64,000 nt of DNA from Hoeflea sp. BRH_c9. Its GTDB lineage: Bacteria > Pseudomonadota > Alphaproteobacteria > Rhizobiales > Rhizobiaceae. Of this stretch, positions 1-64,000 are shown piece by piece; positions within the stretch are counted from its first letter, which is position 1; every line of letters starts with the position of its first letter. The stretch lies in contig LADQ01000020.1 of NCBI GenBank assembly GCA_000961635.1, positions 26,561-90,560 of the forward strand, written 5' to 3'. A program made the translations under genes and the position numbers. The notes under the pieces were generated by a model. That model had not been told where the DNA came from and searched no databases. It saw only the letters and a program-made list of their open reading frames with translations.

Positions 1-696
1 AACGGTGATGATGATATGGGATCCCATCAGAGGGCTGACGTTTTGGATGGGCGCCGCGATCACGCCCGCAAGCGCTGCCAGCGCCACGCCGAACCCGTAG
101 GTGAGCGTAATCAGCAGGGGAACGTTGATGCCGAAGGCGCGGACGAGAACAGGATCCTCGGTCGCGGCGCGAAGGTAGGCGCCCAACTTGGTGCGCTCGA
201 TCACGAACCATGTGCCGAAGCAGATCAGCAAGGCTATCCCCACGATGAAGATGCGATAATAGGGGAGAAACATGAACCCCAACTGCATCCCGCCGGGAAT
301 GGGGTTGGAATAGATCTGCCCGGTTGATCCGAAGTGGTAGCGGAACAACCCCTCGGCCACCAAGGCAAAGCCAAAAGTGAACAGCAGCCCGAAAAGATGG
401 TCCTTGTCATAGAGGTGGCGCAGGAAGACCCGCTCCAGCACAATCCCCCCGGCGCCGACCACCAGCGGCGCCAGGATCAGCGCGTACCAGAAGCCCAGGC
501 CCAGCCAGCTTGCCATCATCCAGGCGACGAAGGCGCCCAGCATATACTGTGCGCCATGGGCGAAATTGATGACTTTGAGCATGCCGAAGATCACAGCGAG
601 CCCAAGACTCAATATCGCATAAGTCGCTCCATTGATCAGGCCAAGCACAAGCTGGCCCAAAAGAAGCGGCAACGGAACTCCAAAGATCATGTCCAT
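1..696 (-). CDS. Branched-chain amino acid-type ABC transporter permease (LivH family), truncated by window edge
   Basis: Manual reverse translation from ATG at 696 gives MDMIFGVPLPLLLGQLVLGLINGATYAILSLGLAVIFGMLKVINFAHGAQYMLG..., a typical LivH N-terminus; open to base 1. Confidence 0.85.
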   Translation of the reverse strand, partial: MDMIFGVPLPLLLGQLVLGLINGATYAILSLGLAVIFGMLKVINFAHGAQYMLGAFVAWMMASWLGLGFWYALILAPLVVGAGGIVLERVFLRHLYDKDHLFGLLFTFGFALVAEGLFRYHFGSTGQIYSNPIPGGMQLGFMFLPYYRIFIVGIALLICFGTWFVIERTKLGAYLRAATEDPVLVRAFGINVPLLITLTYGFGVALAALAGVIAAPIQNVSPLMGSHIIITV

Positions 697-713
697 CTTT
701 TCCCTTTCCCGCT

Positions 714-1442
714 TCAGACTGCGAGGTACTCGTGCAACCTTTCGGTCGCACCGCCGATATCGGCCGCCAGAATGTGTTCGGCGATCAGACCGTCCTCCAT
801 CACGTAGTGACGGTCCGCGACGCTTGAGGCGAAGTGGAAGTTCTGCTCGACGAGAAGGATTGTGTAGCCGCGCTCCTTCAAAAGCCGGATCGCGTCTCCG
901 ATTTTCTGAATGATCACCGGCGCCAATCCTTCGGTCGGCTCGTCCATCAACAGAAAACGGGCGCCGGTCCGCAGAATTCGCCCGATCGCCAGCATCTGTT
1001 GCTCGCCTCCCGACAGCCGGGTTCCCTGGCTGCGACGCCGCTCGGCAAGGTTTGGGAAGAGCGTGTAGATCTCTTCGACCGAGAGCCCCCCGGGGGCAAT
1101 TATCGGCGGGAGCAACAGGTTCTCCTCGACTGAGAGGGACGAGAAAATGCCCCGGTTCTCAGGACACCAGGCGACCCCCATGCGCGCGATCTTGTTCGAC
1201 GGCGCGGAGATGACCTCGGCGCCCCTTAACAGGATTGAGCCATACCGCCGCGGTATCGCGCCCATGATGCATTTCAGTGTGGTCGACTTGCCGGCGCCGT
1301 TGCGCCCCAGCAACGTCACCAGTTCGCCCTGGCGGATCTCCAGGGTTACACCATGCAGCGCTTTGCTTTCGCCGTAATAGGCTTCCAGGTCGCGCACATC
1401 CAGAATGACGTCGGCATCAGGCTGCATCGGTACGCCCCACAT
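714..1442 (-). CDS. ABC transporter ATP-binding protein, LivF family
   Basis: Walker A GRNGAGKST, signature LSGGEQQ, Walker B LLMDEPTEGLAP; adjacent to LivH/LivG. Confidence 0.92.
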   Translation of the reverse strand: MWGVPMQPDADVILDVRDLEAYYGESKALHGVTLEIRQGELVTLLGRNGAGKSTTLKCIMGAIPRRYGSILLRGAEVISAPSNKIARMGVAWCPENRGIFSSLSVEENLLLPPIIAPGGLSVEEIYTLFPNLAERRRSQGTRLSGGEQQMLAIGRILRTGARFLLMDEPTEGLAPVIIQKIGDAIRLLKERGYTILLVEQNFHFASSVADRHYVMEDGLIAEHILAADIGGATERLHEYLAV

Positions 1443-2175
1443 AGGATTCGATCACACGGGGATCCGTGGACACTTCCGCATAGGTTCCCTCGGCGAGCAC
1501 CTCTCCCCGTGCGAGCACTGTAATGCGATCGCATAGCCTCGCGACCACGTGCATATTGTGCTCGACCATAAGGATTGTGCGTCCCTGCGACGCCTTTTCC
1601 AGAAGATCGGAAATCCGGCCGATATCTTCTGTCCCCAGACCCGCCATCGGCTCGTCGAGCAGCATCAGTTCAGGCTCGAAGGCAAGGGTCGTGGCAAGCT
1701 CCAATGCCCGCTTGCTCCCATAGGGCAAGGTTCCGGCCTGCTCCGCGCTGCGGCCGCCCAGCCCCACATCGGCCAGTAGACTCTCCGCGCGATCATTCAG
1801 GTCGTTCAGGGAGTTCTCGTTCCGCCAAAACTGGTAGGACACTCCCTTGCCGTGCTGGAGGGCAAGCCGTACATTTTCCAGAAGCGTCAAACGGGGAAAA
1901 ACCGCTGATATCTGGAAAGACCGCAGGATACCCAGGTCGGGCAGCTTCGCCGCTTTTACACGGGAGATATCCTGGCCGTTGTAGGCAATCGTCCCCTCGG
2001 TGGGTTCGAGAAACCGGGTGATCAGATTGAAGAAGGTCGATTTGCCGGCTCCGTTCGGCCCGATCAGGCCATGAAATCCGTTTCGTCGCACCTTCAAGTT
2101 CACATCACTGACGGCTGTGAACCCCCCGAAGGCCTTTTTCAGGCCCCGGGTTTCCAGAATAATATCGCCATTCAT
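1417..2175 (-). CDS. ABC transporter ATP-binding protein, LivG family
   Basis: GPNGAGKST, LLDEPMAGLG; internal ATG (MNGDIILETRGL) at 2175 preferred start. Confidence 0.92.
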   Translation of the reverse strand: MNGDIILETRGLKKAFGGFTAVSDVNLKVRRNGFHGLIGPNGAGKSTFFNLITRFLEPTEGTIAYNGQDISRVKAAKLPDLGILRSFQISAVFPRLTLLENVRLALQHGKGVSYQFWRNENSLNDLNDRAESLLADVGLGGRSAEQAGTLPYGSKRALELATTLAFEPELMLLDEPMAGLGTEDIGRISDLLEKASQGRTILMVEHNMHVVARLCDRITVLARGEVLAEGTYAEVSTDPRVIESYVGRTDAA

Positions 2176-2984
2176 GTCTGCACCTCCCCGTTCACGGCTG
2201 GGCGACACCCGCCAAACATCTCCCAAGGCGCGGCGATCAACCAGCCGCAGTCAACGGGCACATCGATTCCCGTGATGGCGGAGGATCGTTCCGAGGCCAG
2301 GAATTCGATTGCCTCGGCCACTTCGGCCGGCTCCACGGAGCGGCCCATGGCGGCATGGGCGCCGAAGTCCGCGCCGTAATACCGCGTACCCTCCTCGCGG
2401 TGTTTCAGGATGCGCTCGACAAGCGTCACTCCGGGGGAGACCGAGTTCACGCGCACGCCGGAGCGCCCCCATTCCCCGGCCAGGTTGCGGGTCAATCCGA
2501 TCACGGCCGCCTTGGACGTTCCGTAGGCAATCAGCGGCGAAGAGAACAGGCCTGTCACCGACGCGATGTTCACAATGCTGCCCATGCCGCGTGCCGCCAT
2601 GCGATTGCCGAAGATTCGGTTCGCGTGCCAGGTTCCGTCAAGGTTGACCTGCATGACCCGCGACCACGCGTCGTCCGTCATCCGATGGGGCGGAAGGCTT
2701 TCCTGGAAAGCGCCGGATGAAACGACCAATGCGGTCACCGGCCCAAGATCCTCCTCGATCCGGGCCGCGGCATCCGCGACGCCCGCGGTGTCGGTCACGT
2801 CGAGAGCAAGGCCCACACAGCCCTCAACCTCCCCCGCAATGGCCCCGGCGGCATCGGGATCGATATCGGCTGCGACGACGCGCCAGCCTCTGGCCGCCAT
2901 CAACCTCACGGTTGCGGCGCCAATCCCGTTGCCGCCGCCGATCACGACTGCAATTTTCTGTTGTTGCTGCATAGGCTCCTCCAC
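2172..2984 (-). CDS. SDR family oxidoreductase
   Basis: GGGNGIGAA, NIASVTG, YGTSKAA motifs. Confidence 0.9.
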   Translation of the reverse strand: MEEPMQQQQKIAVVIGGGNGIGAATVRLMAARGWRVVAADIDPDAAGAIAGEVEGCVGLALDVTDTAGVADAAARIEEDLGPVTALVVSSGAFQESLPPHRMTDDAWSRVMQVNLDGTWHANRIFGNRMAARGMGSIVNIASVTGLFSSPLIAYGTSKAAVIGLTRNLAGEWGRSGVRVNSVSPGVTLVERILKHREEGTRYYGADFGAHAAMGRSVEPAEVAEAIEFLASERSSAITGIDVPVDCGWLIAAPWEMFGGCRPAVNGEVQT

Positions 2985-2997
2985 CTCTGTTTGGTTC

Positions 2998-3870
2998 TCA
3001 GTGTCCCGGTTTTTCTCCGAGCACTATGCGTCCCTTGTCCAAGACCAGTGTGTCGCGTTCGTCGGCATACGCCCGAAACCGGAGCGTCCTCCCCTCGTCC
3101 CAGATCTGCGTGCGGATCGTTTCGCCGGGATACACCGGCGCCACGAAACGCACGTCGATTTCGCGCACAAGGTCAGTGTCATAAGCCCGGGCCTGCCCCA
3201 GAGCGGAGCGCAGTGCGATCCCCAGCGTGCAGAGCCCCTGCAGGATTGGACGTTCGAAGCCGGCGCGCCGGGCGACCAGCGGGTCGGAATGCAGCGGATT
3301 GTAGTCGCCCGAAAGCCGGTAGATCAGCGCAGACTGCGGCAGCGTGGCCAGCCGACTGACGATGTCGGGGGCGCGATCCGGCACGCTCTCCAACTCTCGC
3401 GATCGGATTGCAGGACCGCCGCAGCCACCGTCGCCACGGCAGAACGCCAGCATATCCACCACTGCGAGCAGCTCGCCGTTTTCCTCCAGCCGGACCTCGC
3501 GTTCCTGGCGGACCAGTGCGCCGCGCCCTTCCCCCTTGTCGACAATTTCCACCACGCGCGAGGTCGAGACCACGGTCGCCGCGGCCGGCAGCGGTCGCAT
3601 CAGCCGGACCGACTGCTCGGCATGAAGCACCTTGGTCCAGTCGATGCCGGCCTTCTCCTCGCGCATCCAGAAGCCGGGGTGGGCGAGCACAACCGCCATG
3701 GCCGGAAAGGCCCGCAGCCCACGCTCCTGCACAAAGCTGAGTTCCGCTTCGTCGCAAGGGTCGTCCCCCATGCCGATTCCCAGGGCGTACAGCATCGTGT
3801 CGCGTGGCGTGTAGACCTGTCGCGCCGCAGGGATCGGCCAGTTCAGGACGGTTTCGCGGTCGAAAGCCAT
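2998..3870 (-). CDS. MaoC-like double hotdog enoyl-CoA hydratase (hydratase 2 family)
   Basis: LIYRLSGDYNPLHSDPLVARRAGFERPILQGLCTLG hydratase-2 motif; start MAFDRETVL overlaps upstream stop (TGATG). Confidence 0.87.
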   Translation of the reverse strand: MAFDRETVLNWPIPAARQVYTPRDTMLYALGIGMGDDPCDEAELSFVQERGLRAFPAMAVVLAHPGFWMREEKAGIDWTKVLHAEQSVRLMRPLPAAATVVSTSRVVEIVDKGEGRGALVRQEREVRLEENGELLAVVDMLAFCRGDGGCGGPAIRSRELESVPDRAPDIVSRLATLPQSALIYRLSGDYNPLHSDPLVARRAGFERPILQGLCTLGIALRSALGQARAYDTDLVREIDVRFVAPVYPGETIRTQIWDEGRTLRFRAYADERDTLVLDKGRIVLGEKPGH

Positions 3871-4823
3871 CAGATGGGATCCCACGTGAAGTAGGTGACC
3901 GCTGTATCAAGCGGCGTGAAAGCCTGTCGGAACGACGGTTCCGCGGTTTCGGCTATGCTTGCAGGGGTCCAGCCATCCGATGTGTGAACCGAGCGGACCG
4001 GCCGCATCTGGCCATAAAGAAGTATCTCATTGCGGCGGACTCCGAATATCTGGCCGTTCACGCCCGATGCCGCATCGCTCAGCAGGTACACTGCCAGAGG
4101 CGCAATCTTCTCCGGCGTCATTTTCTTCAGCTTGTCGGCCCAGACTGCCTGTTCGGGCGTGTCCGTGGGAACCGAGCTGATCATCCGGCTCCAGGCCGTG
4201 GGGGCAATGCAATTCGACCGGACCCCCGCACGCCCCATCTCCAGCGCAATCGACTGCGACAGACCCACGATCGCCATCTTCGCCGCCGAGTAGTTCGCCT
4301 GACCGATGGAGCCGACCAGACCCGCGTTGGACGTGGTGTGCACGAAGGCGCCTGAGCCCTGGGCGCGCATGTGGGGCGCGGCGGCGCGGCTCACGAAGAA
4401 AGTGCCGTTCAAGTGAACGTCGATGACCTGGCGCCACTCATCCTCCGACATCTTGTGGAACATGCGGTCACGAAGAATGCCGGCGTTGTTCATGACGCCG
4501 TCGATGCGACCGAAGCTGTCGAGCGCGCATTGGACGATCTTCTCCGCGCTGGACCAGCCTGAAACGCTGTCGGTGGATGCCACTGCCTCGCCGCCGAAGG
4601 CGCGGATTTCGGCCACGACATCGTCGGCGGCGGTGGCATTTTCGATCTTGCCTTGCAGGCTTGCGCCGAGATCGTTCACCACGATGCGCGCCCCCTGACG
4701 GGCAAGGGCGAGAGCGATGGCACGGCCGATGCCGCCTCCCGCGCCGGTGACGACAATGGATTTGCCTTCGACCATGCGGTCCGGGTCCAGGGGTGTCGCG
4801 TCAGACATGAAACTTCCTTCCAT
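3870..4823 (-). CDS. SDR family oxidoreductase (3-hydroxyacyl-CoA dehydrogenase-like)
   Basis: VTGAGGGIGRAIA, NNAGILRD, YSAAKMA. Confidence 0.88.
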   Translation of the reverse strand: MEGSFMSDATPLDPDRMVEGKSIVVTGAGGGIGRAIALALARQGARIVVNDLGASLQGKIENATAADDVVAEIRAFGGEAVASTDSVSGWSSAEKIVQCALDSFGRIDGVMNNAGILRDRMFHKMSEDEWRQVIDVHLNGTFFVSRAAAPHMRAQGSGAFVHTTSNAGLVGSIGQANYSAAKMAIVGLSQSIALEMGRAGVRSNCIAPTAWSRMISSVPTDTPEQAVWADKLKKMTPEKIAPLAVYLLSDAASGVNGQIFGVRRNEILLYGQMRPVRSVHTSDGWTPASIAETAEPSFRQAFTPLDTAVTYFTWDPI

Positions 4824-4832
4824 TGGATCGCG

Positions 4833-5987
4833 TCAGGCGGTCAGAGCGGCTTCGGTGCCGAAGATGCAGGTGGCCTGGCAGGAGAGTGTGCCGCCATTGC
4901 CGTGGACCAGCGCTGTCTGTGCATCGGCAAGCTGCCGGTCCCCCGCCTCCCCTCGCAACTGCTCGACGGCTTCGATGATCGGGAAGATCCCGTACATGCC
5001 CGGATGCACACAGGAGAGGCCTCCGCCATTGGTGTTCACGGCCAGGGCGCCCCCGGGTGCGATGGCGCCACCCGACACGAATGCCCCGCCTTCGCCCTTC
5101 TTGCAGAAGCCCAGATCCTCCAGAAAAAGGATCGTGTTGATGGTGAAGGCGTCGTAAAGCTGGACCATGTCCATGCGGTCGGGACCAAGGCCCGCCATCG
5201 CATAGGCTGCAGCGCCCGACTGGGTGGCTGCAGTGACCGTCAGATCGGGCATCATGGCAATCTGGCGGTGCCAGTGCGCCCCTCCCGCTCCAAGCAGATA
5301 GACCGGACTTTTGGGGCGATCCCGGGCCGCATCGGCGCGCATCAGGACCACCGCGCCGCCGCCATCGGTCACGAGACAGCAATCCAGCCGGGACAGAGGA
5401 TCTGAAATCATCGGCGCCTGAAGCACCTCGTCGATGGTCAGCGGCTCGCGCTTGAAGGCGCGCGGGTTCAACCCTGCCCAGGCCCGGGCCGCGACGGCCA
5501 CCTCGGCAAGCTGGGTCCGCGTCGTACCGTAGTCATGCATGTGCCGCGCGGTCGCCAGCGCATAGGCGGTAATCGGCTGGCGGGGCGCGTAGACGCCTTC
5601 ATTCACCTGCGCCTCGACGGACGCGACAAGCTTGCCCGCCGCCGACCGCTGATTGCTGCCATAGGCGATCAGCGCGACATTGCACAGGCCGGCGTGCAAG
5701 GCCATCGCCGCGGTCAGGACATGGGCCTCGAACGACGCCCCGCCCACCATGGTGCCGCCAAAATAGCGTGGCTTGATACCGAGATATTCCGCCGCCGTTA
5801 TGGTGGGCATGGCCTGGGTCGAGGAGGAGACAAAAAGGCCATCCACATCCGCCAGCTCCAGGCCGGCGTCATCGAGCGCCCGGCGCGCGCTTTCCGCCAT
5901 GATCTCGATCGGCGACCAGCCCGGTGCCGACCCCAGCCCCGCAAGCCCTACTCCGACGATAGCGGTCTTGCCGCGCAACCCACTCAT
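4833..5987 (-). CDS. Thiolase family protein (SCP-x/Ltp2-like acetyl-CoA acetyltransferase or aldolase)
   Basis: MSGLRGKTAIVGVGLAGLGSAPGWSPIEI..., VNTNGGGLSCVHPGM, HGNGGTLSCQATCIF. Confidence 0.85.
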   Translation of the reverse strand: MSGLRGKTAIVGVGLAGLGSAPGWSPIEIMAESARRALDDAGLELADVDGLFVSSSTQAMPTITAAEYLGIKPRYFGGTMVGGASFEAHVLTAAMALHAGLCNVALIAYGSNQRSAAGKLVASVEAQVNEGVYAPRQPITAYALATARHMHDYGTTRTQLAEVAVAARAWAGLNPRAFKREPLTIDEVLQAPMISDPLSRLDCCLVTDGGGAVVLMRADAARDRPKSPVYLLGAGGAHWHRQIAMMPDLTVTAATQSGAAAYAMAGLGPDRMDMVQLYDAFTINTILFLEDLGFCKKGEGGAFVSGGAIAPGGALAVNTNGGGLSCVHPGMYGIFPIIEAVEQLRGEAGDRQLADAQTALVHGNGGTLSCQATCIFGTEAALTA

Positions 5988-6409
5988 GTCTTGTCTCCGT
6001 TTGGCGCGGCGACGAAGAAGACAATCGGTTCGCCGTCCTGCTCGTCGATCCGGGCGCTAACCTCCATGCCGATGAACACTTCATCCGGTTCGCATCCGAT
6101 GACGCGGGTCATGGTCCGCGGTCCCTCGGCCAGTTCGACGATGGCGATGTTGTGATCGCCTCCCTCGGAGGCAGAACGTCTTACTGTGGAGAAGGAATAG
6201 ACCGTCCCGCGACCCGATGCTTCCACCCATTCGAGATCCGTCTGGCCGGTGCCGGGCGCCATCGTGCGCGGGTAAAACACGTGTTTCCCGGTCGAGGCGG
6301 ACCGCTGGATCATGAAACGGCCTTCGGAAAGAAAGTCACGATAGCGCGCTTCGGGACCGGCGCCTTGCGTGATCGGATCGTTCATCATGGTCACCCTTGT
6401 CTGGGCCAT
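5984..6409 (-). CDS. DUF35/OB-fold domain protein (thiolase partner)
   Basis: YSFSTVRR...IAIVELAEGPRTMTRVIG...DEVFIGMEV OB-fold pattern; 4-nt overlap with thiolase. Confidence 0.8.
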   Translation of the reverse strand: MAQTRVTMMNDPITQGAGPEARYRDFLSEGRFMIQRSASTGKHVFYPRTMAPGTGQTDLEWVEASGRGTVYSFSTVRRSASEGGDHNIAIVELAEGPRTMTRVIGCEPDEVFIGMEVSARIDEQDGEPIVFFVAAPNGDKT

Positions 6410-7476
6410 CAGGCGGCCTGATTTCCGATATCGGTCAACGCATGCCAGAGATTTTCCGGTTCATGCAGCAGCAATGCATTGCCCAGAAGAGTATTCCAGT
6501 ATCGTTCGTTGCCACATTCATCGCGCCAGGACCAAAGCCGGCGGGTCAGGTAGTGCAAGGGATGTTCATGGGTGAAACCCATGGCGCCATGAACCTGGTG
6601 GGCGATACCGGCAGCCCTGCCCGCGGCTTCGCCCGTGCGGGACTTGGCCACCGCGACCGCAAGCGGATCTTCAGGACTCTTCAGACCGACGACTGCAGCC
6701 GCCTCAGCGGCTGCGGCATCAGACGCAAGCACGGCGATCGTCTGCTGAATGGCCTGGAACTTGCCCAGGGGACGCCCGAACTGCACGCGTTCCTGCGCAT
6801 AGTTTATGGTCATGTCCCGCACTCGGGTCAGCGCCCCGGCCATCTGAACTGCCCGGGCAAGGGCAGCAAGCCGGGCCAGGGTTTCAGTGCCACCATCAAA
6901 TGGAGCTACGCGTGCGGGATCGAGCATGGCATTGACGACCAAGGTATCGCGCGGCTCGTTCGCCATGTTGCGCACGGCCTCCGCCTTCCAGTCCTGTCGC
7001 GACAGCAGGCAAAGCTGTTCGCCCTGCGGAGACTGCGCCACCAAGACCAGATTGTCGGCCCGCGCGCCCCAGGGAACCGACGTCAGCGTCCCGGTCAGTG
7101 TCCAGCCTCCGTTTCCAGGTCGCAGGACGGCGCCCGTTCCGACGGCGACAGTCGTAAGCCCAACCGGAGAAGCAATGCCGGCGCCGCTCAGGAGATGGCC
7201 GGCCAGAAGCGCCTCGGCCAGCGGCACCGGCGCGGCATGACGGGCAGCAATGGCAGCCAGCGGCAGCGCCTCGGCCAGCGTAAGGCCGACGCCGCCCTCA
7301 TTCTCGGGCAAGGTTGCGCGATCAAAGCCGGCCTGCGTCACCGCGGCCCACAAAGCCTCCGGCCAGGATCCTCCGTCGGCGGCGTGAAGCACCGCGGATG
7401 TGCACTGGTTTTCGAGTATGCGATCGGCGGTTTCGACCATGAATCTGCCGGTCTCGTCGAGCAATTCTTCGAACAT
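6409..7476 (-). CDS. Acyl-CoA dehydrogenase family protein
   Basis: Full-length ACAD pattern; QERVQFGRPLGKFQAIQ, HQVHGAMGFTHEHPLHYLTRRLW. Confidence 0.88.
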   Translation of the reverse strand: MFEELLDETGRFMVETADRILENQCTSAVLHAADGGSWPEALWAAVTQAGFDRATLPENEGGVGLTLAEALPLAAIAARHAAPVPLAEALLAGHLLSGAGIASPVGLTTVAVGTGAVLRPGNGGWTLTGTLTSVPWGARADNLVLVAQSPQGEQLCLLSRQDWKAEAVRNMANEPRDTLVVNAMLDPARVAPFDGGTETLARLAALARAVQMAGALTRVRDMTINYAQERVQFGRPLGKFQAIQQTIAVLASDAAAAEAAAVVGLKSPEDPLAVAVAKSRTGEAAGRAAGIAHQVHGAMGFTHEHPLHYLTRRLWSWRDECGNERYWNTLLGNALLLHEPENLWHALTDIGNQAA

Positions 7477-7477
7477 T

Positions 7478-8314
7478 TCAGGCTCCCATCCTGCGCCGCC
7501 ATGGCGGGTTCGTGCGGGTGATGTAGGCGTTCAAGCCTTGACGGCCGGTGTCGGAGCACAGATCGCTCACCCCGACTTGCGCAGCGGAATCAAGATAGGG
7601 ACCAAGATCCAGCAGCTCGAGTTTGCCCATCAGCGCCTTGGTGTGAGCTACCGCCACGGGCTCGCAAGCCAGCACGGAATTGAGAGTCCTATTGACCAAC
7701 TCCTCCAGTTCCTCGCTGTCCGCGGCGAGGTAGTCGGCAAATCCCAGGCGATACGCCTCGACGGCATTGATGCGGGCTGCCGTCAGCGCCAGCATGCGAG
7801 CGGACGAAAACCCGATCCGGCGCGCGACGAAAGGCGAAATCTGCGAGGGCGAGAAGCCGAGCGTAACCTCCGGCAGCGCCAGCACGGCGGACTGATCCGC
7901 CAGCACCACATCCGACACCGCTGCAATGCCAAGCCCCGTTCCGAGCACGGATCCTTCCAAGATCGAGATGACAAGCTTGGGACATTTATCGATAAGCTCC
8001 AGGAGATCGCCCGTACCCCGCGTCACCCGGTAGAGAAGGTCATCGGCATCATGTCCCTCACCGACGGCGCTTTCCATGGACGCGACTATCTCGGTCAGAT
8101 CACTCCCTGCGCTGAAGACACCGCCCTTGCCGCGGAAAACCACAACGCGAACGTCGGGCTCCTCCGCCAACGCCAGGATCAGCGAGGAGATTTCGTCCAT
8201 CATCACCTGATTGAAGGCGTTATGGATTTCCACGCGCGCCAACGTCACATGCAATATGCCCTGGGGGTCGAACACGATTTCGATATGTCTTGTCTTGGGA
8301 AGCTGCATTTTCAT
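7478..8314 (-). CDS. Enoyl-CoA hydratase/isomerase family protein
   Basis: Crotonase fold: VVVFRGKGGVFSAGSDL...EGSVLGTGLGIAAVSDVVLA; ATG at 8314 (MKMQLPKTRHIEIVF). Confidence 0.85.
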   Translation of the reverse strand: MKMQLPKTRHIEIVFDPQGILHVTLARVEIHNAFNQVMMDEISSLILALAEEPDVRVVVFRGKGGVFSAGSDLTEIVASMESAVGEGHDADDLLYRVTRGTGDLLELIDKCPKLVISILEGSVLGTGLGIAAVSDVVLADQSAVLALPEVTLGFSPSQISPFVARRIGFSSARMLALTAARINAVEAYRLGFADYLAADSEELEELVNRTLNSVLACEPVAVAHTKALMGKLELLDLGPYLDSAAQVGVSDLCSDTGRQGLNAYITRTNPPWRRRMGA

Positions 8315-8352
8315 CTTTTTGTTTGTCTTTTGTGGAACTGGGACATGATCGG

Positions 8353-8919
8353 TCAGGAAAGGCCGAGCTGGCGGCGCATCTGCCCCAACCTGTCTTCCGC
8401 ATCGCGGCGCTGCGGGACCCACTCGGGTGAAATCGGCAATGAGGTGTCTTCGCTCGCTCGGACCTTCTCGAAGACGACGGTGCGATTTGAAATGGCCCAT
8501 TGTCCGTCACGGCGCTCGAAAAGATCGACATACCGCCCCGCAATCTCCATCAGGATCGAGGCATCCGGCGCCAACTTGCGATCTCCCATAAGCATCAGGC
8601 GGGATTCGCCGGCTTCGGGGCCCATGGTTTGCTGCGCAAGATAGTAAGTCTCGCAAAGGGCCTGATCTGGACCGGCAAATTCGATCAGGCAATTGGTGAC
8701 GAAGTGCATGGAATGAGCGATGTGGGCATGGCGCCGTTGCAGCCAGTCGATGAAGCCGTCGACCCCGCCTTTGTAGGCTCCGTGGTCGTCATGGGCATCG
8801 GGGTGATAGGTCGAACGCACGAGCGCCCAGTCGCGCCGGTCCACGCCGCGCGCATAGGCCATGGCCTGATTCTGGATTTTCTGACGGTCCTCAAGACGCA
8901 TGTCGGTCATGATATTCAT
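8353..8919 (-). CDS. SnoaL/NTF2-like family protein
   Basis: YARGVDRRDWALVRSTYHPDAHDDHGAYKG... typical SnoaL_4 pattern. Confidence 0.82.
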   Translation of the reverse strand: MNIMTDMRLEDRQKIQNQAMAYARGVDRRDWALVRSTYHPDAHDDHGAYKGGVDGFIDWLQRRHAHIAHSMHFVTNCLIEFAGPDQALCETYYLAQQTMGPEAGESRLMLMGDRKLAPDASILMEIAGRYVDLFERRDGQWAISNRTVVFEKVRASEDTSLPISPEWVPQRRDAEDRLGQMRRQLGLS

Positions 8920-10562
8920 CCCTTGGCAGCGGTGAGTGTGGCGACATGATCCCGCGCGCCCTGCATGAGTTGCGCGCGCTGCACTTTACCGGTGGTGGTG
9001 AGGGGGAGGCTGTCGACGAGCTTGACGTACCGGGGCACCTTGTAGTCGGCGATCTTGCCTTTGCAGTGCGCCACCACATCGGCCTCGGTGAGGGTGGCGC
9101 CCTTGCTCGGCACCACATAGGCCATGCCGACTTCACCCAACCGTTCGTCGGGAGCGGCCACTATCACTGACATCTGTATGCCCGGGTGGGACGCCAGGTG
9201 CTGCTCTATCTCGGAAGGGTAGGCGTTTGTGCCGCCGACCTTGAACATCTCCTTGATGCGTCCGGTCAGGCTGAGATAACCGCGACTGTCAAACCGCCCT
9301 ATATCGCCGGTTTTCAGCCAGCCTTCCGGGTCGATCGTATTGGCGGTTTCCGCGGGATTCTTGTAATAGCCCATCATGACCGTGGTGCCGCGGCACTGGA
9401 TCTCGCCATCCTGATCCGGCCCGAGTATCTGGCCCGTCTCGGTGTCGACGATCCGCACTTCGCAATCGGACAGGATCGGCGCTGTGTTGCGGCGGCAGTC
9501 TTCCAGGGAGTCGTCCCAGTTGTTGAAGGTGGTGGATATGGTGTTCTCGGTCATGCCGTAGGTCGACAACAGTCGTTTGAAGCCAAACGCATCCACGATC
9601 CGGCGAAAAACGTCCTCGGGCACGGTGGTGCCGCCCATCCAGGTGCCTTCGAGAGCGGAGAAATCCCGATCCGCGAAACCCGGAGTGCCCATCATGTCCA
9701 GGAAATGGGTGGGTAGGCCGCCGAAAATCGTCAATTTCTCCTGCTCGATCAGATCGAGCGCCCGCGATGCTTCCCAATGGGCCATGAGATGCATTGTGGC
9801 CCCGGCGGCCAGCGACGGAAGCAGGCACATGAACATGCCCGCCACATGATAATAAGGCAGATGCGCCATGACCTGCGATCCCGCACGCATCTTCAAGGCA
9901 TCGCCCACGCGGATGCTCTGATGGATCACGCGGTGATTGTGCATCGCCCCCTTGGGACGACCGGTCGTGCCGGAGGTGTAGCAGATAAGCAGAAGATCAT
10001 CGGCCGTGACCCGCGCTTCGGCGGTTGCGATTGCCGAGGCGTCGATGTCGGTCGCGGCAAGGGCGCCAAAGGGGATGGCCCATGGGGCCGCGGGCTCGCC
10101 GACCATGATCACCGACTTCAACGCCGGCAGCTCGGCCAGATCGAGCGCCCCGGCCGCCTGGCTGTCGATCGACGGCGCGATCTCGTTGAGCATTTCGGTG
10201 AAATCAATCCCCCACATCGAGGGCGTCATCACCAGGACCTTCGCGTCCGACTGGGCCAGAATGTACTTCGCTTCGTCCTGCTTGTAGCGGGTGTTCACCG
10301 GCACAATCGCTGCTCCGATGCGCGCCGCCGCGAGCAGCAGGAGCACCCATTCGGGGCTGTTGGTCAGCCAGACCGCGATGTGGTCGCCCTTGCCTACCCC
10401 GGCCTGCAACAATCCGCTGGCCAGCCGGTCCACCTGAATATCGACAGCCGCAAAGCTCATGCGCCGTCCATCAGCGTGGATGTAATCACGATCCGCATGA
10501 TCGCGGGCGGACTTGCGGAGCACTTCGCCAATGGTAATTTCGGGATTCATGATTTTCTCCAT
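8916..10562 (-). CDS. AMP-dependent acyl-CoA synthetase/ligase
   Basis: YTSGTTGRPKGAMHNH, TGDIGRFDSRGYLSLTGRIKEMFKVGG, PLTTTGKVQR. Confidence 0.93.
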   Translation of the reverse strand: MEKIMNPEITIGEVLRKSARDHADRDYIHADGRRMSFAAVDIQVDRLASGLLQAGVGKGDHIAVWLTNSPEWVLLLLAAARIGAAIVPVNTRYKQDEAKYILAQSDAKVLVMTPSMWGIDFTEMLNEIAPSIDSQAAGALDLAELPALKSVIMVGEPAAPWAIPFGALAATDIDASAIATAEARVTADDLLLICYTSGTTGRPKGAMHNHRVIHQSIRVGDALKMRAGSQVMAHLPYYHVAGMFMCLLPSLAAGATMHLMAHWEASRALDLIEQEKLTIFGGLPTHFLDMMGTPGFADRDFSALEGTWMGGTTVPEDVFRRIVDAFGFKRLLSTYGMTENTISTTFNNWDDSLEDCRRNTAPILSDCEVRIVDTETGQILGPDQDGEIQCRGTTVMMGYYKNPAETANTIDPEGWLKTGDIGRFDSRGYLSLTGRIKEMFKVGGTNAYPSEIEQHLASHPGIQMSVIVAAPDERLGEVGMAYVVPSKGATLTEADVVAHCKGKIADYKVPRYVKLVDSLPLTTTGKVQRAQLMQGARDHVATLTAAKG

Positions 10563-11354
10563 TCAGACCGAGAAGCCGCCATCGACCGTCAGGCTGGCTC
10601 CGGTAATGTAGGATGCCGCGTTGGACGCCAGGAACACGGCTGCATTGGCCGCCTCCTCAGCAGTTCCCGCACGACGAAGGGCGGTGTTGCTGGCCACTGC
10701 CTTCATAAAGCTTTCAGGTACGCGGGTGGCCAGTCGGTGCAGCAAGCCGGCATCGATGGGGCCCAGCGCCACGGAATTGGCCCGGACTCCGTATCGTCCT
10801 TCTTCCCGCGATACGGCCCGAACCAGCGATTCGATGGCGGCCTTGGGCGCGATGGACAGGATGTCGCGATGAGCGTGGCGCACAATTCCGGCGGAGGTCA
10901 ATGCCGTGAGGCTGCCGCTTGAAGCGCGCAGATGCGGCAGGGCCGCCTGCGTCACGTTGAAGAACCCGTTGAGGTCGCCATCAATCACGCGGCGCCACTC
11001 TGCAGGATCGACCTCGCTGACATACGACATGCTGATATCGGCGCCTGTTGCTACGATGACTGAGCTGATCTTTTCTCCAGTCGCAGCCAGTTGCGCAAAG
11101 AAGGTGATGACCGAATCCAGCTCGGCCAGATCTGCCTGACCGATATGCGCCGCGCACCCCATTGCAGCGATCTCTGCCGCGGTCTCGCGGGCAACCGCCT
11201 CATTGCTGCGCCAGCTCAGGGCGACATCCGCGCCGCATTGCGCCAACTTCTGGCAGATGACGCGACCGATCCCACCGCTTCCGCCGATGACGACCGCAAG
11301 TCCGGCCGGCATGGCGATGAATGGCATGGATACGCTTTGGGCATTTCCGGACAT
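10563..11354 (-). CDS. SDR family oxidoreductase
   Basis: VIGGSGGIGRVI, terminal FLASNAASYITGASLTVDGGFSV. Confidence 0.9.
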   Translation of the reverse strand: MSGNAQSVSMPFIAMPAGLAVVIGGSGGIGRVICQKLAQCGADVALSWRSNEAVARETAAEIAAMGCAAHIGQADLAELDSVITFFAQLAATGEKISSVIVATGADISMSYVSEVDPAEWRRVIDGDLNGFFNVTQAALPHLRASSGSLTALTSAGIVRHAHRDILSIAPKAAIESLVRAVSREEGRYGVRANSVALGPIDAGLLHRLATRVPESFMKAVASNTALRRAGTAEEAANAAVFLASNAASYITGASLTVDGGFSV

Positions 11355-11398
11355 TCAGAAATCCTCTTGGAAACAGAACGATGCAAGGAATTGAAAGG

Positions 11399-11427
11399 GA
11401 CGCCGGTTTGCAGCACAAACCGGCGTC
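11399..11427 (-). terminator. Perfect 12-bp stem / 5-nt loop hairpin downstream of solute-binding protein gene
   Basis: GACGCCGGTTTG-CAGCA-CAAACCGGCGTC, directly read; lies between SBP stop (11434) and next gene. Confidence 0.75.
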
Positions 11428-11433
11428 TCTGGT

Positions 11434-12636
11434 TTATTTCTGCACCAGCTTGCAGGTGCTATTTTCCAGTGGGAAGGCAACGTCATCGCCAGGAATGGTC
11501 TGGACAATCTTGAAGAAGTCCCACTCCCCGGTCGATTCCTCGGGCGTCTTGACCTGACCGACATACATGTCATGAATCATCCGGCCATCGGGGCGAATGT
11601 GACCGTTGACGGCGAAAAAATCCTCCAGCGGGAGTTCACGCATCTTGTCGCCCACGGCTTTTGCTTCCGTGGTACCCGCTGCGTCGACCGCCTTCAGGTA
11701 ATGCATGGTCATCGAATAGGCGCCGGCGTTAAGCATGTTGGGCATCTTGCCATAACGTTCCTTGAAGCGTTCGCTGAAGGCGCGCGCCTCGGGGCTCTGA
11801 TCCCAGTAGAATCCCAAGGTGGTCTGCAGACCGGCGGCAGCCTGAAGACCCAATGCGGCGACTTCGTTGTCGAACAGAAGCGGGGTGGCGAGGCGTTGAC
11901 CATCCTGAGGCAAGCCGAATTCACTCGACTGCTTGATGAGATTCATCAGGTCGGAGCCGGCCGAGATGAAGCCGATCACATCCGCACCAGACGAGGATGC
12001 GGTCAAGAGGTACGAGCTGAAATCGTTTGTCCCCAATGGATAACTGACCGATCCCACCAGTTCGCCGCCCCGGTCTGCAATGGTTGCAGTCAGGTTCTCT
12101 TCCATCTGCTTGCCAAAGGCATAGTCGACGGTGATCAGAAACCACTTCTCGCCAGGCTTCATTCCATACCCGACGCCGCGTGGCATGACATAGGTGTCAT
12201 AGGTCCAGACGAAGGAAGTTGGCGAGCAACCTTCATTGATCAGCCCCAGGGAGGCCGACCCCGAGAACAGGCTGATGATGTTGTTTTCGTTTGCAACCTG
12301 CTGCGCGGCGATGGCCGCTGGGGTCAACGTCACATCGACCAGCGCATCGATCTTCTTCTCCGAGACCCACTCCCTGATCAATGCCGAAGAAATGTCGGGC
12401 TTGTTCTGGTGGTCAGCCGAGATGTACTCGATCGGCTTGCCAAGTACCGTTCCGCCGAAATCCTCGATAGCCATCTTGATCGCCAAGACGGAACTGTTGC
12501 CTGCAATGTCGGAATAGGTGCCCGACAAATCAGTGGCGGTCGCCAGAATGACGGAGTCCTGCGCTGCAACGATCGGGCTGTAGCTGACGAAACCAGCCAG
12601 GATGGCCATGCTCGCCGTAAGTTTTGCTAGTGTCAT
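11434..12636 (-). CDS. ABC transporter substrate-binding protein (Leu/Ile/Val-binding type)
   Basis: Signal peptide MTLAKLTASMAILAGFVSYSPIVAAQ; periplasmic-binding protein pattern; CAGGAGGAAACA-ATG. Confidence 0.88.
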   Translation of the reverse strand: MTLAKLTASMAILAGFVSYSPIVAAQDSVILATATDLSGTYSDIAGNSSVLAIKMAIEDFGGTVLGKPIEYISADHQNKPDISSALIREWVSEKKIDALVDVTLTPAAIAAQQVANENNIISLFSGSASLGLINEGCSPTSFVWTYDTYVMPRGVGYGMKPGEKWFLITVDYAFGKQMEENLTATIADRGGELVGSVSYPLGTNDFSSYLLTASSSGADVIGFISAGSDLMNLIKQSSEFGLPQDGQRLATPLLFDNEVAALGLQAAAGLQTTLGFYWDQSPEARAFSERFKERYGKMPNMLNAGAYSMTMHYLKAVDAAGTTEAKAVGDKMRELPLEDFFAVNGHIRPDGRMIHDMYVGQVKTPEESTGEWDFFKIVQTIPGDDVAFPLENSTCKLVQK

Positions 12637-12684
12637 TGTTTCCTCCTGTAGTAATGACATTGACGTCTCGTCCACCCTGGCTCC

Positions 12685-13869
12685 TCAACCAGCGCGGGCA
12701 GATTTCTCGATACTGTCGAGTTCGGCCAGTATTTCGGCCCCGTGCTCTCCGAGCCGCGGCGCGGGACGCCGCAGTTCCGTACTGCCGCGAGAGAATTTCA
12801 CCGGCATGCCGATGTTGCTGTACTGACCTTCGCTTGGATGCTCCCTGGTCTCGAAGAAGCCGATCTCTTGCAGATGGGGATCCGTCCACAGGTCATCGAA
12901 CCGCTTCACGGCCATCGAAGGGATGCTGATGCTGTCGCAATAGGCCACCCACTCGTCTGTGGTCCGCTCCAGCGCGCATTCTGCAAGGATTGCGTAGAGC
13001 GCATCGATATTGTCGATACGGCTTGTGAAGTCGCAGAACCGCGGATCCTGCAGGACTTCCTCGCGCCCGATGCCCGCGAAGAATTCCCGCCAGTTCTTTT
13101 CCGTATAGGGCAAGATGCACACATGACCATCGCGGGTCTGGTAGGGACGGCGATTGCGCGTCATGTAGCGCGCGAAACCTGTCTCACCGACTGGCGGCAC
13201 GAATGAGCGGCCGGCCATGTGCTCCACAAGATTGAAGGCGACATTCGTCTCGAACATCGGCACTTCGACGACCTGGCCTTCGCCAGTGCGTTCGCGGTGG
13301 TAGAGGGCGGCGAGCACCGACCATGCGATTGCCGTGCCAGCCACCTTGTCACACAAGGCCGTGGGCACATACTCCGGCGACCCGTTGACCCGGCCGATCA
13401 ATTCCGTCAGCCCTGCGCCCGCCTGAATGACATCGTCGTAAGCGGCCTTGTCGGCATAGGGTCCGTCGTGGCGAAAGCCATTCGCCATGCAGTAGATCAG
13501 TCGCGGATTGAGCGCACATACTGCGTCCGGACCGAAACCAAGCCGCTCCATCGCCTGTGCGCGAATGCTGTGGACCAGGACATCGGCCGTGGCAATCATC
13601 CGCTTGAGAGTGGCCGCGCCTTCGGGTGTCTTCAGGTCCAGCACGATGCTGCGTTTGTTGCGATGGAGATTCAGGAAGATGCCCGGCATGCCTACATTGC
13701 GCGCAGGCTGGTAGCGGCGAACAATGTCGCCCTCAGGGCTTTCGACCTTGATCACATCCGCACCGAGATCGCCGAGAATTTGGGTGGCAAACGGCCCCAT
13801 CAGTACAGATGTGAGGTCCAGTACTCTTACGCCACCCAACATATCCGCCCTCCCTCGACTTGCCGACAA
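12685..13869 (-). CDS. CaiB/BaiF family CoA-transferase
   Basis: GVRVLDLTSVLMGPFATQILGDLGADVIKVESPEGD. Confidence 0.93.
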   Translation of the reverse strand: MSASRGRADMLGGVRVLDLTSVLMGPFATQILGDLGADVIKVESPEGDIVRRYQPARNVGMPGIFLNLHRNKRSIVLDLKTPEGAATLKRMIATADVLVHSIRAQAMERLGFGPDAVCALNPRLIYCMANGFRHDGPYADKAAYDDVIQAGAGLTELIGRVNGSPEYVPTALCDKVAGTAIAWSVLAALYHRERTGEGQVVEVPMFETNVAFNLVEHMAGRSFVPPVGETGFARYMTRNRRPYQTRDGHVCILPYTEKNWREFFAGIGREEVLQDPRFCDFTSRIDNIDALYAILAECALERTTDEWVAYCDSISIPSMAVKRFDDLWTDPHLQEIGFFETREHPSEGQYSNIGMPVKFSRGSTELRRPAPRLGEHGAEILAELDSIEKSARAG

Positions 13870-13874
13870 TTTAT

Positions 13875-13920
13875 GATACCGAGTAGTATCTTAAATGCCT
13901 CCGATCGGTCAAGCACCGAT
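13875..13920. promoter_or_regulatory. Two inverted repeats upstream of the CaiB-led operon
   Basis: GATAC-cgagta-GTATC (13875-13890) and ATCGGT-caagc-ACCGAT (13904-13920). Confidence 0.4.
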
Positions 13921-14040
13921 TTCAACGGAAAATCTCCACTCATGAGGACGTTGGATATTCATCCTGGCGCCTGTCGGGGCGCTCAGGAGGCAGGGATGTC
14001 AACGGCTGACTTAGCTTGGCAACACGGGCGAGCTTTCGGT

Positions 14041-15756
14041 TCACGCCGCTTTGACTATGGCGTCGCTCAACTTCTCTGCGATCATGATTGTGGTCAGGTT
14101 GATATTTGCGCAGGGAATCGAAGGCATGACGGAGGCGTCGGCAACACGAAGCCCGTCGACTCCGTACACCCGACCTTCGGGATCGACACAGGCCATCCGG
14201 TTGATGCGGCTCCCCATCGAGACAGTTCCGCAAGCATGCCAGTTGCCCAGTACCGTATCGCCGATGAAGCGTTCCAACTCGCGGTCATCTGTTTTCATGC
14301 GCTCAATGTCATAGCCTGAGGCTGCCATCCCAATAATCAGACGACGCACGATGGTATGGGAATCGAGCGCCAGGGCTCCTGTCTTCGTTATAATGCGGTT
14401 GAGGACCGTCTTGCTGCTGAGCCGGCGGATCCAGTCGGTGTAGGCCCCCGCGAAGACGGAGTAACTTGCCGCAGCGATGACAGGCGACTGGAGCAGCCCG
14501 ATCGCAAACCGGACACCGAACTTCATCCGCTCGAGGTCTCGCGGGTCGGAAAGCAGGTTGAAGGAGACGTAGGGCTCCTGTCGCGACCGACTGGACTTCA
14601 GGCGGACTTCGCCGCGCGAGAGCGCCTTGTCCGGCCCGACGCGCACGACGCCGATCTGGTGCCCGATCGGTGTCTGGTCAAAGCGGTTACCGAGCGAGAT
14701 CTTCATGTCTCCGCTTGGGCAACCATCGAATCCGGAGGTGAACCTCCCGTAAACCAGGAAGGAATTTAGCATCTTGCTGTTGAGTCGCGCTTCAGGCTTC
14801 AGGTGCACCCCGAGGCCGATAAGCGGGTGGTCCTGCAGATTTTGTCCGACGCCAGGGAGATCCGATCGCACTGCGATCCCCATTTCGCGGAGGTGTTCGC
14901 CGGGCCCGACCCCGGCCCGCATCAGCATGGCGGGACTGTGCAGGGCGCCCGCGCAGAGAACCACTTCTCCTCCGCCATATCTGGCGCTCCCGCTGCCGGC
15001 GCGCGGGGCTGTTTCGACGCCACAAGCTGCGTTCCCCTCGAACAGGATTGCGTCGACGAGCGTATCGGAGATGATCTTCAGGTTCGGCCGCCTGCGCACG
15101 ACGCTCGACAGATATCCGACGGCGGTCGAGATCCGCCTACCGTAGACATTGTTCTTCGGAAAGGGGAAGCAGCCGTCGCGGTGGACTGCGTGGCAATCGT
15201 CGGCATAGACGAGCCCCTTCTCCCCCATCGCCTCACGGAAGGCCAAGGCGAACCCGGCCCAGTCCTCGGGTAGAGTCCGCTGGATCGCAATCGGCCCGTC
15301 CTGCCCGTGTTCCGGCCCGGTGAAGTCCATGTCGCGCTCGAGCCGCCTGAAGTAGGGCAGGCATTCGACGTAGCTCCAGCCTTCCGCACCTGCCGCCGCC
15401 CATCCGTTGTAGTCGGACGGGATACCGCGGAGCGCGACCTGGCCGTTGACACTCGACCCGCCACCCATGACGCGCGCCTGCTCGTAGCGGTGCGCGGCAA
15501 GTTCGGCTTCCACCTGCGAAGGGGCCTTGTTGCCCGTGGGATCCCTGTAGACCGTCAGGTCTGTCCAGTATCGGATCTCGTTGAAATAGTCCGGCAAATA
15601 GCCTTCTGCATAGATCGATTCAGGAACGTCGTAGGGTGGCGTATCCGGTCCGGCTTCGATGAGCAGGACCCGTGTGTGCGGATCCTCGGACAGCCGGCTC
15701 GCCAGCACGCATCCCGAAGACCCGCCACCGACGATGATGTAATCAAACTGTTCCAT
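14041..15756 (-). CDS. GMC family oxidoreductase (choline dehydrogenase-like)
   Basis: FDYIIVGGGSSGCVLASRLSED; GAGCVVNGQ-type MGGGSSVNGQ; NWHACGTVSMG; C-terminal RVADASVMPSIPCANINLTTIMIAEK. Confidence 0.93.
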   Translation of the reverse strand: MEQFDYIIVGGGSSGCVLASRLSEDPHTRVLLIEAGPDTPPYDVPESIYAEGYLPDYFNEIRYWTDLTVYRDPTGNKAPSQVEAELAAHRYEQARVMGGGSSVNGQVALRGIPSDYNGWAAAGAEGWSYVECLPYFRRLERDMDFTGPEHGQDGPIAIQRTLPEDWAGFALAFREAMGEKGLVYADDCHAVHRDGCFPFPKNNVYGRRISTAVGYLSSVVRRRPNLKIISDTLVDAILFEGNAACGVETAPRAGSGSARYGGGEVVLCAGALHSPAMLMRAGVGPGEHLREMGIAVRSDLPGVGQNLQDHPLIGLGVHLKPEARLNSKMLNSFLVYGRFTSGFDGCPSGDMKISLGNRFDQTPIGHQIGVVRVGPDKALSRGEVRLKSSRSRQEPYVSFNLLSDPRDLERMKFGVRFAIGLLQSPVIAAASYSVFAGAYTDWIRRLSSKTVLNRIITKTGALALDSHTIVRRLIIGMAASGYDIERMKTDDRELERFIGDTVLGNWHACGTVSMGSRINRMACVDPEGRVYGVDGLRVADASVMPSIPCANINLTTIMIAEKLSDAIVKAA

Positions 15757-15769
15757 CCCGGCTCTCCGC

Positions 15770-17047
15770 TCAACCCTGGTAAAGCTGCGGGATGAACATC
15801 ACCAAGCCGGGCAGGAAGGTGATAGACAGAAGCACGATGATCGACACGATCAGGAACGGCAGGTTGGCAAGTGCCAACCGCTCCGGGGATATCTTCGCAA
15901 TCGTTGCGCCGATGAACAGGCAGATCCCGACAGGAGGCGTAATCATCCCGATGGTCAGGTTGATGGCCACGATGATGCCGAAATGCACCGGGTCCATACC
16001 GAGTTGGACGACAATCGGAAGGAGGATCGGAACGCTGATTATGAGTGCCGCGATCATCTCCATGAAAGCTCCGAGCAAAAGCAGCAAGATGTTGATCAAA
16101 AGCAGGATCACTATCGGATTGTCCGACACCTGCATCATCATATCGGCGACAGTGTTGGGCACCTGCTCCTTGATCAGGATCCAGCTCAGCGGAGCGGCAA
16201 TTCCAACGATGATTAGCGCACTGCCGGTCATCCGCGCGCTGTCGAGGATGATGCGCGGCAGGTCCACCAACTTCAGCTCGCCATAGACAAAAAAGCCAAT
16301 CAGGAAGGCATATAGACACGCCGTCGCCGCCGCTTCCGTTGGCGTGAAGAAGCCGCTGAAGATACCTCCAAGGATGATCAGCGGCATACCGAGAGGGATC
16401 ATGCCGTCCGCGAAGGCCCGGAGGAACACCGTCAAGGAAAACGGTGCGCCCTTACCGAAATTCTGGCTCCAGGCGTAGAATGCGACGAGAGCCATCTGGG
16501 AGAGCCCAAGCAAGATCCCGGGCACAATCCCGGCAAGGAACAGCGCGTTGACCGAGACGCCTGCCACCACAGCGTAGACGATAAGGATGATGCTCGGCGG
16601 AATGATCGGGCCGATAAGCGACGAAGAAATTGTGACCGCGGCGGCAAACTCGGTCGTGTAGCCTCGCTCACGCATTGATTTTATCATGATGCTGCCCACG
16701 GCAGCCGTGTCCGCGGCGGCCGACCCCGATATGCCGGCAAACAGCATAGAGACGAGAATGTTGACATGGGCGAGCCCGCCGCGCACCCAACCCACCATGG
16801 CGTCGGCGAGCGCAATCAGCCGGCGGGTCGTTCCTCCGGCATTCATCAGATTGCCAGCCAGCATGAAGAATGGAACGGCCATGAGCACAAAAACATCCAC
16901 GCCGGCGAAAACCCGGTGCGGGATGGTGATCGGGTTAATGTCCGCGAGCATGAAATACGCAATCACCGACAGGCCCATCACCACATAGATCGGCAGGCCG
17001 ATCAGCAGAGTGACGAGAAAAGTGATGCCGAGCACGGTCAATTCCAT
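15770..17047 (-). CDS. TRAP transporter large permease (DctM)
   Basis: Hydrophobic; PFFMLAGNLMNAGGTTRRLI, SAAADTAAVGSIMIKSM, TPTEAAA, TPPVGICLFIG. Confidence 0.93.
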   Translation of the reverse strand: MELTVLGITFLVTLLIGLPIYVVMGLSVIAYFMLADINPITIPHRVFAGVDVFVLMAVPFFMLAGNLMNAGGTTRRLIALADAMVGWVRGGLAHVNILVSMLFAGISGSAAADTAAVGSIMIKSMRERGYTTEFAAAVTISSSLIGPIIPPSIILIVYAVVAGVSVNALFLAGIVPGILLGLSQMALVAFYAWSQNFGKGAPFSLTVFLRAFADGMIPLGMPLIILGGIFSGFFTPTEAAATACLYAFLIGFFVYGELKLVDLPRIILDSARMTGSALIIVGIAAPLSWILIKEQVPNTVADMMMQVSDNPIVILLLINILLLLLGAFMEMIAALIISVPILLPIVVQLGMDPVHFGIIVAINLTIGMITPPVGICLFIGATIAKISPERLALANLPFLIVSIIVLLSITFLPGLVMFIPQLYQG

Positions 17048-17562
17048 GAGATGTCTCTCGCTTCCATGTCGGTGTCGGCATCAATGGTTCCGCGCGTCAT
17101 GCGGACGCCCATGTCGGCAACAAGCGACAAAAACATCAAAACAGTTCCGACGAAGATCGGAGCATAGACGAACCAGAGCGGGATATGCAGGCTGGGAGAG
17201 GTCCGGCCGGTCTGGATCATCAGTTGGACGAGCCCTAGCCCATACCAGCCAAAGAAGCCGAGAAAGACGAGGAACAGCATGCGCCGGAACACCCAGAGTA
17301 CTTTCCGGATACCCTGAGGCAGCGCGTTGAAGAGACTCTCCATGCCGATCAGGTCGCCGTAGCGCGCACCGACGGCGGTTATCAGGAAGACCAGCCAGAC
17401 CAGCGAGAATCGCGCAAGTTCGTCAAGACCGCGTACCCGGATGGCGGTGTTTCGGGCAAGCACGTCGAGAAGGACCGTGCCGACCATGAAGACCATCACC
17501 AGGATGACAAGCTTGCGTATCAGCGAATCCACAGCCAGCGAGAGTTTGTTGAACGATTCCAT
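17038..17562 (-). CDS. TRAP transporter small permease (DctQ)
   Basis: Four TM-like segments, VLARNTAIRVRGLDELARFSLVWLVFL; adjacent to DctM. Confidence 0.85.
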   Translation of the reverse strand: MESFNKLSLAVDSLIRKLVILVMVFMVGTVLLDVLARNTAIRVRGLDELARFSLVWLVFLITAVGARYGDLIGMESLFNALPQGIRKVLWVFRRMLFLVFLGFFGWYGLGLVQLMIQTGRTSPSLHIPLWFVYAPIFVGTVLMFLSLVADMGVRMTRGTIDADTDMEARDISWN

Positions 17563-17612
17563 TCGCGTTTCCCAGAAGGACAGCGCCCGATCCAATTCGG
17601 TCGCAAAGGTGA

Positions 17613-17636
17613 GCGACGCGCCCTGGGGCGCGTCGC
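17613..17636 (-). terminator. Hairpin between dctP-like and dctQ-like genes
   Basis: GCGACGCGCC-CTGG-GGCGCGTCGC perfect 10-bp stem. Confidence 0.72.
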
Positions 17637-17652
17637 CAGATCGTCTCCAGCC

Positions 17653-18705
17653 TTACTGCTGTGCGGTGTTGGCCGCAGACGGCAACTGCTCAATCTGACT
17701 CATCAAGTCGCGCACCCAGGGCTCGAGCTTCTCGGAGTATTCGTCGCGAACCGGCTTTGTCGCCTCGACGAAGCTCGACAGGTCTTCGACGGTGTTCACC
17801 TTGAGGCCTGCCGCCTTCATTTTTTCAAGCGCTTCTGCATCGAGCCTGGCGTAGTCGGCGTTGTTGCGGTCGATTGTCTTCTTGGCAATTTCCTCGATCA
17901 AGGTCTGCTGTTCGGGGGAAAGCGCCTCAAAGGTCGTCTTGCTCATCGTCAGCACAGCGATGTTTGCAACGACGGGAACAAGGCTCAGGTAGTCCTGTAC
18001 CTCATTGAAGCGCATCGACGAAAGCGCCGAAAGCGCATTCTCGTTGCCGTCGACCGTGCCGGTCTGGAGTGCGCCGTAAAGTTCGGCAAAGGAGGTCGAG
18101 GCAACCGAAGAACCGAGAGCTTCATAAGTGTCGATATGTGCCGCAACGCCCATGGTCCGCATTTTGATGTTCTTGAAATCTTCCGCGCCAGCAATCGGCT
18201 TGATGTTGTTCATCGGGTAGCGGAACGCTGGCGAGCCGATTCCGAGGAGCTTGAATCCGGCCGCGTCCGCCTCTTCATAAAACTTGGAAAAGTCGAGTGT
18301 GTCCAGCGCCTCCTGGATGTGAGCCGGACTGTGAAACACAAAGGGCATGTTGAACAGGTCGAACGACGGCACGAAGCTCGCCATCGCTGCGGTATGGACC
18401 CAGGTGAAATCCATCGTGCCAAGCAGCAGCGCGTCGAGCGCATCGCGTTCTCCGCCAAGTGCGCCATTGGGATGGATGTCAAGCTTCCATTTGCCGCCGC
18501 TCGCCTCCGACATCAGATCCTTCATGTAGAGCGCCGACGTGTGGTAAGGGAATTCGGGGCCGACGACATGGCCAAGCGTAAATGCCTGTTCCTTGAATTC
18601 CTGCGCTTGGGCAATTCCGAGGCTTGCGACCGCAATGGTTGTCGCTACCGCCAGATTTCTGAGAATATTCATGGTATTCCTCCCTGGTTGAATCCGGACT
18701 TTCAA
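17653..18705 (-). CDS. TRAP transporter substrate-binding protein (DctP)
   Basis: Signal peptide; MRTMGVAAHIDTYEALGSSVASTSFAELYGALQTGTVDGNENAL motif of DctP family. Confidence 0.92.
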   Translation of the reverse strand: MKVRIQPGRNTMNILRNLAVATTIAVASLGIAQAQEFKEQAFTLGHVVGPEFPYHTSALYMKDLMSEASGGKWKLDIHPNGALGGERDALDALLLGTMDFTWVHTAAMASFVPSFDLFNMPFVFHSPAHIQEALDTLDFSKFYEEADAAGFKLLGIGSPAFRYPMNNIKPIAGAEDFKNIKMRTMGVAAHIDTYEALGSSVASTSFAELYGALQTGTVDGNENALSALSSMRFNEVQDYLSLVPVVANIAVLTMSKTTFEALSPEQQTLIEEIAKKTIDRNNADYARLDAEALEKMKAAGLKVNTVEDLSSFVEATKPVRDEYSEKLEPWVRDLMSQIEQLPSAANTAQQ

Positions 18706-18730
18706 TGCCGGACATGGTCAGTCCGCCCCC

Positions 18731-20248
18731 TCAGGAAAGAGAGTAGCGGACGTTCTTGAGTTGTGTGTCTTCGAGCATCGCCTCGACGCCGCGTTCCTTG
18801 CCGAAGCCGCTCTGCCTGAACCCTCCGAAAGGCGCGTCGACCGAGACCTTTCGACCGGTGTTGATACAGACGGTGCCGGCGGAAATCGCGCGGGCAGAGC
18901 GCATGGCGCGTGCCGCGTCCCGCGTGAACACTGCGGCCGCGAGTCCGAATTCGCTGTCGTTGGCGAGTTCGACGGCCTGACCCTCATCGCAGAAACGGAA
19001 GACGCTCTGCACCGGGCCGAAAATTTCAGCCCGCGACATCTTCATGTCACTGCGCGATTCGAGGAGCAGCGTCGGGGCGACGAAATAGCCAGCCCGCAAA
19101 TCGTCGCGGTCGGTGAGATCGCTGTAACGCCTGACGACGGCGCCCTCGCGCGCGGCAGTATCTATGCATTCCTCGATTGTTGTGCGCTGGATATCGCTGA
19201 TGACCGGGCCCATGCGGGTTTCGGGTCTGTCGGCGATACCAATCGCCACGGAGCGGAGCCGCTCCTCCAGTCGCTCGACGAAATCGTCGTGGATCCCTTC
19301 CTGGATGATCAGCCGCGTGCATGCGGCGCAAACCTGTCCAGAATTGCGGACGTTGTCGGTGAAAGCGGCTTCGACGGCGGCCTCGATGTCAGCGTCGTCG
19401 AACACCACCAGCGGCGACTTTCCACCAAGTTCAAGCGTGAGTTTCTTCATTGTCTGCGCGGCTTCCACAAAAATGCGCTTGCCGGTCAATGTGCTGCCGG
19501 TGAACGAGATCTTGGCGACGCCAGGGTGGCGCACGAGCCGCATGCCGGGAACCGCCCCGCCATAGACGATGTTGATGGTGCCGGCAGGAAGGTCTGCCGC
19601 CTGGGCGCACTCGGCAAGCAGTGCCGCCGACAGCGGCGTCACCTCGGAAGGCTTGAGCACCACCGTGTTACCCGCCGCCAGCGCCGGCGCAATCTTCAGG
19701 ATGGCGAGAAGTCCCGGATAGTTCCATGGTGTGATCAGGCCACAAACGCCGAGCGGCTCCCGCAAGGTGAAATCGGCAAGCGTCGGATCGGAGACATTTA
19801 GCGTCTCGCCACTCAGGGCAAGCAGTGTTCCCGCATAGAACTCGACCGATTCCGCCAGCCCCTCCATCTCGCCGGAGGTCAGCGCGATCGGCCGACCGAC
19901 ATCGAGCGTCTCGGCGAAAGCAAAATCGTTCACCCGTCGCCTGATCTCTGCGGCAAAGCGGTTCATCAGCCTCGAACGCTCTTTGGGCATCAGCCGGCCC
20001 CAGCCGCGATGAAATCCGTCGAGAGCCGCGGCCACCGCCAGGTCAGTATCGGATTCCGAGGCGGAACTGAACTCGGCGAGCTTGCGCCCGGTGGAGGGAT
20101 TGGTGACCGAGAAACTCGCCTCCCCCTCACTTGAGCGCTCTGTACCGCCAATATACAGAGGATAGACCGCTTCGTGCGGGGTGAAGGGTTTGGTGGTGTC
20201 TTGCATGATCATTTCCTCACTCCGCCTCGTTGCGAAGCACGCCGCCAC
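18731..20248 (-). CDS. Aldehyde dehydrogenase family protein
   Basis: TPWNYPG, LELGGKSPLVVFDDAD, NSGQVCAACTRL (catalytic Cys), EIFGPV. Confidence 0.95.
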   Translation of the reverse strand: MAACFATRRSEEMIMQDTTKPFTPHEAVYPLYIGGTERSSEGEASFSVTNPSTGRKLAEFSSASESDTDLAVAAALDGFHRGWGRLMPKERSRLMNRFAAEIRRRVNDFAFAETLDVGRPIALTSGEMEGLAESVEFYAGTLLALSGETLNVSDPTLADFTLREPLGVCGLITPWNYPGLLAILKIAPALAAGNTVVLKPSEVTPLSAALLAECAQAADLPAGTINIVYGGAVPGMRLVRHPGVAKISFTGSTLTGKRIFVEAAQTMKKLTLELGGKSPLVVFDDADIEAAVEAAFTDNVRNSGQVCAACTRLIIQEGIHDDFVERLEERLRSVAIGIADRPETRMGPVISDIQRTTIEECIDTAAREGAVVRRYSDLTDRDDLRAGYFVAPTLLLESRSDMKMSRAEIFGPVQSVFRFCDEGQAVELANDSEFGLAAAVFTRDAARAMRSARAISAGTVCINTGRKVSVDAPFGGFRQSGFGKERGVEAMLEDTQLKNVRYSLS

Positions 20249-21890
20249 GGCTCAATGGGGTGACAAGTCTCTGGTAGAGGCCAAGCCAGCCCTGACGGCG
20301 GACATAAGTCGGTTCGCCGAGTCCAGAGAGCCGTTCATCATATTCCCCCTCGGCCAGAAGCAGATCGACGCGACGGGCCGGCAGGTCGATGCGGATGAGG
20401 TCACCGTTCCGGACGATGGCAAGAGGTCCGCCCATGGCGGCTTCCGGCATCACCTGGCCAACCACGAGCCCTCGGTTGAGGCCGGAAAGCTGGCCGTCTG
20501 TGATCAGGGCGGTCCTGCCTGCCAGCGCGCTGCCGGCCAGGGCTGCTGCAAACCATGAGGCCGAGGCGACACCCGGACCGCCTTTGACGCCCAGTCCGGA
20601 GAGCACGACGACATCACCAGCGGTGATCGTTCCGTTCTCCAGATCTGCGAACGCATCAGCCTGGGTCGCATAGACTCTTGCCGGGCCTTCGAAGCACAGC
20701 TCCGGCGCGGTCGTCGTGCCGAGCTTCATGATGGCGCCATCAGGGGCGAGACTGCCTTTGAGGACGACGAGCGATGGCCCGCGGGCGGCGGGCGCATCGA
20801 GCGTCCCGATGAACCCGGCCTCTGGCTGAAGCACGGTCTCAAGCCGCTCGCCAAGCGTGAGACCATCGACGCCGGGAGCCGTCATGTCGAGCAGCGGCGC
20901 AAGGCGCTTCATGATGGCCAGCGTGCCGCCAGCGTCATCGAGCTGCTCGATCTTGCCTGCCCCGTTCGGCTTGATTGCGCAAAGGACCGGCACACGGCCG
21001 TCGAGTTCAGAGACGATGTCGTAGACATTGACAGGAATCCCGCCTTCCTCTGCGACCGCCTGGAGATGGCGAAGCACATTGATCGATGTCGAAAGTGACA
21101 GGGCCACCGTGACAGCATTGCGAAATGCGGCGGGGGAGAGGATGGAACGGGGACGCACATCGGCCACGACAAGTTCGACAATCCTGTGACCCGCCGCGCG
21201 GGCGAGATCATACATCGCCTCGCTTTCGGCAGCGATCGGCGCTGATCCCGGCATGGTCATCCCGAGGGCTTCCGACATGATGTGCATGCTGTTGGCAGTA
21301 CCCATGCCGGCGCAAACGCCGGGACCGGCCACCGCAACCCGTGACATGCAGTCGAGATCGTCAAGCGAGATTTCGCCAGAGCCGACCTTGCCGACGCCCT
21401 CGAAAACATCCTCGATGTCGACCTGCTCACCCCTGAAGACACCGCAGGCCTGGTAGCCGCCGATGACGAGAATCGTCGGAAGGTCGAGGCGCGCGGCCGC
21501 CATAAGTTGGGCGGGCGCAGTCTTGTCACACGAGGCGAGGCAGATCATGCCGTCGAGCTGCGGACCCTCAACCGAAACCTCGATGTCATTGACCATCAGG
21601 TCGCGCGAGGGAAGGATATAGCTCCCGGCCGATCCCGCGCAATGGATGAAATCGCTCGGCGCAGTGGTCTTCACCTCGAATGGAAGGCCGCCAGCCTCGC
21701 GAACAGCATGCTTGACCGCTGCTGCAACCTTGTCGAGATGACTGAAGCAGCTCGAAAGCTCGGAAGAGGCGTTAACGATGGCGATCTTGGGCTTGTCCAT
21801 GTCAGCCTCGGGGATGCCCAGAGCGCGCCACTGCGCCTGCCGAAGCGCCCAAAGCGTGCTGCCGCGTGGAAAGTTGCTGCGCAAATTCAT
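20217..21890 (-). CDS. IlvD/Edd family dehydratase (dihydroxy-acid or sugar-acid dehydratase)
   Basis: MICLASCDKTAPAQLMAAARLDLPTI, GPGVCAGMGTANSMH, DGQLSGLNRGLVVGQVMPEA; ATG (MNLRSNFPRGS) at 21890. Confidence 0.9.
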   Translation of the reverse strand: MNLRSNFPRGSTLWALRQAQWRALGIPEADMDKPKIAIVNASSELSSCFSHLDKVAAAVKHAVREAGGLPFEVKTTAPSDFIHCAGSAGSYILPSRDLMVNDIEVSVEGPQLDGMICLASCDKTAPAQLMAAARLDLPTILVIGGYQACGVFRGEQVDIEDVFEGVGKVGSGEISLDDLDCMSRVAVAGPGVCAGMGTANSMHIMSEALGMTMPGSAPIAAESEAMYDLARAAGHRIVELVVADVRPRSILSPAAFRNAVTVALSLSTSINVLRHLQAVAEEGGIPVNVYDIVSELDGRVPVLCAIKPNGAGKIEQLDDAGGTLAIMKRLAPLLDMTAPGVDGLTLGERLETVLQPEAGFIGTLDAPAARGPSLVVLKGSLAPDGAIMKLGTTTAPELCFEGPARVYATQADAFADLENGTITAGDVVVLSGLGVKGGPGVASASWFAAALAGSALAGRTALITDGQLSGLNRGLVVGQVMPEAAMGGPLAIVRNGDLIRIDLPARRVDLLLAEGEYDERLSGLGEPTYVRRQGWLGLYQRLVTPLSRGGVLRNEAE

Positions 21891-23254
21891 TGAGTGGCCC
21901 CCACGCCAGGTTTCATGTTGTGCGAGTATATTTCGGGCTCTTCGAAGCCGAGATAGGCGCCTGCCGCGGAGAGCGCGTTCTGCAGCTCCGGCATGGAGAC
22001 TGCGCGCAGATCTCCCGTTCCGCGCGCCGCCATGGAGGCGGCCAGACCGGCTGCCTCGCCCAGCGCGAAGCATGTCCCGGCGACACGCAGCGAGGCCTGC
22101 GCCTCGTGGGTCGCGGAGATACACCGTCCGGCCACAACGAGGCCATCAACGCCGCGCGGCAGGAGGCTGCGGAACGGAATCTGGTAATAGGCGCCGTCCT
22201 CAAGCCAGACCCATCGCGTCGCCCTTCCCTTGCCATGTTCCTCGACGGGCCAGGCGCAACATGCGACTGCATCCTCAAAGCGCGCTGAACCCAGCGCGTC
22301 TTCGGAACGGACCGTGACGTCTCCCTGAATGCGACGGCTCTCGCGCACCCCGATCTGGGCGCCGGTATCCAGGAGCCATGCCGTCTCGAATCCCGGCACA
22401 TGCCCCCGGAACGCTTCGAGATAGGTTTGCCCCATGCGGCGGCCGTCCATCTCCGCTTGTGTCATTTCTTCCGACGACAGGGGGTCCGGAGATCGCCCAT
22501 CACGCTCCACACGGGTGATATTGAGATGAACGATGGACTCGTTGAACGCAAAGATGCCACCGGCTGTCCGCGGAAGTGAGAACCCCGCGGCCACAGCGTT
22601 CTCCAAGTAGCCATGCAGCGCGGCACGGTCCATGGCCTCGACCTTGGCCGTATCGCAACCGCCAAAACGCACCATCGTCGTCGGGAACTGTAACTCATCA
22701 AGGTCGCAGTGCCATTCCGCGCCGGCAAGAGCAGCCACTTGCCCATCGCCCGAACAGTCGATTGTGACGGCGGCCTTCGCCGCCCATCGTCCGTCGATCG
22801 ATTCGAAAACCGCGCCAGCGACCTTGCCGCCTTCGCGAAGGACATCGACCGCCAGAGAGTGAAAACGGAGGGTTAGACTTTCCTGGCGAACCATGTCGTC
22901 GGCGACAAGCTTCATCACCTCGGGGAGATACGGCAACGACGCCGTCTTCAGCCAGAGCTTGGGCGCGCCTGCTCCTCCTCGAGTACGGAGACGATCGACG
23001 ATCTCCTCCCCGATGCCGCGAACGATCAGTTGCACTTCGCCGCCGCGCACCCCGAACAGACCGCAGATACTGCCGAGCGTGACGGCGGTCATGGTGCCGC
23101 CCAGAAAGCCGTAGCGCTCAACCAGAAGTACCGACGCACCGTTGCGCGCCGCAGCCACTGCCGCAGCCAGCCCGGCCGGCCCGCCTCCGACCACCAGCAC
23201 ATCGACCTCGTGCCTGACCGGAACCGCCCTAAACTCCTGGCGAATAAAATTCAC
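21887..23254 (-). CDS. FAD-dependent oxidoreductase (PF12831-like)
   Basis: VDVLVVGGGPAGLAAAVAAARNGASVLLVERYGFLGGTM; GLVVAGRCISATHEAQASLRVAGTCFALGEAAG. Confidence 0.88.
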   Translation of the reverse strand: MNFIRQEFRAVPVRHEVDVLVVGGGPAGLAAAVAAARNGASVLLVERYGFLGGTMTAVTLGSICGLFGVRGGEVQLIVRGIGEEIVDRLRTRGGAGAPKLWLKTASLPYLPEVMKLVADDMVRQESLTLRFHSLAVDVLREGGKVAGAVFESIDGRWAAKAAVTIDCSGDGQVAALAGAEWHCDLDELQFPTTMVRFGGCDTAKVEAMDRAALHGYLENAVAAGFSLPRTAGGIFAFNESIVHLNITRVERDGRSPDPLSSEEMTQAEMDGRRMGQTYLEAFRGHVPGFETAWLLDTGAQIGVRESRRIQGDVTVRSEDALGSARFEDAVACCAWPVEEHGKGRATRWVWLEDGAYYQIPFRSLLPRGVDGLVVAGRCISATHEAQASLRVAGTCFALGEAAGLAASMAARGTGDLRAVSMPELQNALSAAGAYLGFEEPEIYSHNMKPGVGATQ

Positions 23255-24288
23255 AACTGCCTCCGCGATTCATGCACGTAGGGCTTGCGTCCGGTACTTC
23301 CGCGGATCATCAGATCCACGGGATGGACGATCTGCTCCGCCTCGCGCGCAGGATTGTCGAGCCTGTCGAGCAGCAGACGTATGCCGTCCTCGACGAGAGT
23401 ACGCACTGGTTGACGCACGGTCGTCAGCGAGAGAGTCGACCAGGACGCCATCTCGACATCGTCGAACCCCACGATCCAGCACTTGTCCGGGACCGGGCAC
23501 CTCATCTCGAAGGCCGCGTCGAGCGCGCCAAGAGCCAGGAGGTCGTTGGCGCAAAACACGGCATCTGGCGCGTCGCTCAGTTCGAGCAACGACCGCATTG
23601 CCATGCGACCGCCTTCATGCGTGAACGGCACCCGGCGCAACAAGGAACTGTCTACGGACAGGCCCTCGCGGGCGAGAACGTCGAGAAAGCCCGCCTCTCG
23701 CTCGCGGATTGTCGATGCCTCGCGCACTCCAGAGACAAAGGCGATCCGACGACGCATGTGCTGGATGAAATAGTCGGCTACCTTTGCCCCGCCAGCAAAG
23801 TTGTCGCTTGAAACCTGGTCGCATTCGACGCTGTCGACGGTTCGGTTGATCAGGACGACGGGCGCGCCACTGGCAATCGCTTCCTTCAGTACTGGTGATG
23901 TATGTGTAGCGGCCGCGAAGATAACGCCGTCGACCAAGGATTGGCGGATGGCGTCGATGGCCGCAACCTCGCCGGCACCCTCCGTGTCCCAGAGCACAAT
24001 GCGTAGCCCGCTGTCAGCAGCCACTTCGTTTACCGCGCGCAGAATCTCGGTGTAGAGCGGATTGCTGAGGCGGGCGACGACGACGCCAATGACACCGATC
24101 CGGCTCGTGCGCATCGCACGCGCAAGCGCATTCGGGCTGTAGTTCAATGCGCGGGCAGCTTCGACAACACGGATCCGGACTTCGTCGCTGACATTTTCGG
24201 CACCTCTCAGCACCCGCGAGACGGTCGCCTGCGAAACTTTGGCTACTTTTGCAATGTCATGACTGGTGATCTGAGAACGCGACTTCAT
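23251..24288 (-). CDS. LacI family transcriptional regulator
   Basis: N-terminal HTH: SHDIAKVAKVSQATVSRVLRGAENVSDEVRIRVVEAARALNYSPNALARAMRT. Confidence 0.95.
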   Translation of the reverse strand: MKSRSQITSHDIAKVAKVSQATVSRVLRGAENVSDEVRIRVVEAARALNYSPNALARAMRTSRIGVIGVVVARLSNPLYTEILRAVNEVAADSGLRIVLWDTEGAGEVAAIDAIRQSLVDGVIFAAATHTSPVLKEAIASGAPVVLINRTVDSVECDQVSSDNFAGGAKVADYFIQHMRRRIAFVSGVREASTIREREAGFLDVLAREGLSVDSSLLRRVPFTHEGGRMAMRSLLELSDAPDAVFCANDLLALGALDAAFEMRCPVPDKCWIVGFDDVEMASWSTLSLTTVRQPVRTLVEDGIRLLLDRLDNPAREAEQIVHPVDLMIRGSTGRKPYVHESRRQL

Positions 24289-24294
24289 GGCTGC

Positions 24295-24360
24295 CTACGT
24301 AGTTTTGTTTTAATTCAAAATCCATCTCTGTTGCCATTGCTTAAATGACTACGTAATCAT
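24295..24360. promoter_or_regulatory. Two TACGTA-centred palindromes, candidate LacI-family operators
   Basis: CTACGTAG at 24295-24302 and ATGACTACGTAATCAT at 24345-24360 (14/16 palindromic), centres 54 bp apart, just upstream of the LacI gene. Confidence 0.5.
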
Positions 24361-24390
24361 TGGCAAGCCTTTTCGGCAATTTTACGCAAC

Positions 24391-24528
24391 TCGTATCTGG
24401 CCCAGCGGGTGATCCTCATCGACGGTCAGGAGCTGGCCGATCTGATGATCGAACACGGCGTCGGCGTCCGCAGCTACCGCACTGTCGAATTCAAGCGGCT
24501 GGACGAGGACTTCTTCGGCGAGGAGTGA
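24391..24528 (+). pseudogene. mrr: C-terminal remnant of an Mrr-type restriction endonuclease
   Basis: Frame from 24391 reads SYLAQRVILIDGQELADLMIEHGVGVRSYRTVEFKRLDEDFFGEE*, matching the conserved Mrr_cat C-terminus; no upstream catalytic domain present. Confidence 0.72.
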
Positions 24529-24543
24529 GGGGCGGCGTGTCAG

Positions 24544-24560
24544 GCGGAAATCATTTCCGC
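24544..24560. repeat. Palindrome copy 1 (GCGGAAATCATTTCCGC)
   Basis: Exact sequence read; perfect palindrome with a 1-nt centre. Confidence 0.95.
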
Positions 24561-24564
24561 ATCC

Positions 24565-25500
24565 TCAGCCCTTGAACACCTTCTCGCGGTGGTATTGCAG
24601 GAACTGTGAATGTGGCCGCTCGTCCGTCCGTGCCGGTACAAGCAGCCGGCACTCGGGGTTCATGAGCCGCGTGACGGTGTCGGGAACGCCACCACTGGCA
24701 ATCAGCAGGCTGTAATTGTCATCGACTGAAATCAGGCCACGATCGAACATCCAGTGCACGGTGCCGGAAAGGGCGAGCCCGTTGCGGACGCTGTCGGGCC
24801 CACCATGCGCCACCGGTCGGATGTGCGCGGCCTGGACCTCCGAGCGCCCGCCGCCATTGATCAGCTTTAGGCCGGTCACAGCACAGGTGTCCTGGTAGGC
24901 CGACTTGATGGCCACGGAAAATGCCCGGTCCCGGAACGGACGTTGCAGCACCTGGGAGACGATTCGCCGATCGACGCTGTCGATCTCGAAAGGCATCTGC
25001 GGATTGTCACCAAATCCGATGCGCGCTTCCTCTGCCGGATCCGGAGCCGGTCGTTCGCGATCCCGATTTCCTAGAACATGCGCGAAGCCGGCGGCGAGGA
25101 TCAGGTCATACTCGGCGTCCGGGATGTTTCGGACAGCGCGACCGAACGCCCCCTTGTTGGTCGAGCCGTCTTCTTTTCTCAGGCCGCTTTCATAATAGTG
25201 GTCCGCGTCCTTGAAGGGCACGGCTCGATCGAAGGGTAGGAAGTCTTCGACGAGCGCATAGAAGTGATCGGACTTCGACGGGTCCTCGATGATGTCAACG
25301 ATCCTGGCCGTGGCGAAATAGGCCTGCCTGCCTCCTGTTTTCATAAGGTCGCCGCTCGGACGCCGCGGTTCGTAGTAAACGATCCAGTCTCCACGCGCAG
25401 CCTCGACCTGGCGAAGATAAGTGCGCGGGAAATGATAGCGCTGCTCCGGAAGGTCATCATAGGTCGGATCGACCTTGGTCGTCAAAATTGCCTTCGCCAT
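24565..25500 (-). CDS. HNH endonuclease domain protein
   Basis: CAVTGLKLINGGGRSEVQAAHIRPVAHGGPDSVRNGLALSGTVHWMFDRGLISV. Confidence 0.88.
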   Translation of the reverse strand: MAKAILTTKVDPTYDDLPEQRYHFPRTYLRQVEAARGDWIVYYEPRRPSGDLMKTGGRQAYFATARIVDIIEDPSKSDHFYALVEDFLPFDRAVPFKDADHYYESGLRKEDGSTNKGAFGRAVRNIPDAEYDLILAAGFAHVLGNRDRERPAPDPAEEARIGFGDNPQMPFEIDSVDRRIVSQVLQRPFRDRAFSVAIKSAYQDTCAVTGLKLINGGGRSEVQAAHIRPVAHGGPDSVRNGLALSGTVHWMFDRGLISVDDNYSLLIASGGVPDTVTRLMNPECRLLVPARTDERPHSQFLQYHREKVFKG

Positions 25501-25738
25501 AGCACGCGCTCTTCCACGCAGAGAATTACTGCCGTCCCTTCTGGCTACCAGGCAGGGAGGAGTGTGGGAAGGGCGCTGATTGGTGAATGTGTGGAGCGGG
25601 GCGGCGAGTTATTACGACGATCCCATCTCGGTATTTTGGTCAAGACGCAACGAAGGCCCGCTTTTAATCAGTTTCATTCGGAAATCGAATTCCAGCTTAA
25701 CCCTGACCAGTCCCCTACGCCCTGCCCCATCAGCAAAA

Positions 25739-26356
25739 TTATGCAGTCAGCGCTTCTATCTGTTCGTTGGCATGTTCCATCACCAGACACGGCAGCCCAA
25801 GCCCTGCCGGCGGATACCAGACAGCGCCTGTTGGGAGCCCGAGGGTCTTGGGCAACCCTGGCGAGAGATTGCTGTAGTCGGTGAGTCTGGCCGTCACAGC
25901 CATGATCACTCTGTGAGCAGACCAACCGTCGAGATGAGAGTTCAATCCGACGCTATGCCCTCCTCCGCCGTAGCCAAAGAAATCATATTCGTACTTGGCC
26001 GTTGACGCATTGCCTTTCTCATCCGTTTTGCAGACGAGATAGGGCTCGAACCCCTGCATCTCTGTTTCATGGTGATGCCATCGACCGACCATGGCGATCT
26101 CCGTGAAGACCCCAAGGTCCGCTGACGTCACATCCCGGATCTCCAGCTCGTGTTCCTCGACGAACGCGTACATCGGATGATCTCCCGGAACGGGATTGTC
26201 ATTGATGCTTATTGTGATGCGGTCTCGGTCCACAATGATTGCAGCATCGCTGCCCGACAGCAAAAGCCTTGCCGTGTAGGGTATTTCGAAAGGAACTCCT
26301 GGCCGAAGGGCAGCGTCATACGCTTGTATAAATTTCTCATAATCCGCATTAATCAA
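25739..26356 (-). CDS. Hypothetical protein
   Basis: 206-aa ORF with coherent composition, preceded by AT-rich intergenic region. Confidence 0.6.
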   Translation of the reverse strand: MINADYEKFIQAYDAALRPGVPFEIPYTARLLLSGSDAAIIVDRDRITISINDNPVPGDHPMYAFVEEHELEIRDVTSADLGVFTEIAMVGRWHHHETEMQGFEPYLVCKTDEKGNASTAKYEYDFFGYGGGGHSVGLNSHLDGWSAHRVIMAVTARLTDYSNLSPGLPKTLGLPTGAVWYPPAGLGLPCLVMEHANEQIEALTA

Positions 26357-26369
26357 CTTCGATACTCCT

Positions 26370-26520
26370 TAATGTTGGCAATAAATTATAATATAGAATT
26401 ATTATATAGTCAATATATTAGTTTATTACAAGATTTTATGGAATCGGATGCCCGTTTATATCAATTATATATAATCACATTACTTTAAATTGCCGGATAT
26501 ATTCACAACTTTATATTGGA
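26370..26520. other. Strongly AT-rich intergenic island
   Basis: aaattataatatagaattattatatagtcaatatattagtttattaca in an otherwise GC-rich window. Confidence 0.75.
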
Positions 26521-26900
26521 TGATCGCCTCTTGGTCGTACGTCGGCCAATCGTGATGTCTTGAAATAGGCGTTATAAAGATTGCGCAACCGGCACTCAAT
26601 CAGGATCCATCCGGCTCGCATTTGCCATGGACGTCTGGCAAAAGCCGGCTCGTTACCTCGCAAAAATCCGATTCCTGTGCAAACGCCGTTATATGAAGTA
26701 ACGGGGGGAATACACAAAATGAGCAGGTACGGGGTTTGCAGGAACGGCACTGATTGAGAGCAAAACAGAAGCTTGAAGCCACCGATTCAGCTGAACGCTA
26801 TTGGAGAGATGGGACCATAATTTCCCAATCATGGAAACAGGTCTCACACGCTGATGCAGCGGGGCGACACGGATGGTAATCAGGCCAGGTTCAGGTTAGC

Positions 26901-27245
26901 CTAGTCAGCGTCCGAGCCGCCAGCAGCCTTTTTCAGATGCCGCTTCGGGCGGAAAGGCGGCGGGCCATTGACGTATTTGTGTACAAGTTTTTCAAAAACA
27001 CCCTCGCTCTCACGAGCATCGAAGCCTTGGCTCACAAGACCGTCGACGAGCTCGTTGCGTAGCCGATCCAGAACCTCGCGGCGATCCCGGCGGTTTGAGT
27101 TGACGCCTGTTATCTTCTGCCAGAGCAGCAGGCGGGCAATGTCGTCCCGCGACGGGCGGAGATTCTCCCGAGCGGTGTCACGGGTCTTCTTCTGGCGAAC
27201 CCTCTGCTCAGCCTTTCTTTGTTTCGGGGGCATCCTGGCCATCAA
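26901..27245 (-). CDS. Hypothetical basic protein
   Basis: 114-aa ORF; MPPKQRKAEQRVRQKKTRDTARENLRPSRDDIARLLLW...; coherent helical composition. Confidence 0.5.
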   Translation of the reverse strand: MMARMPPKQRKAEQRVRQKKTRDTARENLRPSRDDIARLLLWQKITGVNSNRRDRREVLDRLRNELVDGLVSQGFDARESEGVFEKLVHKYVNGPPPFRPKRHLKKAAGGSDAD

Positions 27246-27327
27246 TCGTCCTCACTCTTCACCACGTCCGCGCCAGCCTATCACCCTCACCATGACCACA
27301 ACCATTCTGCAAACGCCGTATCGTGAG

Positions 27328-27390
27328 GAATCGCGCTTTCCTGATATTGAATCGAATGTCGGGGGTTTGGAATCGCGCCATGGTAAATTG
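27328..27390. repeat. GAATC 21-bp periodic repeat, 3-unit block
   Basis: GAATC at 27328, 27349, 27370 (21-bp spacing). Confidence 0.85.
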
Positions 27391-27567
27391 ACTTGATGTG
27401 CGTCGAGTTGCCCGCACCTTGATCCGAAGCGATTTCCGTCAAACCAATTCGGATCGCCTTGCGGGCATGGCGTTTCCAGTCAAATGACATTCGCGGCAGC
27501 GTGCGGAGGCTTCACCTCGATCCCTTCGCCCCCTCACCCGACGACCCCACTCCGCTCTGGGCACCGC

Positions 27568-27603
27568 TGTGGCGGCACCATCACCTGTGGCGGCACCATC
27601 ACC
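27568..27603. repeat. 18-bp perfect tandem duplication
   Basis: TGTGGCGGCACCATCACC x2. Confidence 0.95.
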
Positions 27604-27634
27604 TCGGCTCCATGCGCGACCGCCGTTTGCACAG

Positions 27635-27825
27635 GAATCGGCAAATCCGCGTTTCGAATCGAGCATCCGCAATCCAGAATCGAAAACGAGGGATTCAGAA
27701 TCACCTTCAGTGGGTTCTTGAATCGCGTTTTCGGGATCGGTGAATCGAATTTCCTGACGGCTGAATCGGCAATTGCGAATTGGGAATCGATATGGCGCCC
27801 GAAGGAATCGCCGTTTCAGCGACGG
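27635..27825. repeat. GAATC 21-22-bp periodic repeat, 9-unit block
   Basis: GAATC at 27635, 27656, 27677, 27698, 27720, 27742, 27763, 27784, 27805; 8 of 9 continue as GAATCG. Confidence 0.92.
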
Positions 27826-27827
27826 AT

Positions 27828-28583
27828 CTAGCTCTCCTCGGTCCCTGTTCCATCGCCATCGATACCAATCAATTGCCGCAGCCCCTCCCCTGACATCACG
27901 CCCGTTTCGTTGAGACAGGTGGCAATCCGCAACAGATTCGCCTCATGCCTTTCCAGCAAATCATGGGCTAAGGTTTCTGCCGCGATCAGTCGGCCATTGA
28001 CCCTTTCCGCGAGATCGCGATCAAGCGTCAGAACGTCGAACCCGCGGAGGCTGGCGCGATAAAGCAGCGGCTGATGTTCTGAGAAACCGAGGCTGGTTTC
28101 AGCGTCCAGGGCAACAAGAGTTGCCTTGGCGAGGTCGCTTTCGTCGCCACCGCCCGACCCCGCCATGACTTCGCCGATGACACGCTGTTCGGCCACCCGT
28201 CCCGCCAGGATGGCAGCCATGATCCTGGTCAGCCAGATCTCTGTTTGCGCGAGATGGCGATATTTTTCGACCGTCACTTGGCCCATCTCCCCTAGACCGA
28301 TCGTTACGGATTCGACCTTGCCAATGCGGAGCAAAGTCCATGCGATTGCGTGGCCTGCTTCATGGACCGCCACACGCCAGCGAAGATCATCCGACATCGT
28401 CATGTGTTGTGCACCAAGCGCCCTTTCGATGTCAGTCCATGTAAGGTCACGCCTGTCCCGGCGGGCCTGTTGCCGGGCTTCTCGGACCAGCCTTTCGATA
28501 TCGGCTCCGGTTCGTCCGATGGCCAGCAATGCGAGGGATTGGAGGGCCGTTGCGGGTGAAGTGGATGGATAAATGTCAGACAT
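27828..28583 (-). CDS. FtsH-like M41 zinc-metalloprotease domain protein with AAA+ lid at its N-terminus
   Basis: HEAGHAIAWTLL zinc motif, DESDLAKATLVALDAETSLGFSE (third ligand region); N-term ALLAIGRTGADIERLVREARQQARRDRRDLTWTDIERAL resembles the FtsH AAA lid. Confidence 0.85.
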   Translation of the reverse strand: MSDIYPSTSPATALQSLALLAIGRTGADIERLVREARQQARRDRRDLTWTDIERALGAQHMTMSDDLRWRVAVHEAGHAIAWTLLRIGKVESVTIGLGEMGQVTVEKYRHLAQTEIWLTRIMAAILAGRVAEQRVIGEVMAGSGGGDESDLAKATLVALDAETSLGFSEHQPLLYRASLRGFDVLTLDRDLAERVNGRLIAAETLAHDLLERHEANLLRIATCLNETGVMSGEGLRQLIGIDGDGTGTEES

Positions 28584-30603
28584 GGGCTTGTCCTTTTTCG
28601 GTGGTGCGAACTGCGGACGATGATCTCGGATGAACGGGGCTGCATGTCGGCGTGTCTACCGTCGCCCCGTTGTCGGAAGGTAGCTCGGTATGCACGGGAG
28701 CTGACGCCAGAACGGCGGCAAGATCGGAACCCAGATGGTGCGCGAGAATGCCCGCCAGCGCTTCGGCATCAGGCGACGGGATGACGACATGTTTTTCCAG
28801 CCTGCCCGAGCGAAGCAGCGCGGGATCGATCCGGTTAGACAAGTTCGTCGCGGCAACAACAATGACGCCTTCAGACTTCAGCGAACCATCCAGAAGCTCC
28901 AGAAGTCTGGTGATCACAGTCGTCCAGTAATGCTCGTGACGGTCATCTACACCTCGCCCACCTCCGCGGCTCCCGATGGCGTCGAGCTCATCGATGAAGA
29001 CAATGCAGGGGGCATTTTCCTTGGCGGTTTCGAAGACGTGAGACATTCGCTGAAGGACATCACCAAGAAATCCGGGCTCGAGCCAGGACGCGACCGAACT
29101 CACAATTAGGGGCACCCGCAATGTGTTGCAGAGCGCTCTAGCGAAGCTGGTCTTACCCGTTCCGGGCGGCCCAGAGAGAAGCAACTTGGAACTCATCTCC
29201 TCCCAGCCGAGGGTGCCTTCACGCCAGAGCGCGAGGTCGTCCTTGAGGTCAAGCGCCCAGGGTCGTGCTTCGCCGTAGCCAGAGAGGTGTTCGACGCGCA
29301 GAGGCCGGACATGATTGGTCGTCGAGGCTGCGGCTTCACCTGCCGTAGCCGCCGGGATCGTGCCCTTGCCTTTGTCGGCGGCAGCATCGGTCGACGGCTC
29401 GACGTCGGGCAGGATCATGTCGATCGGAGTGGGTTTCGGCTTGTCCCGCGGCGCCGAAAGCGGATTTGATGAGCGCGCCTTGCGACCCTTCTTGTCATCA
29501 TCCGCGGTTTCGCCAGCGCCCGCTGGGTCCACGAGGCTTGCAAGCAAGCTCAGCGCCGATCTAGCCGTGCGCCCGGGCCGCACTGCCAGCGCCAGATCAT
29601 CAATAGCGAGGCAGCTGGGATCGAACACTATCCCTTCCATAACCGCGAGGGATTCATTGACGGGAATACCAAGACATACATGGAGCAGCTCCGCGATCAG
29701 CTCTGCGTCGATACAAGCGCCTTGAAGCACGATGTCGGCGGCGGCGATGATTTCAGGCCTGGCAGGCGCTTGGGTCTCATCAGCGATGACAAGCGGCGCA
29801 GGGTCGCCAAGAATTGCCTTGGCCAGTTTTGTTGTCAGTGTCTGTCGGGTCAATTCCACGACATTGCGGCCCGACGCTGTGACAATCTTCCGCTGCCGCA
29901 TCTCAGGTCGAGCTTCGCCAAAACGTTCCGAGAGCGGACGGTCACCCCTGATGTCTGTCAACTCACCATAGAAGGGACATAGCAACGCATCCTCCAGCAT
30001 TAGGCCGCATTGTCTCTCAAAACCTGCGACCGGAATCCTGAGCAGGATCACCGGGTTTCGCCGCATTAGAACATCGCGCAAATGACCGAGGTCCGTGATG
30101 CTCTCGCCAGTAGCACGGGCGATCAGCAAAGTGGCGGCCACCTGCACGGGATTGGGTGACGGCAGAAATTCGCGCAGCAGCGCAAGCATGCTTGGGGCGT
30201 CCAGCTGCCTGGGGCCGTTGGGACAGATGGCAGGAGTTCGCATCGTCTTCGGTGGTGAAGGCTTCACGCCGGGGTCAACGTGTTTCCGTTGAGCCTTGGA
30301 CGCTGACTTACTGCCATGCATTCCAATGGCCATCCGGTTGATGGGTTCGCCGCCGTCATACATCATTGTCGATGCCCCCTTCAGCGCTCGACCCACGAGA
30401 CGGCGGGCACGGTTCGGATCGCCGGCAAGCCCGGATGCCGCAGACCCAGACACTTGCCATGCGATGCCTTGCGCTTTCTCACCGAAGGGAAAGCTGATGT
30501 CGAGCAGTCCGGCGTCCGATGCGCGCTGGTAGAGGTCAAGCACAGCACGTCTGCGGATGCGCTTGAGAACATGGTGAGCGATACGTCTATTGATCGTATT
30601 CAT
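28576..30603 (-). CDS. AAA+ ATPase (FtsH/Cdc48-like core) with unique N-terminal region
   Basis: LLLSGPPGTGKTSFARAL, IVFIDELDAIGSRGGGRG, VVAATNLSNRIDPALLRSGRLEKHV; no evident TM segment; start ATG at 30603. Confidence 0.88.
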   Translation of the reverse strand: MNTINRRIAHHVLKRIRRRAVLDLYQRASDAGLLDISFPFGEKAQGIAWQVSGSAASGLAGDPNRARRLVGRALKGASTMMYDGGEPINRMAIGMHGSKSASKAQRKHVDPGVKPSPPKTMRTPAICPNGPRQLDAPSMLALLREFLPSPNPVQVAATLLIARATGESITDLGHLRDVLMRRNPVILLRIPVAGFERQCGLMLEDALLCPFYGELTDIRGDRPLSERFGEARPEMRQRKIVTASGRNVVELTRQTLTTKLAKAILGDPAPLVIADETQAPARPEIIAAADIVLQGACIDAELIAELLHVCLGIPVNESLAVMEGIVFDPSCLAIDDLALAVRPGRTARSALSLLASLVDPAGAGETADDDKKGRKARSSNPLSAPRDKPKPTPIDMILPDVEPSTDAAADKGKGTIPAATAGEAAASTTNHVRPLRVEHLSGYGEARPWALDLKDDLALWREGTLGWEEMSSKLLLSGPPGTGKTSFARALCNTLRVPLIVSSVASWLEPGFLGDVLQRMSHVFETAKENAPCIVFIDELDAIGSRGGGRGVDDRHEHYWTTVITRLLELLDGSLKSEGVIVVAATNLSNRIDPALLRSGRLEKHVVIPSPDAEALAGILAHHLGSDLAAVLASAPVHTELPSDNGATVDTPTCSPVHPRSSSAVRTTEKGQAHV

Positions 30604-31037
30604 GACGCATCTCCCCATGTGCCGCTTGTCCATCTGGTGGCCGTGTCCTCCAGGTCTTTCGGCAAATGTTTGCGGTTTCCCTGGAGCCAGTCGCGGACAA
30701 CGATGCAGGTCGGGTCGCCCTGGTCGCAGAGATCGAGAAGCCACCCGCGCGGAATGGAAAGCACGCTTTCAAGCCTGACGCCGCGGCGTTTGGCTGAACG
30801 GATCGCAATGCGCACCACCTTGGCAACGTGATCGGCATGTTCCTCGTCGGTCAGCGGCTGCGGGTCCGGCCTTGCAGCAAGCCGTTTGGGCAAGCCTTGC
30901 GTCGACGCTCCATTCTTGAGTGCAGGCGACTGCGGGGATTGCGCCGCACAGTGATGGAGAGACTGACGTTGTGGATTTGCGTCAGTCGATCGGTGGACTT
31001 CGGGGAAGGCAATGATTTCAGCGGTCTCGGTGTTCAT
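30600..31037 (-). CDS. Hypothetical protein, translationally coupled to the AAA ATPase
   Basis: 145-aa ORF with 4-nt overlap with the AAA gene. Confidence 0.7.
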   Translation of the reverse strand: MNTETAEIIAFPEVHRSTDANPQRQSLHHCAAQSPQSPALKNGASTQGLPKRLAARPDPQPLTDEEHADHVAKVVRIAIRSAKRRGVRLESVLSIPRGWLLDLCDQGDPTCIVVRDWLQGNRKHLPKDLEDTATRWTSGTWGDAS

Positions 31038-31124
31038 GGCATGGGTCTCCGTTCACCGAACCTGAGGCTCGGCGCACTTGGATTTCAATGAAGGTAGATT
31101 GGTGCAGTGGCCGGCTGAGTGCCG

Positions 31125-32048
31125 CTAGTGCGAGCCGGCAGCCGGGACCTGGGCAAAGCCAACGATGACAGGAGGTCGCCCGTTGTCCAGAATTGCATCG
31201 CCCTCCCCGGCATCGGTCAGATGTTCGGCCGGATCATCTGCATCGGTCCCTTCTCCAGCTTGTTCCTGAAGAACGATCCCCGATGACGAACCTCTGGTGA
31301 CCTTTTCGGCAACCGGACCCCGGGCGGCCCGCCAGTTTGCATCCACCCTTTCCCGGAACATCTTGCGCAGCGCTAGCAAGGCTTCGCCGGCGCCGGTCAC
31401 CTCGAGCAGATGGTCGAGGTGCGACAGGGGCCAGATGCCACCCTTGATATCGGTACGTCCCCCATGAGCGTTGAGGATGACGACGCGGACTTCCTTCACC
31501 GAGAGCCGGTGGTGCCCCTTGTAGACATGGTCGGGTACGACGAGGGCCGACGCCAGCATGCGGTTCTTGAGCTCAGTGATGCGGGAAGCTTCGTAAGATG
31601 TCAGGCTGCGCTTAACGTCGACCATGTGCGCAATTCCAGTCTGACGATTGATGATAACATGGTCCGGCGTGTAGGATTTGCGGCCACCGGTATCAGCATC
31701 CAGGGTGAGACCGCGATACAGATGCGCTTCATTGTGCTCGACCAGTTGCATCGCCGTCGGCGTCAGCGGCAGCCTGATATTTTCTGACAAGACCACGAGG
31801 TCTGGATTGCAGGCGGCTAACAGGTCAATGCCGCGCTCAAGCAGACGGCCCTCGTGAACTGGAACGGAGCGCAGGACCGAGGCAGCCTCCTCCAGACTGC
31901 CTTCGAAGGCATTCCGCATTGCCTCGACGCACAAGGCGGAGTCGGCGATCTCGGTGACGAGGGCCTCAAGCTGCGGCTCAAGCAGCTTGAAATCGGCGGA
32001 ATGCTGGTAAGGTGTGGCCCGAGCAGATGTGGCGAGAAGAGTGGTCAT
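31125..32048 (-). CDS. Hypothetical protein with possible PD-(D/E)xK-like nuclease motif
   Basis: YTPDHVIINRQTGIAHMVDVKRSLTSYE: PD...DVK arrangement; 307 aa. Confidence 0.65.
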   Translation of the reverse strand: MTTLLATSARATPYQHSADFKLLEPQLEALVTEIADSALCVEAMRNAFEGSLEEAASVLRSVPVHEGRLLERGIDLLAACNPDLVVLSENIRLPLTPTAMQLVEHNEAHLYRGLTLDADTGGRKSYTPDHVIINRQTGIAHMVDVKRSLTSYEASRITELKNRMLASALVVPDHVYKGHHRLSVKEVRVVILNAHGGRTDIKGGIWPLSHLDHLLEVTGAGEALLALRKMFRERVDANWRAARGPVAEKVTRGSSSGIVLQEQAGEGTDADDPAEHLTDAGEGDAILDNGRPPVIVGFAQVPAAGSH

Positions 32049-32116
32049 GGGGAAGTCTCCTGGAAAATCGAAAAGGATGCGGGGCAGCGCACCGGCGAGG
32101 ACGCGGATGCGCTCAC

Positions 32117-32133
32117 GCGGAAATTATTTCCGC
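32117..32133. repeat. Palindrome copy 2 (GCGGAAATTATTTCCGC; extends to ACGCGGAAATTATTTCCGCGT 32115-32135)
   Basis: Exact sequence read. Confidence 0.95.
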
Positions 32134-32618
32134 GTCGGACGGATCGGCGAGATCAATCAGAATGCCTATGGCCTGGGTGGCCGACGGGCTCGGTCAGTCA
32201 GCGCGAGGCCGACACGAAACCAGTCGGTCGCGGTGTCCCGCATGGGTCACCGATGGCGATCCAGGGACATTGAGCCGCGCATGCCGCTGCATTTTCAACA
32301 GGAGAACGGAGAAAGAGTGCTTCCACCAAGCGGTGGATATCGTTAAGGATCAACATAGCCTTAGGCCTTTCACGAGAAGGTTGTGGGTCAGGCCCTCGTT
32401 TGGTGTTGTCGCACCGGCGGGGGCCGTTAAGTGTCTGCAGATATTGAATTTCTGCGGACGACCCAGACTTAGTCCGGAGTTTCACGTCCGGCAAGATAAA
32501 AAGAACCAACCCGGAACAAGAGCCCAGGCATGGTTAACGGGTGACGCGGGCCATTGAAGCATCCGGGCAAAGCAAAGCCCGCCGAAGCGGCCATGATGGC
32601 GAATAGCAGAGCAATTCT

Positions 32619-33344
32619 TCAGGTGACCGCCGCGAGCACCCACTCATCGGGAATGGTGATCGTGATGCTATATTTGTCTTCGCCGCTTAGGTCTTCCGAC
32701 CACCAAAGTATGCCTTGCACCACCGGTTCTTCGGCATACCCCAATCGTCTGTTCTCCGCCAAGACAAGTCGTCTGGTCTCGCGCACTAGCGTGGCCTTGT
32801 CCTTTGCTACATCGTGACCGTCGAGCATCAGGGGATACCTGGGGCCGCCCAAAGTCGGGTCCCAGGCATCCATCTCGCCAGTGTACAACGCTGAGCCGAC
32901 CCAGTCCGGGTTGACCATGCGGCGGAGGTAGATGACGAGAGTGCCCGGCGCGTCACCGAAGAAGTCGACCCAACGTCCCACCAGCGCAAGCGTGTCTTCT
33001 GCGTCCGTCGCGAGCGATTCATAAAGACTATGAAGCACCTCGCGATGCTGATCGACAAAGTGGCAAAGTGGGTGATCGTCAGGCGCAATCTCGCAATCGA
33101 TCCAGCATTGGATGCCTGTGCCCCAAATCGATAGCGATACATCCTCACCCGACAGAATAAAGCGACCGTAAAGGGAAAGTCGGCCATTGCTGAGCTGACG
33201 CACCAGATCGGCTTCGCTCGTCCGACCCGGCATGCGATGGACGGCCTCGAAAATCTTAGCGCACACCGCATCCACTTCCTCCTCTGTCTTGACAGACGCT
33301 GATGTCGCCATTTCTTCGTCTGACGCAGAGATTACCTCAAGCAT
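32619..33344 (-). CDS. Hypothetical protein
   Basis: ~241-aa ORF starting MLEVISASDEEM, 8-nt ATGCTTGA overlap with upstream gene. Confidence 0.65.
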   Translation of the reverse strand: MLEVISASDEEMATSASVKTEEEVDAVCAKIFEAVHRMPGRTSEADLVRQLSNGRLSLYGRFILSGEDVSLSIWGTGIQCWIDCEIAPDDHPLCHFVDQHREVLHSLYESLATDAEDTLALVGRWVDFFGDAPGTLVIYLRRMVNPDWVGSALYTGEMDAWDPTLGGPRYPLMLDGHDVAKDKATLVRETRRLVLAENRRLGYAEEPVVQGILWWSEDLSGEDKYSITITIPDEWVLAAVT

Positions 33345-34398
33345 GGAGATGTCCTCCGATGTCAGCGACAGGCCCAAGACCGATGGACAGCGGGATGACA
33401 TTCTGCTCGGCGATGTCCACGTCTTCAGCGCTATCCAAAAGCGGCCGCACTTCTTCTCTGGAGGCCCCGGGAGAGGTCAGTGGCACGCCATGCACAACGA
33501 AGCGAAGCATCGGCAGAACCTCGTCCCTGACCCATGGACCAAATTCCGTGGAACCGGGCCAATCCGGTTCCATGCCGAGCCGGTGCAGCAGTTTTTGCGC
33601 CTGCCCCCAACCAGTTGACTTTTCGAGTTCAACCGGCCGCCACGTCCTGCGCTCATCAAAAGCATACGGCGTGAGCGGGGCGATGATGGCGTTGAGAAGC
33701 TCGCAGGCATGCCGACAATCAAGCTCGATCATCGCCGCCAGGCTATTCTTGACAACGCGTTTGCCTTCGGCCAGCGGCTTCACCGCATCCTCGACTTCGG
33801 CGAGCACCGATTTTGTGAGACGCTGGAATTCGGCCGTGTCTGTCGCCATTTTCACGTCGGATGCTTTGCGCAAGCCTGCAAGGCCGCCAAGGTCCAGGAA
33901 CTCGACGGACTTGGCCTTCGGCTTCGGAGCAATGCCGAGAGCAACCTTGACCGCCTTGGCAGTCAGGCGCTCGCCGGCCTCGATCCTGTCAATCACTGCG
34001 GCGACCATTTGGGGCTCGCCTTTGGCGAGTTCAAACATAACGGTCGGCGAGACAGCAGCAGCTTCCAGACGTTCGCGCTCGTCCTGCAACCGTTCATAAA
34101 TGGAAGCATAGTTCCAGGCGGACCGAACCGTATAATCCGAAAACCCCTTCAGCCATTTGCCGAAGCGTTTCTCGGGGACGATAGCCTTGGCTTCAAAGAA
34201 GCAACGGCCCAGTTCGTGAGCCTGTGCCGTTGAACGGCGATTGAGTGCAACGATTGTGGATTTCGTCGCTTCAAGCACCTTTGCCATTTCTGGCGTCAGC
34301 GCTGGCTCAGGCGTCGCCACCGTTTTGATGGACGCCGAGGCGGCCAGCCTGGATACGGTTTTCTTGATGCCCGATGGTCTGTCTGATTTCTTGTACAT
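33337..34398 (-). CDS. DUF3102-like protein (ParB/phage-associated type)
   Basis: ALNRRSTAQAHELGRCFFEAKAIVPEKRFGKWLKGFSDYTVRSAWNYASIYERL; start MYKKSDRPSGIKK. Confidence 0.65.
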   Translation of the reverse strand: MYKKSDRPSGIKKTVSRLAASASIKTVATPEPALTPEMAKVLEATKSTIVALNRRSTAQAHELGRCFFEAKAIVPEKRFGKWLKGFSDYTVRSAWNYASIYERLQDERERLEAAAVSPTVMFELAKGEPQMVAAVIDRIEAGERLTAKAVKVALGIAPKPKAKSVEFLDLGGLAGLRKASDVKMATDTAEFQRLTKSVLAEVEDAVKPLAEGKRVVKNSLAAMIELDCRHACELLNAIIAPLTPYAFDERRTWRPVELEKSTGWGQAQKLLHRLGMEPDWPGSTEFGPWVRDEVLPMLRFVVHGVPLTSPGASREEVRPLLDSAEDVDIAEQNVIPLSIGLGPVADIGGHLHA

Positions 34399-34560
34399 GT
34401 AACCTCCTGTTGTATCATCGACGAAATGTCGATCCATCAATGATCCGCCAAAAACCTCTCCGAGTCAAATCCGTGTAATTATTAACACATTGATTTAATG
34501 CCTTTTTTCGAGAATTTTACCGCTGTATATCTGTCAAAATGACTTCTGCATGCGGGTGCC

Positions 34561-34577
34561 TGCGACATAAAGTCGCA
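34561..34577. promoter_or_regulatory. Inverted repeat in AT-richer intergenic region
   Basis: TGCGAC-ataaa-GTCGCA. Confidence 0.35.
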
Positions 34578-34913
34578 TATATACCAACAGGCACATATAC
34601 ACTCTTAAGTTGCGTTCAATATGGGTGTCACTGCCTTTCAGAAGGCGATGTATCTTTGTCGACAGCGCCTCCCCACATGGATCTGTTGGCCGCCGCACTG
34701 AAGGCGAGGATCGCTAGATGCTCCGTCGATCGCAGCCTCCAATAGTGAACAAATGCCATTGGACATGAATTTGTCTCGTGCCACCAATTGGGGTGATGCC
34801 GGCATTCCGGACAACTCACCGCGTCGCACTGCCCGCTGCCGGTACCGTCGGCCTATCGGCAGTGCCTGCCCTGCCCCGGTCACAACAGCACCCCGGTAGG
34901 CTGCGAGCGAAAC

Positions 34914-34930
34914 GCGGAAATAATTGCCGC
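34914..34930. repeat. Palindrome copy 3 (GCGGAAATAATTGCCGC, one mismatch)
   Basis: Exact sequence read. Confidence 0.9.
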
Positions 34931-35083
34931 ATCGGCTGTTCGGCCGGCAGTCGGAAGACTTCCGCGTTTATTTGCCGTCCTTTCCCAATCATGTGCGCCG
35001 CAAGGCAGCAACACATGACGACAAGCTCCACTCATTGACCGGAGGTTTCGCTTGGCTGGACGTATGGTCCAAATTGTTATTTG

Positions 35084-38000
35084 ATGAAAACTTCAAGTTG
35101 GCAGAATTGGATAGTGCAATCTATGGATATCGGAGCTCATGAAGACCCACCCATGGATGACCTCGAAGCCGCTACATCTGTTGCGATCATTCCCGATATT
35201 GTCAGCGCCATCAATTATGCCTCTTGGCAGAATGCTGTCCCAATTCTGAGGTCAGTTGAAATCAACAACGGCACGGCGACGACGCTCAGCAATCTTCGGC
35301 TCGAGCTCAGCGTCACGCCTGCGTTCTGCCGGTCGAAACACTGGACCATCGACCGCATGGCGCCCGGCGACAGTTTGAGGATTTCGGACCGGGCGATAGA
35401 ACTCGATCCGGAGTTCCTTGCCGGCCTGAATGAAGCGGAACGGGGACAGCTCCGGTTCATACTGTTTTCGGAAGATCAACCGATCTCCGAGCATGTAGAG
35501 GACATCCGTCTGCTGGCAAGGGACGAATGGGGCGGGTTCGGCGCCATGGCGCCACTGCTTGCCGCTTTTGTCATGCCCAATGATCCCGGCGTTGCCAGGG
35601 TCATCAAGGATGCCGGAAACGTTCTTGCCGCCCACGGGCATTCCTCGGCGCTCGATGGCTACCAGTCGCAGGATCCGCGGCGAGCCTACATGCTGGGCGC
35701 AGCCATCTGGTCGGCAGTTGCGGCGCGCAGGCTGACCTATGCCGAGCCGCCGCGTAGTTTCGAGAAGTACGGGCAGAAGGTCAGACGGCCGACGACCATT
35801 ATCGATGACGGCTTGGCGACCTGCCTCGACACAAGCCTGTTGTTCGCCGCAGCGCTGGAGGCCGTGGGGCTCAATCCAATGGTCCTGCTCCTCGACGATC
35901 ATGCGTTTACCGGTTTCTGGCTGACGCGAAAGACCTTTCCCAACCTGATCGAGACCGATCCGGGCGAAGTGCGCAAGGCCTTGGCCGGCCGCGAAATCGT
36001 CATCTTCGAAACGACGGCCATCACTCATGCGCCTGCATCCACATTCGAGGATGCGATCCGCATCGCCCGCGGCCGGATGTCGGAGCAGGAGGAGGATCGT
36101 TTCGTCGCCATGATCGACATCGCGCGGGCGCGCCAGGCGCAGATCAGACCGATGGCGTCGCATCAACGCGCAGTTGCCCTCAAGGCCGATGGCGGAGCAG
36201 AAGCAGCACCCTTGCCGCTGCCATCATTGCCAGACTTTGCTGCGATGCCGACCGACAGCGCCGTGGAGAAGCCGACGACGGCATCTGGTCGAATCGATCG
36301 CTGGCAGCGCAAGCTTCTCGATCTTTCTCTTCGGAATCGGCTGCTGAACTTCAGGGACAGCAAACAGGTGATCCCATTTGTCTGCCCCGACATTTCCTTC
36401 CTGGAAGACCGGCTGGCCGAACAGGCTCGCATTCGCATCATATCGTTGCCGGAGCAGAACCCGATCGGCGGTCGCGATGAAAAGTTTTACTTCCAGGCAA
36501 CAGGAAAGGATTTGAATACCGAATTCGCCTTGGCGGCGCTACAGCGCGACGAGCTGTCGTCGCCGCTCGCCGTCAAGGATCTGGATTCCCGACTGATCGA
36601 GCTCTACCGGCGGGCGCAGAACGATCTGGCCGAAGGCGGTTCCAACACGCTCTTTCTCGCGGTGGGTTTTCTGCGCTGGAAGCGATCGGCCGATGACGCT
36701 AAATCCTATCGAGCGCCGTTGTTGCTTGTGCCGGTGAAGCTCGAGCGCAAGAGCGCGTCATCTCGGTTTTACATTCTTCACCACGAGGATGAGGTCCGCT
36801 TCAACTCCACACTGCTGGAGTTGCTCAAGAAGGATTTCGACCTGTCGCTGCCGCAGTTTGAAGGGCCGCTGCCCACCGATGACAGCGGCACAGATGTTCC
36901 GTTGGTTCTCGAAATGGTACGCCGCGCGGTGCGCGAGGTTCCAGGATTCGAAGTGGTCAATGAATCGGCATTGTCGACCTTCTCCTTCGCAAAATACCTG
37001 ATGTGGAAAGATCTGGTCGACAGGACGGACCAGCTTCGCCAGAGCAGGGTTGTGCGCCACCTGATCGATAACCCCGAGACCGCCTTCGAGGCTGGCGTGG
37101 CCACGGCCTTCCCGGGTGAGCGCGACATCGATGTCAGATATGAACCGAAACATCTGGTCATGCCGCTCGCAGCCGACTCGTCGCAACTCGCCGCGACCAT
37201 GGCGGCCGCGGAAGGACATGATTTTGTCCTGATAGGACCGCCCGGCACCGGCAAGAGCCAGACCATCGCCAACATGATCGCCCAGTGCCTGTCGGAGAAG
37301 AAGAGCGTCTTGTTCGTTGCCGAGAAAACCGCTGCTCTTGGCGTGGTGCATCGGCGGCTGCAACAGCACGGACTGGGCGCCTTTTGCCTGGAGATCCACT
37401 CCAACAAGGCCGAGCGGAAGAAGTTCGTCGCGCAATTGAAGGAGTCCTGGGAGGCGAGCACATCCGGCTCCGGCGAACAGTGGATCAGGATCAACGATCG
37501 TCTGCGGGTGCGCCGGGATGAGCTGAACGGCTACGTCCAATCCCTGCACAGACAGGCGCCGAACGGCTGGTCCATCTTCAGGGCCATGGGGGTCTTCGTC
37601 CGGGGCATGGATGCCTATGCACCCGATCTGGAATGGCCTGCACCCAGCCAGCACGATGAACGCAGTTACAAGAGGCTGGTCGAGCTCGTGGCCGAACTGG
37701 CGTTGGTCTTCCGCTCAGTCACCCCGGTCAAATCGTTGCGCTTTGTTGACGTGACAGAGTGGTCAGCGAGCTGGGAGAAGAGCTTCCTGGCCCAATCCGA
37801 ACGTCTGTCCGGCTCGGTTGCCAACTTGCAGAGGACACTCCAAACCTTCACGAATGCGCTCGGAATGGATGGGAGATCGGATTGCTCAGTGGGCGAACTG
37901 AATGAACTGGCCGTGATGGCAACGTCACTGCAAGCAGCCGCCGGGAAGAATTTCAGGGTCATCTTCGATCGCAATTTCGCCGAACTCAGAAACTCCATCG

Positions 38001-41000
38001 CGGAAGTCGAGAACGCCATCAGTCAGTTCAAGGCCGCCGGCTCGAAACTGGGCGCCGATTATGCGCACGAGGATCTGGTCCGGATACCTGTCGACCAGCT
38101 GGACATCGACTGGAGGCAAGCCGGCGCAAGCGCTTGGCCGAAATCCCTGTTGGGCAAAAGACGGGTCCGCAAACTGCTCCAATCCTATGTGAGATCCGGG
38201 AATGCGGATCCGGAGCGCGACTTGCCCCACTTGCGGATCATGAGGGCGAGCGCTGAAGCAGTCGGGGCCAGTTCGCTGGGGGCGCACGCGCCCGGTTGGC
38301 GCGGGGTCGAGTCCGACACCGCTGCGATCTCGACCTACTTCGATGAGGCCGCGGCACTCAGATCAGTACTGATGCGGCTTGGGCAGGCGGCCGGTTCCGT
38401 CAAGTCGGTGGCGCAAGCGGTGGCGCCTTGCCTGATGGGCGCCGATTCCGATCATCCGCTGCTGCCAAAGGCGGTCGCCTATCTCGAGGCACGGCAGGCG
38501 TTCACCATCGAATTGAAGGCCTATCGGGATCTGGCCGGAATTGTTCCGGTTGCGGCGGGCGCCACGTCCATGCTGGCCGATATTCTGACGACTATGGCGG
38601 ACATACGGGCCAATCAGACGGCTCTTCAGACATGGACCTCGTGGTGCGATATTCGCAAGAAGGCGATTGCGCATGGCCTCCAATCCTTCGTCTCTGCTCT
38701 CGAGCAGAAGCGCCTGGAACCTGACCAGGCGGGGCCTGCTTTCGAGCTCGCCTATGCGCGGTGGTGGTTGCCAGGCGCAATCGATGCCGATCCGGTCATC
38801 CGCCAGTTCAAGCGGTTCCAGCATGAGGATGCACTCGCCGATTTCAAGAGGCTGGATGAACTGGCGCAGCAAGGCGCGCCGTCCGAGATCCAGAGAAAGC
38901 TGGCGCGGAACCTGCCCGCCCCAAATGAGGTGCCACGACGGTCGGAACTCGGACTGCTGCGCCATCAGATGGAACTGCAAAGGCCGAGCAAATCCATTCG
39001 CGACATGATTGCCGGCATGCCCCAAACTTTCGGCACACTCGCGCCCTGTCTTCTGATGTCGCCGCTTTCGGTTGCCCAGTATCTGCCGGCGGATCAGGCG
39101 CTTTTTGATGTGGTGATCTTCGACGAAGCCTCGCAGATCACCACCTGGGATGCCGTCGGGGCCTTGGCCCGGGGGCGGCAGGCTGTGATCGTTGGCGACC
39201 CGCGGCAATTGCCGCCCACCAATTTCTTCGGCAAGGCGGACAATGACGACGCAGACCCCGAGATCCAGGAGCATGACAAGGATCTGGAGAGCATCCTTGA
39301 TGAGGCCAAGGTGTCGGGGATCCCGGTTCTTGAACTCAATTGGCACTACCGCAGCCGCCATGAATCCCTGATCGCATTCTCCAATTGGCACTATTACCAC
39401 AACCGCCTCATAACCTTCCCGTCGCCGGTGACCGAGGACCGGGCGGTGTCGCTCCGTTACCTCTCCGAGGGGATCTATGATCGCGGCAAGAGCCGCACCA
39501 ACAAGGTCGAGGCCATGGCCATCGCCAGCGACGCAGCAGCGCGTATGCGGGCTTGGCTGAAACTGCCGGAACTGGAACGGCCGACGCTCGGCGTCATCAC
39601 CTTCAACAGCCAGCAGCAGTCGCTTATCGAGGACCTACTTGATCAGAAGCGCAGGGAATTTCCTGAACTTGAATGGTTCTTCGCTCGCGACCGGATCGAG
39701 CCGACGGTGGTCAAGAACCTGGAAAACGTGCAAGGCGACGAGCGCGACGTCATGCTGTTCTCGATCACCTTCGGTCCTGATCAAGCAGGCAAGTTGACGA
39801 TGGATTTCGGCGCCTTGAACCGTGATGGTGGCGAGCGGCGGCTGAATGTGGCGGTCACCCGGGCGCGCCAGGAACTGATGGTCTATTCCTCCATCACCTC
39901 GGACAAGATCGACACCGGGCGCACCAAGGCCGAAGGCGTCAATCACCTCAAGACCTTTCTCGATTATGCCGAGCGCGGCGCAATCGCCCTGCCGGCAGTT
40001 GACAAGGGGTCGGTCGGCTCGTTCGACTCCCCGTTCGAGCAGGCTGTGTCGGCAGCGCTTGACGCCAAGGGGTGGACGATCGTTCCGCAAATCGGCGTGT
40101 CCGGATTCCGCATCGATCTCGGCGTGGTCCATCCCCACAAGCCGGGCACATTCCTGGCCGGCATCGAATGCGACGGCGCCACCTATCACCGCTCGGCGAC
40201 CGCACGCGACCGGGACAAGATCAGGGAGGAGGTGCTCAGGGGCCTCGGCTGGGAAATCCTGCGCATCTGGTCGCCGGACTGGTGGCATGACAAGGCGGGC
40301 GCCACCGAGCGTCTGCACATGGCGCTCGAAGCCTTGGTTGTGGCGAGCCAGGCGAAGGACGCGGAACGGGATGCGCAACAAGAGATCGAAAGCCGGTCCG
40401 CCGAATCAGACGCAGATAATGAAATGTCCCAGGAGAGCTACGACATGACAGAGACCGAGGGCGTAACACCTGACGACGACTCGGATGCGCCATCCTCGAC
40501 CGACCCTGCCACGCAACCCGAGGCGGGTAGCCCTTCCTTCCAGAAGGTCATTCCCTCAGACGCCGAAGCCGTCGAGCGATTTAGCAAGACCGATCTCTCG
40601 GAATTCAGAGCCGATCCAGACGCCTTTTACGAGTTCAGCTACCGCTCCACCATCGACGGAATGGTCGCCAGGATCGTCGAGACAGAAGCCCCGGTGCGCG
40701 ACGATGTGGTGGCCCAACGCATCGCCCGGGCGCATGGCTGGCTGCGGACCGGCAGCCGCATCCGCGACAAGATCGAACGACACCTGCGCCCCTTTGATTT
40801 CACCCAGGACAGCGCCGGCCGCTTCCTCTGGCCCAAAGGCGGGATCGTGGAGACCGTCAAATATCGGCCGCCCGCGACCGAGGATGACCGTCGGCCGGTG
40901 ACCGACATCGCGTTGCAGGAGCTTGTCGGATTGGTACGGGCCTGTCCCGAGGCGCTGGAGGAACCGGACCCGGCGCTGGTGCTGGCGCGGCTGATGGGCC

Positions 41001-41086
41001 TCGAGCGCCTGGCCGCCAGCAGCCGCGCGCGGATCGACGAGGCGATCGCATTGTTTACGCAAGCCAATGGGAGGGCTGAGATGTGA
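35084..41086 (+). CDS. Very large DUF4011 / SF1 (UPF1-like) helicase / VSR-like nuclease / DUF3320 protein
   Basis: DUF4011-like SGRIDRWQRKLLDLSLRNRLLNFRDSKQ; Walker A GPPGTGKSQTIANMIAQ; VVIFDEASQIT; VGDPRQLPPT; NVQGDERDVMLFSI; LNVAVTRARQEL; nuclease FRIDLGV...AGIECDGATYHRSATARDRDKIREEVLRGLGWEILRIWSPDWW; DUF3320-like C-term. Confidence 0.9.
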   Translation: MKTSSWQNWIVQSMDIGAHEDPPMDDLEAATSVAIIPDIVSAINYASWQNAVPILRSVEINNGTATTLSNLRLELSVTPAFCRSKHWTIDRMAPGDSLRISDRAIELDPEFLAGLNEAERGQLRFILFSEDQPISEHVEDIRLLARDEWGGFGAMAPLLAAFVMPNDPGVARVIKDAGNVLAAHGHSSALDGYQSQDPRRAYMLGAAIWSAVAARRLTYAEPPRSFEKYGQKVRRPTTIIDDGLATCLDTSLLFAAALEAVGLNPMVLLLDDHAFTGFWLTRKTFPNLIETDPGEVRKALAGREIVIFETTAITHAPASTFEDAIRIARGRMSEQEEDRFVAMIDIARARQAQIRPMASHQRAVALKADGGAEAAPLPLPSLPDFAAMPTDSAVEKPTTASGRIDRWQRKLLDLSLRNRLLNFRDSKQVIPFVCPDISFLEDRLAEQARIRIISLPEQNPIGGRDEKFYFQATGKDLNTEFALAALQRDELSSPLAVKDLDSRLIELYRRAQNDLAEGGSNTLFLAVGFLRWKRSADDAKSYRAPLLLVPVKLERKSASSRFYILHHEDEVRFNSTLLELLKKDFDLSLPQFEGPLPTDDSGTDVPLVLEMVRRAVREVPGFEVVNESALSTFSFAKYLMWKDLVDRTDQLRQSRVVRHLIDNPETAFEAGVATAFPGERDIDVRYEPKHLVMPLAADSSQLAATMAAAEGHDFVLIGPPGTGKSQTIANMIAQCLSEKKSVLFVAEKTAALGVVHRRLQQHGLGAFCLEIHSNKAERKKFVAQLKESWEASTSGSGEQWIRINDRLRVRRDELNGYVQSLHRQAPNGWSIFRAMGVFVRGMDAYAPDLEWPAPSQHDERSYKRLVELVAELALVFRSVTPVKSLRFVDVTEWSASWEKSFLAQSERLSGSVANLQRTLQTFTNALGMDGRSDCSVGELNELAVMATSLQAAAGKNFRVIFDRNFAELRNSIAEVENAISQFKAAGSKLGADYAHEDLVRIPVDQLDIDWRQAGASAWPKSLLGKRRVRKLLQSYVRSGNADPERDLPHLRIMRASAEAVGASSLGAHAPGWRGVESDTAAISTYFDEAAALRSVLMRLGQAAGSVKSVAQAVAPCLMGADSDHPLLPKAVAYLEARQAFTIELKAYRDLAGIVPVAAGATSMLADILTTMADIRANQTALQTWTSWCDIRKKAIAHGLQSFVSALEQKRLEPDQAGPAFELAYARWWLPGAIDADPVIRQFKRFQHEDALADFKRLDELAQQGAPSEIQRKLARNLPAPNEVPRRSELGLLRHQMELQRPSKSIRDMIAGMPQTFGTLAPCLLMSPLSVAQYLPADQALFDVVIFDEASQITTWDAVGALARGRQAVIVGDPRQLPPTNFFGKADNDDADPEIQEHDKDLESILDEAKVSGIPVLELNWHYRSRHESLIAFSNWHYYHNRLITFPSPVTEDRAVSLRYLSEGIYDRGKSRTNKVEAMAIASDAAARMRAWLKLPELERPTLGVITFNSQQQSLIEDLLDQKRREFPELEWFFARDRIEPTVVKNLENVQGDERDVMLFSITFGPDQAGKLTMDFGALNRDGGERRLNVAVTRARQELMVYSSITSDKIDTGRTKAEGVNHLKTFLDYAERGAIALPAVDKGSVGSFDSPFEQAVSAALDAKGWTIVPQIGVSGFRIDLGVVHPHKPGTFLAGIECDGATYHRSATARDRDKIREEVLRGLGWEILRIWSPDWWHDKAGATERLHMALEALVVASQAKDAERDAQQEIESRSAESDADNEMSQESYDMTETEGVTPDDDSDAPSSTDPATQPEAGSPSFQKVIPSDAEAVERFSKTDLSEFRADPDAFYEFSYRSTIDGMVARIVETEAPVRDDVVAQRIARAHGWLRTGSRIRDKIERHLRPFDFTQDSAGRFLWPKGGIVETVKYRPPATEDDRRPVTDIALQELVGLVRACPEALEEPDPALVLARLMGLERLAASSRARIDEAIALFTQANGRAEM

Positions 41087-41148
41087 AGTGAAATCGGCCA
41101 GTTTTTTGTCGGTGGCAGTTTATCGGCGCTGAAACTGCATAGCCCGAA

Positions 41149-41165
41149 GCGGAAATCATTTCCGC
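41149..41165. repeat. Palindrome copy 4 (GCGGAAATCATTTCCGC)
   Basis: Exact sequence read. Confidence 0.95.
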
Positions 41166-41324
41166 ATTGCGCCCCCATTATGGACATTCAAGCAAGCATC
41201 ACCTTTTCTTAAAAGCGGACAGTTCGCGACTGAACTGGATAATTGTCCCGCCGGCGATCATAGTACCACACTCGCGACATGGTAGCCGCTTTGCCGGCGA
41301 GCGGACGCCTTTATTCAAACTCTG

Positions 41325-41561
41325 TCAGGATGTCCAAACACGTTTGGAGGGGCTTAAATGCGCCACCAGCCTGACAACGGCATATCTACACAGGCCGTAG
41401 TCGTGTGGATGCAATGGTTCTGACAGACCGGCATCGACTTCGTGCTGGAACAACTCCGCGACCATCGTGAGCATGCCCTTGCGGATCGGCGCCACGGTCA
41501 CCGACATCCGTTGCATCAGGCTGGCGAATTCGGCTTCATCGATATAGCCGGGCACCGTCAT
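41325..41561 (-). CDS. Hypothetical small protein
   Basis: 78-aa ORF, divergent from the 41603 gene. Confidence 0.35.
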   Translation of the reverse strand: MTVPGYIDEAEFASLMQRMSVTVAPIRKGMLTMVAELFQHEVDAGLSEPLHPHDYGLCRYAVVRLVAHLSPSKRVWTS

Positions 41562-41858
41562 CGCACACCATCCTTGAGGGCACCAATTACGAGGAGGACG
41601 CGATGCCGCTTACCAACACACTGAAGGCGCAGTATTTCAATGAATGGATGCGCCACTTCATCGAGGCGCCAGAATCGTTCGCTCGGGAGTTCGAACAGGT
41701 AAACGGGTTCCTGGCGGAAGAAGCCAATGGCAAGGAACCTAGCTACGGCGAAACTTGTGCCGCGTACATGAAGCAGATTACTGGCGAGTTGTGCTTCGAG
41801 GTCTATGAACCGCGCCGGGTTTGCCGGAGGCTCTAACTCCTGAGTAGGATAGAGCATC

Positions 41859-42185
41859 ATGAGCAAGACAACGAACAAGTTTTCCCCCGAAGTGCGTGAA
41901 CGCGCGGTGCGTTTGGTGCTGGACAATCAGGACCAGCATGGATCGCGTTGGCAGGCGATCCTATCCATTTCATCGAAGATCGGCTGCGCGCCGCAAACGC
42001 TGAACGACTGGGTCAAGAAGGTCGAGGTTGATACTGGCCAACGTGACGGCATCACGACCGAGGTAGCCGAGAAGATGAAGGCCCTCGAACGCGAGAACCG
42101 CGAGCTCAAACAAGCCAACGAGATTCTGCGTAAAGCGTCCGCATATTTTGCCCAGGCGGAGCTCGACCGCCCATTCAAACGATGA
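41859..42185 (+). CDS. IS3-family transposase OrfA (HTH)
   Basis: [17 protein letters not shown]...[13 protein letters not shown]...[29 protein letters not shown]. Confidence 0.95.
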
Positions 42186-43085
42186 TCCGCTTTATTGAGG
42201 ATCACCGTGCTGATCATGGGGTCGAGCCAATCTGCCGTATGCTGCCGATTGCCCCTGCCACTTTCTATGACCACCTGGCCAAGCGCGCTGATCCATCGCT
42301 TCTATCGGATCGAGCGGTGCGCGATGCACAACTCAAGCCCGAGATCGAGCGGGTCTTTGAGGATAACCTCAGCGTCTACGGCGTGCGTAAAGTCTGGCAC
42401 CAGATGCGGCGAGAAGGCTTTGAGATTGCGCGATGCACCGTAGCCAGGCTGATGAAGGATATTGGAATTGAAGGCGTCATCCGTGGTAAAAAGCCCAAAA
42501 CAACGATCCCTGATAAGGCGCTACTTTGCCCACTGGACCGGGTGAACCGTCAGTTCCACGCGCCTGCGCCAAACGTGCTGTGGGTCAGCGACTTCACCTA
42601 TGTCGCGACGTGGCAGGGCTTTGTCTACGTCGCTTTCGTCATCGATGTGTTTGCGCGCCGTATTGTCGGATGGCGGGCAAGCCGCACACCCAATGCTGGG
42701 TTTGTTCTGGATGCTTTGGAGCAGGCCATTCATCAACGCAGACCGGCACAAGACAAACTCGTTCACCATTCGGACCGCGGGTCGCAATATCTATCGATCA
42801 AATACACGGAGCGGCTGGCCGAAGCCAAAAATAGCACCTTCCGTCGGCAGCGTCGGGGATTCCTATGACAATGCATTGGCCGAGACAATCAACGGCCTGT
42901 TCAAAGCGGAAGTCATTCATCGTCGCGGCCCATGGAGGAGCTTTGAAGCCGTCGAATACGCCACCCTCGAATGGATCGACTGGTTCAACAATGGCCGCCT
43001 GCTGGAACCGATCGGAAATATTCCACCAGCAGAAGCCGAAGCAAACTTCTACGCCGCTCTGGAAAGAGCAGACATAGCCGCATAA
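42182..43085 (+). pseudogene. IS3-family transposase OrfB (DDE integrase), frameshifted
   Basis: VNRQFHAPAPNVLWVSDFTYVATW...FVIDVFARRIVGWRAS...HHSDRGSQY then frame change; the other frame continues VGSVGDSYDNALAETINGLFKAEVIHRRGPW... Confidence 0.9.
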
Positions 43086-43757
43086 CTTAAACCAAACGGC
43101 CTCCGGTAAACCCGGCGCGGTTCACTACGCGCAAATCACTGAAGCCGAGGCCAAGCGCCGCACGGCCGTCGCCGACATTATTATCTCTGAAATCAAAGTC
43201 GGCGAGGCACTGCATGACGGCTCCATTCGCCCCTTTCTTGGCGGCTATCCGTCTGATGGTATGGTCTTACATCACAAGCATGGCTGACTTCACCCTAACA
43301 AATACCTCGAGGCCTCGAAGGCTGATATCGAAGCCGGTGATCTCACACGGGAAGACGTCGCCGATGCTCTCGGTGTCGATCTCGCTGAAGTGGATGCCGA
43401 GAATGCTCGTGATCGTGCCCGGCAGAGGCTCGTTGACGATGGCTTTTACAAGCGCGCCCTTCAGAACGTCACCGAGACCGTTGTTGGTTACGGCATCAAG
43501 CCCGCCACATGGACAATGCTGCCTGACGAATCCGATCTCAATGGGTGGCCGTTTGATGGCACGGATCCGGAGGAGACCGAAAACCTTCAATGCAGAACTG
43601 TTCTCGAGCTGGATCCTCTTGAGCAAGTCGCTTTGATCACAAGCTGATCGAAACCTTCGCGGAATGACGTGGGATACCTAGCCAGATAGCAGTCCCGTCT
43701 CACAACACCGCCGCCCGGCTGATCAGCTCGGCGGCGGTTTGCATTTCAGCGCTGCCG

Positions 43758-44660
43758 TCATCGATCCGGCTTCACGTCATCTTTCGCATCGAGACCCTCG
43801 AAGAACCTCTTAGCCTGGGCATTTCGTATCGCTTCTTCGAGCGTTGTCGCCATCCCCTCGAAGATCTCCCCCAACTTGTTGAGGTAGTCTTGTGTGATGT
43901 CCCGGTGTTGGTTCCCTTCCGTATCGGAGCCGTTGCGGTGCACGCAGTCGTGCCTCTTCTGGACTGACGCCACAGCCATTGCCCGTTCCTCCTGATCGCG
44001 CGGCAGGATCGGCTTCCCGAATGCGGTCTCGGCGATACGGCTGACAGGAACTAGCTTGTGGAAAGAAAACTTCTGGAGAACTTCTTTGAGCATGTCTCGG
44101 ACGACGTTTGGGTTCTCCAGGACGGTGTCGAGGTTGAGCTGCTTGTCGTGTAGATCCAACTCCTTCAATTTGATCAGCCGCCTTTGCACCGGGACATCGA
44201 CAAGGGCAGACCCTACAATCGCGTCAGACAGGTACGCCTCGAAGATCGAGTAAAGCGTGGTGAACAGCATCCGGTTCCGGCTGCTTGAGCCGCCCGGCGT
44301 GCTCAGCTCTCTGACGTTGCTCTTCCAGTCCACCAGCGCGCGGCGGAAAATTCCGTAAGCATCAGGCTCCGGTTCCGGTTCCTCCCAGTCGTTATAGCTG
44401 TCGTCGACGTTGATGGTGACCTCAACATCAGGATCGTCCTCTAGCTCAGCCGACCATGAGCCATCGTCGTTCCGGATGATTACTGTCCATGCGTCTTCGT
44501 CCTCGTCGTATGAACATGCGACCTCCTCAAATTGCGCCGGGTCGTCCCCTGCCACTCTGAGCCATTTCGAGATCCGGTTGCGGCAATGTGGGCATTCGAA
44601 CGTTACCTCGACGTCCACCTGCGACCAGAGCTCGTGCATATATTCCTTGACCGAACCCAC
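43758..44660 (-). CDS. HEPN-like domain protein with N-terminal CPHC motif
   Basis: RHDCVHRNG (R-x4-H HEPN RNase-type motif), helical context; GTG start at 44660 after GGAGG. Confidence 0.68.
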   Translation of the reverse strand: MGSVKEYMHELWSQVDVEVTFECPHCRNRISKWLRVAGDDPAQFEEVACSYDEDEDAWTVIIRNDDGSWSAELEDDPDVEVTINVDDSYNDWEEPEPEPDAYGIFRRALVDWKSNVRELSTPGGSSSRNRMLFTTLYSIFEAYLSDAIVGSALVDVPVQRRLIKLKELDLHDKQLNLDTVLENPNVVRDMLKEVLQKFSFHKLVPVSRIAETAFGKPILPRDQEERAMAVASVQKRHDCVHRNGSDTEGNQHRDITQDYLNKLGEIFEGMATTLEEAIRNAQAKRFFEGLDAKDDVKPDR

Positions 44661-44664
44661 GACC

Positions 44665-45543
44665 TTATGCCTCCGGGAACACCAGATCGAGATCGACCAG
44701 CGGCTTCCCGACAATTATCACGTGTGCTGGGCTTTTGATGCTGGGGTAGAGCTGAAAGTAGACCGCTATGGATCCCGCAGCCGGTCCCGTCGTCAGTCGT
44801 CCCATGGACATCTGGAGGGTGTTCTCAGGGTTTTCAGCGAACTCATGAACGCCGGGCATATCGCCGACATAAAGCCCGACGTCGTCAGACCGATTCAGGA
44901 TGATGTCGGTAAGGAATGGTTCGAAAGCGTCAGGCCCAATTTTCGCCGACACGAACGCATGCGCAGTCTTAGCGAGGAACCGCTGGTACTTCACCTTGTT
45001 GACGTTGCCAAGGCTCATGGCCACGTGGTTGGCTCCGGTCTCTTCCCGGACCTGCTTGTTGAGGGCATTGACTTCGCTCTCGACAAAATATGTCCAAGGC
45101 TGATCGGGCCGACTAACGGTCTCTTCAAGGATCCGAGCGGGCGGCGACTGCCACAAGTTGATGATCAGCGGCGCCCTTTCGATCGGGATCGTCCGCTCGC
45201 CGAGATCCCGGATCTTGTTGGCCTCGTCATCGACCTCGATGAAGTGGATGACGACCTCCCTGATGCGATCCTTCTTCTTACGGGTTGGTGCATCCACCTG
45301 CGCACGAAAGGCGCCGAGCTGATGCCGCAAAACATTCTGTTCGTAGCGCGTGATCTCCTTCTGGCAGACCGTGCAGCAGGACTTCTCGAAAATCAGGGTG
45401 TCGGCTGCTAGGGCGTAAGGGATGACGTGCTCGTCGGTCAGCTCTTCCGGCGGCAGGATCTCGTAGCAGTAGATGCACTTCCCGGGCGACGGGGCGATGG
45501 GTGCCTTCTCTCGTTGCTCGAGGTCGAATTCATCTACTCGCAT
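44665..45543 (-). CDS. HNH endonuclease-like protein
   Basis: CIYCYEILPPEELTDEHVIPYALAADTLIFEKSCCTVCQKEITRYEQ. Confidence 0.78.
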   Translation of the reverse strand: MRVDEFDLEQREKAPIAPSPGKCIYCYEILPPEELTDEHVIPYALAADTLIFEKSCCTVCQKEITRYEQNVLRHQLGAFRAQVDAPTRKKKDRIREVVIHFIEVDDEANKIRDLGERTIPIERAPLIINLWQSPPARILEETVSRPDQPWTYFVESEVNALNKQVREETGANHVAMSLGNVNKVKYQRFLAKTAHAFVSAKIGPDAFEPFLTDIILNRSDDVGLYVGDMPGVHEFAENPENTLQMSMGRLTTGPAAGSIAVYFQLYPSIKSPAHVIIVGKPLVDLDLVFPEA

Positions 45544-45712
45544 ATCTGTGGCACCGCTAGTCAGTTGGTCTTGCTTTTGATCGCCGACCCGACCTTATCT
45601 GCGGCAGCCGAGAGTAGCAAAGTGTTCGCGAATAACGAGAGCGTGGAAGCCAAATGGCTTCTTATCCACGGACAGGAGTGCAGACTTGTGTTCGACGCGA
45701 CTCGCTGGGAAC

Positions 45713-46042
45713 TCATCCCGAGCGTGATCGAGCCAGCTCGAGCAGCGGCACGCATTTTTCGTTGAGCACGAACCCCGTCTCCTCGGCTTCCGGCGGCAGC
45801 ATATAGAGGACGTCCAGCGGCAGGTTCTTGCAAGCAAGTCTGATCTCGTTTTTCAGCCGCGACAACGGCTCGCCGGACGGGCCGACGACCAGGATGTCGA
45901 AGTCGTTGCCGACGCGAACGAGCGAAGACCCGAACATGAAGGATTCGAACTCGGACAGTGAAGGGCAGGTTTCAAGAAGATGCCTCGCCACTTCACCGCA
46001 CGTCTTCAACGTCCTTTCAGGAGCACCTTGAGTTCGTCCCAT
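45713..46042 (-). CDS. Minimal nucleotidyltransferase (MNT-like)
   Basis: FMFGSSLVRVGNDFDILVVGPSGE...LPLDVLYM: GS...DxD pattern of pol-beta-fold NTases; start MGRTQGAPERTLK. Confidence 0.72.
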   Translation of the reverse strand: MGRTQGAPERTLKTCGEVARHLLETCPSLSEFESFMFGSSLVRVGNDFDILVVGPSGEPLSRLKNEIRLACKNLPLDVLYMLPPEAEETGFVLNEKCVPLLELARSRSG

Positions 46043-46647
46043 TTCATCACCTTGCAGCCCAGCTCCTCTCCAGCTTCGATAGCCTTTTGGGTGGGTTTCC
46101 CATTCGGGTTGATGTTCCATACGACATCCACTGCGCCGAACCGATCCCAAAGGGCCCGAACCGCCTCGGCCGTAGGCTCGTATTCCATGACCATCCCAAT
46201 CCGTAGCTTCCGCCCGTCTGCGAGTGTCACGCTATGGATCCGATCGAACTCTCGATCGATCGACGTCACGCATCGGAGCTGCCTGATCAGCCGATCCGAG
46301 AAGAAAAATTCCTTGTGTCTGGCCGTCTTCACGTTGTCGTCCTGAATGGCCGAGGTGAGCGTCCCGCCGTTGCCCCAGCCGATCTCCTGACCTTCGAGAT
46401 ATCTGATGGCAGCGCCTTCCCAAACGGCGCCTTTTCTATAGCCGCAGAGGAAGTCCATCTCTGGATATTGCTGGTGGTAACCCATCGCCAACGCAAGATC
46501 GATGAAGTCGGCCTCTGATATGACGGCGACCGCTTCCGGCCGCCCGTGAGCCGTAATCTTGATCGCGTCTCCACGGATATTCTCCGCCCCCGTTACGACC
46601 CGAACTTCATGGATGGATTTGAGCGCGTAGCCAACCTGCCAGTTCAT
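46006..46647 (-). CDS. Hypothetical protein
   Basis: 213-aa ORF; ATGA overlap with upstream HNH gene; ~37-bp overlap with NTase gene. Confidence 0.7.
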   Translation of the reverse strand: MNWQVGYALKSIHEVRVVTGAENIRGDAIKITAHGRPEAVAVISEADFIDLALAMGYHQQYPEMDFLCGYRKGAVWEGAAIRYLEGQEIGWGNGGTLTSAIQDDNVKTARHKEFFFSDRLIRQLRCVTSIDREFDRIHSVTLADGRKLRIGMVMEYEPTAEAVRALWDRFGAVDVVWNINPNGKPTQKAIEAGEELGCKVMKWDELKVLLKGR

Positions 46648-47336
46648 GCGAAAATTCCGTCCATCTCTTCAGGATACCGGATGCCGCTCCCGGCGACGTC
46701 GCAGACGTGCCGCTCGGAAAGACCTCGAACGTGTTCCTGGTATCGAGCCAAAGTTTCCTTTTCCGCGTCGGTCGCGTGATGCAGGTTCGTCTTGATGATC
46801 GCGAGGATACGGAAATGGTTTGGCAGGATCACGCTTCTCATCCGCTGGGACCACGTTTTCGCGGTCTCGGACTCCGGGTCGAATTCGAAAGCCTTGCCAT
46901 CCACGGGGGCGAATTCCTTCCAAACAGCCTTGTTCTCGCTCATGGCTGCGGTGACCGCGTCGCGCACCTGCCCGCGCACGTCATAGGCTCGGATGCCCTG
47001 CTTGCGCGCGAGCGCCCCAAGGTGCTCCGCCTTCCATCCCAGCAAAGCGTTGCGAGGATAGGCGTCCGGATCCTTGTCTACGATCGTATGGCAGGTCGGG
47101 CATAGGAGGATGAGATTATCGAACGTGTCCGGTTCGAACTCCCCTTCTGGACGTTCTTCCCGCCGAGGGCCGCCCTCGCCGTGCGGGATCACATGCGCCA
47201 TCTCTGCAATATGCTTGTCGCCTCCCATTTCCGCAGGGAAGAGGGGAGCGAGGCAGTCAGGACGTTGGCAATGGCCAGCGGCCGCTGAGAAGAGGCGCAG
47301 TTTCAACCCTGTCGGTATGTGCTTTCGATCTGCCAT
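46644..47336 (-). CDS. HNH endonuclease
   Basis: GHCQRPDCLAPLF...IAEMAHVIPHGEGGPR...DTFDNLILLCPTCHTIVDKDPDAYPRNAL. Confidence 0.9.
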   Translation of the reverse strand: MADRKHIPTGLKLRLFSAAAGHCQRPDCLAPLFPAEMGGDKHIAEMAHVIPHGEGGPRREERPEGEFEPDTFDNLILLCPTCHTIVDKDPDAYPRNALLGWKAEHLGALARKQGIRAYDVRGQVRDAVTAAMSENKAVWKEFAPVDGKAFEFDPESETAKTWSQRMRSVILPNHFRILAIIKTNLHHATDAEKETLARYQEHVRGLSERHVCDVAGSGIRYPEEMDGIFA

Positions 47337-47697
47337 CAGTGGGCCTTAAATTCGGGTGCAATCTGAAATGGCACCAATGGCTTAAGGTTGCAAGTCTGTC
47401 CGGAACGGTAGCGTCGTCGAGCAGCCTGTTGGGTACTTCAACGAAGGGGTCATATTAGTCGTGGTACATTGGCAAGCAGAGGATTTGGTAGCGTGCGACA
47501 GGAAAGGCACAGGTGAGAGTCCGCTCTCATGTGTCGCTCAAAGGGCGGACGGCGGGCTAGCGAAGCTGTATCGCGGCGCGCTTAGCAGATCCCGCGCGTC
47601 AGCTCTGGGCCTTGCGTGACTGAACCGTCGGTGTTGATCAATGTCTGCTTTGTCCAGACTCAGACTTTTAAGCCGTCAGTCAACTCCCGGCCCCGCA

Positions 47698-47714
47698 GCG
47701 GAAATCATTTCCGC
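47698..47714. repeat. Palindrome copy 5 (GCGGAAATCATTTCCGC)
   Basis: Exact sequence read. Confidence 0.95.
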
Positions 47715-47868
47715 TTTGCGCGCTCATTCCGGTCACCGCCGCCGTGTTAGCAGCTTCCCGGAAGCGGACATCGGCGCAGCTACGAAAGTTGGCATTCTGG
47801 CGCCACCAGCGGAACCTTGAGGCGCGCGTAAACAAAGCCATCGAAGACGCCGTCACGACCCGGAAATT

Positions 47869-48057
47869 GTTGTCCTTAGAATCGGTGAAGCGGTGGCGGA
47901 TTAGCTCCGCCAAATCCTCATAGGAAGCATAGCGCGCCATCATCTCATCAAGGCCCAGCATAGTTAGCGCCGAAACCATCAGGTGCCGCGTCCAGCCGTC
48001 TTTCGTATGCGTACGGTCAAAACGTTCGATCAGCAGTACGTCCTTGCCCGCCGCTCT
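47869..48057 (-). pseudogene. HipA-family toxin remnant
   Basis: RAAGKDVLLIERFDRTHTKDGWTRHLMVSALTMLGLDEMMARYASYEDLAELIRHRFTDSKDN, HipA-like central segment only; flanks do not match. Confidence 0.65.
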
Positions 48058-48345
48058 TCTCATCGACAAGGAACACAAAAGTTGGCGGCGTGACGAAGGA
48101 GTGATGTGAAGGCAAAAGCGGAATGGACCGCACGAACCGAAGAACCCGTGGCATCGTATAGCGCATCCAAGCGCGGTAAGTTGATAGGGATCGGTTCGAG
48201 CGCAAAACATCAGGGCCAGCGATCATATCAAACCGCGCTTACAGGCCGGAGACATGACTGCACCCGCCCCGCCAAGCTCAAACATCCGCTAAATCACCTT
48301 GCCGAACGGGCGCCATCCAGACATGACGATGCCCCCGCACTGCAT

Positions 48346-49350
48346 TTACCTCCCGATAGCCTCCAATCCACGTGCCGCGAAACGGCGCGCCAGTGGCGCC
48401 AAGTTCACCGCCTCGGGGTCGGCGGCATTTCCCAAACGCGCGCGTTCAGCAATGCCAACGAAAATGACCGCGAAGCGGAAAAAGGCGAAGGCCTCGTGAA
48501 AGGGCTTCAGCCCCAAACCCAGGTTTGCATGTTCCATGTAATGGGCGATGAACTCATCGCGTGCGGGCAAACCGGGCGTTGCGTCACCAAGTCCGTTGAT
48601 GCCGCCATATTCGTCCGGTGTGGTTCGCCAGGTCATGCAACAGAAACCAAGATCGGCGAGTGGATGACCGAGTGTCGCAAGTTCCCAGTCGAGAATGCCG
48701 ATGACACGCGGCTCGTCCGGCGCATAAAGCAGGTTGCCGATGCGGAAATCGCCATGGACAATCGACGCTATGCCGTCGTCGGCCGGCATGTGGCTGGCAA
48801 GCCAGTCGGCAAGCTGGTCGATTTCCGGAATATCGTTCATCTGAGCTTGTTGCCATTGCGACAGCCAGCGCTTGTGTTGGCGTTCGAAGTAGCCCGCAGG
48901 CCGTCCGAAATCCCCCAGTCCCACCGCCGCGGGGTCAACTGCATGCAGTTTCGCCAGGGTTTCAGCCATCGACAGATAGATGGCGCGCCGGTCGTCGGGT
49001 GAGACGCCGGGTAGCGCAGCGTCGTGAAACACCCGGCCCTCAAGCCGCTGCATGACATAAAACGCCGTTCCGAGCACCGCCTCGTCTTCACACAGTGCCA
49101 GTGGCTGCGGGACGGGAACACCGGTTCCGAACAGAGCCGACATCGCCCGGTATTCGCGTTCGATTGCATGCGCCCCGGGCAAGATCTTGCCATCAGGCTT
49201 TTTGCGCAACACGATCCGTTGCCGGTCGGTATCGACAAAGAAGGTTGGATTCGACTGGCCTCCGGATATCCGCTCGATAAGGACAGATCGGCCCAGATCC
49301 TGGGATTGCAGCCAGTCATCAAGACGGGTTTGATCGAGACCGGCGCTCAT
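48346..49350 (-). CDS. Phosphotransferase (APH/ACAD10-like) family protein
   Basis: GGQSNPTFFV, IVHGDFRIGNLLYAPDEPRVIGILDWELATLGHPLADLGF. Confidence 0.92.
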   Translation of the reverse strand: MSAGLDQTRLDDWLQSQDLGRSVLIERISGGQSNPTFFVDTDRQRIVLRKKPDGKILPGAHAIEREYRAMSALFGTGVPVPQPLALCEDEAVLGTAFYVMQRLEGRVFHDAALPGVSPDDRRAIYLSMAETLAKLHAVDPAAVGLGDFGRPAGYFERQHKRWLSQWQQAQMNDIPEIDQLADWLASHMPADDGIASIVHGDFRIGNLLYAPDEPRVIGILDWELATLGHPLADLGFCCMTWRTTPDEYGGINGLGDATPGLPARDEFIAHYMEHANLGLGLKPFHEAFAFFRFAVIFVGIAERARLGNAADPEAVNLAPLARRFAARGLEAIGR

Positions 49351-51017
49351 GCACCAAGCCCCCTTGCCTGCTCGCGCAGCCGAAATTTCTGAATCTTACC
49401 CGTCGCTGTCTTCGGCACCTCGCTGAAGATGAACTTGCGCGGCACCTTGAAGCCCGCAAGATGGTCCCGGCAGAAGGCAGCCATTTCGGCTTCATCCACA
49501 GCCGTTCCCGGCTTGCATTCGACAAATGCACAAGGGGTCTCGCCCCATTTTTCGCTGGGCATTGCCACAACCGCTGCAATGAGCACCGCAGGGTGCTTGT
49601 GAAGCACCGATTCGACCTCCAGCGAGGATATGTTTTCGCCGCCCGAGATGATCACATCCTTGGCGCGATCAGTGATGCGGATCGCGCCATCAGGCTCTCG
49701 CACCGCGATGTCGCCGGTGTGAAACCAGCCATCGCGAAAGGCAGCTTCGGTCGCATCCAGATCGCGGTGATATCCGGCCATGACGGTATTGCCGCGCAGC
49801 AGGATTTCCCCCGAAGACAGGCCGTCCGCCGGCTGATCAGCGCCGGTTTCAGGATCGACAATGCGGATCGAACCGGAGGTCTTGTGGCGCGCGCCCTGAC
49901 GGGAAAGCCAGCGCGCTTTCTCGGCTGGATCTGCATCAGCCATGTCATCGGCCAGCTCGCAGATCGAGGCCGGGCCATAGCTCTCGGTCAGTCCGTAAAG
50001 ATGGGTGAGATCGAAGCCCATTTCCGAGAGTGACGCAATCAGCGTGGCTGTCGGTGCAGCGCCGCCTGTGGCCACCGACACGCGCTTGCCTGATCCCCGC
50101 AAACTTTGAGCGCCGGTATCATTGAGCAGCATGTAGAGGACCACCGGTGCGCAGGCCATATGAGTGACCTCATGTCGCGTGATGTGATCGAGGATAGCGG
50201 CAGGCTCGATGCCATCAAGGCAAACATGGGTGCCGCCCGCCGCTGTCACCGCCCAGGTGTGGGACCAGCCATTGCAGTGAAACATCGGCAGGGTCCAGAG
50301 ATAGCGCGTCGATGCGCCGAACCCCAGCGACAACGCATTGCCCATGGCATTCAGAAATGCGCCGCGGGCATGATACACGACACCTTTCGGTTCACCTGTG
50401 GTTCCCGAAGTGTAGTTGAGACAAACCGGCTGCCACTCATCGGTGACCATGCTCTCGTCGAGGACCGCGCCGGGATCAGTATCGCCAGACAGCAAGCTGG
50501 GCGTGTCGCCCTTTTTGCGGGCGTCCGGGTCCGACAGCACCAACACAGTCACACCTGCGGTGCTCGCTGCCTGCAGCGCTGCATCCGATACCGCCTGTTC
50601 GACAATAAGCAACCGGCTTTGCGAATGCGCAAGAATGTAGCTCAGGGCCGCCGCATCAAGGCGGGTGTTAAGCGTGTTGAGCACGGCCCCCAGAGACGGC
50701 ACGGCAAAATGTGCGGCCAGCATTTCCGGTCTGTTACGGGCGATGATCGAGACAACATCGCCTGCACCGATGCCCGCCTGGGCGATGCGTTCGGCCAGCC
50801 GCACCGCCATGGTGTTGAACTCGGCATAATTGAACCGCAGATCACGCCATACAATTGCACAGCGCTCTGGATGCGCCTCGTTCTCGCGCGCCAGAAACCG
50901 CACGGGACTGAGCGGCTGAAAATTTGCCTCACGGCGCTGCAGGAAAGGTTCAGCTCTCACTGTCACCGCCGCCTTCTGTCGGACCTTGTTGCGGCCAGGA
51001 CCAGAAGTTCCGGCCAT
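49347..51017 (-). CDS. Acyl-CoA synthetase (AMP-binding)
   Basis: NYTSGTTGEPKGVVYHARG, TGDIAVREPDGAIRITDRAKDVIISGGENISS. Confidence 0.94.
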   Translation of the reverse strand: MAGTSGPGRNKVRQKAAVTVRAEPFLQRREANFQPLSPVRFLARENEAHPERCAIVWRDLRFNYAEFNTMAVRLAERIAQAGIGAGDVVSIIARNRPEMLAAHFAVPSLGAVLNTLNTRLDAAALSYILAHSQSRLLIVEQAVSDAALQAASTAGVTVLVLSDPDARKKGDTPSLLSGDTDPGAVLDESMVTDEWQPVCLNYTSGTTGEPKGVVYHARGAFLNAMGNALSLGFGASTRYLWTLPMFHCNGWSHTWAVTAAGGTHVCLDGIEPAAILDHITRHEVTHMACAPVVLYMLLNDTGAQSLRGSGKRVSVATGGAAPTATLIASLSEMGFDLTHLYGLTESYGPASICELADDMADADPAEKARWLSRQGARHKTSGSIRIVDPETGADQPADGLSSGEILLRGNTVMAGYHRDLDATEAAFRDGWFHTGDIAVREPDGAIRITDRAKDVIISGGENISSLEVESVLHKHPAVLIAAVVAMPSEKWGETPCAFVECKPGTAVDEAEMAAFCRDHLAGFKVPRKFIFSEVPKTATGKIQKFRLREQARGLGA

Positions 51018-52185
51018 CGGCAGCCATCATCCGGTTGATGACCATCTTGTGGACTTCGTCTGCACCGTCGACCAGTCTTGCCTGGCGGGCATAGCGATAG
51101 ATCCATTCCAGCACCGTGTCCTTGGAATATCCGCGGGCGCCGTTGATCTGGATCGCCCGGTCAACCGCCTGGTGCAGGACATTGGCGACATGGATCTTGG
51201 CCATAGAGACTTCGGCACGGGCGAACCCGCCACGGTCAATTGCCCAAGCCGCCTTCATGACCAGCAGGCGGCCGATCTCGATCTGCATGCCAAGCTCGCC
51301 GAGCATCAGCTGGATGCTCTCGCGGTCTGCAAGACGGACGCCGAAACCTTGGCGGCGTGCTGCATATTCCGTTGCGATTTCGACCGAGCGTTTGGCGAGA
51401 CCAAGCCAGCGCATGCAGTGGGTGAGCCGCGCCGGTCCAAGCCGGGCCTGGGTGACTTTCAATCCCCTCCCCACTCCGCCGAGGATCTGGCTTTCGTGCA
51501 CCTGAAGCCCATCGAAGCGGAGCTCACAATGGCCGCCATGTTCCTCAGGCCCCATGATGCCAATACGGCGCACGATCTCCCAGCCAGGCTGATCCTTGTG
51601 AAACAGAAACGCTGACAGGCCGCTGCGCGGATCATCGCTGGTTCGGGCGAGCAGAATGAAATGGCTGGCTGCACCTGCGCCAGTGATGAACCATTTCTGG
51701 CCTGAGATCACATATTCGTCGCCGTCCTTGACCGCGCGTGTCTGGATCATCGAGGGGTCTGACCCCCCGCCGGGATGCGGTTCCGTCATGGCAAATGCCG
51801 AGCGCACGGCGCCTGATCTGATCGGGTCGAGCCACTGGCGCTTCTGGGCCTCGGTACCCAGCATCGAAAGAACCATCATATTGCCGTCATCGGGCGCGGC
51901 ACTGTTGAAGACAACCGGGCCGAAGATCGAGCGCGCCATCTCCTCGTAGCAAACCGCCATGCCGACCCGGCCGACGCCAAGGCCGCCATCTTCGCGGGGC
52001 AATTGCAGGCACCAGATGCCGGCATCGCGTGCTTTTGCGCGCATCTCGTCGAGCAGCGCGAGGTTGATGTTCTCGTGCGCATCGAAGGAAGCTGGCTCGG
52101 TCTCGAGCGGCAGCAGTTCGGTTTCGACAAAACCTGCGATGCGCTGGCGCAGATCTTCCAGTCCGGGGGGAATCGAGAAATCCAT
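50950..52185 (-). CDS. Acyl-CoA dehydrogenase family protein
   Basis: FAMTEPHPGGGSDPSMIQT, QKWFITGAGAA, VLHQAVDRAIQINGARGYSKD. Confidence 0.94.
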   Translation of the reverse strand: MDFSIPPGLEDLRQRIAGFVETELLPLETEPASFDAHENINLALLDEMRAKARDAGIWCLQLPREDGGLGVGRVGMAVCYEEMARSIFGPVVFNSAAPDDGNMMVLSMLGTEAQKRQWLDPIRSGAVRSAFAMTEPHPGGGSDPSMIQTRAVKDGDEYVISGQKWFITGAGAASHFILLARTSDDPRSGLSAFLFHKDQPGWEIVRRIGIMGPEEHGGHCELRFDGLQVHESQILGGVGRGLKVTQARLGPARLTHCMRWLGLAKRSVEIATEYAARRQGFGVRLADRESIQLMLGELGMQIEIGRLLVMKAAWAIDRGGFARAEVSMAKIHVANVLHQAVDRAIQINGARGYSKDTVLEWIYRYARQARLVDGADEVHKMVINRMMAADGRNFWSWPQQGPTEGGGDSES

Positions 52186-52188
52186 AGT

Positions 52189-52968
52189 CTACAATCCTGA
52201 TACGAGATGACCGCCATCGGCCACCACTTCTGTTCCTGTCATGAACCGTCCGGCGTCCGAGGCAAGAAGCAGAAGCGGGCCGTCGAGATCGGTGAGTGAT
52301 CCTAGCTGGCGCATCGGAACACGTTTGATCAAGGCCTTGCCGGCGTCGCTGCCGAAAAAATCACGGTTGATGTCGGTGGCGATGTATCCGGGGCAAAGCG
52401 CATTCACCCGGATGCCGTAGCGCGCCCATTCAAGCGCCATCGCGCGTGTCATTTGCACAAGGCCGGCCTTGGCTGCGGTATAGGCCCCGACACCGCCGGT
52501 GACCCGCTTGCCAAGGATGGAGGCCACATTGATGATCGTGCCTGCTCTGGCCTCGCTGCGCATCTTGCGGGCCGAAGCCTGGCAGACGCGAAATGCCGCA
52601 GTCAGATCCACATCGATGACTTGCTGCCAGTCTTCCTCTGCCAGGTCGATAAGCGGGCCCGGGCGTGAGATGCCTGCATTGTTGACAATGATGTCAAATC
52701 CATCGGCATTCTCAAAATAGCGCTGAACGCTATCGCCATCGGCAATATCGAGAACAATGCTTTGCGCCTTGCCGCCCATCGCGGCGATTTCCAGACAGGC
52801 CTGATCGAGAGCCTGAGCCCTGCGAGCAGCAAGCACCACCTCAGCACCACGGCCTGCGAGCACGGAGGCAAAATGACGACCAAGCCCGCCCGATGCACCG
52901 GTGATCAAAGCGCGCTTGCCCTCAAGCGAGAAGATGTCGGGACTGCTCATCATCTGGTCATCTGCCAT
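52189..52968 (-). CDS. SDR family oxidoreductase
   Basis: ITGASGGLGRHFA, NNAGISRPG, YTAAKAGL; start MADDQMMSSPDIF. Confidence 0.9.
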   Translation of the reverse strand: MADDQMMSSPDIFSLEGKRALITGASGGLGRHFASVLAGRGAEVVLAARRAQALDQACLEIAAMGGKAQSIVLDIADGDSVQRYFENADGFDIIVNNAGISRPGPLIDLAEEDWQQVIDVDLTAAFRVCQASARKMRSEARAGTIINVASILGKRVTGGVGAYTAAKAGLVQMTRAMALEWARYGIRVNALCPGYIATDINRDFFGSDAGKALIKRVPMRQLGSLTDLDGPLLLLASDAGRFMTGTEVVADGGHLVSGL

Positions 52969-53275
52969 GTGCTGGAGCGCCTGCCAGGCTTTCGATGCGG
53001 CGAATGACTGCAACAAGTCCGGTGGCATCGATGGGCTGTGCGAGGTCGCGTAGATGCGGAGCAACCATGGTCCATTCAGCCATTTGGTCGATCTCGGTGA
53101 TACTCGGCTGCGCCATGACGAGATTGATGTCGGCGTCCGCAGGCGAGCATTCGGTTGAGAATGGCGCCGCAGATTGCAGCTTCCGTCTGTTGAGCGACGA
53201 AAGAGCGAGCGCGCAAACGCCGTGTCCGTGCACCAACGCCGTCACGATCAGCTTGATTGGTCGATTGGCAATCAA
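52958..53275 (-). CDS. Possible small hypothetical protein
   Basis: 105-aa ORF filling the space between two operon genes; alternative TTG start. Confidence 0.35.
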   Translation of the reverse strand: MIANRPIKLIVTALVHGHGVCALALSSLNRRKLQSAAPFSTECSPADADINLVMAQPSITEIDQMAEWTMVAPHLRDLAQPIDATGLVAVIRRIESLAGAPAHGR

Positions 53276-54297
53276 GCGGATAGATCCAGAACAGTCTTGC
53301 CGATCAATTTGTTCGACTCGACCAGTTCATGCGCCGTAGCGACCTCTGCGAGCGGAAAAACGCGTGAGATCTCCGGTGCAATGGTCCCGGCCTCGAACAA
53401 GGGCCAGACCCGTTCGAGCAGTTCCCGGGCTATCTGACCTTTCTCCTCCACCGAACGGGCGCGCAACGTCGACCCGGTGACGATCGCGCGCTTGCGCATC
53501 AGCAGCGAAATATCGAGCGTGACCTCCCGCCCGGCCAGGGAGGCTATGTGGACCAGCCGTCCGCGGGTGGCGATCAGACGCATGTTGTCGGCAAAGAAGG
53601 GCCCTGCCCGCATGTCCAGGATGACATCGACGCCGTAGCCGCTGGTCGTCTCCAGCAGACGGTCGACAAAATTTTCGGCATTGTAATTGACGGCTTCGAC
53701 CGCACCCAGGGATCTGCAGACCTCGGCCTTTTCCTCCGAGCTGACCGTTGCGTAGACCGTCGAGCCAAGCGCATGTGCCAGCATGATCGCCGTGGTCCCT
53801 ATGCCCGAGGCTCCGCCATGGACGAGAAGGCTCTCGCCGGCCTTCAGCGCGCCGGACTGGAAGACATTGGTCCAGACGGTGAAGTAGGTTTCCGGAATGG
53901 CTGCGGCGGTGATGAAATCCATGCCATTGGGCACCGGCAGCAGCTGTGGCACGGGCACGACGACATATTCGGCATAGCCACCCCCGGTCACGAGCGCGCA
54001 GACGCGGTCGCCCACGGACCAGCCCTCAACTCCCTCGCCGAGCGCTGCGATCTCGCCCGCCACTTCGAGTCCCAGAATGTCCGAAGCGCCAGGCGGCGGC
54101 GGATAGTTGCCGAGACGCTGGATGATGTCGGGCCGGTTGACGCCCGCGGCATGGACCTTGACCAGCACCTCGCCCGCCTCAGCCCGCGGGCGCGGACCTT
54201 CCGTTATGTAAAGTCCGCTTGCCGGACCCGGGGCGCGCAGAGCGACATGTTTCATTGATGTGTTCATCAGGATTCCCTCAAGCCATGAAGTGGCCAC
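53272..54297 (-). CDS. NAD(P)H-quinone oxidoreductase / zinc-less MDR family
   Basis: VHAAGVNRPDIIQRLGNYPPPPGASDILGLEVAGEI; LLVHGGASGIGTTAI. Confidence 0.93.
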   Translation of the reverse strand: MATSWLEGILMNTSMKHVALRAPGPASGLYITEGPRPRAEAGEVLVKVHAAGVNRPDIIQRLGNYPPPPGASDILGLEVAGEIAALGEGVEGWSVGDRVCALVTGGGYAEYVVVPVPQLLPVPNGMDFITAAAIPETYFTVWTNVFQSGALKAGESLLVHGGASGIGTTAIMLAHALGSTVYATVSSEEKAEVCRSLGAVEAVNYNAENFVDRLLETTSGYGVDVILDMRAGPFFADNMRLIATRGRLVHIASLAGREVTLDISLLMRKRAIVTGSTLRARSVEEKGQIARELLERVWPLFEAGTIAPEISRVFPLAEVATAHELVESNKLIGKTVLDLSA

Positions 54298-55042
54298 CGT
54301 TCACGTCAAGACAGACGCCGGTGACAAAACCTGCTTCCTCGGAAGCAAAATAGGAAACGGCGGCCCCGATATCGTCGGGGGTGCCCAGGCGTCCGGCCGG
54401 GATCGCGCTGAGATAGCGCTCATTGGCCTCGCTGCCTGCCTCGGCCGCCATCGGCGTGTCGATCCGGCCGGGCGCGATCGAATTGGCGGTGATGCCGAAA
54501 GGACCGACTTCGCCCGCCAGAGTGCGGGTGAACCCGATCAGTCCAGCCTTTGACGCGGAATAATGCGAGCCGGCAACCTGGGAGCGGGTGCGTCCGGCCT
54601 GGGAGGCCATGTTGACGATCCGGCCCCACCGCCCGGCTTTCATGCCGGGAAGCACCGCCTTCGCCACCAGGAAACAGGCTGTCAGGTTGATGTCGACAAC
54701 CTTCTGCCATTCCTCAAGCGGCGTCTCGTCAATCGGCAACCGCTTGCCCTGGTGCTTGGGAGAAATGCCCGCATTGTTGACCGCCACATCGATCCGCCCA
54801 TGCGCCCGGATCTGGGCTTGGACGAAGGATTCGACGGAGGCGAGATCACCGAAATCAACCCATGCAAAGGAACAGGACAGACCCTTGCTGCGCAGCTCGG
54901 ATGCCGTCTGCTCCCCGCTGTCAAGAATGTCGGCGAGGATGACATGCATGCCGTCCGTGGCAAGGCGTTCAGCGATTGCCGTGCCAATGCCGCGCGCGGC
55001 GCCGGTGACGAGCGCCACGCGGGGTTGCTGGGTCTGCGTCAT
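54278..55042 (-). CDS. SDR family oxidoreductase
   Basis: VTGAARGIGTAIA, NNAGISPK, YSASKAGL, GVCLDVNGGHFMA. Confidence 0.92.
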   Translation of the reverse strand: MTQTQQPRVALVTGAARGIGTAIAERLATDGMHVILADILDSGEQTASELRSKGLSCSFAWVDFGDLASVESFVQAQIRAHGRIDVAVNNAGISPKHQGKRLPIDETPLEEWQKVVDINLTACFLVAKAVLPGMKAGRWGRIVNMASQAGRTRSQVAGSHYSASKAGLIGFTRTLAGEVGPFGITANSIAPGRIDTPMAAEAGSEANERYLSAIPAGRLGTPDDIGAAVSYFASEEAGFVTGVCLDVNGGHFMA

Positions 55043-56088
55043 GATTGCGTTTCCTTGGGCTGCGGGAGGAGAATGACTTTCGACGCATTGCGAGTGCGGG
55101 CAAGCTCGAAACCTTCCAATGCGCGAGACAGCGGTAGACGGTGTGTGATCATCGGCCGGATCGCTTCGCCAAAATGCGCCAACGTATGGAGGACATGCGT
55201 CCAGTCTTCCCGGCGCGTGCCGTGGCTGCCGCGGATCTGCAATTTCCGGCGCACCACCTGCAGCAGATCAAGGCTTGCCTGTTCGGCATGGATTCCGGTG
55301 AGAACCACCGTGCCTTCCATGGCCAGCAATTCAAGGGCGTCGGCGATGCTGGACGCATGTCCGCTTGCCTCGAACACGATGTCGGCCCCGGCGCACCGGG
55401 CGAGCAGGTCGTCCCGGCCACCCGGCCTGGCCAGATCGAAACTCTCGTCAAAGCCCATTTGCGACAGAACCTCGAGCCGGGGCGCATCGTCATGCCCGGC
55501 AATGGCGACGCTGTGGGCGCCAGCCTGCCTGGCGAAGATGGCAATTGCCTGTCCGATCGAGCCAGGACCCAGCACGACCACCTTCTGTCCCGGGCGGACC
55601 TCGGCGACACGGACCGCCCTCGCCCCGACGCACAACGGTTCTGCAAGCGCACCGAGTTCGAAGTCCACGGATTCAGGCAGTTCGAAGACACCGGTTTCCC
55701 GTGCTAACACCTTGGCTGCAAAGGCGCCGTTGCGGTAGAGCCCGACGGTTTGCTTGTCGCTGCAATTCTGCGGCGTCCCGGTCTTGCAGGCGTGGCAGAC
55801 GCCGCAGGGCGCCGAGGGCCAGGCCGTCACTCTCTGACCGACCTTTACGGAAGCGACCTGGGGGCCGACCGCGATAACCCGGCCAGCGAACTCGTGTCCA
55901 AGCGTCACGGGCAGCAGCGGCACCATGAAATCGTATCCGGCGCTCCAATCGTCGACATGCAGATCGGAACCGCAGATCCCGACAGCCTCGACTGCGATCA
56001 GCACATCGGTACCGGAAACCGTGTCAGGTTCGGGTGTGTCCAAAAGCGCAAGACCTGGACTGGCTTCGATTTTGCGTAGCGCGAGCAT
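55039..56088 (-). CDS. Zinc-binding alcohol dehydrogenase (MDR)
   Basis: GICGSDLHVDDW, LGHEFAGRVIAVG, PCGVCHACKTGTPQNC. Confidence 0.94.
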   Translation of the reverse strand: MLALRKIEASPGLALLDTPEPDTVSGTDVLIAVEAVGICGSDLHVDDWSAGYDFMVPLLPVTLGHEFAGRVIAVGPQVASVKVGQRVTAWPSAPCGVCHACKTGTPQNCSDKQTVGLYRNGAFAAKVLARETGVFELPESVDFELGALAEPLCVGARAVRVAEVRPGQKVVVLGPGSIGQAIAIFARQAGAHSVAIAGHDDAPRLEVLSQMGFDESFDLARPGGRDDLLARCAGADIVFEASGHASSIADALELLAMEGTVVLTGIHAEQASLDLLQVVRRKLQIRGSHGTRREDWTHVLHTLAHFGEAIRPMITHRLPLSRALEGFELARTRNASKVILLPQPKETQS

Positions 56089-56117
56089 GTTCTTTCCGGT
56101 CTGTCATTTGAAGGGAT

Positions 56118-56149
56118 GGACCGGGGAGCGTCAGGCCCCCCCCCGGTCC
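56118..56149 (-). terminator. Hairpin downstream of Liv solute-binding protein gene
   Basis: GGACCGGGG ... CCCCGGTCC, 9-bp stem. Confidence 0.65.
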
Positions 56150-56156
56150 ATGTGGA

Positions 56157-57434
56157 TCAGATGTCGCCGCGCTGGCCCCATTCCGGCATCGGGATCGCCT
56201 TGACGTCCGCGATTCCGAACGGATCGGGAGCGACAGTGCGGATCTGCTTGCCCTGCCATTGGTCGAAGGTGGGGAAGGCGCGGGTGTTGTTCTGCGTTTC
56301 AGGGTCGAACTTCACCCCCCAGCCGACGATGGTGGAGCCGATCGGCTTGTCGAGCGCCAGAGACGCTTCACGAATGGCCTGGGTATCCATGGATCCGGCT
56401 GCCGGCAGGATATCCTTGAGCACCGTCCACATGGCATTGAAGCCCATGCCCGTATGCGCAGACGGTTTCCGACCGTCGAAGCGCTTCTCGTGTTCCGAGT
56501 GGAACAGATCGAACAGCTTGGCGGTTTCGGGCTCGAGGCCCGCCTTGTTGATATAGACGGAGGTTCCTGCGTTGAGGATGCCGTTGACATCATCGCCCAT
56601 CGCCTCGGCGAACTCGTTCACATTGTGCGCGCCGCCATTGCCGATCATGGCCTTGACGGAAAGTCCGGCTTCCCGAGCCTGACGCCAGAAGAGAATGCCG
56701 TCGGGCGTATACTGGCAGACGATGAGAACGTCGGGCTGCAATTCCTTGTAGCGCTGGACCATCGGCGACAGATCCGTGGTCTTGTAGCTGTAGGATGTCG
56801 CGTCGACGATCTGGACGCCGGCCTTTTCCAGAACCGTCCGGGCGCTTTCGCCGACGGCGGTGCCATAGAAGCTGTCTTCGTAGAGCAATGCGACCTTCAG
56901 CTGTTCATTGGGGATTCCGAGTTTCGGTGCGACCGCATCGAGCATGAACTGCGCGCCGCCGCCGCCAAGTTCGGAGGCCGGGTAGATGAAGCGGAAGAGA
57001 TATTTGAAACCGCGGGACGTGATGTCGTCGGCAACAGCGCCCTGTTCGAAATAGACGACCTTGTTGCGCTCGGCGACCTGGCTCGCGGCGAACGAGATCG
57101 AAGAGGCGTAGGAGCCCATGATGACCTTCACCCGCTCGCTGGTGATCAGCCTCGTCGCCTGGGAGGTTGCCTCGGTGGACGAGGGAACATCCACGATGGC
57201 CAGTTCGACGTCCTGGCCGAAGACACCGCCCTGTTCGTTGATCATCTGCTTGGCAAGATCGAAGCCGCGCATCACGTCGTTGCCGAGGGATGCAAGCGGT
57301 CCCGACAGCGGCAACAGCACGCCGAGCTTGGCTGCGTCCGCTGCACTGGCCCGGCGGATGAAGGGCATGGACAAGGTTGTTGTCGCTGCGGCTCCGACCG
57401 CCAGCTTTCCGAAAGTCCGTCTGGATAGAGTCAT
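56157..57434 (-). CDS. ABC transporter substrate-binding protein (Leu/Ile/Val-binding type, Tat-like signal)
   Basis: SRRTFGKLAVGAAATTTLSMPFIRRASA signal; LGVLLPLSGPLASLGNDVMRGFDLAKQMINEQGGV. Confidence 0.93.
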   Translation of the reverse strand: MTLSRRTFGKLAVGAAATTTLSMPFIRRASAADAAKLGVLLPLSGPLASLGNDVMRGFDLAKQMINEQGGVFGQDVELAIVDVPSSTEATSQATRLITSERVKVIMGSYASSISFAASQVAERNKVVYFEQGAVADDITSRGFKYLFRFIYPASELGGGGAQFMLDAVAPKLGIPNEQLKVALLYEDSFYGTAVGESARTVLEKAGVQIVDATSYSYKTTDLSPMVQRYKELQPDVLIVCQYTPDGILFWRQAREAGLSVKAMIGNGGAHNVNEFAEAMGDDVNGILNAGTSVYINKAGLEPETAKLFDLFHSEHEKRFDGRKPSAHTGMGFNAMWTVLKDILPAAGSMDTQAIREASLALDKPIGSTIVGWGVKFDPETQNNTRAFPTFDQWQGKQIRTVAPDPFGIADVKAIPMPEWGQRGDI

Positions 57435-58165
57435 GATAGTTCCTCCTCAGTTGAGTTCAGTCCGAGATAGATGCGCCGAACCTCCTCGTTCCCCTGCAAT
57501 TCCTTGCCGGTTCCCGAAAGCGCGACGCGCCCATGCTGGATGACGTAGGCCCGGTCGGCGACCGACAGGGCCTGGTTGACGTTCTGCTCGACCATGAGCA
57601 GGGTAACTCCGAGATCCCGGATGGCCTTGATCGCGTCGTAGACACGCGAGATCATCACGGGTGCGAGGCCAAGGGAGACCTCGTCGATCATGAGGACTTC
57701 CGGTGTTGCCACCAGTCCCCGCGCGATGGCGCACATTTGCTGCTGACCGCCCGAAAGCGTCCCGCCCAGTTGCTCGGACCGCTCCTTCAGGATCGGAAAC
57801 AGCCGGTAGACATAGTCGAGGCGCTCGGCCAGATGCGGACGCGCCCGGTTCGAATAGGCGCCGATCTCCAGATTTCGCCGCACCGACATCCTGGGAAACA
57901 GGCGGCGGCCTTCCGGAACCATGATCAGGCCCTTGTCGACGAGTTCATGGGTGCGCTTGCCCGCAACTTCCTCGCCGTTCAGGCGAATGCTTCCTTCCGT
58001 CGGCCTGACCACGCCGCAGATCGACCGCAACAGGGTCGTCTTGCCTGCGCCATTCGAGCCCACGATCGCAACCACTTCGCCCGGCTCCACCTTGAGATAG
58101 ATGCCGTAAAGCACTTTCGCATCGCCATAGGCTGCATGGAGGTTGGTGATTTCAAGCATCCGCAT
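57431..58165 (-). CDS. ABC transporter ATP-binding protein, LivF family
   Basis: [46 protein letters not shown]. Confidence 0.93.
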   Translation of the reverse strand: MRMLEITNLHAAYGDAKVLYGIYLKVEPGEVVAIVGSNGAGKTTLLRSICGVVRPTEGSIRLNGEEVAGKRTHELVDKGLIMVPEGRRLFPRMSVRRNLEIGAYSNRARPHLAERLDYVYRLFPILKERSEQLGGTLSGGQQQMCAIARGLVATPEVLMIDEVSLGLAPVMISRVYDAIKAIRDLGVTLLMVEQNVNQALSVADRAYVIQHGRVALSGTGKELQGNEEVRRIYLGLNSTEEELS

Positions 58166-58892
58166 TCTCCTGATCGCTGCTGACGGCGGCGCCGAGATAG
58201 GCGGTCACCACGCCGGCGTCCTCCATGACCTCTTTGGGCAATCCGTCCGCAATCTTCACGCCATGGTCGAGCACGACGATGCGATCGCAGATCTTCATCA
58301 CCGCATGCAGGTTATGCTCGACGAAAAGCACGGTCATTCCGTCATCGCGAAGCAGGGAGACGAGCTCGAGCATCTGGTTGACCTCGGTGTGATTGAGGCC
58401 CGCCATGACCTCGTCGAGGAGGATCATCTGTGGTTCGGTGGTCAGGGCCCGGGCCACTTCCAGCCGCTTGCGTTCAGCTGTTGTGAGCGAACTCGTCGGA
58501 ACCTCCAGTCGGGAGCCAAGACCGATGCGCTCTGCCACTTCCGTCGCCTTGGCCCGGGCCGCGGCGAAATTCCGGTGACGCAGAAACGCGCCGACCGAAA
58601 TCGACTCCAGCACGGTCATCGAGGTGAAGACCTGCGGGATCTGAAAGGTTCGCGCCAGGCCCAGATTGCAGGTGACGTCCGGGCTCTTGCCCTCGATACG
58701 ATTGCCATTGAAACTGACTGTGCCCGCACTGGGTGGAAAAACGCCTGCAATCACGTTGAAGAGCGTCGTCTTGCCCGCACCATTCGGTCCGATCAGGCCC
58801 AGAATTTCTCCGCGGCTGACGCTCATGTTGACGTCATTGACCGCAACGAGGCCGCCAAAGCGCATGGTAAGGGATGTGACTTCCAGCATCAT
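58152..58892 (-). CDS. ABC transporter ATP-binding protein, LivG family
   Basis: [32 protein letters not shown]. Confidence 0.93.
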
Positions 58893-59908
58893 TTCGGCTC
58901 CTCCCTCTCGGACCTGGCGTGAGATCTGCTCACAAACCGTTCACGGATCGATTTCACCCCTCCGAGCAGGCCGTGTGGCAGAACGATCACGATCACGATC
59001 AAAGCTATGCCGTAGATGACGAGATGCAGGCCCGGCGCGGACTGACCAAACGTCTCGAGCAGGATGTCGCGCAAAGGCAGGGCGATCACCGCTCCGATCA
59101 CGGGACCGGCGATGGTGCCAATTCCTCCGAGCAACGCCATCAGCGGCAGGTCGATCGAAATCGCGGTGCTGAACACGGAGGACGGTTCGATGTAGAGGAT
59201 ATACTGCGCAAGCAGCGTTCCGCCGATCGAGGTGAAGAAGGCGGAGATGAGAAACGCGATCATCTTGTATTTGCGCATCGGAATGCCCGAGGCGACGGCG
59301 GCCTCCTCGCTGTCGCGGATAGCCCGAAGGTAGGAGCCGATATAGCTGCGCGAAAGACCGAAGGCGAAGATCGTGACGATGATCAGAAAGGCGCCGGTCA
59401 GCATCGCGTAGCTTGAGCGATCCTCGAACACCATGCGGATGAAACCGGGATCATAGTTGATCGAAAGGCCGTAGGGCATGTCGACATATTTCCGCGACGC
59501 CATCAGCAGGATGCGGACGGTCTCGCCGAAGGCCAGCGTCGCCATCGCGAAGAAGACGCCGCGCATGCGGAACACCGGATAGGCGATCAGGGCGGCCATC
59601 AGCATGCTGAGCAGGCCGCCGGCGATCATCCCCAGCCACGGGGACACGCCCACATAGTTGAAGAGCAATGTCGAGGTGTAGGCGCCAATACCGACAAAGG
59701 CGGTGTGCCCGAGCGAGAACTGGCCAGCCATACCGCCGATAATGTTCCAGGCCGAAGCCATGCCGGCATAGAGGAACACCAAGACCAGGACATTAATGTA
59801 GTAGTCGTTTTCAATGAAGTGCGGGAGCGCGAAGGCCGCTGCCAGCAGCACCGCAAACCACAGACCGTCCGTTCTTTTCCAGTCGAAATATCCAAGAAAG
59901 CGGCTCAT
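58889..59908 (-). CDS. Branched-chain amino acid-type ABC permease, LivM family
   Basis: [35 protein letters not shown]. Confidence 0.93.
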
Positions 59909-60789
59909 TTCAAAGTCTCCTTCTCGGCGCCCTTGATGCCCAGAAGCCCGTGCGGACGGATGGCGAGCAAGAGGATGAGCAGTACGAACGGCAGGGCTTC
60001 CTTGAGATCGGGCGCAACATAGCCGCCCAGCGTCTCTATGATGCCGAGCCCGAGGCCACCGACAATCGTGCCCGTCACGCTGCCCAGACCTCCGAGCACG
60101 ACCACGACGAAGGCAACCAGCACGAAGAAGGTGCCGACGGAGGGAAAGGCATAGAAGGACGGGATCAGCACGCCGCCTGCCACGCCGGTGATCGCGATGC
60201 CGAGACCAAAGGTCAGGACAAAGATCTTCTGCGGGTTGATGCCCATCAGCTGCGCCGCCATCAGGTCCTGGGAGACAGCCTCGATGGCGCGGCCGGTGAA
60301 TGTCTTGCGAAGGAAGATGATCACCGCAATCAGAATCACCATCGCAAATCCGAAGGCGATGACCCTGTCGGTGGGAAGGTGCATCCCGCCAAGCTGAAGA
60401 GAACTCATGCCTTGCGGCATGGTCTGGATGGTCCGGTAATCCGCCTGCCAGAACATGAGCGCCAGGTTCTGGAGCGCGATCGACAGGCCGAGCGTGACAA
60501 AGACCTGCGTCAGTTCGGGCCGGTAGATCGTAAAGCGCATGATGCCGAGATAGAACACGGCGCCAAGTAGGAAGAAGGCAACCGCAATGAACGGCGCGCC
60601 GTAATAAGGATTGATGCCGGTCAGCGTCATCAGCCAGTAGCCAGCATACATGCCGAGCATGAGAAATTCGCCATGAGCGAAGTTGATCACTTTCGCCACG
60701 CCGAAGATCAGGTTGAGCCCCAACGCCGCCAGGGCGTAGACGCCGCCCAGCAATGCGCCGGAAATGATCAGTTGGATAAGGGTGTCCAT
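59905..60789 (-). CDS. Branched-chain amino acid-type ABC permease, LivH family
   Basis: LLGGVYALAALGLNLIFGVAKVINFAHGEFLMLGMY. Confidence 0.93.
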   Translation of the reverse strand: MDTLIQLIISGALLGGVYALAALGLNLIFGVAKVINFAHGEFLMLGMYAGYWLMTLTGINPYYGAPFIAVAFFLLGAVFYLGIMRFTIYRPELTQVFVTLGLSIALQNLALMFWQADYRTIQTMPQGMSSLQLGGMHLPTDRVIAFGFAMVILIAVIIFLRKTFTGRAIEAVSQDLMAAQLMGINPQKIFVLTFGLGIAITGVAGGVLIPSFYAFPSVGTFFVLVAFVVVVLGGLGSVTGTIVGGLGLGIIETLGGYVAPDLKEALPFVLLILLLAIRPHGLLGIKGAEKETLK

Positions 60790-60807
60790 CAGGTTTCTCC
60801 GCCGCGC

Positions 60808-62520
60808 CTAGAGCTTGTTCTCGAAGACCGAGATTGGCGGATAGGCATCGGCGGTCGTTATCACGTCGAGAACCGTTGCCACATCAGAGCCAAGCGCCGA
60901 TTCCAGCGCGGCGATGTAATCTTCGCCGGTTTCCACGCGAATGCCGTTGCAGCCGGCAGCCCGGGCGATTGCGGCATGATCCACCGGCGAGAAGTCGATG
61001 GCCGCGGTGTGGGAGCCGAACTTGACGAGTTCCGCGTGCTTCTGAAAGCCCAGGATGCCATTGTTGAGCACGATCACCGTCACCGGCAGATTCATGCGCC
61101 GCGCCGTTTCCAGCTCCTGCCAGCAATGGCCGAACCCGCCGTCACCAACCACGGCCACCACACGCTGTCCGGGCGCCGCCACCTTGGCGCCGAGCGCCAG
61201 CGGCAATCCCCACCCCAGACCGGCAATTCCGCGCGGCGTGAGAAAGCGCTGGCCGGCCTTGCTGGCGGTGAGAAAGTTGAGAACCCAGAGAGAGGAATAG
61301 CTTGCATCCGCCGTCACGATGTCGTCGGCGCGCAACAACCGGTCCAGTTCCGCCATCAGGAATTCCGGACGCAAGGGTGTTTGCGCGGAAGACGTCACGC
61401 TCGCGGCCTCTGCCCTGCCCTTCTCCTTGCGGTCCGCGATCGATGTCACCAGGGCTTGGCGAGCGTTCGTCCGCTTTTTCAGTCCGGCCTGCGATAGCGC
61501 CTCGCCCAGCGCCTTCAGACCAAGCCGGGCGTCGCCAACGAGGCGCAGCGCCTCGTAATTGCGGCCGACTTCCATTCCGTCAATGTCGAGATGGATGAAC
61601 CGGGCGCCCTTCGGATAGAGCTTCCAGCTGTCGGTGCCATTCTGGTTAGTCCTTGTGCCGATGAGCAGAACAACATCGGCACGCTCCAAAATCTCGGCCG
61701 TATAGCGGGCCGGGGAATTGGTGCCGAGCGCATTTGCCAGAACGCCAAGCGAGAGTTCATGGGTCTCATCAACCGAGCCCTTGCCCATGTTGGTCGTGGC
61801 CACGGGAAGCGAAGCGACATCCTGGAATTCGGCAAGTTCGCGCACCGCCTGGGAAAGATGGACACCGCCACCCGCGATGACGACCGGGTTCTCGGCTCCA
61901 GCAAGCAGCGCGGCAGCCTCGGCAATGCGCTCCGGATCAGGGACGACCCGGTCGAGCGGAAAATGACCAAGCTTGGCACTGCGGACATCGATCAGGCGCT
62001 GCGTTTCATTGAGAAGATCGGCGGGGCACAGCAGGACGACCGGACCGGGGCGGCCCGTGGTCGCGGCCGTCACCGCCATATCCACATAGTCCTCGACACG
62101 CGAGGCGACATCGATCCGGCGGATCCACTTGGCGCAAGACGAAAACAGCGCGAAATGATCGAATTCCTGAAATGCGTTTCTGTCGACCTGGTCGCGGTTG
62201 ACCTCCTGGACAATCGCCAGGATCGGAACGGAGGCTTTCATGGCTTCCGCCATGGGGGCAACGAGCAAGGTTGCAGCCGGCCCGTTCTGCGCGGTGACAA
62301 CGCCGATCCTGCCTGAAATGCGCGCATAGCCATCGGCCATGACGCCGCCGGCGTTCTCGGTGCGGTAGTTGACCTGCAGCATGTCGAAATCGGGGGCAAC
62401 GAGATGAAGTGCGCTCGGCAGGCTCTGGCCGAAAAGCACTTCGGTGCCGTGCCTTTTCAGCGACGCGGCGAGTGTTACAGCGACAGGCTCCTGCCCGGAA
62501 TTGCGGTGCGAATTATCCAA
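60808..62520 (-). CDS. Thiamine pyrophosphate-dependent enzyme (acetolactate synthase-like)
   Basis: TPP enzyme pattern: AGGVMADGYARISGRIGVVTAQNGPAATLLVAPMAEA; VVGDGGFGHCWQELETARRMNLPVTVIVLNN; TTG start with GGGAGG upstream. Confidence 0.88.
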   Translation of the reverse strand: MDNSHRNSGQEPVAVTLAASLKRHGTEVLFGQSLPSALHLVAPDFDMLQVNYRTENAGGVMADGYARISGRIGVVTAQNGPAATLLVAPMAEAMKASVPILAIVQEVNRDQVDRNAFQEFDHFALFSSCAKWIRRIDVASRVEDYVDMAVTAATTGRPGPVVLLCPADLLNETQRLIDVRSAKLGHFPLDRVVPDPERIAEAAALLAGAENPVVIAGGGVHLSQAVRELAEFQDVASLPVATTNMGKGSVDETHELSLGVLANALGTNSPARYTAEILERADVVLLIGTRTNQNGTDSWKLYPKGARFIHLDIDGMEVGRNYEALRLVGDARLGLKALGEALSQAGLKKRTNARQALVTSIADRKEKGRAEAASVTSSAQTPLRPEFLMAELDRLLRADDIVTADASYSSLWVLNFLTASKAGQRFLTPRGIAGLGWGLPLALGAKVAAPGQRVVAVVGDGGFGHCWQELETARRMNLPVTVIVLNNGILGFQKHAELVKFGSHTAAIDFSPVDHAAIARAAGCNGIRVETGEDYIAALESALGSDVATVLDVITTADAYPPISVFENKL

Positions 62521-62580
62521 TTTGACGTTCCTCCCGACCCAGAGGTAACCACACCAGATAGGATATTTCAATATGAAATT

Positions 62581-62590
62581 TGATATATCA
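62581..62590. promoter_or_regulatory. TGATATATCA palindrome in AT-rich divergent promoter region
   Basis: Between TPP enzyme (-) and GntR regulator (+); context atatttcaatatgaaattTGATATATCAtattttt. Confidence 0.45.
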
Positions 62591-62656
62591 TATTTTTTTG
62601 TGGACATTTTTGTGTGCCCGGATAAATTTAAGGCTCACAGATTTAGGGTGAACACG

Positions 62657-63415
62657 ATGATCAAGCAGGTGCTGGCCACGGAAACGATGCGTTTCCCGGA
62701 GCATGACTCAAACGAGGCCGAGGGGCTTTTTGGGCTGCGGAATCTTGAACGCGTTAACCTCATGGGCGAAGCCTACAAGGAGCTTCGCCAAAGCCTGATG
62801 ACCGGGCGCTTCCAACCTGGCTCAAAGCTCAACATACGCGATCTTGCCGCAGCCATGAAGATCAGCCCGACGCCGGTCCGCGAGGCACTGGTGCAACTTG
62901 CTGCTGAAGGTGCGCTCACCCAGGTCGCGGGCCGATCCTTTCGGGTTCCGTCGCTGTCGGTGGATGACTATCTGGAGCTTCGCGACCTTCGCATCAATCT
63001 CGAAGGCGTGGGCGCCGCAAAGGCCGCTTTGCGCATTGGCGACGAGGCGATCGGGCAATTGGAGATCATGCATCGCCAGTTGGTGGAGGCCAAGGAGTCG
63101 CTGGACTTCCAGTCGGCCCTGCTTTGGAACCAGGAATTCCATCTGCGGATCTGCGCCGAAGCGGGGCTGCCGAGATTGTTGCGCATCGTCGAGGGCCTGT
63201 GGCTTCAGATGGGGCCGCTCCTCAACGTCCTGTATGCGCGTCGCGAGATGCCGCAGGCAAATCCGGAGGCCGCACGTCACGCCCATATCGAGATGATCGA
63301 GGCACTGAGATCGCACGACGCGGACCTCGCCTGCCGGGCCATGCAGGCCGATATCATGGGAAGCTCGAACGAGATCCTGACCAACCTGCAGAAAACCCTT
63401 CCCGTTACCAAATGA
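62657..63415 (+). CDS. GntR family transcriptional regulator (FadR/FCD-type)
   Basis: AYKELRQSLMTGRFQPGSKLNIRDLAAAMKISPTPVREALVQLAAEGAL wHTH; FCD-like C-term. Confidence 0.93.
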   Translation: MIKQVLATETMRFPEHDSNEAEGLFGLRNLERVNLMGEAYKELRQSLMTGRFQPGSKLNIRDLAAAMKISPTPVREALVQLAAEGALTQVAGRSFRVPSLSVDDYLELRDLRINLEGVGAAKAALRIGDEAIGQLEIMHRQLVEAKESLDFQSALLWNQEFHLRICAEAGLPRLLRIVEGLWLQMGPLLNVLYARREMPQANPEAARHAHIEMIEALRSHDADLACRAMQADIMGSSNEILTNLQKTLPVTK

Positions 63416-63431
63416 CCATGCTGGGACATTG

Positions 63432-64000
63432 ATGACCTACTCACCCCTCTATCCGACGGCCGTACCGACCCCGGACGCCATCGTCGACGTCCTGATTGCC
63501 GCCGGCATTAGATTTGTCTTCGGAATTTCCGGCGGGCACACAGGACGGATCTTCGGGGCGCTGGAAAAGCGTCAGGACGAGATCCGGACCATCCTGGTGC
63601 GGGAGGAAAGTCTGGGCGCCATCATGGCGGAAACCGTGGGCCGCATGACAGGAATTCCGGGCGTGGTCCTCGGCCAGGGTCCCTGGATCCTGGGCAACGG
63701 CATGGTGGGCACGATAGAGGCGCATCTGTCGTCGTCCCCGATGATCCTGATGACGGACTTCACCGACACGCCGCCCTTCTCGCTGCATGGCCCTTACCAG
63801 TCTGGGACCGGTGACTATGGCGGCTGGGACGCGCGCCAGGCGTTCCGGGGCGTGACCAAGGAAATTTTCACCGCCGACGAGCCCAATCCGGCAGTGCTCG
63901 CCACTCAACTGGCGGTCAAGCATGCGCTTGCCGGCGAGCCCGGGCCCGTGGCCGTCATCTACGGCGCGCGCGCCTTGCAGGGCATGGCCGGCGGCAACGC
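63432..64000 (+). CDS. Thiamine pyrophosphate-binding protein, N-terminal part (truncated by window edge)
   Basis: Open frame to window end; DAIVDVLIAAGIRFVFGISGGHTGRIFGALEKRQDEIRTILVREESLGAIMAETVGRMTGIPGVVLGQGPW. Confidence 0.82.
   Translation, partial: MTYSPLYPTAVPTPDAIVDVLIAAGIRFVFGISGGHTGRIFGALEKRQDEIRTILVREESLGAIMAETVGRMTGIPGVVLGQGPWILGNGMVGTIEAHLSSSPMILMTDFTDTPPFSLHGPYQSGTGDYGGWDARQAFRGVTKEIFTADEPNPAVLATQLAVKHALAGEPGPVAVIYGARALQGMAGGN

Follow-up and report, generated by a model that had tools for sequence, protein, structure and literature searches.

Five genes stand side by side and co-oriented on the minus strand of the window, the 64,000-nt stretch of DNA analysed here. Do they form one operon, in which a minimal nucleotidyltransferase (NTase) neutralises a HEPN RNase by the logic of type VII HEPN/MNT toxin-antitoxin systems and two HNH nucleases have been added, or are they separate units that have come to adjoin? 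Read along that strand they encode an HNH nuclease (46644-47336, 230 aa), a 213-aa protein referred to below as REL (46006-46647), the minimal NTase (45713-46042, 109 aa), an HNH_5-type nuclease (44665-45543, 292 aa) and a zinc-ribbon plus HEPN-like protein (43758-44660, 300 aa). The initial annotation had placed these ORFs, their overlaps and gaps and the RHDCVH (R-x4-H) motif correctly: the first two genes overlap by 4 nt (ATGA), the NTase gene, read from the ATG at 46042, overlaps the REL gene by 37 nt, a 169-bp gap follows it, and the HEPN-like gene starts with GTG 4 nt after the HNH_5 gene. The start of the NTase is ambiguous, being either that ATG or a TTG/ATG overlapping the upstream stop (the sole option in locus L030), and a later start shortens the protein to about 97 aa.

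Intact homologues at 50-97% identity are known for each ORF, and dN/dS is well below 1 (0.09-0.16 for the HNH, REL, HNH_5 and HEPN-like genes, and 0.31-0.45 for the NTase gene, at whose 5' end there may be an overlap); on these sequence comparisons, therefore, all five are real, beyond chance and under purifying selection (0.09-0.45 overall). ProA adjoins the five-gene region, and the locus lies in a defence island. An upstream non-coding element was also considered and set aside, an Rfam scan of 41000-48400 having returned only the IS3 frameshift pseudoknot ALIL.

Two cassettes side by side

Comparison with other loci resolves the five genes into two separable, independent mobile cassettes: module A, comprising HNH, REL and NTase (genes 45713-47336; cassette 45598-47694 by blastn), and module B, comprising the HNH_5 and HEPN-like genes (genes 43758-45543; cassette 43705-45543 by blastn against prophage contig L036). 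Module B is absent from every other module A locus and module A from every other module B locus, and the homology boundaries of the two fall between 45543 and 45598. On one side of this break, 45600-47694 is 97.4% identical to Rhizobium sp. Leaf453 (blastn), and the 3' boundary of module A lies at 45598-45600 in three Rhizobium loci, where Lamassu comes next; on the other, the match of module B to the prophage contig (77.5%, blastn) begins exactly at the HNH_5 start codon. The initial annotation had named occurrence of the genes elsewhere only apart from one another as grounds for its refutation; this holds between modules A and B, but the genes within each module are found together elsewhere, the module A triad among them. 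What had been annotated as a single candidate defence operon thus retains its defence-type accessory genes in a defence island but loses its unity.

The proposed action of the NTase on the HEPN-like protein fares no better. NTases and HEPN proteins are generally known partners (PMC7641770) and, as in HepT/MntA, module A brings a minimal NTase and a nuclease together in a short operon, with a HEPN-like protein nearby in the window. However, the partners of this NTase are HNH and REL, not HEPN. The signature motifs of HEPN/MNT pairs are GSX10DXD in the NTase and RX4HXY in the HEPN protein (PMC7641770); the window NTase instead carries GS-x7-DxD and the HEPN-like protein R236-x4-H241-R-N, with none of its 18 relatives having a tyrosine two residues past the histidine. 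About 25 HEPN-family loci all lack the module A NTase, a loose scan for the motif over 3 kb gave a few scattered matches with no adjoining partner gene among them, and the HEPN relatives are mostly alone or with an HNH gene. Because the modules separate elsewhere, with a boundary at 45543-45598, because the NTase belongs with HNH and REL, and because the signature motifs are lacking, the MNT-HEPN pairing is rejected; the one-operon explanation is largely refuted, and we regard it as highly improbable. In this single strain, modules A and B could cooperate.

Module B

Module B is an independent, prophage-derived pair consisting of an HNH nuclease and a HEPN-like putative RNase. Pfam bears out the annotation of two HNH nucleases in the region, for the 292-aa protein at a value (HNH_5, 7.2e-5) that is under the curated cut-off; its motifs are CxxC, EHVIP and CCxxCQ, and EHVIP and the cysteines are invariant across four homologues. 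In the 300-aa protein, R236, H237, C239-G244, H201, E141, R130, C23 and C26 are invariant across 18 homologues, the window motif RHDCVHRNG being one form of an invariant family motif RH(D/H)CVHRNG. The AlphaFold2 model (pLDDT 86) has an all-alpha C-terminal domain, and the 300-aa protein thereby shows the combination expected of the HEPN superfamily, a conserved R-x4-6-H in a predicted all-alpha domain. The HEPN assignment is nevertheless weaker than those of the HNH and NTase proteins: HEPN_RiboL-PSP matches in 8 of the 18 homologues are all below threshold (best 3.3e-5), and Foldseek against PDB gave no HEPN match, its top hits being CorA at low probability. A cofilin match of the family profile (PDB, 2.6e-4) crosses a domain boundary and was treated as chance. 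With RiboL-PSP-type HEPN proteins the 300-aa protein shares its R-x4-H, and the sub-threshold Pfam match of its relatives is near full-length; it differs in its N-terminal zinc-ribbon/beta domain, in the lack of a HEPN fold match in PDB and in its company: most members of the family are solitary prophage genes, and those of one clade have an HNH nuclease as partner.

Components of module A

The first protein of module A matches Pfam HNH_2/HNH above cut-off, the PADLOC models for PDC-M68A and for SAVED-HNH effectors (1e-21 to 1e-18) and SAVED/HNH chains in PDB (7e-17 to 5e-8), and H48, N74, C79, C82 and H83 are invariant in eight homologues. These matches identify its N-terminal part (residues about 5-112) as a homologue of the HNH domain found in Cap5, an effector of CBASS, and the catalytic and zinc residues are kept. 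The matches stop at about residue 117-140: unlike Cap5, the module A protein has no SAVED domain recognised by Pfam, PADLOC or PDB searches, and its C-terminal half (about 115-230) is another, family-specific domain. Activated Cap5 degrades DNA (PMC8568899). The module A protein would be a DNase effector too, built on a Cap5-type domain with its His/Asn/His and zinc cysteines, in which the family-specific C-terminal domain takes the place of the SAVED sensor.

The best PADLOC match of this protein is PDC-M68A (1.6e-21), of the HNH-plus-ATPase system PDC-M68, and M68B-type ATPases adjoin module A in three loci. The match is limited to residues 7-135, in the HNH domain, no M68B ATPase adjoins in the window, and REL and the NTase have no PADLOC model; identification of module A as PDC-M68 was rejected, the HNH domain being its sole matching part.

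For the 213-aa protein, whose structure prediction the initial annotation had called for, AlphaFold2 gave a confident model (pLDDT 92.9, pTM 0.86) with an alpha-beta3-alpha-beta order that is repeated. Its best Foldseek matches are EndoMS/NucS (probability 0.99, E 0.008, TM 0.28) and RPB5; TM-scores are low throughout (0.2-0.3) and no E-value is better than 0.008. A search of PDB with the sequence profile gave nothing significant. The two halves can be aligned to one another, and single-copy homologues align with the C-terminal half (hhalign). Model and profile comparison together indicate that REL is probably a duplicated, degenerate restriction-endonuclease-like fold. It resembles PD-(D/E)XK proteins (EndoMS/NucS, the RPB5 N-domain) in element order and structural matches, and departs from them in being duplicated in one chain and in its site, where (D/E)xK has become x-x-Tyr: the acidic positions vary across the family, and an invariant tyrosine, Tyr156, occupies the place of the catalytic lysine or one close to it.

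The annotation of the third protein as a minimal NTase draws support from its relatives, 14 of 17 of which match NTP_transf_2 (PF01909; best 2.6e-5), while the window copy itself has no such match. F37, G38, S39, D47 and D49 are invariant in the 17 relatives, in which the spacing of the motif ranges from about GS-x7 to x9. The third acidic residue, Asp in the window, is His or absent in many relatives, and some of these NTases may therefore be inactive.

Recurrence and possible role of module A

The ordered triad HNH-REL-NTase recurs at 32 distinct loci, with REL identity as low as 23-29% and the NTase always third. Within the close clade the HNH length (230 aa) and the HNH/REL overlap (4 nt) are constant; in distant relatives REL is single-copy and keeps its place between HNH and NTase. 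The three proteins diverge in a correlated way (r 0.93-0.97, or 0.88-0.96 once the most distant member is left out), and no other effector is coupled to REL-NTase among the loci compared. One locus, L031, lacks the HNH gene and looks like a broken remnant. Occurrence is patchy (3 of 399 phylum genomes, the window's own included), in Alpha-, Beta- and Gammaproteobacteria, on plasmids, prophages and conjugative elements. The neighbours of module A or of its single-REL relatives, given here as a raw listing by locus, include Lamassu LmuA/LmuB (L014-L016), PDC-M68B-type ATPases (L027-L029, assigned by gene position), Shedu (L006), ABC-three-component genes (L007) and DRT3 (L047), together with a prophage integrase (L013) and conjugative elements (L076/L077). 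A role as Lamassu accessory was discarded: LmuA/LmuB follow module A in three Rhizobium loci and are absent from about 25 others. Beyond HNH and NTP_transf_2, PADLOC, Pfam and NCBIfam have no model for module A, and no description of an HNH/NTase/REase-like system was found in the openly accessible article texts searched. The module appears to be an unnamed, recurrent three-gene unit, new to the databases searched (PADLOC-DB, Pfam, NCBIfam), in keeping with the earlier remark that the five-gene combination was not recognised as any named system.

The reading that we consider somewhat better than an even bet is that module A is an accessory HNH/REL/mini-NTase system, an anti-phage or self-limiting DNase, beside the independent prophage-derived pair of module B; an anti-phage role is probable. 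REL would most likely bind the HNH protein or nucleic acid, holding or targeting the nuclease, and the mini-NTase, on the model of the antitoxin NTase in HEPN/MNT, would most likely add a nucleotide to REL or HNH and so set the on/off state, with REL Tyr156 as a candidate acceptor. The comparisons establish the parts of the modules, their conserved order, their homologies, the prediction of the REL fold and the independence of A and B, whereas the role in defence, the HNH protein as effector and everything about regulation are inferred.

The small, overlapping genes, their carriage on plasmids, prophages and conjugative elements and the use of NTases as antitoxins by type VII systems suit an addiction toxin-antitoxin role, HNH being the toxin and REL and/or the NTase the antitoxin, with no specific phage trigger. 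The nuclease, however, is encoded at the head of the module and is a big protein for a toxin, module A is associated with defence islands, and sequence cannot separate addiction from defence; we judge this role unlikely, if still a serious contender. A restriction-like system, in which REL recognises or recruits to invading DNA, HNH cuts and the NTase has an accessory part in repair or regulation, would fit the DNase-type effector and the likeness of REL to DNA-acting folds (EndoMS/NucS, Mrr-like), but conservation of the REL active-site residues is lacking within the family and the module has neither a modification enzyme nor a component for self/non-self discrimination; we consider it improbable. 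Slightly more doubtful still is CBASS-type signalling, with a small nucleotide signal from the mini-NTase sensed by REL or by the HNH C-terminal domain and switching on DNA cleavage by HNH. The Cap5-type HNH domain and the NTase in its operon point that way; against it, SAVED is absent, the NTase measures some 100 aa, matches no CD-NTase model in PADLOC and has a third acidic residue that is not conserved, and known signal-making CD-NTases are much larger. Module A differs from Cap5-type CBASS in having only this 109-aa mini-NTase, and no CD-NTase of normal size.

To return to the accessory DNase, its most specific form is rather unlikely on present showing: a Cap5-type HNH nuclease would have given up the sensing of cyclic nucleotides and come under a catalytically retired restriction fold whose invariant tyrosine is nucleotidylated by an NTase of about 100 aa, and NTase-based neutralisation would extend from HEPN RNases to a DNase. 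The single-copy and duplicated forms of REL provide a natural series for working out its role. A misleading HEPN-MNT reading has been replaced by a cleanly delimited three-gene unit; if the proposed mechanism holds, a Cap5-type DNase would be under a new kind of control.

Two modules and their junction

The five minus-strand ORFs that the initial annotation read as a single candidate defence operon are all present as described, and their dN/dS values against homologues (0.09-0.16 for the HNH, REL, HNH_5 and HEPN-like genes; 0.31-0.45 for the NTase gene) mark all five as maintained genes. They do not hold together as one unit. Module A (HNH, 46644-47336; REL, a 213-aa protein with a predicted duplicated restriction-endonuclease-like fold, 46006-46647; mini-NTase, 45713-46042) and module B (the HNH_5-like P0004, 44665-45543; the 300-aa HEPN-like P0005, 43758-44660) are found apart: in tblastn and profile searches the genes of each move as a group without those of the other, P0004 and P0005 are absent from every other module A locus, and the module A models, run against the scanned loci, match nothing beyond the window and other module A loci, and none of the module B loci among L036-L068. 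The closest relatives of module A lie in three Rhizobium genomes (REL identity 97, 90 and 87%), whose homology to the window stops at 45598-45600, with LmuA and LmuB of Lamassu coming next. Module B is 77.5% identical to a prophage contig (L036) over 43705-45543, an alignment whose first base pairs are the HNH_5 start codon; this prophage also matches another 168 bp downstream of module B (43255-43422). The end of the one homology and the start of the other place the junction within 55 bp, 45543 to 45598. The start of the NTase gene is uncertain: a candidate ATG at 46042, 34 nt ahead of the REL stop codon, is found in most relatives, and the only possible start of one relative (L030) is just past that stop codon, where many others offer a start too.

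Module B and the surrounding island

P0004 matches HNH_5 at 7e-5, under the cut-off. P0005 is probably HEPN-like: its AlphaFold2 model combines a zinc-ribbon/beta region at the N-terminus with an all-alpha C-terminal region, the motif RH(D/H)CVHRNG is invariant in prophage and plasmid relatives, and Pfam HEPN_RiboL-PSP gives a sub-threshold match in 8 of 18 relatives; a fold search of the PDB returned no HEPN match. The gene is solitary in most relatives. Within one Rhizobiales clade it follows either HNH_5 (L009, L010, L036) or an unrelated 127-aa HNH protein (prophages L055, L057 and L058), so that the HNH partner has been exchanged within one family. In these last three another gene, ending ...DVWIRRPGRDTDYR, precedes the HNH gene. 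A small protein with the common stretch ...RRDDRLRR-EADAVAAALYGEI... lies beside HEPN-like genes on different elements (L041 654-1472, L036 6600-7238, L039 7461-8075).

The modules sit in a defence island, as judged by their neighbour ProA (35081-41086, plus strand), a 2001-aa anti-phage protein (NCBIfam NF058533, 2195 bits; PADLOC PDC-S37, 1210 bits). An IS3-type insertion sequence (41859-43085, plus strand) encodes a transposase HTH and contains, at 42140-42256, the frameshift pseudoknot ALIL. A HipA C-terminal domain fragment (47680-48210, minus strand; 8e-9) is probably what is left of a gene at one edge of the island, and a further HNH_2 nuclease of 311 aa (24565-25500, minus strand; 7e-12) lies on the opposite side. 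At 27828-30744 (minus strand) a split AAA ATPase (722 aa; PADLOC IetA, 4e-23) precedes a 251-aa Peptidase M41 protein; together they resemble FtsH divided between two genes and are possibly another defence unit.

The HNH-REL-NTase triad

The three genes of module A are linked: the complete triad occupies 32 distinct loci, duplicates removed. In 26 of these, the window included, REL is of ~213 aa; they comprise Rhizobium sp. Leaf453, R. leguminosarum USDA 2370, R. metallidurans, Janthinobacterium, Vreelandella, Proteus, Rouxiella, Phaeobacter (two), Phyllobacterium, Oryzicola, Tsuneonella (two), Sphingomonas, Sphingobium, Marinomonas, MAGs labelled Sedimenticola and Hydrogenedentota, plasmids of Ensifer, Polymorphobacter, R. 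leguminosarum (its HNH with an apparent frameshift) and Vibrio, two viral contigs and one genome of the window's order. The other six (L035, L047, L072, L073, a Klebsiella plasmid locus and an Acinetobacter plasmid) have a one-copy single REL of ~136 aa, followed in 6/6 by a GFGS...D[ILV]D mini-NTase ORF. The module is rare (3 of 399 genomes in the phylum sample, counting the window's own), and pairwise divergences of its three proteins are correlated (0.93-0.97; 0.88-0.96 without the most distant member). At L031 4398-5737 there is a broken copy, in which HNH is absent, the REL N-terminus is swapped for unrelated sequence and the NTase looks intact. Neighbours of module A and single-REL relatives include Lamassu, PDC-M68B-type ATPases, Shedu, ABC-three-component genes, DRT3, a prophage integrase and conjugative-element genes; the PADLOC alignment scan yields counts rather than individual proteins, and LmuA/LmuB or M68B ORFs in L014-L016 and L027-L029 are assigned by gene position and size, the L014 LmuA alone being individually reported.

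The 213-aa REL has no sequence match in Pfam, NCBIfam, PADLOC or PDB. Its AlphaFold2 model (21 window and locus sequences as input; pLDDT 92.9, pTM 0.86) runs H-EEE-H-E-(E)-H-E-H, then H-EEE-H-E-H-E-H; the best PDB structure matches are EndoMS/NucS (prob 0.99, E 0.008, TM 0.28) and RPB5, both restriction-endonuclease-like folds, and a viral structure library gave RPB5 and an Mrr-domain protein. With hhalign the two halves align over 84 columns (probability 35%; E 4e-4, calculated for one comparison), and the single-REL proteins give an end-to-end alignment with the C-terminal half (E 8e-10, probability 96.5%). We conclude that REL is a predicted internal duplication of a restriction-endonuclease-like domain, its fold taken from the AlphaFold2 model together with weak matches to known structures. 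The (D/E)xK position is now x-x-Tyr, with Tyr156 kept in 21/21 double and all aligned single RELs, and the acidic positions vary; REL is thus unlikely to be an ordinary nuclease. FGS and DxD are retained in every NTase relative, and most of these relatives match the NTP_transf_2 profile; since the window has Asp at the third acidic position (PLDVLYM) where about half of the close clade has His, activity may vary among members.

A proposed control scheme for module A

The module A HNH matches the HNH domain of Cap5-type CBASS effectors (PADLOC 1e-21 to 1e-18, PDB up to 7e-17), retaining H48, N74 and H83 with C79/C82; conservation of its C-terminal half is limited to the module A family and its HNH-REL relatives. 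Cap5 degrades DNA once its SAVED domain binds a signal (PMC8568899). The HNH domain is common to both systems, but PADLOC and PDB matches to the module A protein end near residue 117-140, leaving no SAVED domain, and module A has no CD-NTase; module A is accordingly not assigned to CBASS. The HEPN/MNT pairing proposed in the initial annotation also fails. An NTase is present in HepT/MntA as in module A, but here HEPN and NTase genes are not adjacent and neither signature motif is present, so module A is not assigned to that family either. When the 3 kb around HEPN-like genes were scanned with a loose GS..DxD pattern, scattered matches came from L048, L056, L061 and L067, that of L067 lying within the HEPN ORF; none of them is a partner NTase adjoining the HEPN gene. 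That no named system was recognised still stands: the triad has no name in any database used and was not found in open-access text, although prior description is possible, the literature search having covered such text only.

In HepT/MntA, the NTase moves AMP onto a toxin tyrosine (PMC7641770). By analogy, we infer a scheme in which the module A HNH would be the DNA-cutting effector, REL would be a partner for binding or holding, and the NTase would act as a switch through nucleotidylation.
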